Shown: positions 1-64,000 of the stretch, piece by piece | Position numbering within the stretch: the first letter of the stretch is position 1 | How the letters are laid out: each line of letters begins with the position of its first letter | Source of the DNA: Hyaloperonospora brassicae | Taxonomy: Eukaryota; Oomycota; Peronosporomycetes; Peronosporales; Peronosporaceae | Assembly (NCBI GenBank): GCA_947650285.1 | Contig: CANTFL010000144.1 | Span: 1-64,000 of the forward strand | Length of the DNA stretch: 64,000 bases | Reading direction: 5' to 3' | Notes under the pieces: generated by a model | Database searches by the model: none | Seen by the model: only the letters and a program-made list of their open reading frames with translations | Told to the model about the DNA's origin: nothing | Position numbers and translations under genes: made by a program

Positions 1-495
1 CGGCGCCGCATCAAACACTTATCGTGGGCGATGCCATCAACACTAACCCGCTCGATGAGCAACAACAGTTGGCTATCCAACGAGAGGAGAGCGCTTAGCG
101 CCGTATGCAGCTTGCTGCAACCCCTGAGGGTCGTCGTGGCTATCTGTTCACACCACTCAATGTGGAAGAGCGTATATGCCAAACGACAGGTCGTTCTTTG
201 GCAACGTGGGCCGTTGGCGCTGATCCAACATCTTCTGATGAGGTGGCGAGTCGACAGGCACTTCGTGAGAGGTACCTGCGAACCCACTTGATGACTCAAA
301 GTCAATACAAGTTGCGACTTGACACGCAAGCACGGGGGTGCACCGGTTCCACCGATGAAGGGTATACCCATCCAATTATTCGCAGGCGAATCTGAGGAGG
401 AAGAAGGCAACGCTTTTGTTCGCTGGGTGCATCGAAAACGACACCTCAGCAGCGTGTTAGCTCTCAGACCAAGAGCCGATGTGTCAGATGTTCGC

Positions 496-3063
496 CTAGA
501 ACGGAAGCTTCGGTATAATTACGCCAAGCTTAAGGCCAGAGGCCAGTTGCGAACTCGCACACGCTATGCTCCGGCTGTGCCGATTGATGTGGGTTTTGGT
601 CAAGCGGTACCCAACTACCCACCTGCCTCCACCCCTATTGGTGGGAAGCGCGCTCGGTCGAGGGATGACCCCTGCCACGATGTTCAAAAAATCAACGGCG
701 TATGGGCAATCCTGCCGAAGGGGTGTCTCAAACTCCCACGAGTTCTCCGACTCCGGGTACCCTCGCCACTTCACCAGATACTGGTATTGACCCTGACGAC
801 GACGTCGTTTCAGGAGTCGCTCCATATAGAACTGGCGGTTCCCTTGATCATCGAGCAGCGTCGGAGGTGGTCGGTATACCGAAGTAGGAGCATGAGAAGG
901 TGCTTCTCGATCTGAGTGGTCTCCGTGAGACATCGGGTAAGACCCAGAGTGCGTTTGACGCGATGCTAGCCCGTGTCCAGGCGTTGGAGTTGAGCCAAGC
1001 TCGGATGGAGGCTCAGCTTGACCTCCTGATACGGATTCAGCAACCGATGGAAAGGCAAACCTACCCGGCGCAAGCGCCTCCAAGTTCACGTGGGACGGAT
1101 CCCGATACGGCTTAAGTAAACCAACGTAGAACACGGGGTGTTTGCGCAGTTTTTGCGGAAGGTTGAGCGTATACGCAAGCCCCTTCTTGGCGACGACCGT
1201 GAATGCTTCAATGAAGCGCGGTCGTAACTTTGTCTTGAAGACGGCAGACACTACATTTGTAGGTAGGTTTTTAACATTGAGTATAACTTGGTCCTCGAAC
1301 TCATAACGTTCAATACAACCTCTGCCTTTAGCATCAGCTTGTTCCTTCTGCTTGTCTTGGCTATCAGCCAGTGCGTCACGCACATGTCGTAAGACATTCA
1401 ATCGCGTTGCGAGAAACTCGCTTACCTGTTTTTGAACAGTAGAAGGGCTGATATCAGCAAGACGATCGGCAACTCCTCCCCCACCAAGCCCTGAACCACG
1501 CAGTGGTAGCGTTAACGGAACGCGAGGGTGTGTGAGACCATTCACATAAAACGGTGTGTAGCCGGTGGAGGCATGCACGGCGTTATTCAACGCAAACTCA
1601 ACGACAGGTAGCATCGAACTCCAACGCTTTGGCGTTTCAGCGCAAAAACTGCGCAAGATGTCACCGACGATGCGATTCATTCGCTCGGTTTGACCATCAG
1701 TCTGCGGATGATCCGCTGTGGACATGTACAAACGTGTGCCGAGCACCTTGAAGATGGACTCCCAAAACTTCCCAGTGAATCGAGGACCTCTATCAGAGAA
1801 AATTGCCAACGGCAAACCGTGTTGTCGAAACACGCGATCGATAAACAGCGTATCTGTACCTTCACCATCAATGGTATCTGGCATTGCTGCTAAATGAGCC
1901 ATCTTGCTCAAACGGTCAACAAAGACCACAATACCCGTATTTCCATACGAATCCTTCGGTAATCCGAACAGGAAGTCCACGCTGATGGACTTCCAACACC
2001 CTTTGGGTATAGGCACGCTAGACAGCGGCGCGGCTGTGTGAGGTGATGGTTTCACCCGTTGACACGTTTCACACGTACGCACATATGTGCTCACCCATTT
2101 GTATAGTTTGGGCCACCAATAGCATTGGCTAACTGAGCCGTAGGTCTTTTCACGACCGAGATGACCACTAAACGCAGTATCATGTGCCTCATAGAGGATC
2201 CGATACTTCAACTCCTCATCATGAGGGACAACGATGCGAGGGGTATCATCCACATCCGTGCTATAGCACAACAGGCCTTGATCGATGGAATATCGATGTA
2301 TCCTCGCACGTAATCGTGCCGACAATTCTATGTCCGAGTCCTTGAACTCCTCGCTCCCTAGAGCACGTAGCAGAGCTACACAGTGTTCATCCTTGGCATA
2401 TGCCGTACGGATTAGGTCAGTGACCGACGACAACAGAGTCGTAACATGAGCAAGCTCATAGTCAGGCCTGCGTGACAACGCATCATCCAAAGCATTCTGC
2501 TTGCCCGGCTTATACTTCACCTCGAAGTTGTACTCGGCAAAGGAGGAAAGCCAACGAGCCATTCTCTGATAGAGGTGAGGCGACTGGGTCGCAGTGCGTA
2601 GTGACGCATGATCTGTATAGATCACAAACGGCTTAGAGTAAAGCAGATGAACTCTGAATTTGACGAGAGCATACTTCATTGCAAGTAGCTCTTTTTCATG
2701 AACAGGATATTTATTTTCTGCAGCCTTCAGCTGCCGGGACTCAAACGCAATGACGCGTTCCTGTCCATCAGAATCTGTCTGTAACAAGGCGCTGCCTATG
2801 GCAAAGTGAGACGCGTCACAGACGACACTGACAGATCGATCAGGATCAGGCAAAGCCAACATTGGCGCATGAAGGAGACTCTCCTTTACTGCTTGAAAAG
2901 CATCATGCTCGGTGCTAGTCAAGCACCATTCCACATCTTTTTTTACAGAGATTGGATAATGTCCGAGCCATATCTGCGTAATTCGCACTGTAGTTGTGCA
3001 AGCAATTGGAAAGGCCAAGCAACTTACGTAAGTCCTTTTGATTCTTAGGAACCGGCCAATCAA
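496..3063 (-). CDS. pol: Element B RNase H, integrase and chromodomain
   Basis: A single open frame of 855 codons. Order: RNase H (VVCDASHFAIGSALL; FVIYTDHASLRTA; KQNALDDALSRRPDYE); integrase HHCC zinc finger (H-x-H then CETCQ); integrase DDE core (ISVDFLFGLPK, FSDRGPRFTGKFW, and the glutamate in TDGQTERMNR); a GPY/F-like module; and near 690-880 a chromodomain (FYMERLLKRRR, YQYLVKWRGYPESENSWE). A chromodomain on integrase typically steers insertion to marked chromatin. The N-terminal residues of the open frame belong to the RT-RNase H join; there is no independent start. Residues after the chromodomain are probably read-through of the 3' UTR. Confidence 0.92.
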   Translation of the reverse strand: MIGRFLRIKRTYVSCLAFPIACTTTVRITQIWLGHYPISVKKDVEWCLTSTEHDAFQAVKESLLHAPMLALPDPDRSVSVVCDASHFAIGSALLQTDSDGQERVIAFESRQLKAAENKYPVHEKELLAMKYALVKFRVHLLYSKPFVIYTDHASLRTATQSPHLYQRMARWLSSFAEYNFEVKYKPGKQNALDDALSRRPDYELAHVTTLLSSVTDLIRTAYAKDEHCVALLRALGSEEFKDSDIELSARLRARIHRYSIDQGLLCYSTDVDDTPRIVVPHDEELKYRILYEAHDTAFSGHLGREKTYGSVSQCYWWPKLYKWVSTYVRTCETCQRVKPSPHTAAPLSSVPIPKGCWKSISVDFLFGLPKDSYGNTGIVVFVDRLSKMAHLAAMPDTIDGEGTDTLFIDRVFRQHGLPLAIFSDRGPRFTGKFWESIFKVLGTRLYMSTADHPQTDGQTERMNRIVGDILRSFCAETPKRWSSMLPVVEFALNNAVHASTGYTPFYVNGLTHPRVPLTLPLRGSGLGGGGVADRLADISPSTVQKQVSEFLATRLNVLRHVRDALADSQDKQKEQADAKGRGCIERYEFEDQVILNVKNLPTNVVSAVFKTKLRPRFIEAFTVVAKKGLAYTLNLPQKLRKHPVFYVGLLKPYRDPSHVNLEALAPGRFAFPSVAESVSGGQAEPPSELGSTPTPGHGLASRQTHSGSYPMSHGDHSDREAPSHAPTSVYRPPPTLLDDQGNRQFYMERLLKRRRRQGQYQYLVKWRGYPESENSWEFETPLRQDCPYAVDFLNIVAGVIPRPSALPTNRGGGRWVVGYRLTKTHINRHSRSIACASSQLASGLKLGVIIPKLPF
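900..1115 (+). CDS. Short antisense coiled-coil ORF opposite the integrase-chromodomain linker of B
   Basis: Plus-strand frame, antisense to pol of B, with heptad-like leucines (ARVQALELSQARMEAQLDLL) and a stop at 1113-1115. The stop falls over the same pol segment (GLLKPY after the GPY/F module) where the longer antisense frame of element A ends (RLRSYC), and the last residues are alike (TDPDTA here, RTDSTT in A). It may be the C-terminal part of an antisense gene whose 5' part is broken or different in B. Constraint from the sense pol frame could also produce the similarity, so confidence is low. Confidence 0.3.
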   Translation: MLLDLSGLRETSGKTQSAFDAMLARVQALELSQARMEAQLDLLIRIQQPMERQTYPAQAPPSSRGTDPDTA

Positions 3064-3975
3064 CTATGGCTTTTAACTTAGCGGGATCCGCTCTAAGATC
3101 TCGCTTACCAATAAAGCACCTTAAAAAGGAATCTCTTCTGCACCAAAGATGCACTTAGATGCGTTGGCATACAACTTATTTGTGCGCATGCACTAGAGCC
3201 CCGCTCGTATATGGTCAATGTGATTGTCCACATCTGACCGACCGTTCATGGCACGACTGTGGACAAAGATGTCATCAAAGTGTGTCTGTGCATATACTCG
3301 GTGAGGTCTAAACAATTGTGTCACAAGACGATTGAATGTAGCCGGGGCATTTGATAATTCTTGAGGTATAACAAGCCACTCCCAGAGCATTCCGCTTGGA
3401 GTGCTGACTGCTGTCAGCGAAATATCGCTTTCTCGCATGAGAAGCTGGTAATAACCATCGACTAAGTCGAGCGCAATGTACATTGTACATCCCACCATAT
3501 TGTTCTGAAGAACATCCTTCCTCGGAATTGGTGTCTGAGCCGGGATGGTGGCCGCATTAAGCTTATTGTAAGCATGAACAATGCGCCACTTCCCATTGGG
3601 CTTTTTGACACAGAAGGTCGGTGTGGAATGGGAAGATTTGCTCTCACGTACCATTCCTGCCGCGTGCTTTGCACGAAAGAAGTCGTCAATGACGTCACAC
3701 TGTTCCTTCAGTAAAGGCCACTGCCGTGTTACGCAGTATTTAGTTCCAGGAACCAAGTCAATTTCATGACGTACACCTCTATCGGGAGGCAAGACGGACG
3801 GTGGATTGTGACACATCACGTCCTGAAATTCCTTTACCAAAGGATAGAACGGATCAATAGGGTCCTTAAGGATCGAAGATCTACTACGGGCATCCAATGC
3901 CGCCTTTGTGTCCTCAAGGATTGACTCGTCCAATAATGAGGATGAGTTCAGCTCAATATCCGGCCGTATGACCAC
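2915..3975 (-). pseudogene. pol: Element B reverse transcriptase
   Basis: Copies element RNA into DNA. The order of RT motifs is clear: [20 protein letters not shown], then [13 protein letters not shown], then [20 protein letters not shown], then [11 protein letters not shown] at the catalytic Y-x-D-D position (tyrosine replaced by histidine), and the thumb KLYANASKCIFG with AIVDWPVPKNQKDLRKLLGL. The frame is interrupted by a stop near 3193 and changes frame near 3060-3150 before RNase H. The linker to protease is divergent. Identity is certain; activity is doubtful because of the stop and the changed active-site tyrosine. Confidence 0.88.
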
Positions 3976-4005
3976 TAACTCGGATAGTTCTCCTGCCTGT
4001 AAGGC

Positions 4006-4491
4006 TTAACTAAATTCGCCGTCAGACATTTCGTCTAGTTCAAAGAGAGTATCCAAGGATGGAAGAGTATCAAGACTAATATTGCCATCAATCTGGCCAG
4101 TCAATCCATTGACAAGTGTATATAGTGTATTATTACTATTATCACTTCGTGACTTCTTAGACGTTGGACGCTTAACAGTTGCCACCCTACGCTGAGATTG
4201 TTTCCTCAACGAAACCTTACGCCTCCTAGAGACCGGGAAAGTAGGTTCCCCGTGAGTGCTATTCATCTTAGCACGCTCTGTACGAGAGCTCATGTCTTGA
4301 ACGACATCTGGTGAAGTATTGCGTAACTCGAACACTTCACCCAGTGGATTTACACGTACCACTTTACGTACAGCATTCGGGCCTAGCCCTGAATACTCTG
4401 GCTTCTTGCCATCAATGTCATTACAGACATTCAGTGAGGTGCCACCTCGGCCGCCCTCACTCGGTTTAATTTCACGTGCCACCCCACTCAC
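4006..4491 (-). pseudogene. Element B protease-RT linker
   Basis: An open minus-strand stretch of 161 codons between protease and RT with a Lys/Arg/Ser-rich middle (RRRKVSLRKQSQRRVATVK). I recognise no domain. Elements A and C have a similarly long, poorly conserved spacer at this place, so it is probably the linker of the Pol polyprotein rather than a gene of its own. Confidence 0.45.
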
Positions 4492-4527
4492 ATCAGAGTA
4501 ATTACAATCTTGATGTCTCGGCCCTAG

Positions 4528-5202
4528 TCAAATCATGCCTGCATCATGCAGTGACTCAGTATCACAACGACTATCACTCAATTGAGTATAATCACCTTCA
4601 CATACGGTGAAAGAGCTCCGCTCAATATGGATGTCATTGACATTGGAGTTGATTAACTCTGACATACCAATGTCCAGCACATTGGCATCTTCCGTCAATG
4701 GCTCTCGCCAATAGCGCTTTTGTTGCCTAGCAAAGGTGGGTTCATGAATCTCCAAATCTTCGCTAGGAACACTGCGCGTGGCGCCTAAGATCTTAGACAT
4801 CCAATCAATCCATGGCTCATGGCGTTCAAGCCAAGCCATACCCAGGATGAGATCGTATCTCGAATCCAAATCGATGACAAGACAGCGTTCAATGCTGTCA
4901 AAGTCCGAAAACTTCACACCTAAGTTCAACGGAACTTTAGGCACCGTGACGCGACTACCAGTCGCTAAACGAACGGTGATTGAATCACGTTCATGCGCTT
5001 TGAGCGCTTCAGCGTATCGCTGACTTCCCTCAAGGGAACGACGTCGAGCATAATCATAATTGCATGATGCTTCGGAGTCGATTAGGATCGACCAATGCTT
5101 CTCAAAGCCTTTAATCTTCGCCTCGGCGACTAACAATCCAGGCTTGAATCCACGCTCTGTGCTGGTGGGCACATAGCTCGGTGGGGCTAAGCCCTGATTC
5201 AC
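4528..5202 (-). CDS. pro: Element B retroviral-type aspartic protease domain
   Basis: Open frame between the zinc knuckle and the RT of element B. It carries an aspartic-protease-like core: ILIDSEASCN at the place of the usual D-S/T-G-A active site, then ITVRLATGSRV, and DLILGMAWLERHEPWIDW, which matches the conserved ILG-W-L flap/end region of Ty3 proteases. The glycine of the active-site triad is replaced (DSEAS), so this copy is probably catalytically impaired. It would cleave the Gag-Pol polyprotein. The first methionine is not a real start; the domain would be read as part of Gag-Pol. Confidence 0.75.
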   Translation of the reverse strand: MNQGLAPPSYVPTSTERGFKPGLLVAEAKIKGFEKHWSILIDSEASCNYDYARRRSLEGSQRYAEALKAHERDSITVRLATGSRVTVPKVPLNLGVKFSDFDSIERCLVIDLDSRYDLILGMAWLERHEPWIDWMSKILGATRSVPSEDLEIHEPTFARQQKRYWREPLTEDANVLDIGMSELINSNVNDIHIERSSFTVCEGDYTQLSDSRCDTESLHDAGMI

Positions 5203-5339
5203 TCTACCTCGTAGAGAAGTGACAGAACCCAGTTCTACACCAGTGGGGCACCCCGCGCCTACTGGGTATCGACGTTTCCCCGTGCCATACCAGGTTTCTG
5301 GTTGTGGCTGGGGTTTCGACCCATAGGATTCTGTCGTTG

Positions 5340-6205
5340 CTTACGCAAAGGACAAGTGTGACGCAAGTGTTTAGTGCTTCCGCACATATAACAGCGTTTC
5401 ACTTCCTGTCGTTGCTCTGCAACATGAAGCTTCGCTTCACCTTCATCTTCAGATGGCTGAGATCCATCGGTTCTGGCTTACAATAAGCCGAGGTTCTCGC
5501 AGAGGTTGCCCTCGCAAAGCTTGGGTTGTACTTATTCCAAGCCGACTTGAAGTTGTGCTCAGAATTTTGAGCGATGCTAACAGCCTCCTCAAAAGTAGAG
5601 GGATGGACTCGAAACACCTCGGTCCTGGCAGCGCCGGTGCGGAGACCTTCCATAAAGACTGTCACGCAGACAGTCTCAGGGAGAGGGTCAGACTGCATAG
5701 AAGCCATCAGAGTTCTCAACTCCTGGGCATAGTTCGCTAGCTCATTCTTACTCTGAAGGGTAGACAAGAAGCGTGAATGCACGCGATAATACTGGTTAGG
5801 CGGCGAGAAAACTCGCAAAAGGTCTAACTTGAGCGAATCCCATGTGGGAAACGCCAAGTCGACCGACGTGCCACACGTCAGAGACCACTCTCTAGCTCTT
5901 CCATCGAGCTTAAAGATAGCCAGCGAGACCCGCTGATACTCCAGTGAGATAAGGCCAGAGCTCATGGCCACATCAATCTCACGTATCCAGAGATTGAGAT
6001 TTTTCCTCTACTTCCCAGAGTAATGTTTGACGTCCACCCGAAGAGGACACGGCTTAGCCTCTTCATCTGGCATCGCCACATAGCGTGTTAGCATATCCGA
6101 CGCTGCTTGGTTTTGAACCTGCCTTAAAACGGCCGTTTTATACTGCATGAAGTTCTCGACACGCGCATTGAGCACTTCGGGACCTTGTGCAGCTAAACTC
6201 CACAT
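5340..6205 (-). pseudogene. gag: Element B gag (capsid and CCHC zinc knuckle), broken
   Basis: The structural protein of the retrotransposon particle. A first open stretch (6205-6008) ends in an in-frame TAG, and the same frame resumes with residues NLNLWIREID, so this looks like a single nonsense change. The central part has the Retrotrans_gag pattern (WDSLKLDLLRVF; NYAQELRTLMASM; FMEGLRTGAARTEVF). The CX2CX4HX4C zinc knuckle (CYMCGSTKHLRHTC, about 5345-5400) follows in another frame after a frameshift near 5400. Homology of the parts is clear; the exact start is uncertain. Confidence 0.8.
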
Positions 6206-6335
6206 ACTCAGGCGCTACAAACGAGTTCAGCTTATCAATCGCTACTTTTTGAGCCTCGGAGTGGGTGTGGATTGCTCCATCCTCACAGAGGATCAGTCGT
6301 AACGACTCAGGCGTAGATTGACTACGAGTGCTAAA

Positions 6336-6870
6336 AAGCGTAGCGGAGCTACACAGCTCCTTCAGTCATAGGAAGGCTTAACGCCCTTACGATCAACTAT
6401 GGTAATACAAACCCGACTCAAAGATTCAACAGCTCCGATAACTAATCTTCGGTTAAAGTAATCCGCCTCAAAGAGTTAACAAGCTAAGAGACATTACGGT
6501 CCCTGTTCCAGGGGGACCAAACGATTCAAAGGATCAAACGTACTAAGTGAACAAAGAGTAGCTGCCTTAACAAGGCGTTGCTACTTCCTTACGATCGCAA
6601 GACGCCTCAGAGAGGCACGTGTATTTTGTTGATCAAATGGGAACTGAATTTTATTTCTTCTTTTAACCTAAAAGAACACCTTAGAACAAAGTGATTGACC
6701 TACTCACTAATGTCCTAGAAAACCTTTTAGAAGATCTTGTAAGCAATGGTTGACAGACATCAGTCTTCAACAATTGATACTTGTGTTCTAATATTTCTTT
6801 AAAGGGGATCCCATCCCTTGTGTGTACCACACCTATTGTCGACTACCAGTCGACGTGTAACCCCGTTACA
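6336..6870 (-). repeat. 5' LTR of element B (inner boundary approximate)
   Basis: Non-coding stretch between the gag start of B and the copia slice. The outer edge is clear: the reverse complement of 6861-6870 reads TGTAACGGGG, the same LTR terminus as in the A family. The inner edge near 6336 is a guess from a possible CA end; no matching second LTR is in the window to fix it. Confidence 0.5.
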
Positions 6871-6955
6871 CATCTCGTTTGTTACTGACATAAGAGTGCG
6901 ATTAATCCCTTCAGACAACAATTCGCCGTCACCAGTTTGGCGTTTAAACGACTTG
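6871..6955 (-). mobile_element. 85-bp slice of Ty1/copia element stranded between B and A
   Basis: Read on the minus strand this slice gives an open frame (KRQTGDGELLSEGINRTLMS) that joins in frame to the copia sequence at 14860 when element A and one ACTTG copy are removed. It is therefore the continuation of the copia element at 14860-17340, cut on one side by A and on the other by the LTR of B. Confidence 0.7.
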
Positions 6956-7345
6956 TGTAACGGGGCAGCCCGTTACATGGATTTGTCACTTTAAAGAAAG
7001 TGACAATAAAGAATATTAAGTTGAATATTCTTAAAACAATATCACCAAAGTGGTGATATTGAAAGGTCGACCAAAGATTCTGTTCATTGGTTGATATCAT
7101 GATGATATCAACCCACCAATCGCCGCAAGACGCGCGCAATGAGTGGTGACGAGACGTCACCATACACTCAGTTATATTAGCATAATTAAGTTAAGTCAAA
7201 CAGAGAGACAGTAGTCAAAAGACTTAATTATATTAATATAAGAGTTCTGCTTTTACCTTACCTACGCTTCCTCGCTCGCCTTGTGTACGTCTGTCGGGGC
7301 ACCGATACCCTTGCGTTAAGTTACGCAAGGGTGTGCCCCGTTACA
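6956..7345 (+). repeat. 5' LTR of element A (390 bp)
   Basis: Starts TGTAACGGGG and ends CCCCGTTACA, so the LTR has 10-bp terminal inverted repeats, much longer than the usual TG/CA. It nearly matches the 3' LTR (14469-14859) and the solo LTR (17395-17785). Inside are perfect hairpins at 6956-6977, 6983-7006, 7011-7030, 7037-7061, 7090-7112, 7145-7161 and 7308-7331. Promoter and polyadenylation signals should lie here, but I cannot place them. Confidence 0.95.
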
Positions 7346-7347
7346 CC

Positions 7348-7365
7348 TGGTAGCACTTCGTATTC
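7348..7365 (+). promoter_or_regulatory. Candidate primer-binding site of element A
   Basis: Two bases after the 5' LTR the sequence begins TGGTAGCACTTCGTA. A TGG start is expected for a site pairing with a tRNA 3' CCA end. The same place in C (TGGTAGCTCTTTGTAG on its sense strand) and in D is alike, supporting function. I cannot name the tRNA. Confidence 0.45.
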
Positions 7366-7389
7366 CTTCCAAGGACCACAACATCCAAC

Positions 7390-8451
7390 ATGTTCATGTT
7401 GGATGAAGAAGACACCTTTCGCACCACGCGTGAAGGGTTTGACCATTTGAGTGACATCGAATGGGGTGCGGTAGAACGAATAAGTTCTACCGTAGGCGAG
7501 CTCGCCATTAGCGCCATGTTGGAGTCTCTTGACAGAGGCCAACAGCATGCCGCTATAGCCAAGTTCATTCAAAATGAACTTGTCGCCGAAAAGGGAGAAA
7601 GTATCCTTGCTTTACCAGCAAGGTTCTCAACAGGCCGACAGTTGAGAGAACTCGGTGCTTAATAAACAGAGCTGTTGAGACAGCAGCAATTCCATGCTGC
7701 TGTGGGCGGGACGGCGCATGCGTGTCGTCCCGAGGTCATGAAAGTTGACATCTCCAAGTACAGTGGGGTCCCGGAGGACTCCCTGTTGTTGTGGTTTGTC
7801 GAACTCGAAAGAGCCCTAAGGGCTCGTTGCGTCGAAGATGAGCAAATGAAACTCACATTTGCTCAGACCCACTTGTCAGGGCGTGCCAAAACTTGGTCCC
7901 TGGGGCTCGAGAGTAGCGACCCACATGTGTTTGGGTCGCTAGAGGACTTCAAGTCCCGGCTCAGACAAACGTTTGAGCCGCCACGGGCTGAGTTCAGGGC
8001 TCGTTCAGAGCTCCTGAAACTCAAGCAGGGTAAGCGTGATGTGCACGCTTACGCACAACATATACGACTCCTCGCGAGTAGTATAACTGCTAACCCAGTT
8101 CATGAACACACGTTGATCACGGTGTTCATGCAAGGGCTCGCAGAAGGGCCCGTCAGGAGCCACCTGTTCCGCCTCGAGCTGAATACGCTGGAAGATGCGA
8201 TATCAGCCGCGGAACAGGAAGACTTTAGCATGAGACAGGCTCATGCTAGCTTAAACTCTTATCGTCCACCGAGACGACAAGAGATCGGAGGTCCGGAACC
8301 AATGGACCTCTGCTATGTTGAGAGCGAGAGACCTCGCTCTACAAACAACAAGCGATTGGAGTGGTGCAATCGCTGTCAGAAGTTAGGGCACTACGCATAT
8401 GAGTGTAGTGCTCCACGCCCAGTACCAAACAGTACTGAGCGAAATGAATGA
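7390..8451 (+). pseudogene. gag: Element A gag with CCHC zinc knuckle, two consecutive stops
   Basis: Particle structural protein. It opens MFMLDEED and runs in one frame to 8451 except for a double stop (TAA TAA, 7660-7665). The C and D copies have the same N-terminus (C: MLGDVEGDSFHGTRESYSYL). The core shows FKSRLRQTFEPPRAEFRARS, VHAYAQHIRLLASS and FMQGLAEGPVRSHLF, typical of Retrotrans_gag. The zinc knuckle CNRCQKLGHYAYEC (CX2CX4HX4C) is near the end. The stop at 8449-8451 overlaps the first codon of the protease frame (8448), a -1 relation, as if pol were reached by frameshifting or reinitiation at ATGA. Confidence 0.85.
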
Positions 8452-9311
8452 CCATTTTCCAGAAAGGGCAATGGGCGTGGGTCCAGCGCTGTTGCGAAGC
8501 CGCAACAGCGAGACGGACCATAAAAAAATGGTCGGGGTCAGTAGGGGCGGAGCGCCCTACTGATCCAGCAACCTCAAGAGAATTTGCAAATCTCTTGACG
8601 AAAGTTGCTCCAGAAACACAATCATTGTGTGTCTCTGCACCTGGTGATGACGTTTCGCTCATCACCTTGAAGTTGGAAGCGTTAAATGATTTGTCGCTTC
8701 GTGCCCTAGTAGACTGTGGGGCGTCGAACTACATTGTTCGTCGCCATTCACTAGAGGGTCGTAGACTCAAGTTCGTTGAGCGCGACATTCCCCTCACGAG
8801 GATGACGGTGCGCCTTGCAACAGGCGCATCAATTACCGGTGAGAAACGTATAGTAGGAATCCACTACACGTTAGAGGGCTAACAGTACGATGATGATTTC
8901 ATCGTACTAGATCTGGATGACAAATTTGATGTCATCCTGGGATTACCTTGGCTCAGAAAGTACGAGCCAAGGGTGAGCTGGCAGCATCGATCCGTGAAGA
9001 TGCCTGCCGCTTGTTCATCAGATGGCCATCTGATGAACATCTTGGAGCGTCCACAAGCGTGTGGATGTTCTGCGAGTGAGTGCGATGGCCTCACTTGCGG
9101 TACGGCCGTTAGCACGACTGCACAAGATCACAGTGTAGTTGATCACTACACATTGGAGCAAGCTCCCGGCGGCTGTACAGAAGTACAGGCTGCGCCGAAG
9201 GTCCACCACTCGAATAAGTCGAGTGGACCGGGACATGGATGCATGCCTCGCGGGCAGCATCTTAGAGAAAAAGAAACCGGTTGCCCACAAGCGGCAATAT
9301 ATAATTCCTAG
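8448..9311 (+). pseudogene. pro: Element A aspartic protease
   Basis: Frame -1 relative to gag. Active-site-like segment LRALVDCGASNYIVRRHSL (D-C-G-A in place of D-S/T-G-A), followed by MTVRLATGASITGEKR and, after a stop at 8880-8882, FDVILGLPWLRKYEPRVSWQ. It matches the protease of B and the remnants in C (27620-27988) and D (20286-20615). Beyond about 9040 the frame is a long variable linker with Cys and His residues that changes frame near 9300. It would process the Gag-Pol polyprotein; this copy is broken. Confidence 0.8.
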
Positions 9312-9473
9312 GTCGACTGGAGAGTCGACCGTAGAGGATCGGTTCCTGACTGTGGTTGCACAGCCACAGTCAGAAGACGTCGAGGGAATAAGTCCCCACG
9401 TGCTTGAGAAAGGAATTCCTCAAGAGTCACTTGCACCGGATCAAGCGTAGGCGCTTATACGCTTGATCTGAAT

Positions 9474-10668
9474 GTGCCTCCGAAGTTTACTTCGGAGATA
9501 ACTCAATTGCCAACGCTAGAGACGAAACGGTTCTTGCGTGATCTGCGTGGTGGCAAAGTCAAGCAGATCTGCATACTCGTCACAGAGGATGAATATGTGG
9601 CCGATATTCGGTCGGCCACAGTATTTGCTGAGAACGAACGGGTTCTCACCAGCTCATCGATGGACGAAAGTATCCTCGATGAGAAGACTCGGATTGAGCG
9701 ATACACGTCTCAATCCTGGGAGTCACTACAGGCAAATCCCTTGTATAAGGATTTGATCGAATTGATGGATGTGTTCCCTGAATCCGTACCTTGCGAGTTG
9801 CCTAAGGACAAGGGCACTCGACACGAGATCGAGCTCAAACCGGACTCGAAGTACTGTGTCATGAAGCAGTGGCCACTTCCTCGTGAACAAGTACTAGCGA
9901 TCGACAAGTTCTTTGCCGATCGCTTAGCAGCGGACCATGTGAGGGAATCAACATCCCATCACAGCTCTCCTACCTTCTGTGTGCGAAAGGCCACATAAGA
10001 ATTGCGGATAGTGCACGCATTCAACAAGTTGAATACTGCAACGGTACCGGCTCAGACGCCGATATCAAGGAAGTACGTGATCATTGATGGTGTGTCAAAG
10101 AGTACCATCCTCTCGTCCATAGATAGGATGGATGGCTTCTATCAGATCCTCATGCGTGAACGGGACATCCCGTACACAGCAGTGAGCACCCCCAGCGGGA
10201 TGCTGCGGGAGTGGCTAGTGAGGCTAGAAGGGCTGAGTATTGCCACTTCAACATTTAGTAGATGTGTAACTCTGGTTGACACCAGTGCGGGATTTAGCGC
10301 CGAGTTACTTTGACGATGTGTTCGTTCATAGCCGGGCTATGGACGGAAAGACGGACGTTGAAGTCCCCAGAGCACACGTTCGTCAGGTAGTTCAACTTAT
10401 GGGCAAGCATAAGTTGTACGCCAACCTCAAGAAGTGTATATTAGCGGCTAGCAAAATACCGCTTCTTGGGTGCATCGTGGGTAAACTCGGCGTAGGCACT
10501 GATTTCGAAATTATCAAGGCAATCATCGACTGGCACGGGCCAGTCGATGTCAAGGGACTAAGGAAGTTCCTTGGTCTTGCGGCATACTTGCACAAGTACT
10601 CGCGCAACTACGCCGAGATGACTGTTCATCTTTCTTGTCTGCTCAAGAATAATGTCAAGGGGTCATAG
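9474..10668 (+). pseudogene. pol: Element A reverse transcriptase
   Basis: RT motifs in order: PTFCVRKAT, stop at 9996-9998, then LRIVHAFNKLNTATVPAQTP, SIDRMDGFYQILMRERD, TPSGMLREWLVRLEGLS, a frame change near 10270-10310, and the catalytic YFDDVFVHSRAM, then YANLKKCILAASKIPLLGC and VDVKGLRKFLGLAAYLHKY. The Y-F-D-D active site is intact. The stop at 10666 separates the thumb from RNase H. Family assignment is certain; this copy is not translatable as one protein. Confidence 0.9.
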
Positions 10669-10802
10669 AACGCTGACTGTCAGCGTTCCGTTGAGGGTAT
10701 CAAGCAAAGATTGATGCAATCGCCGATCTTGGCGATTGCAGATCAGGACAGACCATTTCATGTGGTCTGTGACGCCATCGATTTGCAATCGGCTGTGCGT
10801 TA

Positions 10803-13360
10803 ATGCAGTTCGACGCAGATGGCGCGGAGCGCGTCATCTGTTATCAGTCGCGTCAGCTGCAAGCAGCTGAGCGTAATTACCCAGTGCATGACAAGGAACG
10901 CCTTGCCATAAAGTACGCACTGGCTAAGTTTCGCGTCTATCTCCTGGGAGATAGACCGTTTGTTGTCTACACGGACCATGCGTCATTACGCACGGCCGTA
11001 AACAGCCCACACCTCTCGCAAAGAATGGCGAGGTGGCTGTCTTTCTTCGCGGAGTATAACTTCTCCGTGGAGTATAAACCAGGACGACTGAACGTCGTCG
11101 CTGATGCGCTCTCGCGCCGGCCCGATTTCGAGCCGGACGCACAATTCAACAGTGAGGATAAGCCCACTGTTGCGACACTGTCAGTCAGTGTCCCGTCGTC
11201 AAGTTTACCTGACGACGTACGAAAGGCATACGCAGAAGATAAGGCTCTTCTGCGATTAATGGATCATCTGGTGAATCCATCCAGTAAATCCATGAGGGAT
11301 TTACCGGGTTTGTACCGATCCTCATCGGATCGGTATAGTACACGCAACGGATTGCTGTACTATACAGCTGTTGCCGACGACACGCCTCGTGTCGTCGTAC
11401 CCGCTCATCATGATTTGCGTTTACGCATCATGTATGAGTGTCACGATGCCCCAACAGGTGGCCATCGTGGTAGAGAAAAGACTTACCTCGCGGTAAGTCG
11501 TGAATTTTACTGGCCGCGCCAGTATCAGTTTGTACGCAAGTACATACGTGCTTGCGAGGTTTGTCAACGGGTAAAGCCTAGTCCTTCATCCCGTGCGCCA
11601 TTGCACCTCTGCCGGTCCCGGCAGAGTGTTCTGAGTCTGTTTCCATGGACTTCGTCTTCGGGTTTCCCGAAGATGCTCACAAGAATAATGGTATTCTTGT
11701 GTTTGTGGATCGTTTCAGCAGGATGGTGCATCTTGCTGCTGTCCCCGAGTCGATCAAGGCTCAAGGTTGTGCTCGTGTCTTTCTCGACACGGTCTTTAGA
11801 CTTCACGGGTTACCCCGTGAGCTCGTATCCGACCGTGACCCTCGATTCACGGCGGCATTTTAACAAACCGTGTTCCGTTCTCTCGGAACACGATTGAAGA
11901 TGTCTACTTCTGACCATCCCGAAACAGATGGTCAGACGGAACGTGCGAACCGTGTCCTCGAAGAGATCCTTCGAGGATATGTCCACTCGTTTCCGAGTTG
12001 GAGCGAATTCCTACCCATGGTGGAATTCGCCATCAATAATTCGGTGCATGCTTCAACACAGCACACACAATTTTACGTGAATGGTTTACACCATCCACGT
12101 GTACCCTCCCTGCTAGAGTATGACTCTTGGATACGGGGCGGAGGGACTCGCTCGAGAAAAAACCGTTTTATCTCTTGCTCACCACGTGTCAACGCTAACG
12201 TCGTCACGTATGATGCCGATGTCGACAATTTCGACATCGATGAAGAAGATCGTCTCAATAATAGCGACAACGCTATTATTGGCTCGGATGATGATGACGA
12301 TGCTGGTATATTCAGCATCGTCAACGATTATTCCAGCGAGGAAGAAGACAACCTCGCTGAAGAAGAGAGCAATCTCTTAGCAGTGCGCACGAAGCGCACT
12401 GAAAGGCAAAATAAAGAGTCAGCGGAGAACTTCCTGCTGACTCGAGAAGCGGTAGTCCGTTTCGTTCAGGACTCCATCGCAAATGCGGTGGACCGTCAGA
12501 AACGGAACGCAGACAAGAATGGAAGAGCAAATGTTCTTTCATTTAAGATTAACGACCTAGGTCTACTGTCTACGGTAAACTTGCCTGGACATGCAGTCAC
12601 TAGTGTCGGCAGTAGTAAACTACTGCCGAAGTACATTGGGACATTTCGAGTGTTGCATCGCAAGGGCAATGCATACACACTCGAATTGCCACGTGGGATG
12701 CGCACGCATCCTACGTTTTACGTGGGAAGGCTTAGGTCGTACTGTCAGTACGAGCCTTCTTCTTCCGATGAAGATAGCCCCCACGTTCAAGAACATCCAT
12801 CAAGTTCTTGCGTTCGCGCTCCAGACGATCCGTCTGGTCGCGCAGATATGATACCTCGGAACTCGACCGAGATATCTCCCCGCGAGCTGTCGCCAGCTCG
12901 CCGTAAAGGGAGCGGACATCCCGCTCGACCTGAAGCTGCGCTGTGGCAAAATCGGCGCGATCCCTCGCCCGATCAGCCTCGTAATCCTTGCGATTTTTCC
13001 GCACGGTATCAGTCAAAGTGTAGCGCCGGTCGCGCTCGTGCTTCAAGTCATCGCGCAATTCATCGATTGCGCGATCCATCTCGTAAGGGTCAAGATGGTG
13101 AACCGAATCAACTATAGGAGGTCTTTCCTCCTCCACCACATCCTTTGGTGGATGCTCACGGTGATCAACGCTTTCTAGTGAAGCGTATCTTGAATCACCG
13201 TGACGATTCAGGATCAAGGACGAGCTACCTCGTCCAGTGGCGGGGGTATCCACCCTCTTGGAACAGCTGGGAGCCCCGCTCTCAGCTGTTGATGGATGTT
13301 AAAGGTCTCGTCCGCCAGTATTACGAGACTCATCCGATGATTCCTCGGGCCCATCGGTAA
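10803..13360 (+). pseudogene. pol: Element A RNase H, integrase, acidic insert and chromodomain
   Basis: RNase H (FVVYTDHASLRTAVNS; NVVADALSRRPDFEPD), integrase zinc finger (HDAPTGGHRGREKTY then CEVCQRV), DDE core after a frame change (MDFVFGFPEDAHK; VSDRDPRFTAAF; TDGQTERANRVL, with a stop at 11861 between the last two). Then comes a very acidic insert of about 80 residues (runs such as GSDDDDDAG and SSEEEDNLAEEESN, about 12190-12380), a GPY/F-like module (LLPKYIGTFRVLHRKGNAY) and, after a stop at 13115-13117, a chromodomain (FLVKRILNHRDD; SYLVQWRGYPPSWNSWE). B lacks the acidic insert and C has it. Its last 630 bp overlap the antisense frame. Confidence 0.9.
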
Positions 13361-14338
13361 ACACGCGCTTCTGGCGCTTGTAGACGGATTGCAAGTTTGC
13401 AATCGCGTCACGCATCTCGGCCGAGATGTGTGTCCTTCCCCAGGGCGAACTTAGGGAATACACATCCCTATGTGCACGCTGCGAGTTGTCAACACAACTC
13501 GCACAAGGGTCTCCCCATGTGAGGCAAGGAATGTCTGCCTCACTCGACAAACAGTGCAACCGGTACCTAGCACCGGTTGGCGCTCGCCTTTCGAAACTGA
13601 GGCGTGTCGCCTCAAGTTTCTTGAGCCACCCTTCTTGTCCAAAATTCTTTACGTTTTGGACGAATGCGTTCCACGCAGCCAAAAGCGATGCTTTGTCACG
13701 CTTTTGGTTGCCGTTGTATCATCGATGTCTAAGAAAGACATCGAGATAAAATTCTTCTTCAGTGCGAAAGTTCTTCGCGCTGGAACTCAAGACGTGAAGC
13801 TCAGTCGCATCGAATAAGGGTATTCGATGGTGTTGGCTTGTCTCGTAAGACAAGCTATTGATGAGCCGTTCGGGCAAACGCCACGGCTTCGGCTCATCAC
13901 GCTTCACAGTGGTACCTCTGTCGGTACCACGGCTCCCAGATTGACGACGGCTCACGCCATCGTCATCACGCTCGTGCGAAGACGCACGAGCCGGCGGTGG
14001 TAAGGAATAATATTCCCCACCGCCCTGATCATCGTCATCACTGCCGAACAGACTGTGATGCGAATCACGAGTCCGTTCGTTCGGCAGTGGCCTTGGCGAT
14101 ACTGAGGCGTCGCCGGTTAGCGAGACGCCTCTGGAGCATTGCCCGAGTCAGACACGTCTGACTCGCAAGAGTAGATGACCTCAACGTCGGGGTCATCATG
14201 CACACGCGTTGAGGTGCCGCGTGCTCCTGCAGCACCTGTTGCTGCAGGCGAAGAAGGAGCATCAGACGACAAATCGTCTGCCGCAGAGGTTGGCACAGCA
14301 CCGGGCTGTGTGGGTCTTGAGTCACCTCGCATCGACAT
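12732..14338 (-). pseudogene. Antisense gene of element A: Ser/Asp-rich, Cys motif, C-terminal coiled coil
   Basis: Minus-strand reading frame of about 535 codons, opposite the last part of pol and the 3' UTR, opening MSMRGDSRPTQPGA. Segments in order: acidic Ser-rich region; RGTDRGTT; a conserved block LPERLINSL, FDATELHVLSSSAKNF, EEEFYLDVFLRHR; a Cys block CLTWGDPCASCVDNSQRAHR; AEMRDAIANLQSVYKRQKRV; and a long coiled coil (about 12750-13120) ending KKKARTDSTT. Frame changes lie near 14120 and 13300 and a stop near 13717. Element C has the same protein in the same place (22102-23693) with many synonymous differences, which argues for past protein function. No known family recognised. Some plant gypsy elements carry antisense genes before the 3' LTR. 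Confidence 0.6.
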
Positions 14339-14456
14339 GTTAACTATGCGAGGTCAAGCGGAAAGTTAATGGAACGGACCCAACAAGTGCTCCCTGTCCC
14401 AATGGTGGCCAACGGGTGGCTGCCATATTTTCGATAGTCACACGGTGACTATCAGT

Positions 14457-14467
14457 TAAGGGGGGTG
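14457..14467 (+). promoter_or_regulatory. Polypurine tract of element A
   Basis: AAGGGGGGTGA directly before the 3' LTR start (14469), the place where plus-strand DNA synthesis is primed. Element C has AAAAGGGGTGA at the matching site (about 21973-21985 read on the minus strand). Confidence 0.8.
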
Positions 14468-14468
14468 A

Positions 14469-14859
14469 TGTAACGGGGCAGCCCGTTACATGGATTTGTC
14501 ACTTTAAAGAAAGTGACAATAAAGAATATTAAGTTGAATATTCTTAAAACAATATCACCAAAGTGGTGATATTGATGGGTCGACCAAAGGGTCTGTTCAT
14601 TGGTTGATATCATGATGATATCAACCCACCAATCGCCGCAAGACGCGCGCAATGAGTGGTGACGAGACGTCACCATACACTCAGTTATATTAGCATAATT
14701 AAGTTAAGTCAAACAGAGAGACAGTAGTCAAAAGACTTAATTATGTTAATATAAGAGTTCTGCTTTTACCTTACCTACGCTTCCTCGCTCGCATTGTGTA
14801 CGTCTGCCGGGGCACCGATACCCTTGCGTTAAGTTCACGCAAGGGTGTGCCCCGTTACA
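14469..14859 (+). repeat. 3' LTR of element A (391 bp)
   Basis: Same ends (TGTAACGGGG and CCCCGTTACA) and about 98% identity by eye to 6956-7345. Followed at once by ACTTG, the second copy of the target-site duplication. Confidence 0.95.
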
Positions 14860-17340
14860 ACTTGGTTCTCACTCGGTTCGGTCGCCTCAGTGACGGTTCT
14901 ACGTTCGTATTCAGTTTTTCACGATTCTGCTGTGAACCGGGAACAGACGCGGTTGGCACTATCACAACATTCACAGCGTGCCCTTGATATCGCGCATGAT
15001 CGTCTCGAGCAGTGCGTGCAAGTTCGTTCATGGAATCTGCACTGAAGGCACGTGTGAGTCCGTCGCTTGCACTCACGTCCAACGTATGAACGTTAACAAT
15101 GTGACGCTTCGTTACGACCTTAAGCTACTCTAGAAGCGAAAACACGAGAACCTCTGTCTTTTCGTGCTTACCGATGACGATACCTCGTGTCCCTTGCTTT
15201 ATAAGCAAGTATGTTTTCGAATGGTAATACACTGTACAATGTAAAATACACGCCACGAGGTTGACGAGGGCGGCCAGCTTCCCCGTAAGAGCCTGTATCA
15301 TCGACACCCGCCTAGCATTTGCCGTAGTTGCCATCCTGATTTGGATAAAGGTAGCGTACTCGCCAGCATCCGCCAAAATTTAAGGGGTAGTCTACAGCCA
15401 AACAACATGCATTTTCTCTCGGCCTTGTCGGTCGCTGCCGAATTGTTGGCTTCAGCAACTTGGCGTCCGACGCCGGAGTCACGACACAACAGATCCACAT
15501 TCTTGTACTCCCCACCACTCTCGGTGGGAAACACGTGCACTCGCACAATTCACCTCTTCTCGAGAAAACAAGGAAGTGTTTTGGACACTGTCGCCGCCTC
15601 GTACTTCGTCTGTGCGACAAAGACATAGCAGAATATTCTCTTGTGATCGACAACGCTCACCACGTACCAATTCTCACGGCGGTATTGCGGCGTGATTGGT
15701 CCTTTAAACTCACAGTAGATGTACTCAGCAATCACGTCTTTCGGTGCACTTGCACTTATGTCAAACGTTTGTTGTCGATCCTTCATTGTCTTGCCTGCAG
15801 AGAATAGAACGCACATCGGTCGTTCGCGATTTGTCAGCTCAGTACCAGAGCCTAGAAGTGACGCGAGTCGCTCGACTGTGTCGTGTGACAAGTGCATAAA
15901 ACGACAATGAAAAGTGTACAGAGTGCTCGATTGCTCATTTGCGTCGCGTGTTCAGCTAAGATTGCATTTTTATGGCTGGGAAACAACGTTGTTCATATCG
16001 TGCATTCTATACGGGGAATGGTTGGCCGCTGCGCGGTCGACAGCAAGAACGCTGATCTTAAGTTTGACAAAAAGAACAGATGCATTTCCAAGCACAACCT
16101 CTTGCCTTCCGCCGAACATTGAAATATGACACCCTTTCTCGAAGAAAATGTCGAGTGAAATCAGGATGTACGAAAGAAACGGTGCTTAGCACGCGTTGGA
16201 GAATTTCTGAGTCTGAATCCCCTAGTCAAAGGTTACGATCGAAGCCTCTGTGCCTTAATGCATGACGGGCAACGTACCTCCATCGGGTCATTGACTGTCT
16301 TCGTCACACGTGACAATTTCTTTGAGCATCGCCTCGTAACGAAAGAAGTGAACGCTTGCACTACTGTCGTCGATCCAGTCGTCTGGCAACACGCAGCCGT
16401 AGTGCAGACTAAAGAATCTAAACGTTTCCCGTCGCCCTCTTCACGGTATTTTTTTCGGTCTTATTTTTTGAAATATACCCTGTCGTCTTACAATAGAAGC
16501 ACTCGAGTACTCAGTAGCGTGTCGACTCCGCGAAAAAAACCGCCTGGGCGGCGTTGTCCACCGGACCTGTGTGACTGGTGTAATCAAATAGAGTGCCAAC
16601 GCATCTGGCCTTTATGAGCTTGTTATAATTTTCTTGCGCCCAACGTGATAGCTTACTCACGTGAAGCGCGTATTCGGTGCGGTATGAATAGACCTGCCCG
16701 AGACGCACCGGTATCATAGCCTCGGCTGCGAGCTTGAAAACGTTCTTAAGATAGTGTGCGTCCGATGCAACGGTAGCGTTATTGACTGAAACCACGGATG
16801 GGTGGGGTCGTGCCATGACGTGACATACGCCTTGCGAGTCTTTGACTTTCCTGCCCACTTTTTCATTACGAACACAATGGTGAACACAGCAGCCATCCGT
16901 TCAATGACGTCTGCTAGCGTCAGTTCAGTCGACAGCCACGATATGGCTTGTGACATAGAGAACGTCTCAGCTTTGCACATCGTGAACGAACCTAATTTCG
17001 ATACCCCGAACCGAACAGTCCACGGGTAAGCACACGCGTCTTAGCCCATCGCGAGCTAATCGCACAAGGCAGTTGCCCATAATTTGAACCCGCTGCCTGA
17101 GGCCTTAATCTAACTCAGAGGCATCAAAGTTTCGCAAGAAGATTTTGGAATTACGTGCTGGCGTCAACCGAGCAGCGACGTCACTGAGATGTACGCCCTC
17201 TGATGGAGGCGGTCCGAGTGGAGGAGGTGAAGGGTGCAGGAGGTTGTAAGGCAGTGGCTGCTGCAATCGATTCTTTGCCTCGAGTAAGCCTGACTGATAA
17301 GCTTATACCGAAGCAGCATTCAACGCGCTGCTACTTCTTC
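14860..17340 (-). mobile_element. Degenerate Ty1/copia element (minus strand)
   Basis: Minus-strand fragments in copia order. From about 16980 down lies Gag-like sequence (YLKNVFKLAAEAMIPVRLG). At 15897-15550 is the GAG-pre-integrase segment (HLSHDTVERLASLL) followed by the integrase start (IYCEFKGPITP; NWYVVSVVDHKR). At 15546-15298 is the integrase core end (SGGEYKNVDLLCRDSGV, then PLKFWRMLAST), and at 15376-15125 LIKQGTRGIVIGKHEKTEV. The linker LRRPNRVRTK at 14890-14860 continues across element A into 6871-6955. Many stops and frameshifts; no RT is in the window. The left part is broken by A and B and the right limit is uncertain. Confidence 0.8.
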
Positions 17341-17394
17341 ATAAGTCATCAGATGCCTCTAGACTTTATTCTCTGTTTTTTAACATAGCTTCAC

Positions 17395-17785
17395 TGTAAC
17401 GGGGCAGCCCGTTACATGGATTTGTCACTTTAAAGAAAGTGACAATAAAGAATATTAAGTTGAATATTCTTTGAATAATATCACCAAAGTGGTGATATTG
17501 ATGGGTCGACCAAAGAGTCTGTTCATTGGTTGATATCATGATGATATCAACCCACCAATCGCCGCAAGACGCGCGCAATGAGTGGTGACGAGACGTCACC
17601 ATACACTCAGTTATATTAGCATAATTAAGTTAAGTCAAACAGAGAGACAGTAGTCAAAAGACTTAATTATATTAATATAAGAGTTCTGCTTTTACATTAC
17701 CTACGCTTCCTCGCTTGCCTTGTGTACGTCTGTCGGGGCACCGATACCCTTGCGTTAAGTTCGCGCAAGGTTGTGCCCCGTTACA
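17395..17785 (+). repeat. Solo LTR of the A family, TSD TTCAC
   Basis: 391 bp with the same termini and hairpins as the LTRs of A. Bases 17390-17394 and 17786-17790 are both TTCAC, a perfect duplication, and no internal element sequence is attached. This is the product of recombination between the two LTRs of a former full element. Confidence 0.95.
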
Positions 17786-18849
17786 TTCACCCTCGGCTCA
17801 CCTTGTGTGTACCATCTTAGACCTTCTGTTGCGCTGCCAAATGTCGCTGCTGCTCCTTTTGAACAGGCTGTCTTACTTAAGCGTGTGCCACCTCAATTAA
17901 AGTCAAAAGCTGTTGCTGTTCAAAATATTGAGCCTCGTAGATCGCTCGTTGCTTTGGTTGCACCTTGCTTTCGCTATCGATACACCGCTTCGCGGCTGCG
18001 CTGTAGGCTTGTTACATGAATACCTCTTGCGCTTGGCTGAGCGATCCACAGCTGCATCACAGTCTCCTTCTGCGGTTGTAGTTAGGCTACAAATGCCAAC
18101 TGGTGCTGCACTTGAGTGTGCGCAGCGTGGTGGGTCTCTTGCTTTCGCTTGAACTGGCGACGTTGTGTATTTAGACTCGTGTTACGTATCCGCGTCGCAG
18201 TCCCCCACAAGTCTGAGTTCTCCAGCTGATCGATATTCAATTGTTAAACAAGACCCTCAATCATGCCCCTATACAAGTGGTCCGCCAACCCGTGCGTGTC
18301 GCTTGGCCGCCGAGTCGCTCCTCGATCTATCGAAGCCTTTCCATCATGACCTACATTCTGTTAAGTATCACGCCGTTTCAAGGCAATTTTCGCTTCCCCT
18401 GCTTGTTGCGTGACGTCCGGCTCTGGTCGCCATCGGTGCACGTCGTACGTGATCTATCACGATTTCTTGGGCTCATAACCGATCGAACGATAGCGTTGTT
18501 TTTGACGACGAGGTCGTGACCGATTGATTTGGGTTTATGCAAATCGAGTTATATATCCCCCTTTCTATCTCTCCTTCATGCTCATAAGACACGACACGAA
18601 TCATCAACCCAACTTTGACAGCTTGTTCTAAGAAGCCGATCACCACTTGGTGGGTGTGAACGCCCGGACTGATGGTCCAAGCACTCACTTCCAACGTCAC
18701 AGACCATATGGAATGGTCATTCTTGAGTTGCAATCTTCAATCCAGGCAATTCATTCAAGCTCATCTTGATTATGTCGATGGGGCTAGTTTTATTACCTCT
18801 TAGTTACTTTTCGTTTTTATTCAACAAAGAAAATAGATATAAGTTCATG
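17786..18849. other. About 1 kb without a recognisable gene
   Basis: Short open stretches on both strands (for example 17771-18019 plus, 18473-18733 minus), none with a domain I recognise or a continuous frame. From its position it may be more decayed copia sequence or another old element, but I cannot show this. AT-rich towards 18780-18850, where the remnant of D begins. Confidence 0.5.
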
Positions 18850-21529
18850 TCGACGTAGCTGCACAAGTACTTGTACAACTACGCCGCCAAGATACTGAAC
18901 TTGCGAATCCCCTTGGCATCGACTAGAACGCGCCAGTCGTTGTTTGCCTTGATCGCTTCCGGATCAGGGCATTTGCCTTTGTAATCCACTATGCATCCAA
19001 GATGTAGTATATCTGTATCTGCAAAGATACACTCATCAAAAGTGACGAACTACCAATGATCACAAATTAACGTGAGAACCTTTCGGACGTGAATTAGGTA
19101 GACTTCCACTTCCGAATTTCCTTCCATAACCTAACTGTGGGTGAAAACATTGCTGAAGTAAGTAATGCATCTGTCTTGCCAAGTAATGCCCTTGTAGCCA
19201 CTTCCAGAGCAGACCGCTGATCTGCTCACTGCTGTGAATGGGATACCCCTCTCACGCGTGATAATTAATCTATCAGATTTAGAATCGCGACCAAACGGTA
19301 CTTTTTGAAAGCCGTCAATGATTACGTCTTTACTTGATATCGGCGTTAAATCCTATATTGCTGCAGTATAAAACTTGTTAGGTGCGTGTTTCATTCGCCA
19401 CCTTCGCGTATAATTTTGCACGCAGATATTCGGAAAATTATGGGTGAAGTTTATTTTCTCAAACGGTCTGCTGCGTAACAATCGTCAAAGAAATTGTCGA
19501 TCTCGAGTACTTATTCAAGAGTCAGTGACCATTGCTTTATGCTACAGTACCCTAAAACCGGTTTTACCATGATCAAGTGACGAGTAATTTTCTTCTTAGG
19601 CAAGCACACTGATAATCAAATCAGGTAATATCCTTGAATTCGATCAAACCTTTGTATACAATATTGACCCTGAACAACTTTCAAGATTAATCTGTGTTAC
19701 GCTCAATCCACGTATTCTCATCCGGGACGCTTTCGTCAATCGATCAGCTGCTGAGAACCTGTTCGTTATCAGCAAAAGTTACCGCCGATATTATATCGGT
19801 GACGACTCGGCTTCTGCGACATGTACGAAGATCTGCCTGAAGTTTGTAGAACTTGCAATATCTGTTTAGGTTCGAGCATCAGCAATTAATTAATTCACGA
19901 AGTTATATTCGGAAGTAGTACTAGATCAAGTGTACACCATACTAAATTGATTCATCATTAATAATACAAACAGTGTATCGGTTTCTTCGAGTGAACCTAT
20001 TTCCTCAGTCTTCTAGTGGCGTATTCAATCCGGCTGTTTAGGACTTTTTTCGACGTCTTTCAGCTTTGGTAGCTCTGACGTCAAAGCTGGGTTCTCGACG
20101 GACGAAATGTTCGGTTGACCGAATATTACCATGTTGCCTAGGTGGGTATTAGGGTTTGGCTTCCTTAGACTGTGTCCTCTAAACAAGCATCCGTGTTCCA
20201 GTCCACTCGATCTATTCGGGTAGTGAATCTTTGGCATGCATGAGTTTCACAGTTGCTGGCATCTTCCTTTACATTTAGGGTTAGATTACACTGAGGCCTT
20301 GTGTAGTCGTACTAACGACTGGGCCACGCCCAAAGCCATCTTTCTCGCTCGTAGAATAATACGCGCTTGTGGGCGCTGCAGAACGTTCATCATATAAGCG
20401 TCTGATTTACGAGTGGTATACATCTTCACGCATCGATGCTGCCAGCTGTCCCATGGAATTACAAGGTCGGCATCAAATTTGTCATTTACATACAGTAAGA
20501 TGAATTCATCAACGTACTGCACATCTTCTGACATGTAGTGAATTATCACTGCATGTCTATTTACTGTTTTGGATGTGCCTGATGCAAGTCGCGCCGTCAT
20601 CCTCGATGTATTCATTTTCCTTCCAACTTACTTGAGCCTACATACATATAGCGAAAGGCGTCGAATAAAGCTGTTTTACGCCCCACATTCAACTAGGACT
20701 CGAAATGACATGTCGTTAGTAAGCTTTATCTTCAATGAAAAGAGTAATACCCCACTACCAGGGGAGTAGTAACTCGCAATGACTGATTGTTGGGATCAAA
20801 TATCGTCAAGAGGATTGCAAATTCTTTGAAAGTTGCTGGATCAGCAGAATGGTATGTCCCTATTGACCCCAACCGTTTTAGGACAGCCCGCCTCGTTGTT
20901 GCGATTATACATGAACATCGTACCCGTGTTTTGGGCCCTATCTAATTATTGGACGGCCGTTACGCACCGCTATACGTTATACTGGGCTTGGGTCATTACA
21001 CGTATATATATTACTATAGTACCTTGTCGTTTAACATCAATCGTATATGTGTAATTGTATGGGAAAGCAACTTCTTTAGCTATTCACTTAGAAGAAACCG
21101 ATCGTTCTGAGCCGATGACCTACTATCGTCTCAGGAGATGATACGAAACCGATTTGACGTTATGCCGTCCGAGGATGAAGCATTCCTTTCACCAAAATAT
21201 CGCTAGTTTAAGCGTATTCACTTCCAGACGTAACAGGTGGATCTTGACGAGACCATGCATAAGACTCTGGATGAACACAGTAGTTTTAGTTTGTTCATCA
21301 ATGGGGTTACAGTGATGCAGCTCGTGAGGTTTATATTGTGCTGCGCGTAAGCATGCACATCGAGGTTTCCCTGTCTGAAATTTAAGAGCTCATGGCGAGC
21401 CCTAAATTTAGATTGTGGCGACTCATACGTCTCTGCAAAATGATTTGTGAAGACCTTTGACAACTGAAAAGGGTACGGGTCGCGAAGTTGATCCTTGGGG
21501 CCATGACCTGGCTTGACCAGGCATGTTGG
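18850..21529 (-). mobile_element. Element D (3' portion): ancient gypsy remnant, interrupted by C
   Basis: Minus-strand remnants in reverse coordinate order. Gag at 21528-21218 (FAETYESPQSKFRARHELL, VHAYAQH) matches FEPPRAEFRARSELL of A. Protease is at 20615-20286 (MTARLASGTSKTV, FDADLVIPWDSWQHRCVKM) and RT at about 19420-18850 (AQTPIS-like and [12 protein letters not shown] traces, ending in the sequence equivalent to DVKGLRKFLGLAAYLHKY). Nothing of RNase H, integrase or a 3' LTR remains, so D is truncated near 18850. The gag of D continues on the far side of element C at 29526. Stops and indels are everywhere; it is the oldest copy here. Confidence 0.75.
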
Positions 21530-21972
21530 TACGTAATGGGGCACTGATTGCCTCGTACGGAAATACCAGTACGGAGTCAACTCTTACTGACAACAGTGAA
21601 GGTCAATGCTCTGCTTTGTATTTGCACTATACAGAGGAAGGTTAATGAATAAGGTGAAGACTCTAGTCGTGGTGAAAGTAAAACTGGTATTTTATACAAT
21701 AATTCCTGCAACTATTGTTTCTCTGTTTGTCCTGACTCCATTATATTGATATATATATAATAGTATGATGACGTCTACTCACCACCTATTGCGTGCGTCT
21801 AGCAGCAAGAGGTGGGTTGATATAATCACGATGCCAACCGAGGAACAGACCAGTGGGTCATCCCAACAAAATCAATCTACTTAGTGGTATAGCTAACAGA
21901 ATATTCAACGTAATATTCTTCGTTACTATTTTGTCACAATGGCAACCTTATATAACAGGCTACCCCGTTACA
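21530..21972 (-). repeat. 3' LTR of element C
   Basis: Begins TGTAACGGGG at 21972 (minus strand), just after the polypurine-like AAAAGGGGTGA, and ends near 21530. It aligns by eye to 29088-29525 over shared stretches (CAGTACGGAGT, ACTGACAACAGTGA, ACTCACCACC) with many differences. Inner and outer edges are good to a few bases only. Confidence 0.7.
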
Positions 21973-22101
21973 TCACCCCTTTTAACTGATACTCACCGTG
22001 TGACGATCGAAACTTGGTGCTCACTCGTTGGGTACCATTGGGACAGGGAGCACTTGTCTGGTCAGATCCATTAATGCCTGGTCTTTCCACGCATCGTTAA
22101 C

Positions 22102-23693
22102 ATGTCTATGCGGCGTGACTCCAAGAAGATAAAGCCTGTTGCTGCACAAGCCTCCACGGCAGACGACTCGTCGTCTACAGCTTCTTCTTAGCCCTCGGCA
22201 ACTGTTTTCGCAGGCGCACGTGGTATCACACCTTGTGCACACGATGAATCCGAGTTGGGGGTCGTCTACTCCGAAGAATTAGATGTGTCTGAATCGGAAA
22301 AGGCTTCAGAGTCATCACAATCACCTGCGGTGCCTCTTCCTCCATCAAGGGATCTGCCGAACAGATGGACTCGCGATTTGCGTCAAAGTCTGTTCGACAG
22401 CGGTGATGAGTACGGCGATGGGTACAATTACTCATCACCACGTTCAACTCGTGCATCTTCGCACAATCGCGAGGAAAACGGCGCGAGCCGTCGTCACTAT
22501 GATAACCGTGGTACCGACGAAGGTACCACGTCGAAGCGTGGTAAGCGGAACCCTTGACGCTTGCTCGAACGTCTCATCAATAGTTTGTCTCGCGAGACGA
22601 ACCAGCACCATCGAATTTTATTATTCGACGCGACCGAGCTTCATGGATTGTCCTCCAGCGCGAGTAACTTTCGCGCTAAAGAAGACTTCTATCTTGATGC
22701 TTTTTTCAAGCATCGATGTGACAACAGCAACCTAAAGTGTGACATGAACTCGCTTTGGTGGCGTGTAATGCGTTCGTCCAAAACTTCAAAAGTTCTGGAC
22801 GTGAAGCGTGGATCCAAAAACTTGAGGCAGTACGCCTTACGTTAAAAAATGACCGCCAACGGTGCAAGATACCGGCTGCATCGTTTATCGCGTGAGGCAG
22901 GCATTCCTTGCCTCACATGGGGTGAACCTTGTGCGAGTTGTATTGACAACTCGCAGCGTGCTCATAGGAAAATGTTTCCCCCTAAATTCGCCCTGGGGAA
23001 GGGCTCACATCTCGGATGAGATGCGGGACGCGATTTCAAACTTTCAATCCGTCTACGAGCGCCAGAAGCGCGTGTTTGCCGATGGTACCGATAACCAATC
23101 GGATGAGTCTCGTCATATTGTCGGACGAGGCTCTCAACGTCAGCCATCAGCTGGGACCGAGGCTCCCAGCTATCATACGATGGTTGAGACCCCCGCCAGC
23201 AGACAAGGTAACTTGACCGCTTCCTGTTCTTCACGCGGTTGCTCAAGATAAGCCCCACTTGAAAGCGTCGACCACCGTTAAAGTCCACCGGTGGCTCAGG
23301 TGGAGGTGAGAAGACAAGTTCCGGCTCAGCCGCCGGGCCTGCGGTAGATTTGCGAGCGCTATGAACGCGTCCTAACTTAGTTTAGGGAGGACGTCGATTA
23401 CGAGTACAATCGTCACCACGACTTGCTGGCGACCTTACGACGTATCCTTACCGACCAGGAGAAATTCCGGTCGGACTTTGCGTCGCTCATCCTGAGAACG
23501 AACTCAAGCGTCGTGTGGTGCGCGACAAGCTAGCGGCGGCTCGTCTCGAAACTGTGTTGTTGAAGGCCAACATGAAAGTTTGGTCCGTGATCACAAAAAT
23601 CTGTTGGAGATTCTTGAGCGTGCCGGCTGTCTCCGTTATTGGAAGAGGCCACGTACTGATAGTACGGGCGGAGACGACCAACATCAAACGTAG
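22102..23693 (+). pseudogene. Antisense gene of element C, homologous to that of A
   Basis: Plus-strand frame opposite the pol 3' end and 3' UTR of C, opening MSMRRDSKKIKPVAA (A: MSMRGDSRPTQPGA). One frame holds from 22102 to 22845 apart from two stops (about 22188 and 22558). It contains RGTDEGTTSKRG, LLERLINSLSRETNQHHRI, FDATELHGLSSSASNF and EDFYLDAFFKHR. After a shift it continues with GARYRLHRLSREAGIPCLTW, GEPCASCIDNSQRAHRK and, near the end, NLLEILERAGCLRYWKRPRT. The overall length (1.59 kb) matches A (1.61 kb). Between A and C the conserved block shows about half its codon changes at silent positions. Function unknown. Confidence 0.6.
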
Positions 23694-25236
23694 GATGCGT
23701 GCACATCCTACGAGGCAACTCAGTTGTGTATGTATTTCCTTGGCGATGCAATACACGAAAGGGACCAATGCATTTCGGCCATGGTTTACTACTGCCGACA
23801 CTAGTGACTGCATGTCTAGGTAGGTTTAGTGTAGACAGTAATACCAGGTCGCTAATTTTAAATGAAAGAACAGTTGCTATTCCATTCTAGTCTGAGATTC
23901 GTTTCTGGTGGTCCAGCACGTTAGATATAGAGTCCTATACGAAACGGACTACCGCCTCTCGAGTCAGCAGGAGGTTCTCTGCTGACTCTCTGTTGTGTCT
24001 TTCAGTGAGCTTCTTGCACCCTGCTAAGAGATTCATTTCTTCTTCAGCGAGGTTGTCCTCCTTCTCACTGACACAATCGTTGATGATGCTGAATCTGCCA
24101 GCATCTTCATCACTGTATTGTAAAGCAGCAGCGTCAACGCTACTGCTAATCTTGTCTTCTTCGATGTCGATATTGTCGACATCGTCATCAAACGTATCGG
24201 TGTGCGCGGTGATGCGTGATGATGAAGATTCAAAACGGTTTTAGCTCGAGCGAGTCCCTCCCTCCTTGACCCACAGTCACCCTGTATCAGCGCGGGAACA
24301 AGGAATTGGCGTAAGATATTACGTAGAAGTTGTATGCGTCGTGGACGCATGCACGGAGTTGTTGATGGCGAATTTGACCATCAGCAAGAACTTACTACAT
24401 TTCAAAGTAGTGAACGTACCCTCGAAGTATTTCTTCGAGGACACGGTTTGCACGTTCTGTCTGACCATCCGTTTCGAAATGGTCAGAGGTGGACATCTTC
24501 AACCGTTTTCCGAGAGAACGGGACACGGGTTGCCAAAACTTCGCCGTGAACCGAGGATCACGGTCGGATACGAGTTCACGACGTAACCCGTGGAGTCGAA
24601 ACACTGTGTCGATGAATACACGCGAACATCCGTGTGAAGTGATCGACTCAGGAACTGCAGCAAGATGTACCATCTTGCTGAAACGATTTACAAACACAAG
24701 AACACCATTATGCTTGTGAGTGTCTTCAGGGAACCCGAAGCCAAAGCTCATGAAAACGGACTCAGAACACTCTGCCGGGACCGGCAGAGGTGCAATGGTG
24801 CACGGTATGAAGGTCTAGGCTTCACCCGCTGACAGACCTCGCAAGAAAAAAAGTACTTGCGTACAAACTGATACTGGTGGAGCCAGTCGAAGTCATGACT
24901 GACCGTGAGGTAAGTCTTCTCGCGGCCACAATACCCAGCTGTTGGCGCGTCGTGACATTCGAACATGATGCGCAAGCGCAAATCATCATTATCGAGTGCG
25001 ACAACACGAGGCGTGTCGTCTGCAACTGATGTGTAGTACAGCAACCCGTTGTAAATCGTATATCGATTCAATAAGGAACGGTATGAAGCCGTTAAATCTG
25101 ACAAGGATTTCCAGGATGGATTTGTTAGGTGATCCATCAAGCGTAGGGTATCCTTATCTCCTATGTATTGCTTCCGCACGTCGGCGAGTAACGTCGATGT
25201 CTGTACACGAACTGAGAGCGCCGCAACAGTAGGCAA
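22962..25236 (-). pseudogene. pol: Element C integrase, acidic insert and chromodomain
   Basis: 25236-24748 holds the zinc-finger region (ECHDAPTAGYCGREKTYLT, CEVCQRVKPRPS). 24751-24395 holds the DDE core (FGFPEDTHKHNGVLVFVNRF, VSDRDPRFTAKFW, TDGQTERANRVLEE). 24350-23995 covers the acidic insert, 23751-23530 the GPY/F end (TYTTELPRRMCTHPTFDVG) and 23288-22962 the chromodomain (VGLILSNRVKN, SSYLVCWRGSQPSYDSWE). Several frames and stops. Confidence 0.82.
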
Positions 25237-26387
25237 GATCTCACTGTTGACGTGTGTAGTCGGCTCGAAATCGGGCCGACGTGATAGCGCATCAGCGACG
25301 ATGTTAAGTCGTTATGGTTTTTACTCCACGGAGAAGTTGTACTCCGCGAAGAAAGACATCCACCTCGCCATTCTATACGAGAGTTTGTTTTACGGCCGTG
25401 CGTAGTGAAACATGATCCGTATATACGATGAACGGTTATCTCCCAGGAGATAGACGCGAAACATAGCCAGCGCATATTTCTTGGCAAGTAGTTCCTTGTC
25501 ATGCACGGGGTAATTACGCTCAGCTGCTTGCAGCTGACTCGATTGATAGCAGATGACACCTCTGCACCATCTGTGTCAAATTTCATCAACGCAAATCCTA
25601 TCGCAAAATCGCTGGCGTCACAGACCACGTGAAATGGTCTGTCATGATCTGCAATCGCCAGTATGGGCGATCGCGTCAAGCTCTGCTTGATACCTTCAAA
25701 GGAACGCTGACAGTCAGCGTTCCATGACCCCTTGACATTTTTCTTGAGTAAACAAGAAAGATGCACAGTCATCTCGGCGTAGTTTCGCAAGGACTGTGCA
25801 AGTACGCCGCTAGGCCATGAAACTTACGAAGTCCCTTGACATCGACTGGCACTGGCCAGTCGGTGATCGCCTTGATCTTCTCGAAATCAGTGCCTACGCC
25901 GTGTTTACCCACGGTGCACCCAAGAAGCGGTATTTTGCTAGCCACTAATATACACTTCTTGAGGTTGGCGTACAACTTATGCTTGCCCATAAGTTGAACT
26001 ACCTGACGAACGTGTGCTCTGTGGACTTCAACGTCCGTCTCTCCGTCCATAGCCCGGCTATGAACGAACACATCGTCAAAGTAACTCGGCGCTAAATCCC
26101 GCACTGGTGTCAACCAGAGTTACACATCTGCTAAATGTTGAAGGGGCAATACTCAGCCCTTCTAGCCTCACTAGCCACTCCCGCAGCATGCCGCTCGGGG
26201 TTCTCACTGCTGTGTACGGGATGTCCCGTTCACGCATGAGGATCTGATAGAAGCCATCCATCCTATCTATGGACGAGAAGATGGTTATCTTTGACATACC
26301 ATCAATGATCACGTACTTCCTTGATATCGGCGTCTGAGCCGGTACCGTTGCAGCATTCAACTTGTTGAATGCGTGCACTATCCGCAA
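25161..26387 (-). pseudogene. pol: Element C reverse transcriptase and RNase H
   Basis: 26387-26076 has LRIVHAFNKLNAATVPAQTP-like and TPSGMLREWLVRLEGLS motifs; 26113-25769 has the catalytic YFDDVFVHSRAM and VDVKGLRKFHGLAAYLHS; 25790-25161 has RNase H (FHVVCDASDFAIGFALMKF) with a frameshift after it. The RT active site is intact but the frame is broken in at least three places. Confidence 0.82.
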
Positions 26388-27079
26388 TTCTCATGTGGCC
26401 TTTCGCACACACAAAGGTCTCAGAGCTGTGATGGGATGTTGATTCCCTCACAAGACCCGTTGCCAAGCGATCGGTAAAGAACACATCGATCGCTAGTACT
26501 TGTTCGCGAGTCAGTGGACACTACTTCATGACTCAGTACTTCGAGCCCGGTTTGAGCTCGATCTCATGGCGAGTGCCTTTGTCCTTAGGCAACTCGCAAG
26601 GTACGGATTCAGGGAATACATCCTTAAATTCGATCAAATCCTTATACAAAGGATTTGCCTGAAGCGACTTCCAAGGTTAATATTCATACCTTTCAATCCG
26701 AGGCTTCTCATCGATGACACTTCATCCATCGATGAGCTACTGATAACTCGTTTGTTCTCAGTAAACACCATTTCCGACCTAATTTCATTGACGTACGCGT
26801 CCTCCGCGAAGAGTATAGTGACCTGCTAGACTTTGCCACCACGCAGATCACATAGGAACCTTTTTTTATCCAACGCTGGCAATTGAGTTATCTCCGAAGT
26901 TAACTTCGGGCGGCACAATCAGATCAAGCGTATAAGCGCTTACACCTGATCCGTCATTGACCAAGACATTCAATGTCGCGGTTAAATTTCTGGGACGTCA
27001 CATTCGCAGGATGCTGGAAACTATCTCCCTCATAATGAACCACTTGAGTAAAGTCTTCCTCAAGTACGTGGGGGATCTT

Positions 27080-27988
27080 TTACTCCACGTCTTCTGACAG
27101 TGGGGCGCATCCCCCAGTCAGGTAACGATCGTCTGCGGTCGACTTCCTAGTCGACGTATGACCTCCGTGTTGCCGATCACCGGCAAGTGGTATCTTCTTT
27201 CTCGGAAGCTGACTTCCCGGCATGCACACATGTCCCGGTCCATTCGACTTTGAGTGGTGAACCTTCGGCGCCACCTGTGAAATTGCACGGTCGCCGGGAG
27301 CTTTTTCCACAGTGTAGTGATCATCTACACTGCGGCATTGTACAGTCGTGCTGACGACCGTACCGCAAGTGAGGCCATCGCACTCACTTGCAGTGCGCAC
27401 ACACGATTGTGGACATTACAAGACGTTCATCAGATATTCATCTGATAAGCAAGTGGCAGAAATTATTAATGATCAATGCTGCCAGCTCACCCTTGGCTCC
27501 TATCTCCTAATCCAAGGCAGTCCTAGGATGACGTCGAGATTTTCATCTAGGTCAAGTACGATGAAGTCATCATCGTGCTGTTCGTATTCTAACGTATAGT
27601 TGATTCCGACTACACGTTTCTACACAGATATCATTGCGCCTGTCGCTAGGCGTACAGTCATTCTTGTTGGAGAGATCTCCCGCTCCACGAAGTTGATGCT
27701 TCCAGCCTCTAGTAACTGGCGACGAACAACGTTGTTCGACGCCCCACAGCCAACTAGGGTGCGAAGTGACAAGTCCTTTGTCACTTCCAATGTCAAGGTG
27801 ATGAGGTTCACTTCACTATTAGGTCCAGAGACACACAGTGGCTGTATGTCGGGAGCAACCTTTGCCAAGAGATTTGCAAATTCTCTTGATGTTGCAGGAT
27901 CCGTAAGGCGCTCCGCCCCTACTGACCCCGTCCATTTTTTGATGGTCCGCTTCGCTGTCGCGGCTTTGAAAAAGTGTCGGACCCTCAT
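27080..27988 (-). pseudogene. pro: Element C protease
   Basis: 27988-27620 carries LRTLVGCGASNNVVRRQLL (catalytic Asp replaced by Gly), MTVRLATGAMIS and the upstream KKWTGSVGAERLTDPATSRE shared with A. 27400-27080 carries the downstream linker (SECDGLTCGTVVSTT). Decayed and inactive. Confidence 0.75.
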
Positions 27989-28135
27989 CCTCCAGTTCTC
28001 CTGGCTGGTCGACGGGTACTGCGCTCAGTACTGCGAAGTTCTGAGAGGGGGATACTGCATTTGTATGCGGTAGTGTACCATCTTGTGACATCTATGGCAT
28101 CTCAGCAATCGCTTGTCGCTCGCAGGGCGAGGTAT

Positions 28136-29031
28136 CTAACCCTCGACATGAGAGAGGTCCATTGATTTTGGAAATCCGACCGCTGATCGTCTCTGTGGAC
28201 GATAGGAGGTCAGCGTAGCATGGACCTGTCTCACACAAAAGTATTTCTGCTCCGCAGCATAAATTGCTTCTGAGAGCGTCTCCAGCTCTCCTCGGAACAG
28301 GTGGTCCCTGACGGGACCATCTGCAAGTCTTTGAATGAATATTGTGATCTTCACAAATTCACTCACAAGTTTCACTACCATGCAACTTGTAAGGTAACGT
28401 CCATGTAAGGCGTAAGCGTGAATCTTACGCTTATCCTGTTTGAGTTGCAGGAGCTCTGGTGAAGTCCTGAACTCTGCCCTGGGCGGCTCAGAAGTTTCGC
28501 TGATCAGGGTATTGAAGATCCTTAACGACTTCAACACGTTTGGGTCGTGAAATATGAGATTCAGGGACCAATTCCTGGCGTCCCCTGCCAAGTAAGACTG
28601 ATCGAATGCAATTTGCATAGCTCATCGTCGATGCGAAAAACCTTGATTGCACTGTCTACCTCGACGAACCATCTCAACAGGGAGTCTTCCTCGACTCCCC
28701 GTACTTGGAGATCTCTATCTTAAGCCTCCCGTCAACGCTCTCGCGTCGACTCCGCAAACTGAGACTGTTGTTGTCTCAGCATTTCAGCCCACTGATGATA
28801 TTGTTGTCGCAATAATGTAAACTCCGCTCGAGGATCATCAAGTTCTCGTTGCAAGAACTTGCTGACAACGGAATGCTGATGGTCCCTATCTATTGATGAT
28901 AGCATGGCCCAGATAGTTTCTTTGCCAACGGTCAAACTCGTTCGTTCGATCGCACTTAAGACGATATCGCTCAAATAGGAGTAGCTCTCACGGGTTCCGT
29001 GAAAGCTGTCGCCTTCTACATCGCCCAACAT
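28136..29031 (-). pseudogene. gag: Element C gag
   Basis: Two open stretches: 29031-28732 (MLGDVEGDSFHGTRESYSYL, then WAMLSSIDRDHQHSVVSKFL) and 28618-28136 (SETSEPPRAEFRTSPELLQL, KIHAYALHGRYLTSC, FIQRLADGPVRDHLFRGEL). They match the gag of A in order and spacing, with a gap of stops between them. The zinc-knuckle part is not open. Confidence 0.8.
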
Positions 29032-29087
29032 GTTAATGTATGGCGATGTGAGTGTAGTCCTTGGACGAACTACAAAGAGCTACCAGG

Positions 29088-29525
29088 TGCAACGGGCACC
29101 GACAACAACGTAATTGCCTACCAGTACGGAGTTAACTTTTACTGACAACAGTGATAGTCAGTGCCCCGCTAAATGTAAAACTACACAGAGGAAGATAAAC
29201 GACTAAGGTGAAGACTCTAGTTGTAGAAGATGTAAAACTTATATTTCATGAAATTAAGTCCTGTAACTCTTGTTTCGCTATTCGACCTGACTCAATTATA
29301 TTAATATAACTAAACGCATGATGACGTCTACTCACCACCCATTGCGCGCGTTTAGCAGCGATTGGTGGGTTGCTATAATCACAATATCAATCAATAAACA
29401 GACCTTTGGATCATTTTAACAATATCACTATACTTAGTGATATTGTTGAAAGACCATTCAGCGTAATATTCTTTATCACCATTTCTCACACATGGTAATT
29501 TCATGTTACGGGTTAACCCGTTACA
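29088..29525 (-). repeat. 5' LTR of element C
   Basis: On the minus strand it starts TGTAACGGGT at 29525 and ends near 29088 in a degenerate copy of GTGCCCCGTTACA. A 13-bp perfect hairpin lies at 29418-29447, the counterpart of the hairpin at 7037-7061 of A with a compensated base pair. Confidence 0.75.
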
Positions 29526-29955
29526 GAACGGGCCAATGCGACTTAAATTTCGTTGTCCACGATGCGACGAGCACTTATGGCGTCGTCCAACGCGACGAAT
29601 CATCTTAGCAGGGATTCTTTTTCGACTCCCTTGTGCTTCGGGATGCCTATTTCAAGCTTTCGGGTCGACGCACGTGTGTCAGCCCGCCCAAAGCAGCTTT
29701 GAAATGCTGCTATCTTAACAATTCTGTCTGTTAAGGTCCTTGCTGGTGAATCAAAGATGATATCCCATTCTTCAGCAAGTTTATTGTGGATGAACTTGCT
29801 GATATGATATCTTGCCAGTCTCTGTCTAGAGCCTCCTACTTGTCACTAATGGCGATGTATGTTAGAATACGCTCTCTCTGACAGGTCAAAAGTTCCTGCA
29901 GTTCAAGTGCAATACCTGTTGCAGGTAAGTCCGACCTCACCTAATTGGCTAATTA

Positions 29956-30078
29956 TGTGACAGGTTGACACATGGGAAAAATTGAGACGGACGCCATCTG
30001 ACAGGTCGATACATGGGACGAATCGAGACGGATACCATGTGACAGGTTTACACATGGGATAGGGATAGACGGACATCA
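29956..30078. repeat. 41-bp tandem repeat, three full units plus a partial
   Basis: Units at 29956-29996, 29997-30037 and 30038-30078 each begin TGTGACAGGT or a close variant, then ACATGGGA, and end GAGACGGACGCCA or close. A partial fourth follows to about 30095. Units differ by several substitutions. The array sits inside the gag of the old element D and is absent from A and C. Confidence 0.85.
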
Positions 30079-30439
30079 TGTGCAACTTGACATGGTCTGG
30101 TTGCATTTCCGTTTGGCTTTATGCGTACCGTAGTGTTGACAAAGGGAGTAGTTAGCACTACATATATTTTACTTTCACTTTCCTCTCCGTTCGCACAAGT
30201 GCAACTGTAACATATACTTTTAACAATGTCGATAAGGGAAGAACCCATTCGTTCAATTGCAGTACATTCGAGATCACATAAATGGGGATAGCCTTCACGG
30301 GCGTGAGCGATATTTCTTCCTCATCTAGCATGTACATGTTGGATGAAACGACCGTGGTCGCGGGGATGGACTACAAAGTGCTACGCGGTTCAATAGAGCG
30401 AACTTCTTACCAGATAAGTCGTTCGACCTTATTTCGATA

Positions 30440-30855
30440 CGTTATAACGGTGTGCGTTCCCAAAACCTCACGTACACCGTACGTGCAGTGAAAGTGTATA
30501 ATATGAGCAAGAGTTACTCAGAATGAGTGAAAGATAGACCTGTATGTAATATAGTTAACTTTCCTGATTACCTCAGTTGATCTTACTTTAACTGTATTAG
30601 ACCAAAAAACACCAAAATGTAGCATCTCGCTTACCACCAACGGCGCGCGTCTAGCAGAGATTGGTGGTTTAGTTGGTCGGCATCATGACGTTTATCAATC
30701 AGTAGTGGAGCGCTACTGATTATAATCTGTAGAGGTAAATTTCTATCGATACTGACTCGCAAGAGTAGTATTGTTCAATATTACCACTTAAGATAATGTT
30801 TACGTCAAAATATATTCGTGCCAACGACATGTGAAATACTCACACCGTTACGCTT
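30440..30855 (-). repeat. Decayed 5' LTR of element D
   Basis: Minus-strand LTR recognisable by CACCAACGGCGCGCGTCTAG followed by GATTGGTGG (30636-30668), the counterpart of CACCAATCGCCGCAAGACGC in A, and by an end resembling GTTATAACGGTGTGC at about 30441. Its outer edge (about 30855) is only about 130 bp upstream of the start codon of the TCD gene, so this LTR forms most of that gene's upstream region. Confidence 0.6.
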
Positions 30856-30986
30856 TTGATGAATTGTGGTAGTGCTTTCTCGGCGATCACATTGAGATTA
30901 TTGACTTCAGCATTGCACATAATCGAATATTGTCCTTAGCTGAAAATATCACAGTTTCAACATTGAAAACAAAACCCACTTTTCCG

Positions 30987-32467
30987 ATGGTCAAGACGCC
31001 CGTCGATATTCGCCAGCTCGGCGTCGCTTTTGGCGCTGGCGTAGCTGCTGCAATCGTCGCGCAATGCGCATACCGAGTCGTGCTCAAGCGCCGTCGACAC
31101 GCCATTGATCGTGCGTCAACGTCGATCGCAAGAGAGTTTTCTGGAACCGATGCCGCTGCGCAGGAACTGCTAGCGGAGCAGATGTCCCGCGTCGCCTCTT
31201 TCTTTGGCCCTGAAAGCTTTGACAAGGTCAAAGACGCGTTTGTTGTGGTCGTGGGTCTAGGCGGCGTGGGTTCTCATGCTGCGCATATGTTGGCACGCTC
31301 GGGCGTTGGCAAGTTGCGACTCATCGACTTTGATAACGTGACGCTGTCGTCGCTGAATCGCCACGCAGTGGCTACACGAGCTGACGTGGGGCTGTCCAAA
31401 GCAGCGGTGATGAAGCGCCATCTACTCGAGATCGTGCCAGATTGTGAAGTCGAAGAGATGGCGGTCATGTTTGAGGCGAATTCGGCTGAGGAGCTGCTGG
31501 AAGGTGGCAGACTGAACAAACGCTGCAACGGTTTTTCTCGTGTCAACGACCTGAACAAAGACTGATAAGTTTATGCTGAGCAGGCGACATCACGTACGTG
31601 CTGGACTGCATTGATGACGTCAAGACGAAGTGTGCACTACTAGAGGCGGTAACGCGGAAGAAGCTGAAGGTGATTACAGCGACAGGAGCTGGTGCCAAGG
31701 CCGACCCGACGCGTCTGCAGATTGGATCGCTCAAGGACGCTGTCCGTACGTAGAGCGAGGTTGTGAGTCATCGGACAGGAGGACCAATGTCTCATGTCGC
31801 TGTTTTGCTTTCTTGGGTTGTCTGATGCTGTGTCGTAGGAGACCCACTTGCTACGAAGATCCGATACTTTCTAAAGAAAAAGGGCGTCTCGTCATCCGAG
31901 ATTACGACCGTCTTCTCGAGTGAGAAGAGTTTGTGCAAACTGCTGCCTCTGAATGCAGAGCAGGCGCAAAGTCCTGAAGAGTTTGGTAACGTGGAGAACT
32001 TTCGCATTCGTGTGATTCCCGTGTTGGGAACAATGCCAGCTCTTTTTGGACAGTCAATGGCGGCCTACGTGCTCTGTGACCTTGCTGGAAAGAAGATCAA
32101 CCCCGAAGCAACGGCGCGGCTATCGCGTGACCAGAGGAACAAATTGTACCAGAAGCTACAGCAGCGTGAGCACGTGCTGTTCCACGAGGGCCACAAGATC
32201 GAGTTGCAGAAGGACGACATTGAGTTCATTTACCAGGAAATATGGCGAGGCTGCAGCTCGGTTGGTGGAGCGAGGAACGGCGGCCACGATCGTCTGTACT
32301 TGTCTCGGTGGCGTGCGGACCGACCGCTGCACCCGGACAATGTGGTGTACCTGACGACGAGGGAGCTCGCTATCTTAGACAAGGACGGCGTCCAAGGCTT
32401 TGACCCTGCTATTGTTGCCCGCGTTGATGCGCGGCTCCGCCAGTTTGGCAGCTGGGCTGTGTTGTAG
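30987..32467 (+). CDS. TCD1: tRNA threonylcarbamoyladenosine dehydratase (TCD/TcdA, E1-like)
   Basis: Forms cyclic t6A37 from t6A in tRNA using ATP; a ThiF/E1-superfamily enzyme. Exons 30987-31503, 31584-31745 and 31839-32467 join in frame (435 aa). The N-terminus has a membrane segment (LGVAFGAGVAAAIVAQCAYR) followed by KRRR, as in fungal Tcd1/Tcd2, which sit on the mitochondrial outer membrane. Then the nucleotide-binding VVVGLGGVGSHAAHMLARSG, RLIDFDNVTLSSLNRHAVAT, YVLDCIDDVKTK, ITATGAGAKADPTRL, and after exon 3 starts RDPLATKIRYFLKKKG, all in TcdA order. The start is the ATG at 30987, placing the membrane segment early; codons upstream lack an ATG. The upstream region is a decayed LTR. Gene symbol is by family; the paralogue number is not implied. 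Confidence 0.9.
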
Positions 32468-32708
32468 CAGTTGAGCAGTAGAAGGTTGATGCTATTAGAC
32501 GTAGAGTGAAGTCCACGACGATAGGGCGTCGGGAATGTGCATGCTGAGACCGTCGCTAGAAGCGAATGAAAAAGACGGTCGAAACCTGGAAATCTGACAT
32601 TCTGTACCGTCAAGTAGGGACACCCTGCGCCAAAACACTTGGATGTTGTATGCGCCCAGCCGTTATCGTGCACCAGTTGCTGTACAGAAGATCAAATTCA
32701 CTCGTCTC

Positions 32709-34385
32709 ATGGCTCAGCGACTTACCCGCGAGTCGTTCCCGCAGTGGATTCACGGCCTCGATGCGTTCCTTTTCGACTGCGATGGAGGTACAATAAAGTA
32801 GAGAACGAACGTATTGTACCGCATAATGGGCCGAGACCCACACATGGTTTGGTGCACTCACGACGTGACTATGCGGGACAGTTTTGTGGCGTGGAAATGC
32901 TCCGATTGACGGTGCGGCGACTATGATTCGACTTTTGCGACAGCTCCAGAAGCGCATCGTCTTTGTAGTACGTTACACACTAAAGAGCTGAACTGGAAGA
33001 GTCAGACGTAGTCGCTAGCGGTGGTAGTGGTGATGGGGCCATTTTACGGCATTGATTACTACTTACCATCTTTTCGTGTGTTGGAATGCCGTGTAGACCA
33101 ACAATGCCACGAACAGTCGAGCGACTTACGTGAAAAAACTCGGTATGGATGGATGTATCTCCATTGTATCTGTCGATGCACTCGTTGAGATTCGACTGTC
33201 TCGAAGAGTTCTGGTCCTTTTCTCACCCTGGACGTGGACGTGGTGGTGTATGGGTGCGACTGGTCATGTGCGACAGCATCGCAGGGCATTCCTGCTGTCG
33301 AGGCCGATATTGTCACGTAAATCATGTAGCACGCGACTACTCTAGAGCGCTGGTTCTCAACTGATCGGACGCGGACTCGTGCTTTGTTTCGTGTGCGTCT
33401 ACTCTTTTAGTTCTGCATGGGCTACCGTGCAGTACATGAAGCAACGCAAGATCGAAGGCAAGGTCTACGTGGTGGGTGAGGCGGGTCTCCAGACGGAGCT
33501 CGAGATGGGAGGGTATCAGGTCAGCGGCATGGAGCACAGCGACATCAAGGGGCTTCCGCACGTGCCGGATATCGACATGGAAACAAAAGCTGTTGTCTGT
33601 GGACTCGACCGGTATGGAAGTAGTACACAGAGGAGATTGTGGCTCTGATGTATGAAGTAAAGCTCATGTCAGTAACGTTGTGCGGTTGTCTGCACAGGTA
33701 CCTTTCGTACTACAAGATGGCGCATGCTACAGCGTGTGTTCGTCAGATTCCGGGCTGCCACTTCATTGCCACCAACCCGTGCGTTCGTGTCGTCCTCCTA
33801 TACTACTTGTTGGATGTCCACCTCAGTGATGATGTACGCTTTACGTTCCGAGCAGGGACTCGACGTACCCAACGGATGGCGCCGTTGTTCCTGGCGGTGG
33901 CTCTCTGGTCCACATGCTGGAGTGCGCTATTGGCCAGTACGTACACCCTTCCACCTCGCTGGAAGTACTCAGGTGCTTATCTTGTGGCGTTTGCTGTGCA
34001 ATCCAGTCCTCCTGAGGCAGTGTGTGGCAAACCGTCGCAGGACCTGCTCCAGACCATCGTTGCCACTTACAAGCTGGATCCTTCACGCACGTGCATGGTG
34101 CGCTTTTTGTGCTCGCTGCATCTCGTGTAACGAGTAGGGCTCTGTCTGACACGTGACACTTGCTTCTTCCTGTCTTGTGCTCGTGGTGGTGCCATTTAGG
34201 TGGGTGACCGTCTTTCGACGGACATTGAGTTTGGCAACGCCGGTGGTCTGCACACGCTATTGGTGCTGACTGGCATCACGCACGAATCTGAACTAGGCAG
34301 CATTGCGAATGCTGTCCACGTGCCTGATCACTACGTCGACTCCGTGGACGTGATCAACCAGCTCCACACTGAAACGAGCATGTAG
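32709..34385 (+). CDS. PGP: HAD phosphatase, phosphoglycolate / 4-nitrophenyl phosphatase family
   Basis: Haloacid-dehalogenase hydrolase that removes phosphate from phosphoglycolate or related small substrates in the cytosol. Exons read by splice phase: 32709-32787 (ends in the nucleophile motif FLFDCDG), 32882-32967 (VLWRGNAPIDGAATMIRLL), 33097-33142 (TNNATNSRATYVKKL), an uncertain exon near 33160-33200, 33411-33611 (EGKVYVVGEAGLQTEL, AVVCGLDR), 33698-about 33780 (YLSYYKMAHATACVRQIPGC, FIATNP), about 33860-33940 (STYPTDGAVVPGGGSLVHML), about 34005-34098 (KPSQDLLQTIVATYKL) and 34200-34385 (GDRLSTDIEFGNAGGLHTLL). These are the PGP motifs in full order. About nine exons in 1.7 kb is dense for this region. 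The fourth exon is the weak point of the model. Confidence 0.85.
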
Positions 34386-34589
34386 CATTTCCAGCTACAC
34401 GATGCGTTCTGGCGATGTAGCTGCTTGGCCTGTCCATGCATGATGTCCACCATGTAAATCGGCCCATTCGGTCCAATTGAAGCACCGAGAACACCATTAG
34501 TCGGTCGTGCCTGCGCTGAATAAACACGGGCTTGCAACAACACGAGCGATATCTTACATTATTGACATTGACTAATTGGAGGTGTTGGC

Positions 34590-36679
34590 TTATAGCGATG
34601 GCGAGACACCGCCCCGAGTTTTCAGCTTAAGCCGTGGAATCGATCCGTTGCTGCCACTGTTCACAAACGCGTCGAACATTGAGAAACTGCCAACGCCCGC
34701 AGCGACACCAGCACCGCCTGCAAATCGGTTTGGCACACCAAAATGGTTTGCATTGGAAGCCCTCTTTGGTCCAACGGGAGCTGAGTTCATGCGACGCGCC
34801 CCTTCATTTCTTGTTGACGCATTACGTGCGCTTGCAGTGCGTGGGCCTGGTGATACAGCTTTCGGCTTCATGAGAACTGATGGACCTACTGGTGACATGA
34901 GAGGGGTGGGAGTCCGCAGCAGTCGTGGCATTGGTGACTTGGCCAAACGTTTCGTGATCTCAAGAAACTGCAGCTTCTTCGTGGGGGTCACATCCACTTG
35001 CTTCGCTTCCCGCTGTCGTTTCCGCGTCGGTGCACGCAGGTTTTCGGGCGAGTCATTGTCGCTCATCAGTCCGCTGCTGTTCAGACTAATGTTCAAATCT
35101 TCTTCGGCAATTATTTGATCTGATCGAGGCACGTCCGCGTCTGCTGTATCATCCGACAACGCTTCTCCCATTTCCGCCTGCTTCTTCGCTGCCAGCGACT
35201 TTGCCGCTCCTTGCTTTTGTGCGTTCTTCATGTTTTTCCCCAAAACTTTCGGTGTGCTTATATCTTGTCTCTTGCTCATTTGAGCGAGAAGCTCAGCGTT
35301 TGCTAGCCGATCCTTGATCGACATCATCTCCGTTTTACCAGCGGTCTTCCTCTTTTGTAGCGGACCGACCACACACTCCTCGACCTCAGCTACTAGTGGT
35401 GCATTCTTTGACTTCGAATTGGTCACACGATCTCGCACAACCTTGCCGTTTCCAATCGTCGTTTTGCGTACAGACCCGGCAGTAGTCTCAACACTTGCTG
35501 CACCCTTCTCGGGGATGGCAGCGATCGCAATCTTTGTTGCGGCCGTTCTCGCCGAATCATCTCCCGGTTCAGTACAGTTTGCTTTTTGGCGATCCTTTGC
35601 AACCTCTTTTCTGCGTTTCAAACGCTTTTTAACAGGCACCACTGGCGGCGCGGGCACCGGTTCAGCCTCGGGCTCGCCATCCTCATCGTCCTGTTCATCC
35701 CGAGCAGCTGCGTCCACTTCAGCCTGCCGCTTTGCTTCTGCCTTTGTAAAGTTGAAGTCCAGTGGTGGACTTCGTTTCTTCTTCATCACCTTTTTCTGAG
35801 CTGTTGGTACCTTCGTCTTCATCGGCAATGGTGGTTCTGCAACGTCTTGGACGCCCGGCAAGATCAAACTCATTGTGGATGGCTCATTATCGACATCCGA
35901 GTCACTGCTATCTTTGAGCATCGATAACAGATTCAGCAGACCGTTGTCAGGGAGCTCTGGCGGTGGACTATCGTACGCACTGACTGCACTCGTGGTCTTC
36001 TTTTCCTTCTCAGTGACAACCTCTTCATCGTCTGGTCTTGTCACTCGTACACGAACTGGTGCGATTCTCTTTCCTTTCGTCTTTTGATGCTCTTGCTTTT
36101 CCTGCGTCGCCCCACTCGTTAGCCCCTTCAAATTTGTTCTGCTCTTTTCCTTGCTCTTCTTCGTCAATTTTAACGCACTTTCGTCCGTCTGCGTGCCGCG
36201 CCCTGTCACTTTCTTCTTCCTTTCCACTTTTGCTCGCTCTTTTTCCCATTTACAACGCAGGGCCTCCTCACGCGCACGTTCAGCTTTCTCACGTGCCTCT
36301 TCTTGCTTCCTCTTCTTCTCTTCCTTGTGCTTCTTTTTTCTCTCCTTCTTCTCGCACTCAAGTCGACGTAATTGACAATTGTACTGTAATTCCTCTCGCT
36401 CCATCTTTTCCGTCAGAAGGAAATGCTGCCACGTTTTCTCAAGCCGCTGACACCGCAACTCAACCACTTCCCACTACACCACAGAAAGAAAGTATCCAAA
36501 GCGTCGAGTGTCATACAAAGTCACGTAAAAGCATCAAGAAAGGAGATCGAAGGACGCACTTGTAGGTCGTACGCCTCCAACAGGAGCTCTTCCGGGTGCA
36601 CTCGGCCGCGCACGTCGTCGTCCGTCGTCGTCGTCGTCGTCGTCGTCGTCATTAGCATTGAGCTCTCATGAGACTTCAT
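34590..36679 (-). CDS. Unknown Lys/Glu-rich coiled-coil protein
   Basis: Two exons: 36560-36679 and 34590-36473 (86-bp intron, phase 0, joining LLLEAYDLQ to WEVVELRCQRLEKTW), 667 aa. The N-terminus contains a run of nine threonines encoded by a trinucleotide repeat (about 36611-36651). Residues about 40-130 form a highly charged coiled coil (EKKERKKKHKEEKKRKQEE and on). The rest is low-complexity and basic with Ser/Pro-rich patches (SPMPRLLRTPTPLMSPVGP) and several Lys/Arg clusters that could be nuclear signals. No domain recognised. I considered INCENP because of the coiled coil but see no clear IN-box. Tail-to-tail with the phosphatase; head-to-head with ARPC1. Confidence 0.75.
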
Positions 36680-36897
36680 ACGACTGGACCCAGCAAAATC
36701 AATATTTAGAGTGACGCACACCACACGACACGGTACCCGGTACACTCATACCGAGTCCACCCACTGCAGTACCGGTAGGTTTTTCTCGTTTAGAAATTGT
36801 TTGATCGATCGGTCGGTATCGATCGGATACAAGAGCGATGCCCCGCGCGCGATCATTTCTAAAAAAAGAGAGTCAGTCGTCGATCCTTTCGAGCACC
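36680..36897. promoter_or_regulatory. Shared upstream region between the coiled-coil gene and ARPC1
   Basis: 218 bp separate two divergent start codons, so promoters of both genes must lie here. It holds CACAC-rich sequence and GATCGATCGGTCGGTATCGATC (about 36802-36823, partly palindromic). No element can be assigned with confidence. Confidence 0.5.
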
Positions 36898-38668
36898 ATG
36901 ACCGCAGGGGGCGACGCGCAGCTGTTTCGCTTGGCCAGCGGCATCTCGTGCCACGCGTGGAACAGAGACCGCAGCAAGTTGGCCATCTGTCCCAACTCGA
37001 ACGAGATCTGGATCTACTCGAACTGCCACGCGCTGGACCCGTCCCAGTGGCGCAAAGAGGCCGTGCTTACGGAACATGATATGCTTGTCTGTGGTCTGGA
37101 CTGGTCACCCGTGCACGACCAGCTGGTCTCGTGCTCGCACGACCGCGGTGCTTTTGTGTGGAAGTATGAAGCTGCGTACCGGCAGTGGAAGCCGCTGCTC
37201 GTAGTGCTACGTGTGACGCGCGCAGCTACGAACGTCAAGTGGAGCCCAGACGGTAGATCAAGGGATTGATATGTTGATTTACTGAGCGAGAAAGAGAGAG
37301 AGAGAGAGAGAAAGAAGAGTGGTGCAATGAGGCGATGCTGATAATGTTTTTGGTTTTTGTGTGCGGATGTATAGGCAAGAAGTTTGCAGTGAGCAGTGGT
37401 GCCAAGTGCGTCTCCGTGTGTTACTACCAGGAAGCAGAGAATTGGTGGGTGAGCAAGATCATCAAGCGTCACAAGTCCACGTACGTAGAAACAAACGGGA
37501 GACTGGTAACAGAGCTTGTGCAAAAGCTTGGCCAAAATAGTCACCTCACGTGTCGTGAGTGTGTAGGGTGACGGACGTGGACTGGCACCCGAATAGCCAG
37601 CTACTGGTGACTGCAAGCACGGATCTCAAGTGTCGCGTGTTCTCGGCGCACGTGAATGACGTGGACGGACCACCTGACGCAGGTCCGTTTGAAGCTTTGC
37701 CGCCTTTTGGTGAGCCGCTGGCGGAGTTCGACAATGCTAGCGCGTGGGTGAATGCCGTGGCGTGGTCTCCGAAAGGCGACTGCTTGGCGTTTGCTAGCCA
37801 GGGGTCATCCATCCACATTGTGCACTTTGGTGCGCCCGGCGAGTATCCGACGATTCAGGTACTGTTCGAGAGGGAGGGAGACGTGGATCGTCGCTTGGTG
37901 TTCACTTGATGTTTCTGCGCTATCTGTGCCGTGTGGTGCACGTGAAAATGCATGATTAGTCGATTCGGTTCTCGCACCTGCCGCTGATGCGGATCACGTT
38001 TCTGTCGAACTCCGCCATTGTCGGCGTGGGCTACGATTTCAATCCGATGCTGTTTTCTAAAGATGGCAGCAACTTTTGGTACGAAGTCTGCTTTCCGTAG
38101 CGCAGTAGTGCTTGGCATGATGAAGTGATACATTTTTGGTTAATGCAGGTCGTTTTCTGAGTTCGTGGACAAAAAGCCGACTGAGGCTGCTGTGAAGAGA
38201 AACTTGGGCGGTTTTAGTGCAGGCACGCTCGAGTCATATGTGATACTGCAACGATATCGTGCTGACTCTGCAGTGTGCACGTGTGTCGAATTCAGCCCGG
38301 AGCTTATTTGAAAGCAAAGTCACGCGTGGACAGTCGTCCGATGCTACTCAACACGATAAGAATATGTTGTGGATGTACGTTGATGTGTCTGATCACGAGT
38401 AGAGCCTCGATTTGTTTGGGCGAGTTGCTGATGACTCGATTGTTGACTGCAGGAAACACGAGAGCAACATTACGTGTATCCAGCCTTACGCCCGGTCCGC
38501 CTCTGGTGGTGTGACGGAATTTTCCACTTCAGGTATGTACCATGCTCAGGCGCTTCTGGTGCTCGTGGTGGCTCTGATTGTTTTTGCTTTTGGTTAGCGC
38601 TTGACGGCCGCGTGGTTCTCTGGAAACTGGGGAGTCTACGCGTGGAAATGAGTAAGCTGCATCTGTAA
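36898..38668 (+). CDS. ARPC1: Arp2/3 complex subunit 1 (ARPC1), WD40 protein
   Basis: WD40 beta-propeller subunit of the Arp2/3 complex, which nucleates branched actin filaments. Exons by phase: 36898-37252, 37375-37480, 37567-37858, 37960-38078, 38149-38239, 38274-38374, 38453-38532 and 38598-38668. Family signatures: ISCHAWNRDRSKLAICPNSN, EHDMLVCGLDWSPVHDQLVS, VWKYE, ATNVKWSPDGKKFAVSSGAK, CVSVCYYQEAENWWVSKIIK, STDLKCRVFSA, AWVNAVAWSPKGDCLAFASQ, SNSAIVGVGYDFNPMLF, and the C-terminal KHESNITCIQPYA and LDGRVVLWKL. The donor of exon 5 is the least certain. A GA-rich run (about 37290-37312) sits in intron 1. The gene ends 230 bp before the convergent SET gene. Confidence 0.93.
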
Positions 38669-38898
38669 ACAGACATGGTTTTGCCGTCGCTGACGAAGTG
38701 AACCCACGCAAGATACTCGCAGTCAAGCGGAAGATAAGAGCACTCGCGGTGGCACCTTGACGATACACTCGCAGAATTGAGCTTCAGTGCCAGAATGAAC
38801 ACGGTGTTGGAAGGGAAGTCTTTCACCTTGCTGGCGATTGATTTGTCACACTCGTCCCCTCCACTTATTGGCCTCCACTATTTGTGTTGTGACGAAAG

Positions 38899-40278
38899 CT
38901 ATTCGTAAACTCGCTTCAGCCGTTTATACTCTTGGCGATACTGGTTCTCAACGACCGATGCATGGCGGAAGTCTTTCCATTCGGGGAACTCCGTGAGCAG
39001 CACCGTCGGATCGTAAGACAACAGCAGCTGGATGCCCTGACTTACGTCATTCAACGTACGTGCGAGATCGATGTGGTCCGGGTTCAGGTACGTCCGCTGA
39101 AGCTCGAGCAGCTCGTAACTGCTGCGCAGGAACAGAATCGAGTACTCACAAAGTCGCTCAGACTTCGTGCGCAGAAGCAGATCACACGAGTCCGCTACCA
39201 ACTTGTGGATGCGCATAAATACCAGGTGATCATGAGCTGCAATTTCCAGCGCGTCTGAGAGTGCCTCCAGCGCTACCGATAACGCAGCAGCAGCACTTTT
39301 CGGCTTCGCTCGAATCACCTCCTCTGCAGCAGCTAGCACCTTTTCCAAGTCTTGCATGCACGGCTTCGTGCCACCACTGCCACGAGCAGCACTGGATGGT
39401 GGGGGCAATACGCTATCCCCTCGCTTGCAGAGCTCACACTTGCATTCAAAGCCAAATTGCTCCCAAAGGTTCTTCAGTCTGTTGTCGCGACTCTGTTCGC
39501 GCGGATATAGATAAGAAATCGTAAGCTGCTCTCCCTTGGCAATGGGTCGTGCCACCCGCACCTCCGACACGGCACCTTTCGGTCCCAGACCTTCGGGCGT
39601 AAACTTGACACAGTTCGGGTTACACTCGTGATTGAACATAGCACTGTACAGGAAGATACCGCTGTCGAAGGCGTTGCACTGCATAGCCAGTACATTCTGC
39701 AGCACTTGGTCGCGCGAGAGTGCTAAGGAATCAAAGTTCAAGCACAACGCGTCCACTTGCAAGCCGTACTTCTCCCTTGCTGCAGCGAGCAGTTCTTCCG
39801 GCAGCTCGCTGAGATCTTCAGGGTACAAATTGCTCAAACGGTCCATAATGTCGGCATGATCAGGCCGCACCAGCACGGACTCCATCGTGGCCAGAAAGAA
39901 CTCGGGGTCTGATGCATCCACGTCGCGCGGCCAGGGCACGTACACCTGCTCCACGAGCACTTGTGTACCCGGATCCAAATCCCTCAATGCCACGTATCCG
40001 CGTGATCCACCGACACTGTCAAAGCTCGTGACCAGATCAATGGGCCCGACTGCCAACGGCTTGACATCGTCCCAGGTCTCGTACAAACTGCGTGGGACTG
40101 GAGCTGCTGCTTCCTGCTCATCTCTCGTGGCGACCGCCGGCCTGGATTCAGCACGCGTATTAACGTGCACTTCTGTGGGAGGTGCCACCAGCGGCGGCGT
40201 TGCTGTCTCATCGTCACTGCTGTCGTCGTCAAAGAGCCCAAAGGCTGCCTGGACCGACACACTCGGCTGGCTCGTCAT
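38899..40278 (-). CDS. SET-domain protein (SMYD-like, without MYND finger)
   Basis: Single exon, 459 aa. The SET domain methylates lysines with S-adenosylmethionine. Motifs: GGSRGYVALRDLDPGTQVLV (start of SET, about residue 88), FLYSAMFNHECNPNCVKF (NHxCxPN signature), VARPIAKGEQLTISYL (GEELTISY-type motif) and the post-SET cysteines FECKCELC. The C-terminal 150 residues are helical and resemble the TPR-like tail of SMYD proteins (LELQRTYLNPDHIDLARTL). No MYND zinc finger is visible. The acidic N-terminus (FDDDSSDDE) is probably disordered. Start: ATG whose codon overlaps an in-frame ATG of the opposite strand. Substrate unknown. Confidence 0.88.
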   Translation of the reverse strand: MTSQPSVSVQAAFGLFDDDSSDDETATPPLVAPPTEVHVNTRAESRPAVATRDEQEAAAPVPRSLYETWDDVKPLAVGPIDLVTSFDSVGGSRGYVALRDLDPGTQVLVEQVYVPWPRDVDASDPEFFLATMESVLVRPDHADIMDRLSNLYPEDLSELPEELLAAAREKYGLQVDALCLNFDSLALSRDQVLQNVLAMQCNAFDSGIFLYSAMFNHECNPNCVKFTPEGLGPKGAVSEVRVARPIAKGEQLTISYLYPREQSRDNRLKNLWEQFGFECKCELCKRGDSVLPPPSSAARGSGGTKPCMQDLEKVLAAAEEVIRAKPKSAAAALSVALEALSDALEIAAHDHLVFMRIHKLVADSCDLLLRTKSERLCEYSILFLRSSYELLELQRTYLNPDHIDLARTLNDVSQGIQLLLSYDPTVLLTEFPEWKDFRHASVVENQYRQEYKRLKRVYE

Positions 40279-40648
40279 GCCACCAATGAGTGTTTATGTA
40301 GCGCACACCACATTCACGCAAATGATTGTCGCAAGGGCCAATACCGACACCTCGTTTTTGTGGCGCTTGCGGCACCCACATCTCGACGCGCCCGCGGTAC
40401 TACCGGACCAATCTATGGTCGAGGACTGGAGCGTCGCCGTTGCTGGCCGCAAGCACGAGCGCACACCACTTCCGTCGTCGCCGACGCACAAAGCGCAGCT
40501 CCCTCTATCGTCTGTGGTCGTCGGGCCAGATCCCTCGCGTTTGCCGCATGGCGGAGGAGACCCCCTGTCGCACGCACACCCCCACCCCTACTTGCAGCAG
40601 AGTGATGGTCTGCCGCGCGCAACGTCCGGGTTGCCTCTAGGTCGACGC
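40279..40648. promoter_or_regulatory. Intergenic region between SET gene and transposase-derived gene
   Basis: 370 bp between the SET start (minus) and the preferred start of the Tigger-like gene (plus). The plus frame is open through it and could extend the Tigger-like protein to an ATG at 40277, but the encoded stretch is low-complexity and without domain, so I read it as a divergent promoter and 5' UTR. Confidence 0.45.
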
Positions 40649-42511
40649 ATGCGGTTGACGTTGGGCCAGAAGCGCGAGGTCGTGGACCTCGCAGCGAGCA
40701 AGAAGTTCACGCACCGCGAACTGGCCGAGAAGTTCCGCGTCGGGCGCACGACCATTACGAACATTTGCCGCCAAGAAGATCTGATCCGCACGGAGACCGA
40801 CTCGGCCGATGCGGCCAAGAAGAAGCGCAAGACGACCAAGTGCACGTACGACTTGCGCGTGCTGGACGAGTGCCTGCACAAGTGGCGGATGGAAGTCAAG
40901 GTCTCGAGTCCCGAGAGCAAGCTCACGGGCACGGTCTTGCAGCAAAAGGCCATGGAACTAGCGTGCAAGATTGTCCACGAGCCGTACGCTGATCTGCCGG
41001 ACAAGGTGAAGCAAGCGCTGCAGCGCTTTACTGGCTCGAACGGCTGGTTGGATGGCTACCGGACGAGGTTTGGCTCGTTCAGCAGCAAACAAGGACAGGG
41101 CGACGGCGAGCCAAGTGTGATCAAGAGCGTTGACGTTCAGACGAGGCTACGGGAATTGCACCACAGTTTCAGCCACGTTAAGCTCGACGAGATGTGGACG
41201 GGCACGGAGTTTGCCGTGATGTACAAACCTCCGGTACCGGATGGAAGTGGACCGACCGATGCAAATCATGGAAGGTACACCGTGTCGCTCTTTATAAGTG
41301 CCGCAGGAGAGAAGTTTAACATGCAGGTGATTGGTGTCGATCGGCATCCAGTGCTATTGGAAGGAATCGATACGAAAGAGATGTACGATATTCAGTACGA
41401 CTACTCCAAGACAGGATGGCAAGTCGCACAGACGATGGTGAGCATGCTCAAGTCCCTCAATGCACTTGCTCGTGAACGAAAACGCACGTTCCGAGTGGTG
41501 CTCGACTCGGCCGTGCCACATGTGAAGGCTGCCATGATATTGGATTCGCAAGGTGATCAGCGCACGTTCTTTGTGTACGATCATCTTCAGATTTACTTTT
41601 TGCCGCCGAATTTCAAGTCCGTGCGGTTCCATCCGTGCCACCTTGGTGTGATCCAAGCGTTTAAGGCGCGCTTCCGCAGCGAGATGCTCGAGTCGTTGTT
41701 CAGCAGTTATCGCCAGAGTGTAATTCGACAAGACCCACGTGGCTTCCACCCGCAACGACACTTGTACACGCGCAACGTTTTTCATTGGCTTTACGTGGCG
41801 CTTCATAGCCTTGACACGCAGCTTATTCAGAGCTGCTGGGTTCACAGCGGCCTGCTGCCTACGCATGTGATTGCATCACTTAACTTGCGTGCCATTTTGA
41901 AAAGTAATGACTCGACTCGATCGTCCGTGAATGTGATTCCAAGCGCATCCAGTAGCAGCGGTAGCGACAGTGCCAGTGCAAACTCGGAAACAAGTGGAGT
42001 GAGTAGCGCGACTTTTAACGATGGTGCTGTGTCGACCGCTGTTGCTACTCAAGGAGGTTTACCGTCTCCAGCACAGTTGTACGGTGACCTGCAGCAGCAG
42101 CTGACAACTATCGCCCGGCTTGCTCCTGACTTTCTATGCTGGATTGGCGTGTCTGATCCTAGCAATGCGCAGGCATACGCAGAGATTGACGGCAACGCTT
42201 CGGTCACTGATTCAGGCATCGACGAGGTCCAGATCATCCGCAGCGTGTTACAAAAGCACGGGTACTTGTTCACTAAGAAGCTCGATGATGAGAGTCGTAC
42301 AGAGGGGGCGCACGAAAGTTTTGCCGACGTAGCTGAGGAGCCGTGCCCGCGTCACGACGAAGTTGTGGCTTCGATAAGTGTTCTAAAGAAGTACCTGCGT
42401 CTATCTCGGGACGCAATACCATCGCGCGTTGAAGCAGTTGTGCAACTCAACCAAGTCAAGAGAGCGGTTGACTTTGCTGCCGCCCGTGCAGCAGCTAATC
42501 GTGATGTGTGA
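40649..42511 (+). CDS. CENP-B/Tigger-like transposase-derived protein, probably domesticated
   Basis: 620 aa, single exon. N-terminal psq-type helix-turn-helix (MRLTLGQKREVVDLAASKKF then HRELAEKFRVGRTTITNICR), a CENP-B-type second DNA-binding part (LACKIVHEPYADLPDKVKQA; WLDGYRTRFG), then the DDE-1 fold. First acidic site VKLDEMWTG and second FRVVLDSAVPHVK are kept. The third, normally QPLDQGVI, reads HPCHLGVIQAFKARFR, so the catalytic aspartate is gone. The C-terminal third is Ser/Asn-rich with an acidic helix. It sits between ordinary host genes in an uninterrupted frame with no visible terminal repeats. This fits a host gene taken from a pogo/Tigger transposon, likely a DNA-binding nuclear protein; its role is unknown. 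The start at 40649 was chosen because the HTH begins there. Confidence 0.75.
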   Translation: MRLTLGQKREVVDLAASKKFTHRELAEKFRVGRTTITNICRQEDLIRTETDSADAAKKKRKTTKCTYDLRVLDECLHKWRMEVKVSSPESKLTGTVLQQKAMELACKIVHEPYADLPDKVKQALQRFTGSNGWLDGYRTRFGSFSSKQGQGDGEPSVIKSVDVQTRLRELHHSFSHVKLDEMWTGTEFAVMYKPPVPDGSGPTDANHGRYTVSLFISAAGEKFNMQVIGVDRHPVLLEGIDTKEMYDIQYDYSKTGWQVAQTMVSMLKSLNALARERKRTFRVVLDSAVPHVKAAMILDSQGDQRTFFVYDHLQIYFLPPNFKSVRFHPCHLGVIQAFKARFRSEMLESLFSSYRQSVIRQDPRGFHPQRHLYTRNVFHWLYVALHSLDTQLIQSCWVHSGLLPTHVIASLNLRAILKSNDSTRSSVNVIPSASSSSGSDSASANSETSGVSSATFNDGAVSTAVATQGGLPSPAQLYGDLQQQLTTIARLAPDFLCWIGVSDPSNAQAYAEIDGNASVTDSGIDEVQIIRSVLQKHGYLFTKKLDDESRTEGAHESFADVAEEPCPRHDEVVASISVLKKYLRLSRDAIPSRVEAVVQLNQVKRAVDFAAARAAANRDV

Positions 42512-42639
42512 GCGCAAAGCTGGACGAAGTAAAGTGTGTAAGTATAGTTATATTCTACATGTACTCGGCGTCATGTTGACCGTGTATCGCACCGTCGTCG
42601 CCTTTCATCTTACTTGTGCCAGCTGGCGACACGACCTAG

Positions 42640-44676
42640 TTAGTACACTGTCCGAAGTTTGTACTTGGTGGGGCTTGCTGCTATGCTGGTAGATTCATCG
42701 AGCTGTCGATTTGCTTGCGCAGCCATAGGTGGCGGAGATCCCATGGGCAGAAGTCCTACGGAAATAGGAGGTGGTAACTCGTCATCCTCCAGTGGCAGTA
42801 TTGTGCGTTCAGCAATGGCCTGCTGCTCGATGCGACGTTGACGGCGCGCATAAGCTACAAGAGTACGAAGAGCACTGACTATCCAGTCGCGGTGACTGGA
42901 ACTCTTGGTCTCCAAGTCCAACGTGCGGTCCCGGAAAACGATCGAGAACGAGAGCGCCTCGAGTGTATTGGTGGATGGATACTTGCGAAACACAGCAGTC
43001 TGTCGACCGTTGAGCACTTGCAGAACTTCCGCTAGGTCCACAGCTCTGCTCAGTCCGCCGCGTTTGTGCTGCCACTGTAGTGTTCCGCAGCAGTTACAGT
43101 GGAGTCTGGTAGCATGAGCACCGCCGCGCCGTCCATACTTGAGCAGCGGGAAAAACATGTTGATCGCCTGGACCAAGTACGAGCGATGTTTGCCGCCAAA
43201 GCGAAACGCCAGCTCGACAATCTTCCACCGAGCACCTTCAATCGTCTCCAGTTCCTCGTCGGTGAACAAATACGTCTTGCGCTTCTTTCTCAAATGCAGC
43301 GTCGCTAAAACGCGGGGACAGATTCTCGAAAACGCACTCTTCTTGTGCTTCTTGCCAGGATGCACCTCTTGCGAAACGGACGTGGGGCTAAGAGGCGGGG
43401 GTGTCAGCATCAAGGATCCATCGTCGCTAGGAGACGAGATGCCGAGATCATATGCAGACGGGCATGACCCAGCTCTCCCCCGTTTCGGGCTAAGCGCAGA
43501 CTTGCGGCGGAGTCCATACGATTGAGCCAGCGGCTTGCGCATCTGGTCGGAATCGTCTTTCAGCTCAATCACTAACCGTCGCACGCTCGAGGTGAGCTGG
43601 TCCTGGGCGGACAACATTGCATGCTCGGCTGCACAGCCGAGCAGCTGAGTACGTCGTCGCTGCTGTAGCTGGTGCTCAGTAGGACTCAGCTCGTGTGCCA
43701 GCTCCAAGGACGTCTTCTCTTGCTCACCGCTGACTCTGCCGTGCTCGCAGCTGTTATCCAGCTCCAGCTCGTCGACGTCCTCAGTGTCGTCGACGCCATC
43801 ATCGGCCTCCTCGCCACAATCAGCACTCTGATTCAACTGCTTTGCTGCGGTGCTAATCAGCAGAACGTCCGACTCCTCAATGAGACTCTCGCTCTCGATT
43901 CGGCCCATCAACTTGCGCACACTCGTTTGAATGTCTGCCTGATCAAAGTGTAGCAGCTCGTCACCGCTCGCACATGCTTCACTTCGTTCCAGGTCGCTAT
44001 TCTCGTCAAAAGGTGGTGCAACGTCCTCCGCCGCTGAGCGTCGCACCGATCGACGTCCCTTCCCTTCCATGCTCTTCTGCCCATCGATGCTCACCCCGTC
44101 CGTCGCTTCTTCCTCCGCTTTTCGAGTCGCCTTGTCTTCCGTATGCTGACCATGCAGTGTCAGCACTGCTGGTGCAAAACTCGCATGCAAAGCGCCAAAC
44201 TCTCCCATCTGCACTTCGAGCGTCGCCCTCCGCCAGCGCTCCTCGTGACTCGGTGGCCTCACTAGCGTCGCTGCAGCAAGCGGTCGCACTGGGTAAAACT
44301 GAAGCCGCTCAATCGACCCGTCCTTGCTCGTTCCGCTGCCGCATGGATTCCACATCGTTATGCTCGACTGCACCGTGGCCGTTGTCCCCGTGCTGCAGCG
44401 AGGTGCAGACGGCGCCGTCTCCTTTGTACGACCATCACTGCCGCCATCCTCGTTGTCGTCTTCGTCGTCGTGGTCACCATCGTGCGCCTCCTCCTCGTCG
44501 TCTTCATCGTCGTCGTCTTCCTGCACCTTTTCTTCGTAGCAGCAGAGACTTTGGCTGCTACTGCGTGCGTCTTCGAGATTGCTCTGAAACGCACTGCTAC
44601 GTCGGACCATCGCCGACAGTTTGCTCAGTAGCACGACGCTGGACGAGCGCTGGCGACGGCCCGGCCACGTCTGCAT
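42640..44676 (-). CDS. PH-domain protein with acidic N-terminus
   Basis: About 678 aa from ATG 44676 (44610 is an equally good start; the frame stays open to 44952 but that part has no support). N-terminal region with a long Asp/Glu run (EEKVQEDDDDEDDEEE). The middle is Ser-rich and charged (probably disordered) with basic RRSVRRSAAED. The C-terminal 200 residues are well ordered: WKIVELAFRFGGKHRSYLVQ, a Cys pair in LHCNCCGTLQWQHKRGG, and a PLC-type PH domain (VLQVLNGRQTAVFRKY; LSFSIVFRDRTLDLETKSSS; HRDWIVSALRTLVAYARRQRR) that should bind phosphoinositides. Convergent with the Tigger-like gene, 128 bp apart. No catalytic domain seen. Confidence 0.75.
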   Translation of the reverse strand: MQTWPGRRQRSSSVVLLSKLSAMVRRSSAFQSNLEDARSSSQSLCCYEEKVQEDDDDEDDEEEAHDGDHDDEDDNEDGGSDGRTKETAPSAPRCSTGTTATVQSSITMWNPCGSGTSKDGSIERLQFYPVRPLAAATLVRPPSHEERWRRATLEVQMGEFGALHASFAPAVLTLHGQHTEDKATRKAEEEATDGVSIDGQKSMEGKGRRSVRRSAAEDVAPPFDENSDLERSEACASGDELLHFDQADIQTSVRKLMGRIESESLIEESDVLLISTAAKQLNQSADCGEEADDGVDDTEDVDELELDNSCEHGRVSGEQEKTSLELAHELSPTEHQLQQRRRTQLLGCAAEHAMLSAQDQLTSSVRRLVIELKDDSDQMRKPLAQSYGLRRKSALSPKRGRAGSCPSAYDLGISSPSDDGSLMLTPPPLSPTSVSQEVHPGKKHKKSAFSRICPRVLATLHLRKKRKTYLFTDEELETIEGARWKIVELAFRFGGKHRSYLVQAINMFFPLLKYGRRGGAHATRLHCNCCGTLQWQHKRGGLSRAVDLAEVLQVLNGRQTAVFRKYPSTNTLEALSFSIVFRDRTLDLETKSSSHRDWIVSALRTLVAYARRQRRIEQQAIAERTILPLEDDELPPPISVGLLPMGSPPPMAAQANRQLDESTSIAASPTKYKLRTVY

Positions 44677-45529
44677 CGACGTCGACTCGAATAAAAAATG
44701 AGCTGGAACCCAACGCAACGAAAGAGAAAACCCCACGCGCGGGACGACCCGAGAAAAGCAGAGAAACCGTCCGACCGCTGCACAGGCAATGGCTGCCGCG
44801 ACGTTTTCTCTGGACAGGACGACGGCTAAGAAGAGACTCAAGAGCGAAGACAGGAGGTCGCTGACTACCGTGGCACCTGACCGGGTGTTTGTTGCGTAGG
44901 AGGACGCGCTGGCGTCGGTCGTCCAAATGTGTCGTGCAGTGTCCCCCATCATCCGACTCTGTCAGTCACTCGCCCGCGCAGCGTCGTCCCGACCGCCACC
45001 CCGACGCCGTCACTTTTCCTCTGTTGTAGTGGTCGTCGGTGTCCCCTACGGACGCGCGCCTTCGCCCCATGTGCGTGCGCATGTGTGTGTGTGTGTGTGC
45101 GCGTGGCCCAACTCGGTCGCTCGCCCGCGTCTCTGCGCGACCCGTTAGCAAATGCTCGTGAAACGGTCGCGCCGTCAAGCGCGTCACTGACCGCAGGGTA
45201 AAAACCAGCCAGAGGCGTCGATGATGCTGGCCATAGCCGGGGCCGCGTGCGAGCGCGAGCGCTCATTCGCCACGGGCTCCGATGGCGGCTGTCTCTTCTC
45301 TTGTTCCCACTTGAAGCCGAAGCACCGAAGCGAAGACGACAGAAAAGAGCCATCACTGGACTTTCCCGGCCGGATGAGGGATGCAGTCCTTCCGTGCTGC
45401 TGGCCTCAACCCGACTGGCCACAGCGTCTGACGAACGAGGTGGACCACATTGATTAAACTGCTAAGTACGAGGATGATCCCGACGAGCGTGCGGGTGGTG
45501 CTGCTGCACATGTAGCCATTTGCATCAAC

Positions 45530-46810
45530 ATGGTGAGTGGTGGCAAAGTGCCTCGACGCAGCGGACGGACCCGTCGTCCCCAGGGCTCAGTCGCTCGACT
45601 GCAGGGCGGGACTGACACGGTCTATCCAAGTTCTCGCTTGCTGGTGTGGCACTCGCGCTTCACCTACGCTGCGTCTCGCCACGCGAGCGTCGTGGAGGGC
45701 CACGCCCTCAATCAGCAGCTCGAAGTGTACCTTCCAGCCAAAGCTGGACGAGCTACTGCGCAGTCGCTGCAATGGGAGACTGGTTTTTACTACGAGGTGA
45801 ACGCGTCCGTGGCTATGTTTCTATCGCCTGCTTTCATCCGCACGTACGTCATGGACGGCGGGGCGGTGTTTATGGTGGCCAAGAACGTGGCAGTGGACGC
45901 ATCGCAGTCTGCAATGCTGCTACCTCCTGGCCATTTGTTGCTGTTGGTGGATGTGGATACATACCAGCAATTGGGAATCGTGGGTGAAAAGTATGGCAAG
46001 GCGGTGCCTGCAAGTGGCAAGACAGCGCATGCAAAGCGGGGACAGAAGTACGTCATTACGCTGGACCTGACGTCGTCGGTGTTTCGTGCTGAAGCAGGAG
46101 ATGCGGGTCGGTCGGCAGAGCGAGTGCGAAGGGTATTGAGCACAAAACTCAGTCATCTAGACATGTTGCTGTGCGCATACAATCAGCGTGGTTCACCACG
46201 CACGATCTTGTTTGGAGATGATGACACGGTGCCACGGGTACGCGTTGAGCTGGATGGCCACACGACGACGTTCAGCGACGTGTTTCTGCCCAAGTTCGAT
46301 GCGTTTTACAAGGCGCTGAGTGCGAGTGCCGAGCACAGAGATGACCGAATGGACATGTTGCGAACGTCGTTGCAGGAGGCGTATGACTGGTTGGGGCTCG
46401 TAGCCTGTCGGTTGACCAATTTGTTGCAGCGAGAAAAGCTGGAAGAGTATGTGTCGACGTTCGCAGGCGTTCCTGGTTCGTTCGAGTGCGAACCGGGCAG
46501 TGAGGTCACGACAGTGCGGTGGCGCGGTCTGCTGGCCGCGCCATTTTGCTCAACTATCGTTGAGAAGGTGCAGCTTGCTGTCAAGAATGGGGACTTGCCG
46601 TGGGGTGCCGTCACAGTGTGGGGGTTTCCGGACGTCTTTGAGTCGTGGGTGCAGACCAAACGAAACAAAAGTGCGAAAGGGACGAGCGAACCTCAGCGAC
46701 GAGAGCATGGCTACCTAGGGAATGGTAGCAACAACTACACAATGCTCATGCTTCCAAATGATGAGTACTTCGTGCTGCAATCGCTCGGCCCACATGACGC
46801 CACCATGTAG
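45530..46810 (+). CDS. RPP40: RNase P/MRP subunit p40 (RPP40)
   Basis: Protein subunit of nuclear RNase P and RNase MRP, which mature tRNA 5' ends and pre-rRNA. Single exon, 426 aa, starting at the ATG at 45530. Family signatures: an N-terminal core with an SSRLLVWHSRFTY-like strand, YVITLDLTSSVFRAEAG, LDMLLCAYNQ and AYDWLGLVACRLTNLL (conserved in RPP40). At the C-terminus are WGAVTVWGFPDVFESWV and YTMLMLPNDEYFVLQSLG, the diagnostic VTVxGFxDSPVSW and nYtxxlxpnddY pattern. The last motif is followed by the stop within seven residues. Convergent with SKI3, 114 bp apart. Confidence 0.88.
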   Translation: MVSGGKVPRRSGRTRRPQGSVARLQGGTDTVYPSSRLLVWHSRFTYAASRHASVVEGHALNQQLEVYLPAKAGRATAQSLQWETGFYYEVNASVAMFLSPAFIRTYVMDGGAVFMVAKNVAVDASQSAMLLPPGHLLLLVDVDTYQQLGIVGEKYGKAVPASGKTAHAKRGQKYVITLDLTSSVFRAEAGDAGRSAERVRRVLSTKLSHLDMLLCAYNQRGSPRTILFGDDDTVPRVRVELDGHTTTFSDVFLPKFDAFYKALSASAEHRDDRMDMLRTSLQEAYDWLGLVACRLTNLLQREKLEEYVSTFAGVPGSFECEPGSEVTTVRWRGLLAAPFCSTIVEKVQLAVKNGDLPWGAVTVWGFPDVFESWVQTKRNKSAKGTSEPQRREHGYLGNGSNNYTMLMLPNDEYFVLQSLGPHDATM

Positions 46811-46924
46811 TTGCGAGAACGTACCGACCGATCGTATCGACCACACTTAGACTCGACTTGGACAACTACAATTGATTTAGGCACTCAGTTGCATGCAAAC
46901 GTTTTCCAGAGTCTCCCGTTGTTG

Positions 46925-49900
46925 CTACTTCGCAAGAACTTCTGACACAAATGCTACAACTGTGGATGAGTGAAAGTTAGAATCAGCTTCAGCGAGGGTC
47001 ATCGCCATCCTAATGTGCTTGCGCGCCATCTTGGCGTTGTTCTGTTTCCCATGAATGAGTGATAGCCGCAAATTTGCCAAGAAACAAGCAGCAATGTCAC
47101 TATTGCTACTCGCGGTGGTGGCAGCACTGCTCGCATCGTTGTCCGTGCCATCGGAACCAACAGATTTGGTCGCTGTCAATGAAGCTACCAGCTTCCACAC
47201 GTTGATAGCAGCGTCCAAGAGCTGCAGTTCTTCGTAAAGCCCACCCAGCTCAAGAAGGATGGGAAACAATCGGCCGGAACAAGTCGCGGCGCTATCTGAG
47301 ACAACAGCTACCATGGCCAAGTATTTCTTGATGGCCTTCGTTGGGTCCGAGACGGACAATAATCGCGCTTCTAACAGGTCAGTGTCCACCAAATGTGCTA
47401 TAGCACCACACTTCTTGCCTGTCGCTACCCGGTCCAGAGCTTTGTCTGCGGTAGCAGTTGCCTGTCCGTGCATGCCGAGCCTAACAAAGCAATAGCTCAT
47501 CAACAGCTCCAACTGAGCACCGTCGTACTCGTTTCCGCTCGTACGGGCGGACAACGACAGACCAGTCTGCAACAACCGCAGTAGTTGGCGAAGAACTTCA
47601 TCGATAGACTCATCCTTTGCTTGAAGGCTCATCCGCTTTAGAATACTCGTTCCAGCCACAACGTACGCCTGTGGGTTCCACGGTTGGGCACGGATCAACT
47701 TCTGCGCATCCCAGCACAACCCTTCTGTTCCCGATGGACCAGCCTTGAACAATCCAAGAAAAGCATCGAGGAAGTTGCGATCGTCTGTCTCCTCACCAGG
47801 GGACAAGAAACTACTCGCAGGTGTTCGCAAGTACTCAGCAAGACAACTAGACACCTGAAGGGTTTGTGAATCGATCGCCGCAAGAGCCAACCTTAGCCAC
47901 ACCGTGCTGGAACTGGCACCGCCACTGGTTTGCGACAGAGCTTGCAGACGTGTGAGGCAAGCCTCGTTGGCGCCCACCCACCGCTCATGGAGCTCCACCG
48001 AACGCAGATTCAGATGGTCGCGCTTGGAAAGAGTCGACTCTGCTTGATCAATCGATGACAAGAGGTGGTTTTTGCACACTGTTGCGAGGCGATTTGCTTG
48101 AGGAGTGAACTTGTCCACTAGCAGGGCCGCCATTGACAGGCCCACCAGGGCAACAGCATCGTTTTCCCTCGTCTGAAGGTTTTGATTGGACATCAGTTCC
48201 TGGAGTAGATCAAGCGACTCGCCTTCCTTTGACTGACGGTATAGAATCTGCGCTTGCAGAATGGCTTCTAGTGCAGGGGACCTTCCTGTGGGCGACTTGA
48301 TCAACGTGGCAATCTCTTGCAATAGTGCGGTTTCATTTGTTGCAGAGCTCTGAGCTGTAGCGGAAAGTTTGCCAAGTGTCGCTAGCAGTGTGTTCCATTC
48401 AAGCCCTTCAAGCGCCTGTGGCGACGAGGCCGCGCGGGCGTAAGATGTCAAGGCGCTTGAGTACAGTCCCAAACGATGCTGCACGATACCGAGTGCATGC
48501 CAAGCGCGCCCGTTGAATGGGTCTCGCTCCAGACACTTTGTCAAAAAGAACATTATCTGTTCATTCCCGTGCTCTGGAGCATCCGTGATCGATTCGTCAA
48601 CGCCGTCTCCACAATAAAGCAGTATCATACACAAGCCCAGCATAGCATCAAGATCTAATCCCGTCTGTAGCGCACAGTCAAAAGCCTCAATCGCTTTCGT
48701 TTGCTCAACTGCTGAGTCAGCTTGACGACGAGCTAGCATTGCATACCCGTTCCACATGGACGGGTTGTTTGGATTTACACTCTGTAGCTGGAGGAACGAC
48801 TTTCGGGCCAGAGATGTCATTGCCGCCACGGCGTCGGCATGGCTGAGGTAAAACATGCCCAAATTTGCCCATGTAGCGTCGCTGCTGCTACCAGTTTGAA
48901 TTGACCGTGTCCACGCAAACTGCTTTACCAGTAAATTGTCAGACACAAGTGCCAGACCATTCCAAGCTAACGAGTACGAAGGATCCTCATCGAGCGCTAG
49001 CTTGAAATTCATCAATGCTTTTGCTTTGAGTTCCGCAACGGGGGCGTCTTCACCAGAGTTGGCGGGGCTCTTTTGGATCGAAAAAGCTGATGTGCAGTTG
49101 CCATGTACGTTGTTAAGAGCTTCGGCTTCGTACCAATAACTCAGACCGACATCATAGTATCTCTCTGACACGGCAGCCACATCAGAAGTATCGGTAGTTT
49201 CCTGTTCACACTTATCGGCAAGTAGTACGGCTGCCTCATATGCCTCCCTTCCTGCGCTGATGAAATCAACCCAGCTAGACTCTTTGCTAGAAAAGTCCTC
49301 TGGTGACAAGTAGAACGCGAAACAGTGAATATCGCCGATCAGCTTACACACTTCCACGGATCCAGAGAACAAAAAAGTGGACGGCAGTCCCTTCATGGTA
49401 TCCGATGCTTCGATCAGATTTGCAGCTGCGCTACCATATAGTCCTTCCGCACACAAGCATTTCGCTTGCTGGAAAAGCAAGTCGGAGTAAATCATGGAGG
49501 CGGCACCCACATCTGGGTCACTATCCTGCAACTCGCCAGTAACTACCGGTTTGATGCGCTTCAAGGCATCATCAAAAAGCAATAATGAGCCTTCGATCTT
49601 TGCCAGCTCGCAGCGAACGCACCAGCTTTCTTCACCCAGGTCAATAGCCTTCAAGTACGATCTCTGCGCAGAAACTTGCTTGTCAAAGTTTTGGTAAACA
49701 TGTGCCAGAATTACCCAGTAGTGAGCATTCATAGGATCGTTGCGCAGCACCAGGTGCATCTTTCCCACCGCAGTCTCATCATTTTGCTCCACAAGGTGTT
49801 GCACTAGCCTCAAAAGCGCCCACGTAGGAGCTGTCTCTTGATTCTCAGTTAGTCGCTGCCACAATGCTATATTTGCCATGTCGTTTCCCTGCAGATCGTA

Positions 49901-52322
49901 CAAATTGCTCAAACCGGTACCTGCTAGCTCATCAGCAGGAGACAGCGAAAGCGCCTTCAAAAAGCATTTCTCGGCACGCATGACATCGTTTGCAATGTTC
50001 TCGTACCACTTACCCAACCAAGCAAAGATCTCTGCGTCGGATGGTGTCAACTTGGCGGCTTGTAGCAAATGACCGAAGCACCCCGTTTTGGCTGTTTGAT
50101 GAGAGCCACCCAAATGCCAATATACAATTGCTAATCGCTTGAGCGTTCGTCCCTTGCCAAAAGTATCACTCGGCTCAATCTTGCTCACATTTGCTTCCAA
50201 CAGCATTTGAGCCTGCTTTATGTCGCCTAGCTGAAAGCGAAGCCATCCACGCAAGCATAACACCGTAGCAATCGCGCTTTCGTCCTCCAGCTTAGGTACA
50301 GATATAGAACTGAGAATGTCAAAGGCCTCTTGCGGTTGCGCTTTGCTTGCCATGAGCTCTGCTGTTGCAATCGCCGCTTCTGCCGCAAAACGAAGATCGG
50401 TGCTCGTTATGACATTCCGGTAATGCTCCAGAGCCTTCTCCACCTCGCCCGAGTACTCGCGTGCAGTAGCCGTCATAAACAGCAGCTTTACTTCAGAATA
50501 CCTACATTCAGCGCGCACGATACTTGAGTCAAGCACCGAAGAACAATGCACTACCAAGAACACATCCACGGCTTACAGCTCAGGATGCGGACCTTGGGAT
50601 CCCAGACACGCTGTCTTTTCCGCCACCACCTTCCTAGCCAATGCGAGACGATTTAGGCAGCCTTCCACATCCCGTGCTGAGAGTGCGATGGACGCCAACT
50701 CGACTTGAGCGCGGATGCAAAGAGCGCATTCTTGAAAGGATGACGAAGAGTATCCTGCGAGTGCTTCAACGAGACGTTCTCGAGCCTAGTACAACAGGAC
50801 GAGTTCGCAACGGTCAGTACGTCAACACCTAGGAACGGAACACGGTATGAACTTGCCTCACTACTGCTCCCCTCGCACAAACATTCGATCGCTCGAAAGA
50901 CAAGAGCCATGACGCTCTTGGGATGCCTCGCAAACAGCTTGGCTGCAACTTCTTTAGCTTTATCGAACCCGATAGCTGTTGATCAAGCATTACACGTATA
51001 CTTGTGAGTAGTGTCATCTGCTGTTTGTTTAGCTGCAGACAACAATTTGGAACAAAACTCACGGCTATCCCGATCCTCAGATCGGAGGAGCAAAAATTCT
51101 GCTGGCATCTTAGATTCAGGGAGCCACTCGACAATCGACATTGCCAAGGCATCGATGGTCTTGAGGAGGGCGTGCTTTGTTTTGGAAGTTTGTAACGAAT
51201 CCAAGTAAAAGCGCATAAAGAATGCGATCGCAGCGTCCACTCGCGGCCGAACTGCGTTGAGCTCATCAGTAGAAGTCTTCCAGTCCAAGCGAGATGCAGC
51301 GGCGAGACACTGACTAGAGATTTCCTCCATTGAGTAGTTGCCGGTACAAGCTGATAGACTGAAACCGGGACGCTATGAACGCAAATATGACGCTTATTAG
51401 CTTGACGAGTACACAGCACACAAGGACTTGCAATGTCTTACCTGTAGCAGATCGACTAGATCCAGCCATATAGTCAACGTGGACGGTAGCTCCTCATTTG
51501 GAGTCTCTTCCATCCCCAAAGCTCCAGTCTGCTTCCCCACAAGTGAGAACCACGCGTCAAAAGCCTGCACATCAAGCGCGAACACAAATGAGTACTCACA
51601 CCAGAATAAACAAGCATAAAGCGCTTCGTGAAGTTTGACGAAGAAACGGAGCAGCAACGTACTTTTGGAAGCATCTTGAGCTCTAATGCCGTAGCTGCAA
51701 CTTCTGCGACCCACTTCTGGCATCGCTTGAGCTTCTTGCTTCTACAGACATCATCAAATATGCACACAGCATATCAGCAAAAAGATCCATACACGCGTTT
51801 CGGCGGTCTGTCCATCAAAGCACCTCAGATTTATATCTACAAGTTTTTCCATCGGCTCCAACTTGTTCTTCAAGTCATTCTTGGCCTGAAACAGGTCTAC
51901 AAGGTGCTACAGAAGTTACACATATACGTAGAAACGATCAGTTGTCATCTAAAAATGAACAAAAAAGTGGTTCACCACCTTCCATGGCGCTGGCATCTCC
52001 GGCTTCAAACCCGAAGCTCTTCGATACGCTTCTTCACATTCTTCCCACTGCAATAAAAAAAGGTTGTCAGCAATAATGGTTTCCCACAATAAGTGCCGTA
52101 AAAATGAACACTGGATCCTGTGGGTGAACCCGACAGTGGATAGTCGCGAAACCTGACCTGCTGGAGATGGAAGCTAGCGAGCCCCACGCACATGAACGCC
52201 TGAAAGTTGTTCGGGTCGAGCTGCGTTACACGACGAGCAGAGTCCTGAGCCTCTTGGTATCGCTCGGCCTTGAGCAACGCCGCTGCATTCACCAGCATCT
52301 GCTTCAGCAGATTCGCCGACAT
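46925..52322 (-). CDS. SKI3: SKI3/TTC37-like TPR scaffold of the Ski complex
   Basis: TPR superhelix that holds the SKI2 helicase and SKI8 and feeds RNA to the cytoplasmic exosome. Exons by phase: 52158-52322, 51979-52047, 51824-51906, 51663-51741, 51442-51564, 51063-51372, about 50821-50975, 50577-50785 and 46925-50501; about 1589 aa, close to human TTC37. It begins MSANLLKQMLVNAAALLKAE with a TPR (AERYQEAQDSARRVTQLDPN, FQAFMCVGLASFHLQQ) joined to WEECEEAYRRASGLKPEMPA. Many TPRs follow (AEIFAWLGKWYENIANDVMR; AEKCFLKALSLSPADELAGT; GRAWHALGIVQHRLGLYSSA). The last exon holds three quarters of the protein. The exon 7 donor is unsure. Head-to-head with the protease gene, 157 bp apart. Confidence 0.85.
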
Positions 52323-52479
52323 CTTCGTTTCTAAAATAGAAATAAGACCGAGTGAGACGGAAATTGGGCTCCTTTTTGAACACGTATCATGGCCTAGTTT
52401 GTAAAAAACCCCACACATTTGACACAATTGAACCACTCGTTTGCCAATAGGAGACAGATAGATAGACAAACGCCTGAAC
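52323..52479. promoter_or_regulatory. Shared promoter region of SKI3 and the NMA111-like gene
   Basis: 157 bp between divergent start codons. AT-rich with a run of AT and GATAGATAG (about 52453). No conserved element named. Confidence 0.5.
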
Positions 52480-55400
52480 ATGTTAAAGGTCGGCACTGCG
52501 ACGCTGACGCGGCGCTCGCTCACTCCTCTGCTAAATGCACGGTCCAGCACTGGCTCAAGGATTCCCTCTTCGCGCTCATGGGCGCTACAGCTTCTTCCTG
52601 TAGAGCTGAGCGGGCGGTCGTATTCTGCTCGGTCGTCCACGGCGCCAGGTATTTCGTATGACGGGTGATTGGGTTAAATTGACGAAACGGGTGTATTCAT
52701 TTGGGTCTTTGGGTTGTTTTTGTAGTGACGCAAGCCAAGGCACAAATGGCCGTAGCAGCACTGGCAACAGCTGGCGCTGCTTACTTGTACATGACGTCAG
52801 AGCGTCAGAGCAAGCAGGAGAAGCAGCAGCGCGAGCTAGAGATTGAGAAAGAGCGAAAGCTGAGCAGTCGACTTGCCGCAGAGCTCGTGGCAGCCGAAGC
52901 GAATCAGAACAAATTGGACTGGAAGGCCACGCTCGAGCGTGTCGTGCCGGCGATCGTGTCGCTCAAGCTCAATTCGCCCAAGGTGGGCGGATGAGTAGAT
53001 GCTGTTTTGTGAGTACGACAATGAGTACTGAAAGTGGGTGCTCGCTGTGTGGCTTGGGCTTTATAGTTCTTTGACACAGAATCACCAGGCAACGGATCGG
53101 CCACGGGCTTTGTGGTCGATGCTGAGAAGGGGATTATTCTGACCAACCGCCACGTTGTAGGACCAGGACCGATTGTACGATCGATGGGGACGTTGTTGTT
53201 GTTGTTGTTGCTGTTGTTGTTGAGGGTGTAAGAAGATCGCAATTATTTTGACCGTATACGCTGTCGGAACTTGCAGGATGCGGAGGCTGTCTTCCAGAAC
53301 AATGAAGAAGTGCGAGTGATTCCTATTTACCGCGACCCAGTTCATGATTTTGGTTTTTTCCAATTTAACCCGGCAGTAAGTAGTCTTGCACTTTGTTTGT
53401 TTGTGACTGGCAGTGAACAAGTTCTGATTGTGTTTGCGTTGCTGATGGGCAGGACGTTAAGCATATGTCAGTGCCGTCTCTACGTCTGGAGCCGGAGAAA
53501 GCTACCGTTGGGACCGATATTCGAGTAGTGGGCAACGATGCTGCTGAAAAACTCGCTATTGCTAGCGGTACGCTGGCGCGCCTGGATCGTGACGCACCCA
53601 ACTACGGATACAACAGCTACAACGACTTTAACACGTTTTACTACCAGGCTTCGTCAGGAACGACCGGGGGTTCTTCCGGCTCGCCTGTACTCAACCATGA
53701 CGGCGATGCCATCGCTCTCAATGCCGGTGGTAAGATTGGCACTGCAGCGTCCTTCTATCTGCCACTGGATCGAGTCAAACGGGCGTTTGATCTAATTCGA
53801 GAAGGTATGGACGTGCCGCGCGGCACTATTCAGACCGTCTTTAGCTACAAACCCTTCGATGAGGTGCGCCGACTTGGTGTAGACAGCGCTACAGAAGCGC
53901 TCGTGCGCTCTTCTTTTCCGCTAGAAATAGGGATGCTGACAGTAGCAGAAACGATTCCGGATGGTCCATCCAGCAACATGCTGCAACCAGGTGATGTGTT
54001 GGTGCGAGTCAACGGCGAGTTGATCACTCGATTCGTACCGCTCGAAGCGATTCTCGACGATAATGTGGGCAATGAGGTAGGTGTTTGTCAATATCGACAG
54101 CATCACTTGGTGTTTATGTCTCATGAGTATGTCTGGGTTCGTTATAGGTTGAGCTTGAAGTAGAGCGTTCCGGAAAGCCGGTGACTTACAAGGTACGGGT
54201 ACAAGACTTACACTCGGTCACCCCGTCACGCTTTGTGGAAATCGGTGGGGCAGTCATAAACCCGCTGTCATACCAGCAAGCGCGGAACCATGCGATGAGT
54301 CCTGGGGCACCGTACGTCGCGGACCCAGGTTACTTTCTTCAGCGTTCGCGCATCGAACGCGGTGCAATCATTCACTCGGTAAATGGTGTCAAGACGCCTG
54401 ACCTTGAGACGCTCAAGAACTACCTGAAGCAATGCAAGGACCGTGATCGCGTCGTGGTAAAATTCTCCAAGCTGACGGATAAGTCGGAGAAGGTGGAGGT
54501 TGTGCATGTAGATCGCAGGTGGTTCCCGTTCTGCGAGTGTGTGCGCGATGACAAGCTTGGAACGTGGCATTGTGAACGGTTTTCGCCGCCAATCGACAAA
54601 AGCGATGATGACAATGACAGGAATTCAGCCGACAAGAAGCCAATTGGCTCAACGACAACCTTGCCTGGCAAGAACCCCGTGGAAAATAAGCTTGCACGAT
54701 CTTTGGTGACTGTAGACTTTGACAGACCGTTTAGCGTGAACAGTTTGTCAACGTCGAATTACCGTGGCACAGGACTTGTGATCGATGCGAAGAAGGGTCT
54801 TGTGGTTGTAGACCGCAACACTGTGACTGACTCAATGGGCGATGCTATGGTGACCTTCGCCAGCACCATCATGGTTCCCGCTCAAGTGGTGTTTGTCCAC
54901 CCAGTGCATAATTTCGCGATTGTACAGTACGACCCGAAGCTTATCGGATCGACACCGATCGAGAGCTGTCAAGTGGCGTCCGAACCACTTGCACCATCCG
55001 ATTCGGTGTGGCTGGTAGGTCTCATGAGCAGCGTGGGGCGCAGCGGTCACTCTGACCTTGTGTCTCGCGAGACAATCGTGTCTGGTGTTAAGTGGATCGG
55101 ATTACCGATGCCGAACCCGCCGCGGTATCAGGAGCATAATCTGGAAATGGTATCGCTGCAGGACGTCGTTGGCACTGAAGGTGGCGTTATTTGCAGTGAT
55201 GTGGGTGAGGTAAGCGCGTTTTGGGCATCTTTTTCCTTCCAGCAGCAGCGCCGTAATTCGAAAGTGGAAAGTCAGTTCAACCGTGGTATCCCGATGGACC
55301 TGATCATGGAAAGCGCGGCGCCGCTCATGCGAGGAGGGACACCCAAAATCTACGATCTTGGCGTCGACTTTGAGCATTTGAGTTTGGCTAAGGCTCGCGA

Positions 55401-56034
55401 GCTCGGACTCGGACAAGCTCTGGCTGAGATTCTGGAAAAAGATGCTCCGGACCACCGGACCATTTTGAGCGTAGCCCGGCGATGGGGTGGCACCGAGGCA
55501 CAGACGGTATTGAAGAACGGGGACATTTTAGTTGCTGTGGACGGCAAAATCGTGACAAGTTTCCGTGAAGTGGAACGTTGTACACAAAAGCCAGAGGTGC
55601 GACTTACGGTTGTGCGCGATGGCCGCGAGATGCAACTAGACGTGAAGACTCTGTTTATGGAGCGCACGGAAATCAACCGCATTGTGTTTTGGCAAGGTTT
55701 GCTGCTCCAAGCGCCTCCCTTATCTGTCTCGGCGCAGCGCAGCATCTCGCTGGACGACGGCATTTATGTATCTTGTCGATATTCGGGCTCTCCAGCTGCT
55801 CGTTACGGCCCACCGCCCACAAGTCGCATCAAGGAAATTGATGGTATAAAAATCACCAGTATCGACGATTTCCTAAGCGTTGTAACGTCGAAGTCGACGA
55901 ACGACTCGGTACGCATCAAGTATACCGACCTGAGTGGCAAGGACCGTCTCAGCACACTCAAGCTCGAACCCAAGTACTGGCCTACCAGTGAGCTGGTGAA
56001 CGAGGATGGTGAATGGCGCCGGCGTCAACACTAG
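52480..56034 (+). CDS. NMA111-type PDZ serine protease (HtrA family) with organelle-like leader
   Basis: Two HtrA modules in tandem with PDZ domains, as in fungal Nma111 and plant Deg7. Exons 52480-52648, 52726-52982, 53067-53174, 53277-53375, 53453-54076 and 54148-56034 join in frame to 1047 aa. First module: [20 protein letters not shown] (catalytic His), [15 protein letters not shown] (Asp), [16 protein letters not shown] (Ser), with the diagnostic [39 protein letters not shown]. The second module is degenerate. PDZ-like segments recur ([37 protein letters not shown]). The N-terminus is Arg/Ser/Leu-rich without acids ([20 protein letters not shown]), typical of a mitochondrial presequence, followed by a helix ([14 protein letters not shown]). 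A GTT repeat lies in intron 3. Confidence 0.9.
53190..53222. repeat. GTT trinucleotide repeat in an intron of the protease gene
   Basis: About eleven GTT units with one GCT interruption, within the intron between 53174 and 53277. Likely length-polymorphic; no coding effect. Confidence 0.9.
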
Positions 56035-57016
56035 AACAGCTTCATTGGTCACGGCCCGCTGCGGCAGCTGTCGAGGAAACAGCAGCAAATGAAATGGAGC
56101 GGTGAACGTCGTTCATGGACGTCTTGTGAGCTCACCCACAGCGCTTTGAAAGCAGCTGATCTTGACTAGAAGACTTTATCTGCTACAAACACTTGCAAGA
56201 ACATGGATGCGACGTTGCTTCGTGTTGACAAAACTCTGACGTGAATGCAATGTATCTCTCCATCGTCATGTTGCTGGCCATAGATGGACACAAGCGTATC
56301 GACGGACTCAACCTTCGTTAGCATTGTTCACGGTAGATCCAGTGCAGACGTTGCGGATTGCTTGCTGTCACCCACAGATAGATACACTGTGGCTCAGCAT
56401 CAACAGGGGACGTGACGCTAATACTTCACTCGAGACTGCCCATGATTGGCCCGTCACTTCAGCATTGCAGGCGAACATAACGCAGCCGAGACTGAAAAAG
56501 AAGCACGTGAAACACAGTCAGTGTCGGCGTCCCATGGGAGTTACGCACGAAGCCCTGACACTGTCTTCGTAGAACCTCATTACGTCGACCGAGTCGAACG
56601 GCACACGATCCAGTACCGTAACTCAGCACAGCATTCATCACCATCGCATGCGCTTCGTCGCGTCCGAGTTGACACACCCCTTCCAGCTCACAAAGACAAG
56701 AACAACTGTCTTTCGAGCTGGTTGTGCAAGAGCTGTACAAGTGTCGCATTTGTGTGTTATGGTTGTTTAAAACGAAAAACATCACGACACGACACGACCC
56801 TCTGGCGGTTGCCACTCGACGAATCTGCTTTTCGCCACAGCACTGCCATTACCAACCAAAAAGCAGTTTTAAACAAATCAGACACAAAAAAGACATGCCC
56901 GAGACCGTATGCTGTCTTGCCCCTGCATAAGTCACGCCGCCCGCCCGTGTCCCGCTTCGGAGGCCGCAATCCCCGGTTTAGTGACGTCGTCTCTCCCCTG
57001 CGCAAACAAACCACAC
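56035..57016. other. Intergenic, no gene recognised
   Basis: About 1 kb between the protease gene and the STPR-repeat gene. The plus frame 56446-57297 is open but overlaps the STPR gene in another frame and has no domain. The stretch should contain the 3' UTR of the protease gene and the promoter of the STPR gene. Confidence 0.5.
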
Positions 57017-58222
57017 ATGGACACACCGCCGAGCATCCGTCGGCAGTACGCGAGTCCTCCTCGCGAGACGCCCATCGCGCGACGACAGCGCCTCGCCAAC
57101 CGTCGAGCAGCCAAGTACCGTCACTCGCGATCACAGGCCTCGAGACGGAATGCGCTGGACCCGTCGATCGAGCACCAGCGCCAGCAAAACAGTCGCAGAC
57201 AGCGCGACCATCGGTCACTATTGGACGCCGAGACACGCGACCGCCTACGCGCGCAGAACCGCCGCCGTCAGCAGGTCCGGCGACAGAACCTGAGTGACGA
57301 AGCCAAAGAAGAGGTGCGGGTGAAGCAGCGCGAGCGGCAGCGGCAGCGTCGACAGACACTGGACGATGATGCGCGCGAGGAGCTCCGAGAGCGCGAGCGC
57401 CTACGCATTACACGGCGACGACGGCAGCTGAAAGCCGTGAAGCGGCCACCGGAACAGCATCAGGAACAGATACAAATGGACGAGCAGGAGGACGTACTGT
57501 CGGTGGAGTTGCAGCTGCTGCAGCCTTCACCGATCGTACGAGAGCGACTGCCGCACTTGAGACTCACGCCCGAGTTGCCGACTTGGCGTCAACATCAAGA
57601 GCAGCAGAGACAGCGAGAGAGACACAGTCAATTGCCGCTGAGTGGATGTGCGCAGATTGCAGTGACGCCTCCCGCACTGGTGATGGAAAGAGTCGGGACG
57701 TTTCCGCTTGAACGGATGCCATCGTTGCCTCACTTGCAACAAGTGACGAGGCCGTCGACAGCGTCTTCGTTGCTGCATGCTACGCTGCCGCTGGCACTGT
57801 TCCCGATGACTGGGACGACGACTGGCGGAGCAGCAAGTGCGACGTCGATGGGGTTGCCCACGGTTGCTAGTGCAGTGGCTGCTGTAGCGGCAAGGCCGTC
57901 GCAGCCGACGGCGACGATGCCGTCGTCGAGTTTGCCGCTATCAAACCAAGCGCTGACTGCCTTGCCGATGGGTTTACCACAGCAGCCGCAACAACAACCC
58001 CGCACACCCATTGGGCTCCCACCAGGACATCGCTCGCTTCCCCCGTTACCTGACTTTCTTAACAGCCGCGAGTCTTTTCATCTCGCCAGTGCTGTTGCAG
58101 CCACTTCGGCACAGATCCCACGGTCTTTGAGCAGTGCAAGTCGAGATCTGTTTTCGTCTATTACCGACTTTTCCGTAGTGCACACCGATGTGCTGGACGC
58201 CGAGTCTTTTTTTCAATCATGA
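57017..58222 (+). CDS. STPR-repeat (FMBP-1-like) basic protein
   Basis: 401 aa from ATG 57017; the frame is open from another ATG at 56909, which would add 36 residues without domain. Residues about 15-140 consist of about five tandem repeats of 23-24 residues rich in Arg/Gln/Glu. Clearest units begin LLDAETRDRLRAQNRRR, LSDEAKEEVRVKQRERQ and LDDDAREELRERERLR, with weaker ones before (ETPIARRQRLANRRAAKYR; ALDPSIEHQRQQNSRRQRD). This is the pattern of the STPR domain of the silkworm factor FMBP-1, a DNA-binding helix array. The C-terminal two thirds are Pro/Gln/Ser-rich like an activation region. It probably acts as a nuclear DNA-binding protein; targets unknown. Single exon. Confidence 0.7.
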   Translation: MDTPPSIRRQYASPPRETPIARRQRLANRRAAKYRHSRSQASRRNALDPSIEHQRQQNSRRQRDHRSLLDAETRDRLRAQNRRRQQVRRQNLSDEAKEEVRVKQRERQRQRRQTLDDDAREELRERERLRITRRRRQLKAVKRPPEQHQEQIQMDEQEDVLSVELQLLQPSPIVRERLPHLRLTPELPTWRQHQEQQRQRERHSQLPLSGCAQIAVTPPALVMERVGTFPLERMPSLPHLQQVTRPSTASSLLHATLPLALFPMTGTTTGGAASATSMGLPTVASAVAAVAARPSQPTATMPSSSLPLSNQALTALPMGLPQQPQQQPRTPIGLPPGHRSLPPLPDFLNSRESFHLASAVAATSAQIPRSLSSASRDLFSSITDFSVVHTDVLDAESFFQS

Positions 58223-60282
58223 GCAAGCTATGGAAACGGAAGAAGATACGAGATACGAGTGTTCCACGCACCCGAACAGTTTCGCGTCACACGTTGATGC
58301 AATCGTGGTGCTCGCGTTGTGACGTTTTCGGGCTAAGCACGTGTACAGCTTTGTGCGCACAAGCATCGAATACTATCACGAGCATTATCGCGAGTTGTGA
58401 CATTCATGGGCTTAGTACTTGACAGCACAGTTTTGGCGTGCTTTACACATGAGGTTGACAAGCACAATGGTGACATCGATACAGAGAAAAGCATGGGAAT
58501 GTGGTCAAGAAGACACGAGCGAAGGGTACTTGGTGCGTGTTGACGAACAGCGTCAAAATGTTGAGATTGACATGTGCATTGTCATACAGTCTGCCCAAAG
58601 CACGCAGACATAGACTCGCGTTAGGGAATTTGCTTCGTATAGCTCACGCTCTCTTGCCGCTATCATCCGATTGATGACCGCCTAAGTGAAGTCAATGACT
58701 GATCTCGCTGGCTGTCCATTCGAGTGTTGATATGGAAGTGCACTGTTCGTGCGCATTGATGACATTCGTATATGTGATATGTGCTACACGCTTCGTCAAT
58801 CTGCAATGAGCGTTTACTTGCAAACACCGCGCACTATGTACCGCTGCACAATCTCTTGTCGACTCAGGACAGCGATTTCTGCTATGCTGACGAAGATCGA
58901 CGTAAACGCCAAAGGCCATGAGTTTACTTCCGTCGTGCTGGATACTGTGATACTGTCATCTCGAGCGTGATGTAGCCGCAATCGTCGTCGTTGGCTTTGA
59001 AACGGATGGAGATGAGACAATGACGCTGCACAATATGGTACATGACTGTAGCGACGGGCACAAAAATGTGCCGAAGTCACTGAGCGAAGACGCAAGAACG
59101 AGGCGGAAGTGGGTTTCTGCTGTCGTCGAAGATGACCCCAAAGAGTTATCCCGGTGACCGCATCTCTCAGCTCTTAGTCCATAGAGCTCTTGATTGAATC
59201 GCGTGACTTCTTGCTCCCAGTGAAGAGGCGCCTACAGGTAAATGATGGCTCAGCAATGATCAGTAAAACTCGCGTGAGGAAGGTGTTACGTAGCGCGCTC
59301 GCGGACTCGACCGCTGTGTCAAGGAAATTGCGCTGGTCAAAAGCGCAATCGTCTTGACCGAGCAGCTGCTATGCGCTGAAGGCTGTCAGGAATAACTTGC
59401 TGACTCTCGTTGCCTTGCACTCCAATGGCAACAACTTGTGCAAGCTCTCGGTCTTTCGGACCACACAATACTTCACCCGCCCGCAGGTCGTTCGCAAACT
59501 GCCTGCACTTGTCTCGAGTTTTGTCGTGACAGAGCTGCTCCATGAGCGTTGGCTACGTGAATCCTGACGAAGTAGGTAACGTTTGATCTTAGCCTTTCGA
59601 CTGGCGCAACGCGGTCATGAAGCAAGTGAGACTCGTATTATCGACAGCGAACCTCTGATCGAAGACGCTGTTATTCTGGTAGCCCGTCATTGCACAAACT
59701 CGCGCACTCTTGTAGCTGTTGGTTAGCGCAATGGCAATGATGCGCCGAACGTATGATTGAAGAAGGCAAGTCGATCATGATCTTGTCCCACGACTACGCG
59801 TGGGCACTCTCTCCTGTGATCACCACTTATACCTGACAAGAGCGTGATCGATTTCTTTGCTGCACTGTTGTATCTGACCTGGCGTCACGACGGACAATTC
59901 GCCGAGGCGTTTCATACGCGATGTACATCCAACAGACTCGTTGACATACACGCAACGAAATACGAGTGATACAACTGCATTGCCCGATCGAAGACACTAC
60001 TCGATACATTTTGGTATCCTCTACATCAGCAGCTACAGTGGTGACTCGGGAAGGCAGAGTTTGGGCTCATCGCATCTATAGCACGACGAAAGCGGCTATG
60101 AACCTAAACGCTGCCTTCCCAAGCGCCATGTCCAAACACAATGTCAGGACCAATGGATATGCTGAAGCTGAAAGGCCCCCCAAAAGACAGAATCCGTACA
60201 GGAAGTATTCGAACTGTGTGCAACAGCGACTTGTTGATAGGATTTTCCTCCCGTTTATGGCACTTGTGACGAGCATAACCCC
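58223..60282. other. 2-kb stretch without a recognisable gene
   Basis: Only short open stretches on both strands, with no splice-consistent chain and no domain I recognise. 59337-59543 (minus) has an even codon look (VLCGPKDRELAQVVAIGVQG) and could be a relic of a gene or transposon, but nothing around it extends it. A palindrome-poor, moderately AT-rich region; possibly old decayed repeat. Confidence 0.5.
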
Positions 60283-61676
60283 ATGTTTCGTCTGCCACAC
60301 GTGACTCGTACCAACGCGTCCGTCGAGGCGTCTCCCCGTTGTTGGCGCTATTGTCTGCATGTTGCCTACTATGGCACTGACTTTGTGGGGTGGCAACGAC
60401 AGCAACAAGAGGTGAAAAGCAGCTCAGGTCTTGACAGTGTCCAGGAAGTCGTAGAGGCGGCAGTGACTGAGACTCTAGGGGCTTCGCAGCGCGTGAACGT
60501 CACGGGGGTCAGTCGGACGGACGCAGGGACTCACGCACTATACGTAGGGGCGATGGAGAGATGGAAAAGGACTATACCGGAGTTGCTAGAGCGGCAACGG
60601 ACTAAAGGGGATGTGTGAAATGTACATGCGCAGCAAATGGGGTTCATCCGCCTGGCCTCAGAGCTGCCGATGTCGTTGCAACAACTAAAAGACGGGGTGA
60701 ATGCCAGGTGACGACGACTGTTCATCAGTATTGCAGATGAGCTGGGGAACGAAAGCTGGGAGGCTAATGGGTTGGTGGTGTTCCCGTTCACATGTGACAG
60801 GTTAGGAGATGGTCGAGTGGTGGTGTTGGGTGTGACGATCCCCACGACGGGACCGGCGCGGATTCGGTCACGCTACAAGAAGTACATTTACTACTTGCAA
60901 CAAGGTGATCGACCGGATCTGGAGCTGGGCAAGTACTCTTGGTTCCTTGGTAGAAGACTGGACGTTCAGCGGATACGTGACGCGCTCGAGTGCGTGGAAG
61001 AGAGAGAGAGAGCATGGGTGGCAACGTGTGAGTAAGATGGATGCTGACTGCTGCTGGTCCAGGTTCTTGGCGGGCACGCACGATTTCCGGCCATTCTCAC
61101 AGGGACTTCAGAGGCCCAAGTTCAAGGAGATGACGACTTTGCGCACGATTGTTTCGATCAATGTCGTTGTCCGGCGGTACGCAGGCCTGTTCTTCTTGTG
61201 AGACGTCGCAGCAAACCGCTGATGCCGACATGCGTGTCATGAATGTTGTTAGGAACGTGCACTTTTCGCTCGATCCCGCGGTGTGTGGGAGTGGTGAGAT
61301 CATCGACGCGGCAGACATGTACCGAGCTATTCAATCAAGCAAAGGCCTCACCGCCGAAACGCCCAATATGGGCGGAAGCAAAACGGCTGCAGTCGACGAG
61401 CTCGAGAAGCTGAAGGTCGAGCAAGCTAGAAGACGCGTGCCCGTACACTTTGTCTGCATTGAGCTGGTTGCCAATGGCTTCTTACGACACATGGTACGAC
61501 GCATCATTGGCACGTTGCGGCCAATTGGTGAGGGTACCCAGCCACCTTGTCGCATGCAGCAAGTGCTGACAGGTGAAGTCCCGCCCGGTCCATCTGCGCC
61601 GGCGAAAGCTCTCTGGCTACATCGCACGTGGCTCACGCAAGAGCAATACGACTCAGATCGCGCAGCTGAAGAGTAG
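60283..61676 (+). CDS. tRNA pseudouridine synthase A family (TruA/PUSL1-like)
   Basis: Converts uridine to pseudouridine in tRNA (anticodon arm in characterised relatives). Exons 60283-60543, 60634-60707, 60801-60989, 61063-61176 and 61253-61676 join in frame to 353 aa. Motifs: LHVAYYGTDFVGWQRQQ, catalytic aspartate in VSRTDAGTHAL, LKDGVNARLGDGRVVVLGVT, RSRYKKYIYYL, EFLAGTHDFRPF, and the C-terminal FLRHMVRRIIGTLRPIGEG with PSAPAKALWLHRTWL. The third exon must start at 60801: reading straight on from 60708 meets an in-frame TGA. The bacterial-type motif set suggests an organellar or PUSL1-like enzyme rather than PUS1. It ends 76 bp before the convergent glycosyltransferase gene. Confidence 0.88.
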
Positions 61677-61752
61677 ACTCGTTCCGAAGCCAAAAGCAAA
61701 ATGGCGACGACGACCGTCGAGTCCGTCTCTTGAACAACAAGCACGACTCATT

Positions 61753-63335
61753 CTATAGCTCTTCACGAGTGTCAGCATCGTTCGCAGCGTCTCCCCGTGC
61801 CGCTACGTGCTTCAATATGCGCGATATGTGTCTAAGGACGATCTCACCAACAACCGTCGGGGAGTACTTGCCCACCATGTCTTGTCGAGCTCTCTTGCCT
61901 TTCGCAACTGCTTCCTACAGCGAAGATGTCAGTACAAGTGTCAGCAGACCAACTCAAACATTGCTTCCAGTACTTACTCCGGGATGTTCCTTGATCCGAA
62001 GCAAAAGCTCCTGTAGATGCTTCACAGAGGGGTTGGCCCACTTGTGTCCACGGAACGCGCCTTCCGTGATCTACATGATCACCAGAACGCATGTCAATAG
62101 CAAAACCGAAGCCAGCAACGCATGGTCGGCCTACTCACCTCGACGAGTCCGTCAATATCCAGTGGGTACGAATTTGCCTGCGTCATGTATTCGGTAGTGC
62201 CACTCCAAAACGTTGCAATCACAGGAAGCCCCATCGCCATGGCCTCGACATGAGGTCGACCCCATCCCTCACCACGCGACGGAAGCACAAATGCATTTGC
62301 AGCCTTGTACAGAGACGGCAAGACTTGTTGTGGAATATGAGGTGGCAGCACGTGAACGTTCGGCAACTCATCTACCGGCTTGTCGATTGTCTCTGATGTG
62401 AACGTATCAATGATCTTCACAAAGTCTTCGGCTGACGATGAGGTTGAGTGATATCTGTTCGTAAGCAGCACCAAAACGACATCATCGCTCGCCGAGAACG
62501 CCTGGAAATACGCCGTAAGCAAAATCTTCCACGCCTTTCGTTCCTCCCACTTGAAAACTGACAGATACACCGTCGTCTTGTCCGTGATGTTCGTCGCCAG
62601 TTTGCCCGCTAGATCATACGCTTTCTCAACCTTCTCGGGGTCAAAGAAGTCAATATCCACAACTTCCGGCACCACTTTGATCGCGTCCGGTCTCACTCCT
62701 CCATCAACAAACACCTGTTCCTGGAATCTAGTCGGCACCCAGATCTCGTCCATCTTGTTCATCCTGTCGGACCATCCACTGGGCACGCGATCCGTCTCGA
62801 ACATGGTCCGTCCGACCTTGTAAAGGGTCCCTTCGGGCGGACACCGAGATGTCGTGTAGTGAGCCGGGTCCCACGCCCCTGGCTCCGAGTGGCAAATGAC
62901 CAGCGCAATGTCGCGGTGGTGCAGGCGCCAGTAAAAGTCCCTTTCTTCAATCCAATGCTGCTCTAGCCTTGTCTGCATGTCCAGAGGCAGGTCCCGAATG
63001 AACGCTGGGTTCAAAGAGTCTCCGTGCTGCGTAATTAGCAGCTCAAAAGGCTGCTCCACACTTCTCGCCGTCCCCTGATCGTATCCATCTTCCCGTTCCT
63101 TGAACTTTCCAGCAGAAACTTGGCCAGAATCACAAGAAATAGCAGCAGACTCCAATGCAGCGTCCACCGCTACAACGTACGAATGCGCTTCACTGCAGTA
63201 ACCACCACCACTGAGAAAAGGAGCGTACCACAATACAGCAGGGGGGTCAACGTCCTCGTTCACGGACGTGTCTTGTCCTGACGCTCCTGTAAACTGCACT
63301 AGTAGCGCACAGAGAACAAGGAAGAGGTACGTCAT
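61753..63335 (-). CDS. Family 4 glycosyltransferase with signal peptide
   Basis: Exons 62139-63335, 61978-62070 and 61753-61914, all phase 0, 483 aa. The frame is open upstream to 63392 but the first ATG is 63335, giving a clean signal peptide (MTYLFLVLCALLVQFTGASG). GT4/GT-B features: an N-terminal domain beginning VLWYAPFLSGGGYCSEA, MDEIWVPTRFQEQVFVDGGV, VDIDFFDP, VYLSVFKWEERKAWKILL (donor-domain start), LPNVHVLPPHIPQQVLPSLY and the signature AFVLPSRGEGWGRPHVEAMA with MGLPVIATFWSGTTEYM (E-x7-E type nucleotide-sugar binding). It likely acts in the ER/Golgi lumen or at the surface on glycans; acceptor unknown. No C-terminal membrane anchor or retention signal is visible (ends TREEL). Confidence 0.85.
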
Positions 63336-63514
63336 CGTTCGCCAGGAGAAACCAATTGTGACAATACTGGGCCAATTTCCAGTTGGCGCCAACCAATGTC
63401 TTATTTACATCTCAAGATGCCTGGGACTGTGAAATGAGACCGTTAGCTGTCGCTATACACTCGAGCCTGGGCATCGTCTAGTAGCTTCTCTTCTCCTTCT
63501 CGGTCTCGTGTTTG

Positions 63515-64000
<486 letters not shown>

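Follow-up and report, generated by a model that had tools for sequence, protein, structure and literature searches.

Why should a retrotransposon carry perfect short hairpins almost from end to end, including the regions that encode its proteins? The question is raised by element A, which lies in the window analysed here, a 64,000-nucleotide stretch of Hyaloperonospora brassicae DNA (contig CANTFL010000144.1, positions 1 to 64,000). Element A is a Ty3/gypsy LTR retrotransposon of the chromovirus branch: it is bounded by a pair of LTRs (7 mismatches in 390 aligned bases) and by a target-site duplication (TSD), and encodes Gag, reverse transcriptase, RNase H and integrase in the Ty3 order, with a chromodomain at the integrase end (Table 1). 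Pfam matches were obtained for gag, RNaseH, integrase, Tf2-1 SH3 and the chromodomain; the reverse transcriptase matches were weak, falling below the curated cut-off, and the integrase core (rve) was absent from the matches listed. The three antisense open frames gave no Pfam match above the cut-off; in copies L014 and L009, a single open antisense frame (563 and 462 aa, respectively) matches or overlaps part of them. No empty site of element A was found in the genome with up to 2 mismatches allowed, and a search of viral contigs for relatives yielded 6 pattern matches, none of them a relative; by protein, relatives are present in Peronospora effusa, Bremia and Phytophthora.

Table 1. Features of the window, with coordinates and strand.
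Feature	Position	Strand	Remarks
Element B	496..5971	-	second Ty3 chromovirus; chain of perfect 5-bp hairpins
TSD ACTTG, left copy	6951..6955	.	direct reading
Element A	6956..14859	+	Ty3/gypsy chromovirus, LTR to LTR, bearing the hairpin chain
5' LTR, 390 bp	6956..7345	+	terminal repeat TGTAACGGGGCA/TGCCCCGTTACA
gag open frame	7666..8451	+	Ty3-type capsid match; zinc-knuckle matches below cut-off
Hairpin-free stretch of element A	9756..10392	+	zero counted perfect hairpins
Reverse transcriptase pieces, frame broken in element A	9999..10668	+	RVT_1 matches below curated cut-off
RNase H and integrase zinc-binding domain	10773..11897	+	374-aa open piece; 16 perfect hairpins
Integrase C-terminal part (SH3_Tf2-1)	11864..13117	+	16 perfect hairpins
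Three antisense open frames	12732..14147 (12732-13298, 13299-13718, 13719-14147)	-	
Chromodomain	13118..13360	+	Pfam Chromo E 1.7e-13
3' LTR, 391 bp	14469..14859	+	hairpins nearly identical to the 5' LTR set
TSD ACTTG, right copy	14860..14864	.	direct reading
Solo LTR of the A family	17395..17785	+	TSD TTCAC at 17390-17394 and 17786-17790
Element D	21751..29484	-	diverged, decayed relative of A; span as matched, ends approximate

Counting as hairpins all perfect stems of at least 7 bp with loops of 3–12 nt, we found 106 in element A (6956–14768 as cut), against means of 3.2 and 3.9 when the sequence was dinucleotide-shuffled in two series of 10. A preliminary description of this DNA had listed 16 examples, and each proved to be a perfect inverted repeat (stems 7–11 bp, loops 3–10 nt); the excess also holds against codon-preserving shuffles, as the two open pol pieces of element A carry 16 hairpins each (1.0 and 1.1 in shuffles) and the pol frame of the very young copy L009 carries 76 (shuffle mean 4.1, maximum 12, n=200). 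All eight LTR-to-LTR copies of the A family hold 105–136 hairpins each, compared with 3.3–5.0 in dinucleotide shuffles, L009 having 136, and the more diverged element D still has 44, against about 4. Host DNA (31–64 kb of the window), described as devoid of such a chain, indeed contains 24 compared with 19.4 in shuffles.

The chain starts at base 1 of the 5' LTR, where the first hairpin begins, and the solo LTR carries 6 hairpins within its first 300 bp. In L009, which has about 17 perfect stems of at least 7 bp per kb, coverage is even: 17.9 hairpins per kb in the 5' LTR, 18.3 in the leader plus gag, 15.8 in pol, 21.5 in the 3' part and 20.0 in the 3' LTR. The spacing is wider than the 25–45 nt first claimed for element A, where the mean distance is about 74 nt (106 hairpins in 7813 nt); the median centre-to-centre distance in L009 is 44 nt. 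The chain lies far above chance but is not quite continuous, as element A has the hairpin-free stretch given in Table 1. Part of this stretch is covered by a tract (about 9930–10530) that differs by 3–7% from D and by 9–14% from L009, A and D being 95% identical over 9975–10594; to judge from these identities, the tract was probably acquired by gene conversion from a D-like element. L009 is also hairpin-poor immediately ahead of the matching tract. The loop-length excess in L009 peaks at 4–5 nt, with a smaller excess at 21–50 nt (17 versus 3.0). Its stems are scarcely enriched in GC (0.532 versus 0.522 in spacers), and the tendency to longer stems where the sequence is AT-rich (rho −0.38 overall) was not significant in pol alone (rho −0.15).

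Is element A unique in this respect, as had been supposed? Element B was said to look different, and at stems of at least 7 bp it does, with 8 hairpins in 6.9 kb compared with 3.8 in shuffles. However, at stems of at least 5 bp with loops of 3–6 nt, the stretch 501–6000 contains 98 stems compared with 20.1 in shuffles, and element B matches A in density per kb. Stem length is typical of the family: about 8–10 bp for A, 5 bp for the B clade, and both 5 and 8 bp for L029. The cut-off at 5 bp is sharper than in shuffles in L031 and L032, and not significantly so in B itself; the loop excess of this clade peaks at 3 nt. Two further Ty3 families show an intermediate hairpin excess, and stems are GC-richer than the whole piece in L029 (0.68 versus 0.55) and L030 (0.61 versus 0.54). 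Copia pieces have hairpins in one local cluster or none. All four of the Ty3 families studied in the genome, that of B included, show the trait to varying degrees.

Folding energies gave a similar picture. In 150-nt windows, the RNAfold z-score is −4.75 for element A, −5.60 for L009 and 0.02 for host DNA. The MFED reaches 47.7% in L009 and 41% in element A, compared with 29.8% in MS2, 31.7% in Qbeta and a mean of 0.1% in 31 host fragments, and all 22 fragments of L009 have an MFED of at least 26.9%, folding below composition-matched shuffles along the whole element. The z-scores are similar on both strands of L009; in L031, L032 and B the antisense strand folds slightly better (p 0.016–0.042). 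Self-folding of 21- and 25-nt windows is raised in L009 and A; since B and L031 come near them at a weaker threshold, this test of a small-RNA shield is not decisive.

To what extent are the stems conserved? Stems carry 0.022 variants per site that are found in at least three copies of the A family, spacers 0.055 and loops 0.111; private changes stand at 0.290, 0.322 and 0.310, respectively. The ratios between these rates are indicative only, since L009 served to define the stems and the copies are related to one another. At third codon positions, shared variants affect 13 of 452 stem sites and 138 of 1148 sites outside stems (p 1e-9). Loops are the fastest to change, and some are inverted. 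The hairpins are older than the insertion of the copies. When the neutral decay of L009 was simulated at 4–5%, 82–90 hairpins remained, whereas A, L010, L011 and L012, which differ from L009 by 3.9–5.2%, retain 105–113.

The B clade behaves in the same way. Between L031 and L032, third-position divergence is 0.116 in stems compared with 0.248 in spacers (p 1.5e-6), and 62 of 83 hairpins share the same centre (null 2.9). Between L029 and L030, with 63% protein identity, 8 of the 20 L030 hairpins are co-centred (null 0.26, maximum 2 in 500), covarying stems such as CCCGACGTTTTACGTCGGG and CCCGACATTCTATGTCGGG among them; the third-position difference at L029 stems is small (0.556 versus 0.606 in spacers), so that the reduced variation at paired sites seen in the A family and the B clade is weak here. 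L031 shares 7 hairpin centres with A (null 2.9, maximum 8) and 3 with L029 (null 2.5), that is, none above chance in the latter comparison. Given these few common centres and the weak stem conservation between L029 and L030, hairpin positions turn over. These comparisons of sequences support selection for local folding: active lineages keep their stems under constraint, private changes fall in stems at a nearly neutral rate, and between families the stems partly retain their positions and covary.

On which strand would such selection act? The ancestral stem mismatches of the A family comprise 29 G-U, 27 A-C and 41 others. In the same kind of test, the E. coli rRNA control gave 14.2 G-U over chance and −2.2 A-C. 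Some comparisons lean to G-U (shared stem variants, 20 G-U and 13 A-C; L014 excess, 45 and 31; L031 stems with one G-U, 32 versus 23 in shuffles, and with one A-C, 21 versus 24), and others to A-C (L029, 7 G-U and 14 A-C; L009 4000–6300, 9 and 17). As there is no clear G-U preference among the mismatches, the constraint is nearly strand-symmetric. The folding of the genomic RNA, one of the causes first suggested, thus survives as local folding with constrained stems; selection acting solely on the sense-RNA fold is not supported, as the two mismatch types are nearly equal in stems and the rRNA control is asymmetric. We dropped the stronger argument that this equality excludes all RNA selection, since mismatch counts are symmetric in MS2 and Qbeta too, where G-U and A-C stems are about equally in excess. 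DNA hairpins or a copying mechanism would account for the symmetry, itself imperfect, just as well.

We consider that there is about an even chance that Ty3 elements of this oomycete are selected, while active, to keep both of their single strands folded as a series of short Watson-Crick hairpins. The folded strands would be the genomic RNA plus the complementary cDNA or antisense RNA, over the whole element, and each family would set its usual stem length separately; after insertion, selection would end and the stems would decay almost like the remaining sequence. We infer that self-folding itself is the benefit. Strands folded on themselves would neither anneal to each other nor expose targets, leaving less double-stranded RNA for host RNA interference; by analogy with the shielding proposed for genome-wide RNA structure in viruses, our guess is that the hairpin chain may shield the element from this defence, with compaction for packaging as a second-choice use of the folding. 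That a strand-symmetric, self-folding LTR-retrotransposon genome with family-set hairpin length would amount to a sequence-encoded counter-defence against RNA interference, lying beneath all the genes, is a tentative proposal, the odds being against it.

The alternative that survives best, though we hold it to be doubtful, is that reverse transcription makes or mends the hairpins, the nascent cDNA folding back and copying its own first arm with no benefit to the element. Such a template-switch mechanism is described for RNA genes in PMC8794818. It would account for Watson-Crick pairing without clear G-U preference and for a hairpin excess chiefly at short loops (4–5 nt in L009, 3 nt in the B clade), smaller at 21–50 nt. 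Differences between families within one host would then be due to differing reverse transcriptases. Exact inversions affect 5 of 59 loops of 4–5 nt, but only 8 of 8000 windows taken with overlap from the spacers (p 2e-8), one inverted loop being an allele inherited at 20 genomic places, and Watson-Crick double changes exceed slid controls (3 versus 0.2 for L031 stems, 6 versus 1.0 for L032 stems). However, most changes are not coupled: shared changes at L009 stems comprise 43 one-sided, 1 two-sided unpaired and 3 Watson-Crick doubles, L031 stems show 32 one-sided changes in L032 beside their 3 doubles, and L032 stems 41 in L031 beside their 6. Of the L031 hairpins broken in L032, 17 of 23 differ by one broken pair. 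The sharp halt of stems at 5 bp in L031 and L032 also speaks against this origin, the halt in B not being significant.

One-arm conversion as the source of the differences was rejected, as changes are not concentrated on one arm in seven of eight comparisons (p 0.43 for D, 0.56 for D at positions of agreement with L040, 0.23 for L040, 0.36 for L010, 0.95 for L013, 0.30 for L015 and 0.97 for L028), copy A giving p 0.049; both arms have similar identities to other families. D and L040 may descend from a single insertion, as they lie at parallel places on C40, and agreement between them would then leave decay in, so their counts (G-U 37, A-C 25, Watson-Crick doubles 11 versus 1–5 slid) were given little weight. 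The model in PMC8794818 predicts an excess of G-C over C-G and of U-A over A-U pairs; L009 has 340 G-C versus 292 C-G pairs (p 0.06) and 251 T-A versus 307 A-T (p 0.02), the T/A order being opposite to the prediction. Hairpin-perfecting template switching, the other cause first suggested, thus leaves its mark in the loop inversions, with neither mostly coupled changes, a consistent arm bias nor the predicted pair asymmetry; it happens in these elements but does not seem to be what chiefly maintains the hairpins.

A role of the hairpins in packaging or assembly, in which Gag or nucleocapsid would recognize numerous short stems by their shape and so compact the genomic RNA into the particle, is unlikely. 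The even coverage of L009 from LTR to LTR would suit this idea, as would the unconstrained loops and, if each Gag is family-specific, the family-specific stem length. Yet protein binding to the sense RNA should tolerate G-U above A-C, of which there is no clear sign, and inspection of 62 loops of 3–5 nt by eye revealed no common motif. Quite unlikely, too, is the candidate idea of a constraint on single-stranded DNA, in which hairpins of the minus-strand cDNA protect it or aid second-strand synthesis and RNA folding is a by-product: near-equal G-T and A-C mismatches are what DNA hairpins predict, and loops of 3–5 nt are favoured, but the need for 5 bp in some families and 9 bp in others is left unaccounted for. 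Chance, base composition or codon usage is refuted by the dinucleotide and codon-preserving shuffles, by host DNA at chance level and by the copia pieces, with no point in its favour.

RNA structure over a whole genome is known from RNA viruses, and its purpose is still debated. Retrotransposons leave many dated copies in each genome, so that selection during activity can be separated from later neutral decay, and Ty3 families that are rich or poor in hairpins live side by side in one host, where small-RNA data would allow them to be tested directly. Should the fold shield the element from RNA interference, its codon choice would encode a counter-defence; should a reverse transcriptase produce the hairpins, a mutational process would be building structure.

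Element A resembles other Ty3/gypsy chromoviruses in its LTRs, 5-bp target duplication, gag-pol order and chromodomain; a hairpin chain along a full-length LTR retrotransposon was not reported among the open-access titles and abstract openings searched. The RNA phages MS2 and Qbeta (Leviviricetes) share the dense local structure (MFED 30–32%) and the near-equal G-U and A-C excess, although they have 2.0 and 3.6 perfect stems of at least 7 bp per kb, compared with 17 in L009, and their replication is unrelated. Both strands of these phages need structure to stay single, and we read the mismatch symmetry of MS2 and Qbeta as structure on both strands. Perfect stems, loop inversions and compensatory pairs recall the template-switch mutations of PMC8794818; in contrast to the RNA genes described there, more than 100 hairpins run along a mobile element and the changes are mostly one-sided. 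Coronaviruses, as described in PMC7642675 and PMC3950689, have genome-scale ordered RNA structure, with consecutive stem-loops along the whole coding genome; structure persists over longer distances with little conservation of the pairings, site variation is influenced by pairing, and such structure has been proposed to shield the RNA from host sensing. The Ty3 elements described here likewise show consecutive stem-loops, turnover of pairings and pairing-linked variation. They differ in being LTR retrotransposons with perfect Watson-Crick stems of a length typical of the family, and in an MFED of 48% in L009 versus about 15% in SARS-CoV-2 and 23.4% in the top vertebrate virus, values given in PMC7642675 and obtained by another shuffling method. 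As the element is a retrotransposon and not a positive-strand RNA virus, our claim is that it works like one, not that it is one.

The preliminary description had portrayed element A as built almost without a break from short, perfect hairpins, and counting bore this out. All 16 hairpins that it listed are present, and the element (6956–14768 as cut) has 106 maximal perfect stems (7 bp or longer, loops 3–12 nt), compared with a mean of 3.2 in 10 dinucleotide shuffles; 54 of the 106 have stems of at least 9 bp (0.4 in shuffles). Each of two open pol pieces of A has 16 hairpins, where shuffling of codons between synonymous positions gives 1.0 and 1.1. Host sequence, as had been stated, lacks the chain (24 hairpins in 31001–64000, 19.4 in shuffles).

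Element A is a Ty3 chromovirus, as shown by its LTRs, its target duplication (ACTTG) and its Pfam matches to gag, RNase H, the integrase zinc domain, the Tf2-1 SH3 domain and the chromodomain; the reverse transcriptase matches are weak, as the reading frame is interrupted. Among the 120 of 1076 matches listed, the named proteins nearest to A come from downy mildews and other oomycetes, including Peronospora effusa (78% identity over 74% of the query), Bremia lactucae (81% over 51%) and many from Phytophthora. In the genome examined (100.6 Mb, 898 contigs) the family is large: the 141 scored matches, out of 5297 candidates, all have at least 94% protein identity, many with long open frames. At locus L028 (3939–4236), a 78%-identical LTR adjoins an A-type LTR and, judged by its sequence, appears to represent another subfamily of the A lineage. 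Three antisense open frames lie in a row in A at 12732–14147 (−); a Pfam search with these pieces gave no match over a cut-off. Copies L014 and L009 each have one antisense frame (563 and 462 aa, respectively) that covers or overlaps the corresponding region.

LTRs of element A and a solo LTR in the window
Feature	Position	Length	Target duplication
5' LTR of element A	6956-7345	390 bp	
3' LTR of element A	14469-14859	391 bp	
Solo LTR	17395-17785		TTCAC

Seven further LTR-to-LTR copies (L009–L015) carry 105–136 hairpins each, with 3.3–5.0 in shuffles over all copies. The richest, L009 (136) and L014 (135), differ by 0.6%. L009 has identical LTRs (0 differences in 391) and an open frame of 1601 aa, and its pol frame holds 76 hairpins, where 200 codon shuffles average 4.1 and never exceed 12; the hairpins therefore predate insertion. 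Simulated neutral change of 4–5%, using the family's own mutation spectrum, leaves 82–90 of the hairpins of L009. As A and L010–L012, at 3.9–5.2% from L009, have 105–113, part of the divergence spared stems.

Variation was analysed in 27 A-family rows projected on L009, many of them partial, with 8 or more rows in each column. Per site, private changes are nearly even (stems 0.290, loops 0.310, spacers 0.322), whereas variants common to at least three copies, expected for the most part to date from active lineages, occur at 0.022 in stems, 0.111 in loops and 0.055 in spacers; in these rates the stems are those defined in L009 and the copies are related to each other. At pol third codon positions, 13 of 452 stem sites carry shared variants compared with 138 of 1148 outside (Fisher p = 1e-9).

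Patches of unusual divergence were also seen. At about 9930–10530, A is 9–14% from L009 and 3–7% from the neighbouring element D, a decayed relative, and lacks most of L009's hairpins; the sequence pattern points to a probable gene conversion into A. At element coordinates 2300–2600 of L009, L040, a relative of D, is 4–8% from L009 and D about 25% away, which marks another possible conversion tract. On contig C40 (about 4000–26000), L040 (96% to D over 4.6 kb) occurs together with a further copy of B, in which the same frame of 855 aa is present; this region may be a segmental duplication of the left part of the window (1–30000), or its second haplotype.

Element B, the second Ty3 chromovirus, had been described as unlike A. 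This did not hold: B is built in the same way, but its stems are shorter. Counting exact stem lengths with loops of 3–8 nt, 5-bp stems exceed dinucleotide shuffles in B (85 vs 20.9) and in its clade members L031 (103 vs 18.3; 87 vs 21.8 in codon shuffles) and L032 (99 vs 18.2), with a large excess also in L033; in all four the 6-bp excess is smaller, and 7-bp stems are at about chance in most. The surplus stems have loops of 3–6 nt, 3 being commonest. In B (501–6000, −), 98 stems of at least 5 bp with such loops were counted (20.1 in shuffles), giving 96 non-overlapping hairpins at a median spacing of 41.5 nt. Among stems of at least 5 bp, the fraction reaching 6 bp is below shuffles in L031 (p = 0.014) and L032 (p = 0.0009), and not significantly different in B (p = 0.19). 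L031 and L032 have 62 of 83 hairpin centres in common (null 2.9), and at third codon positions they diverge by 0.116 in stems, 0.260 in loops and 0.248 in spacers.

In this one genome, with few pieces for each family compared, the Ty3 families form a gradient in hairpin number. Stems of at least 7 bp number 38 in 5 kb in L029 (2.2 in shuffles), 21 in L030 (3.1), 8 each in L032 and L033 (2.3 and 2.1), 8 in 6.9 kb in B (3.8) and 3 in L031 (3.0). Ten 1.6-kb pieces agree: 8.1 per kb in one of the L029 family (L052), 7.5 in one of the L030 family (L048) and 0–0.6 in eight of the L031/B clade. In a Ty3 tree with midpoint rooting, the families richest in long hairpins do not form one clade. Among four copia pieces, L041 has 4 such stems (1.7 in shuffles) and L042–L044 have 10–11 (1.6–1.7), with 6 falling in a single 500-nt bin; 5-bp stems showed no excess in the two pieces tested (L041, 11 vs 14.6; L043, 15 vs 14.8).

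Some hairpins are conserved in place. L029 and L030, at 63% protein identity, have the same centre for 8 of L030's 20 hairpins (null 0.26; maximum 2 of 500 rotations), and L009 has 4 centres in common with each (null 0.94 and 0.48, maximum 4). One hairpin is perfect in each of these three, although its sequence differs (GGCAGTAGTAAACTACTGCC, GGCGCGAGCAAACTCGCGCC and GGCGCTAATAAATTAGCGCC). Between L009 and D, the stems of L009 show 31 Watson-Crick double changes, compared with 5–13 with slid partners. However, third-position divergence between L029 and L030 is 0.556 at L029's stems and 0.606 in spacers, and L031 has few centres in common with L009 (7; null 2.9, maximum 8) or L029 (3; null 2.5). 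Hairpin positions thus turn over while density stays.

Selection or template switching had been proposed as the cause. Switching does occur at these hairpins and may create some: 5 of 59 loops of 4–5 nt have an exact reverse-complement allele, compared with 8 of 8000 windows in spacers (p = 2e-8) and 1 of 2743 in stems, and complete loop inversions are read as interstrand template switches in PMC8794818. One inversion (TCATC to GATGA; element coordinates 4438–4460 of L009, between RNase H and the integrase zinc domain) lies in an exact 30-mer at 20 places in the genome and was therefore inherited by an active lineage or subfamily. Switching seems less likely, however, to be what mainly maintains the hairpins: stem changes are mostly one-sided (43 vs 3 Watson-Crick doubles among shared changes; 32 vs 3 and 41 vs 6 between L031 and L032), the arms changed evenly in seven of eight comparisons (the exception being copy A, p = 0.049), and the pair asymmetry departs from the prediction in that paper. 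Purifying selection is the likelier keeper.

If selection acted on the sense RNA, more G-U than A-C mismatches would be expected, and overall this is not seen. Ancestral mismatches in near-perfect L009 stems are 29 G-U, 27 A-C and 41 other; five other copies tested are alike, single counts leaning either way. In the positive control, E. coli 16S and 23S rRNA, G-U is 14.2 above chance and A-C −2.2. Windowed folding z is also alike on the two strands of L009 (−5.60 and −5.94); in L031, L032 and B the antisense strand scores slightly better. The constraint therefore acts on both strands, on DNA, or through copying.

In the oomycete Phytophthora infestans, most small RNAs (21, 25/26 and 32 nt) match transposable elements, LTR retrotransposons foremost, and two abundant gypsy elements are matched along their length in both orientations (PMC3522703). 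Self-folded strands would resist dsRNA formation and would conceal target sites of either polarity, which would explain the strand symmetry, the indifference to loops and the full-length coverage. Such shielding is our preferred guess at function, a tentative one held well short of an even chance; packaging, cDNA protection and copying by reverse transcriptase are its rivals.

The folding-energy surplus over shuffles (MFED, 350-nt fragments) is 47.7% in L009, 40.6% in A, 21.3% in D, 14.2% in B, 13.2% in L029, 12.5% in L031, 11.7% in L032 and 7.1% in L030, with 0.1% in the host and −0.4% in copia L041. In PMC7642675, which used its own shuffling method, SARS-CoV-2 is at about 15%, and the highest figure for any vertebrate virus is 23.4%. 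The RNA phages MS2 and Qbeta reach 29.8% and 31.7%, and both are symmetric like the A family, with G-U and A-C excesses of 10.7 and 11.9 in MS2 and of 3.0 and 4.8 in Qbeta.
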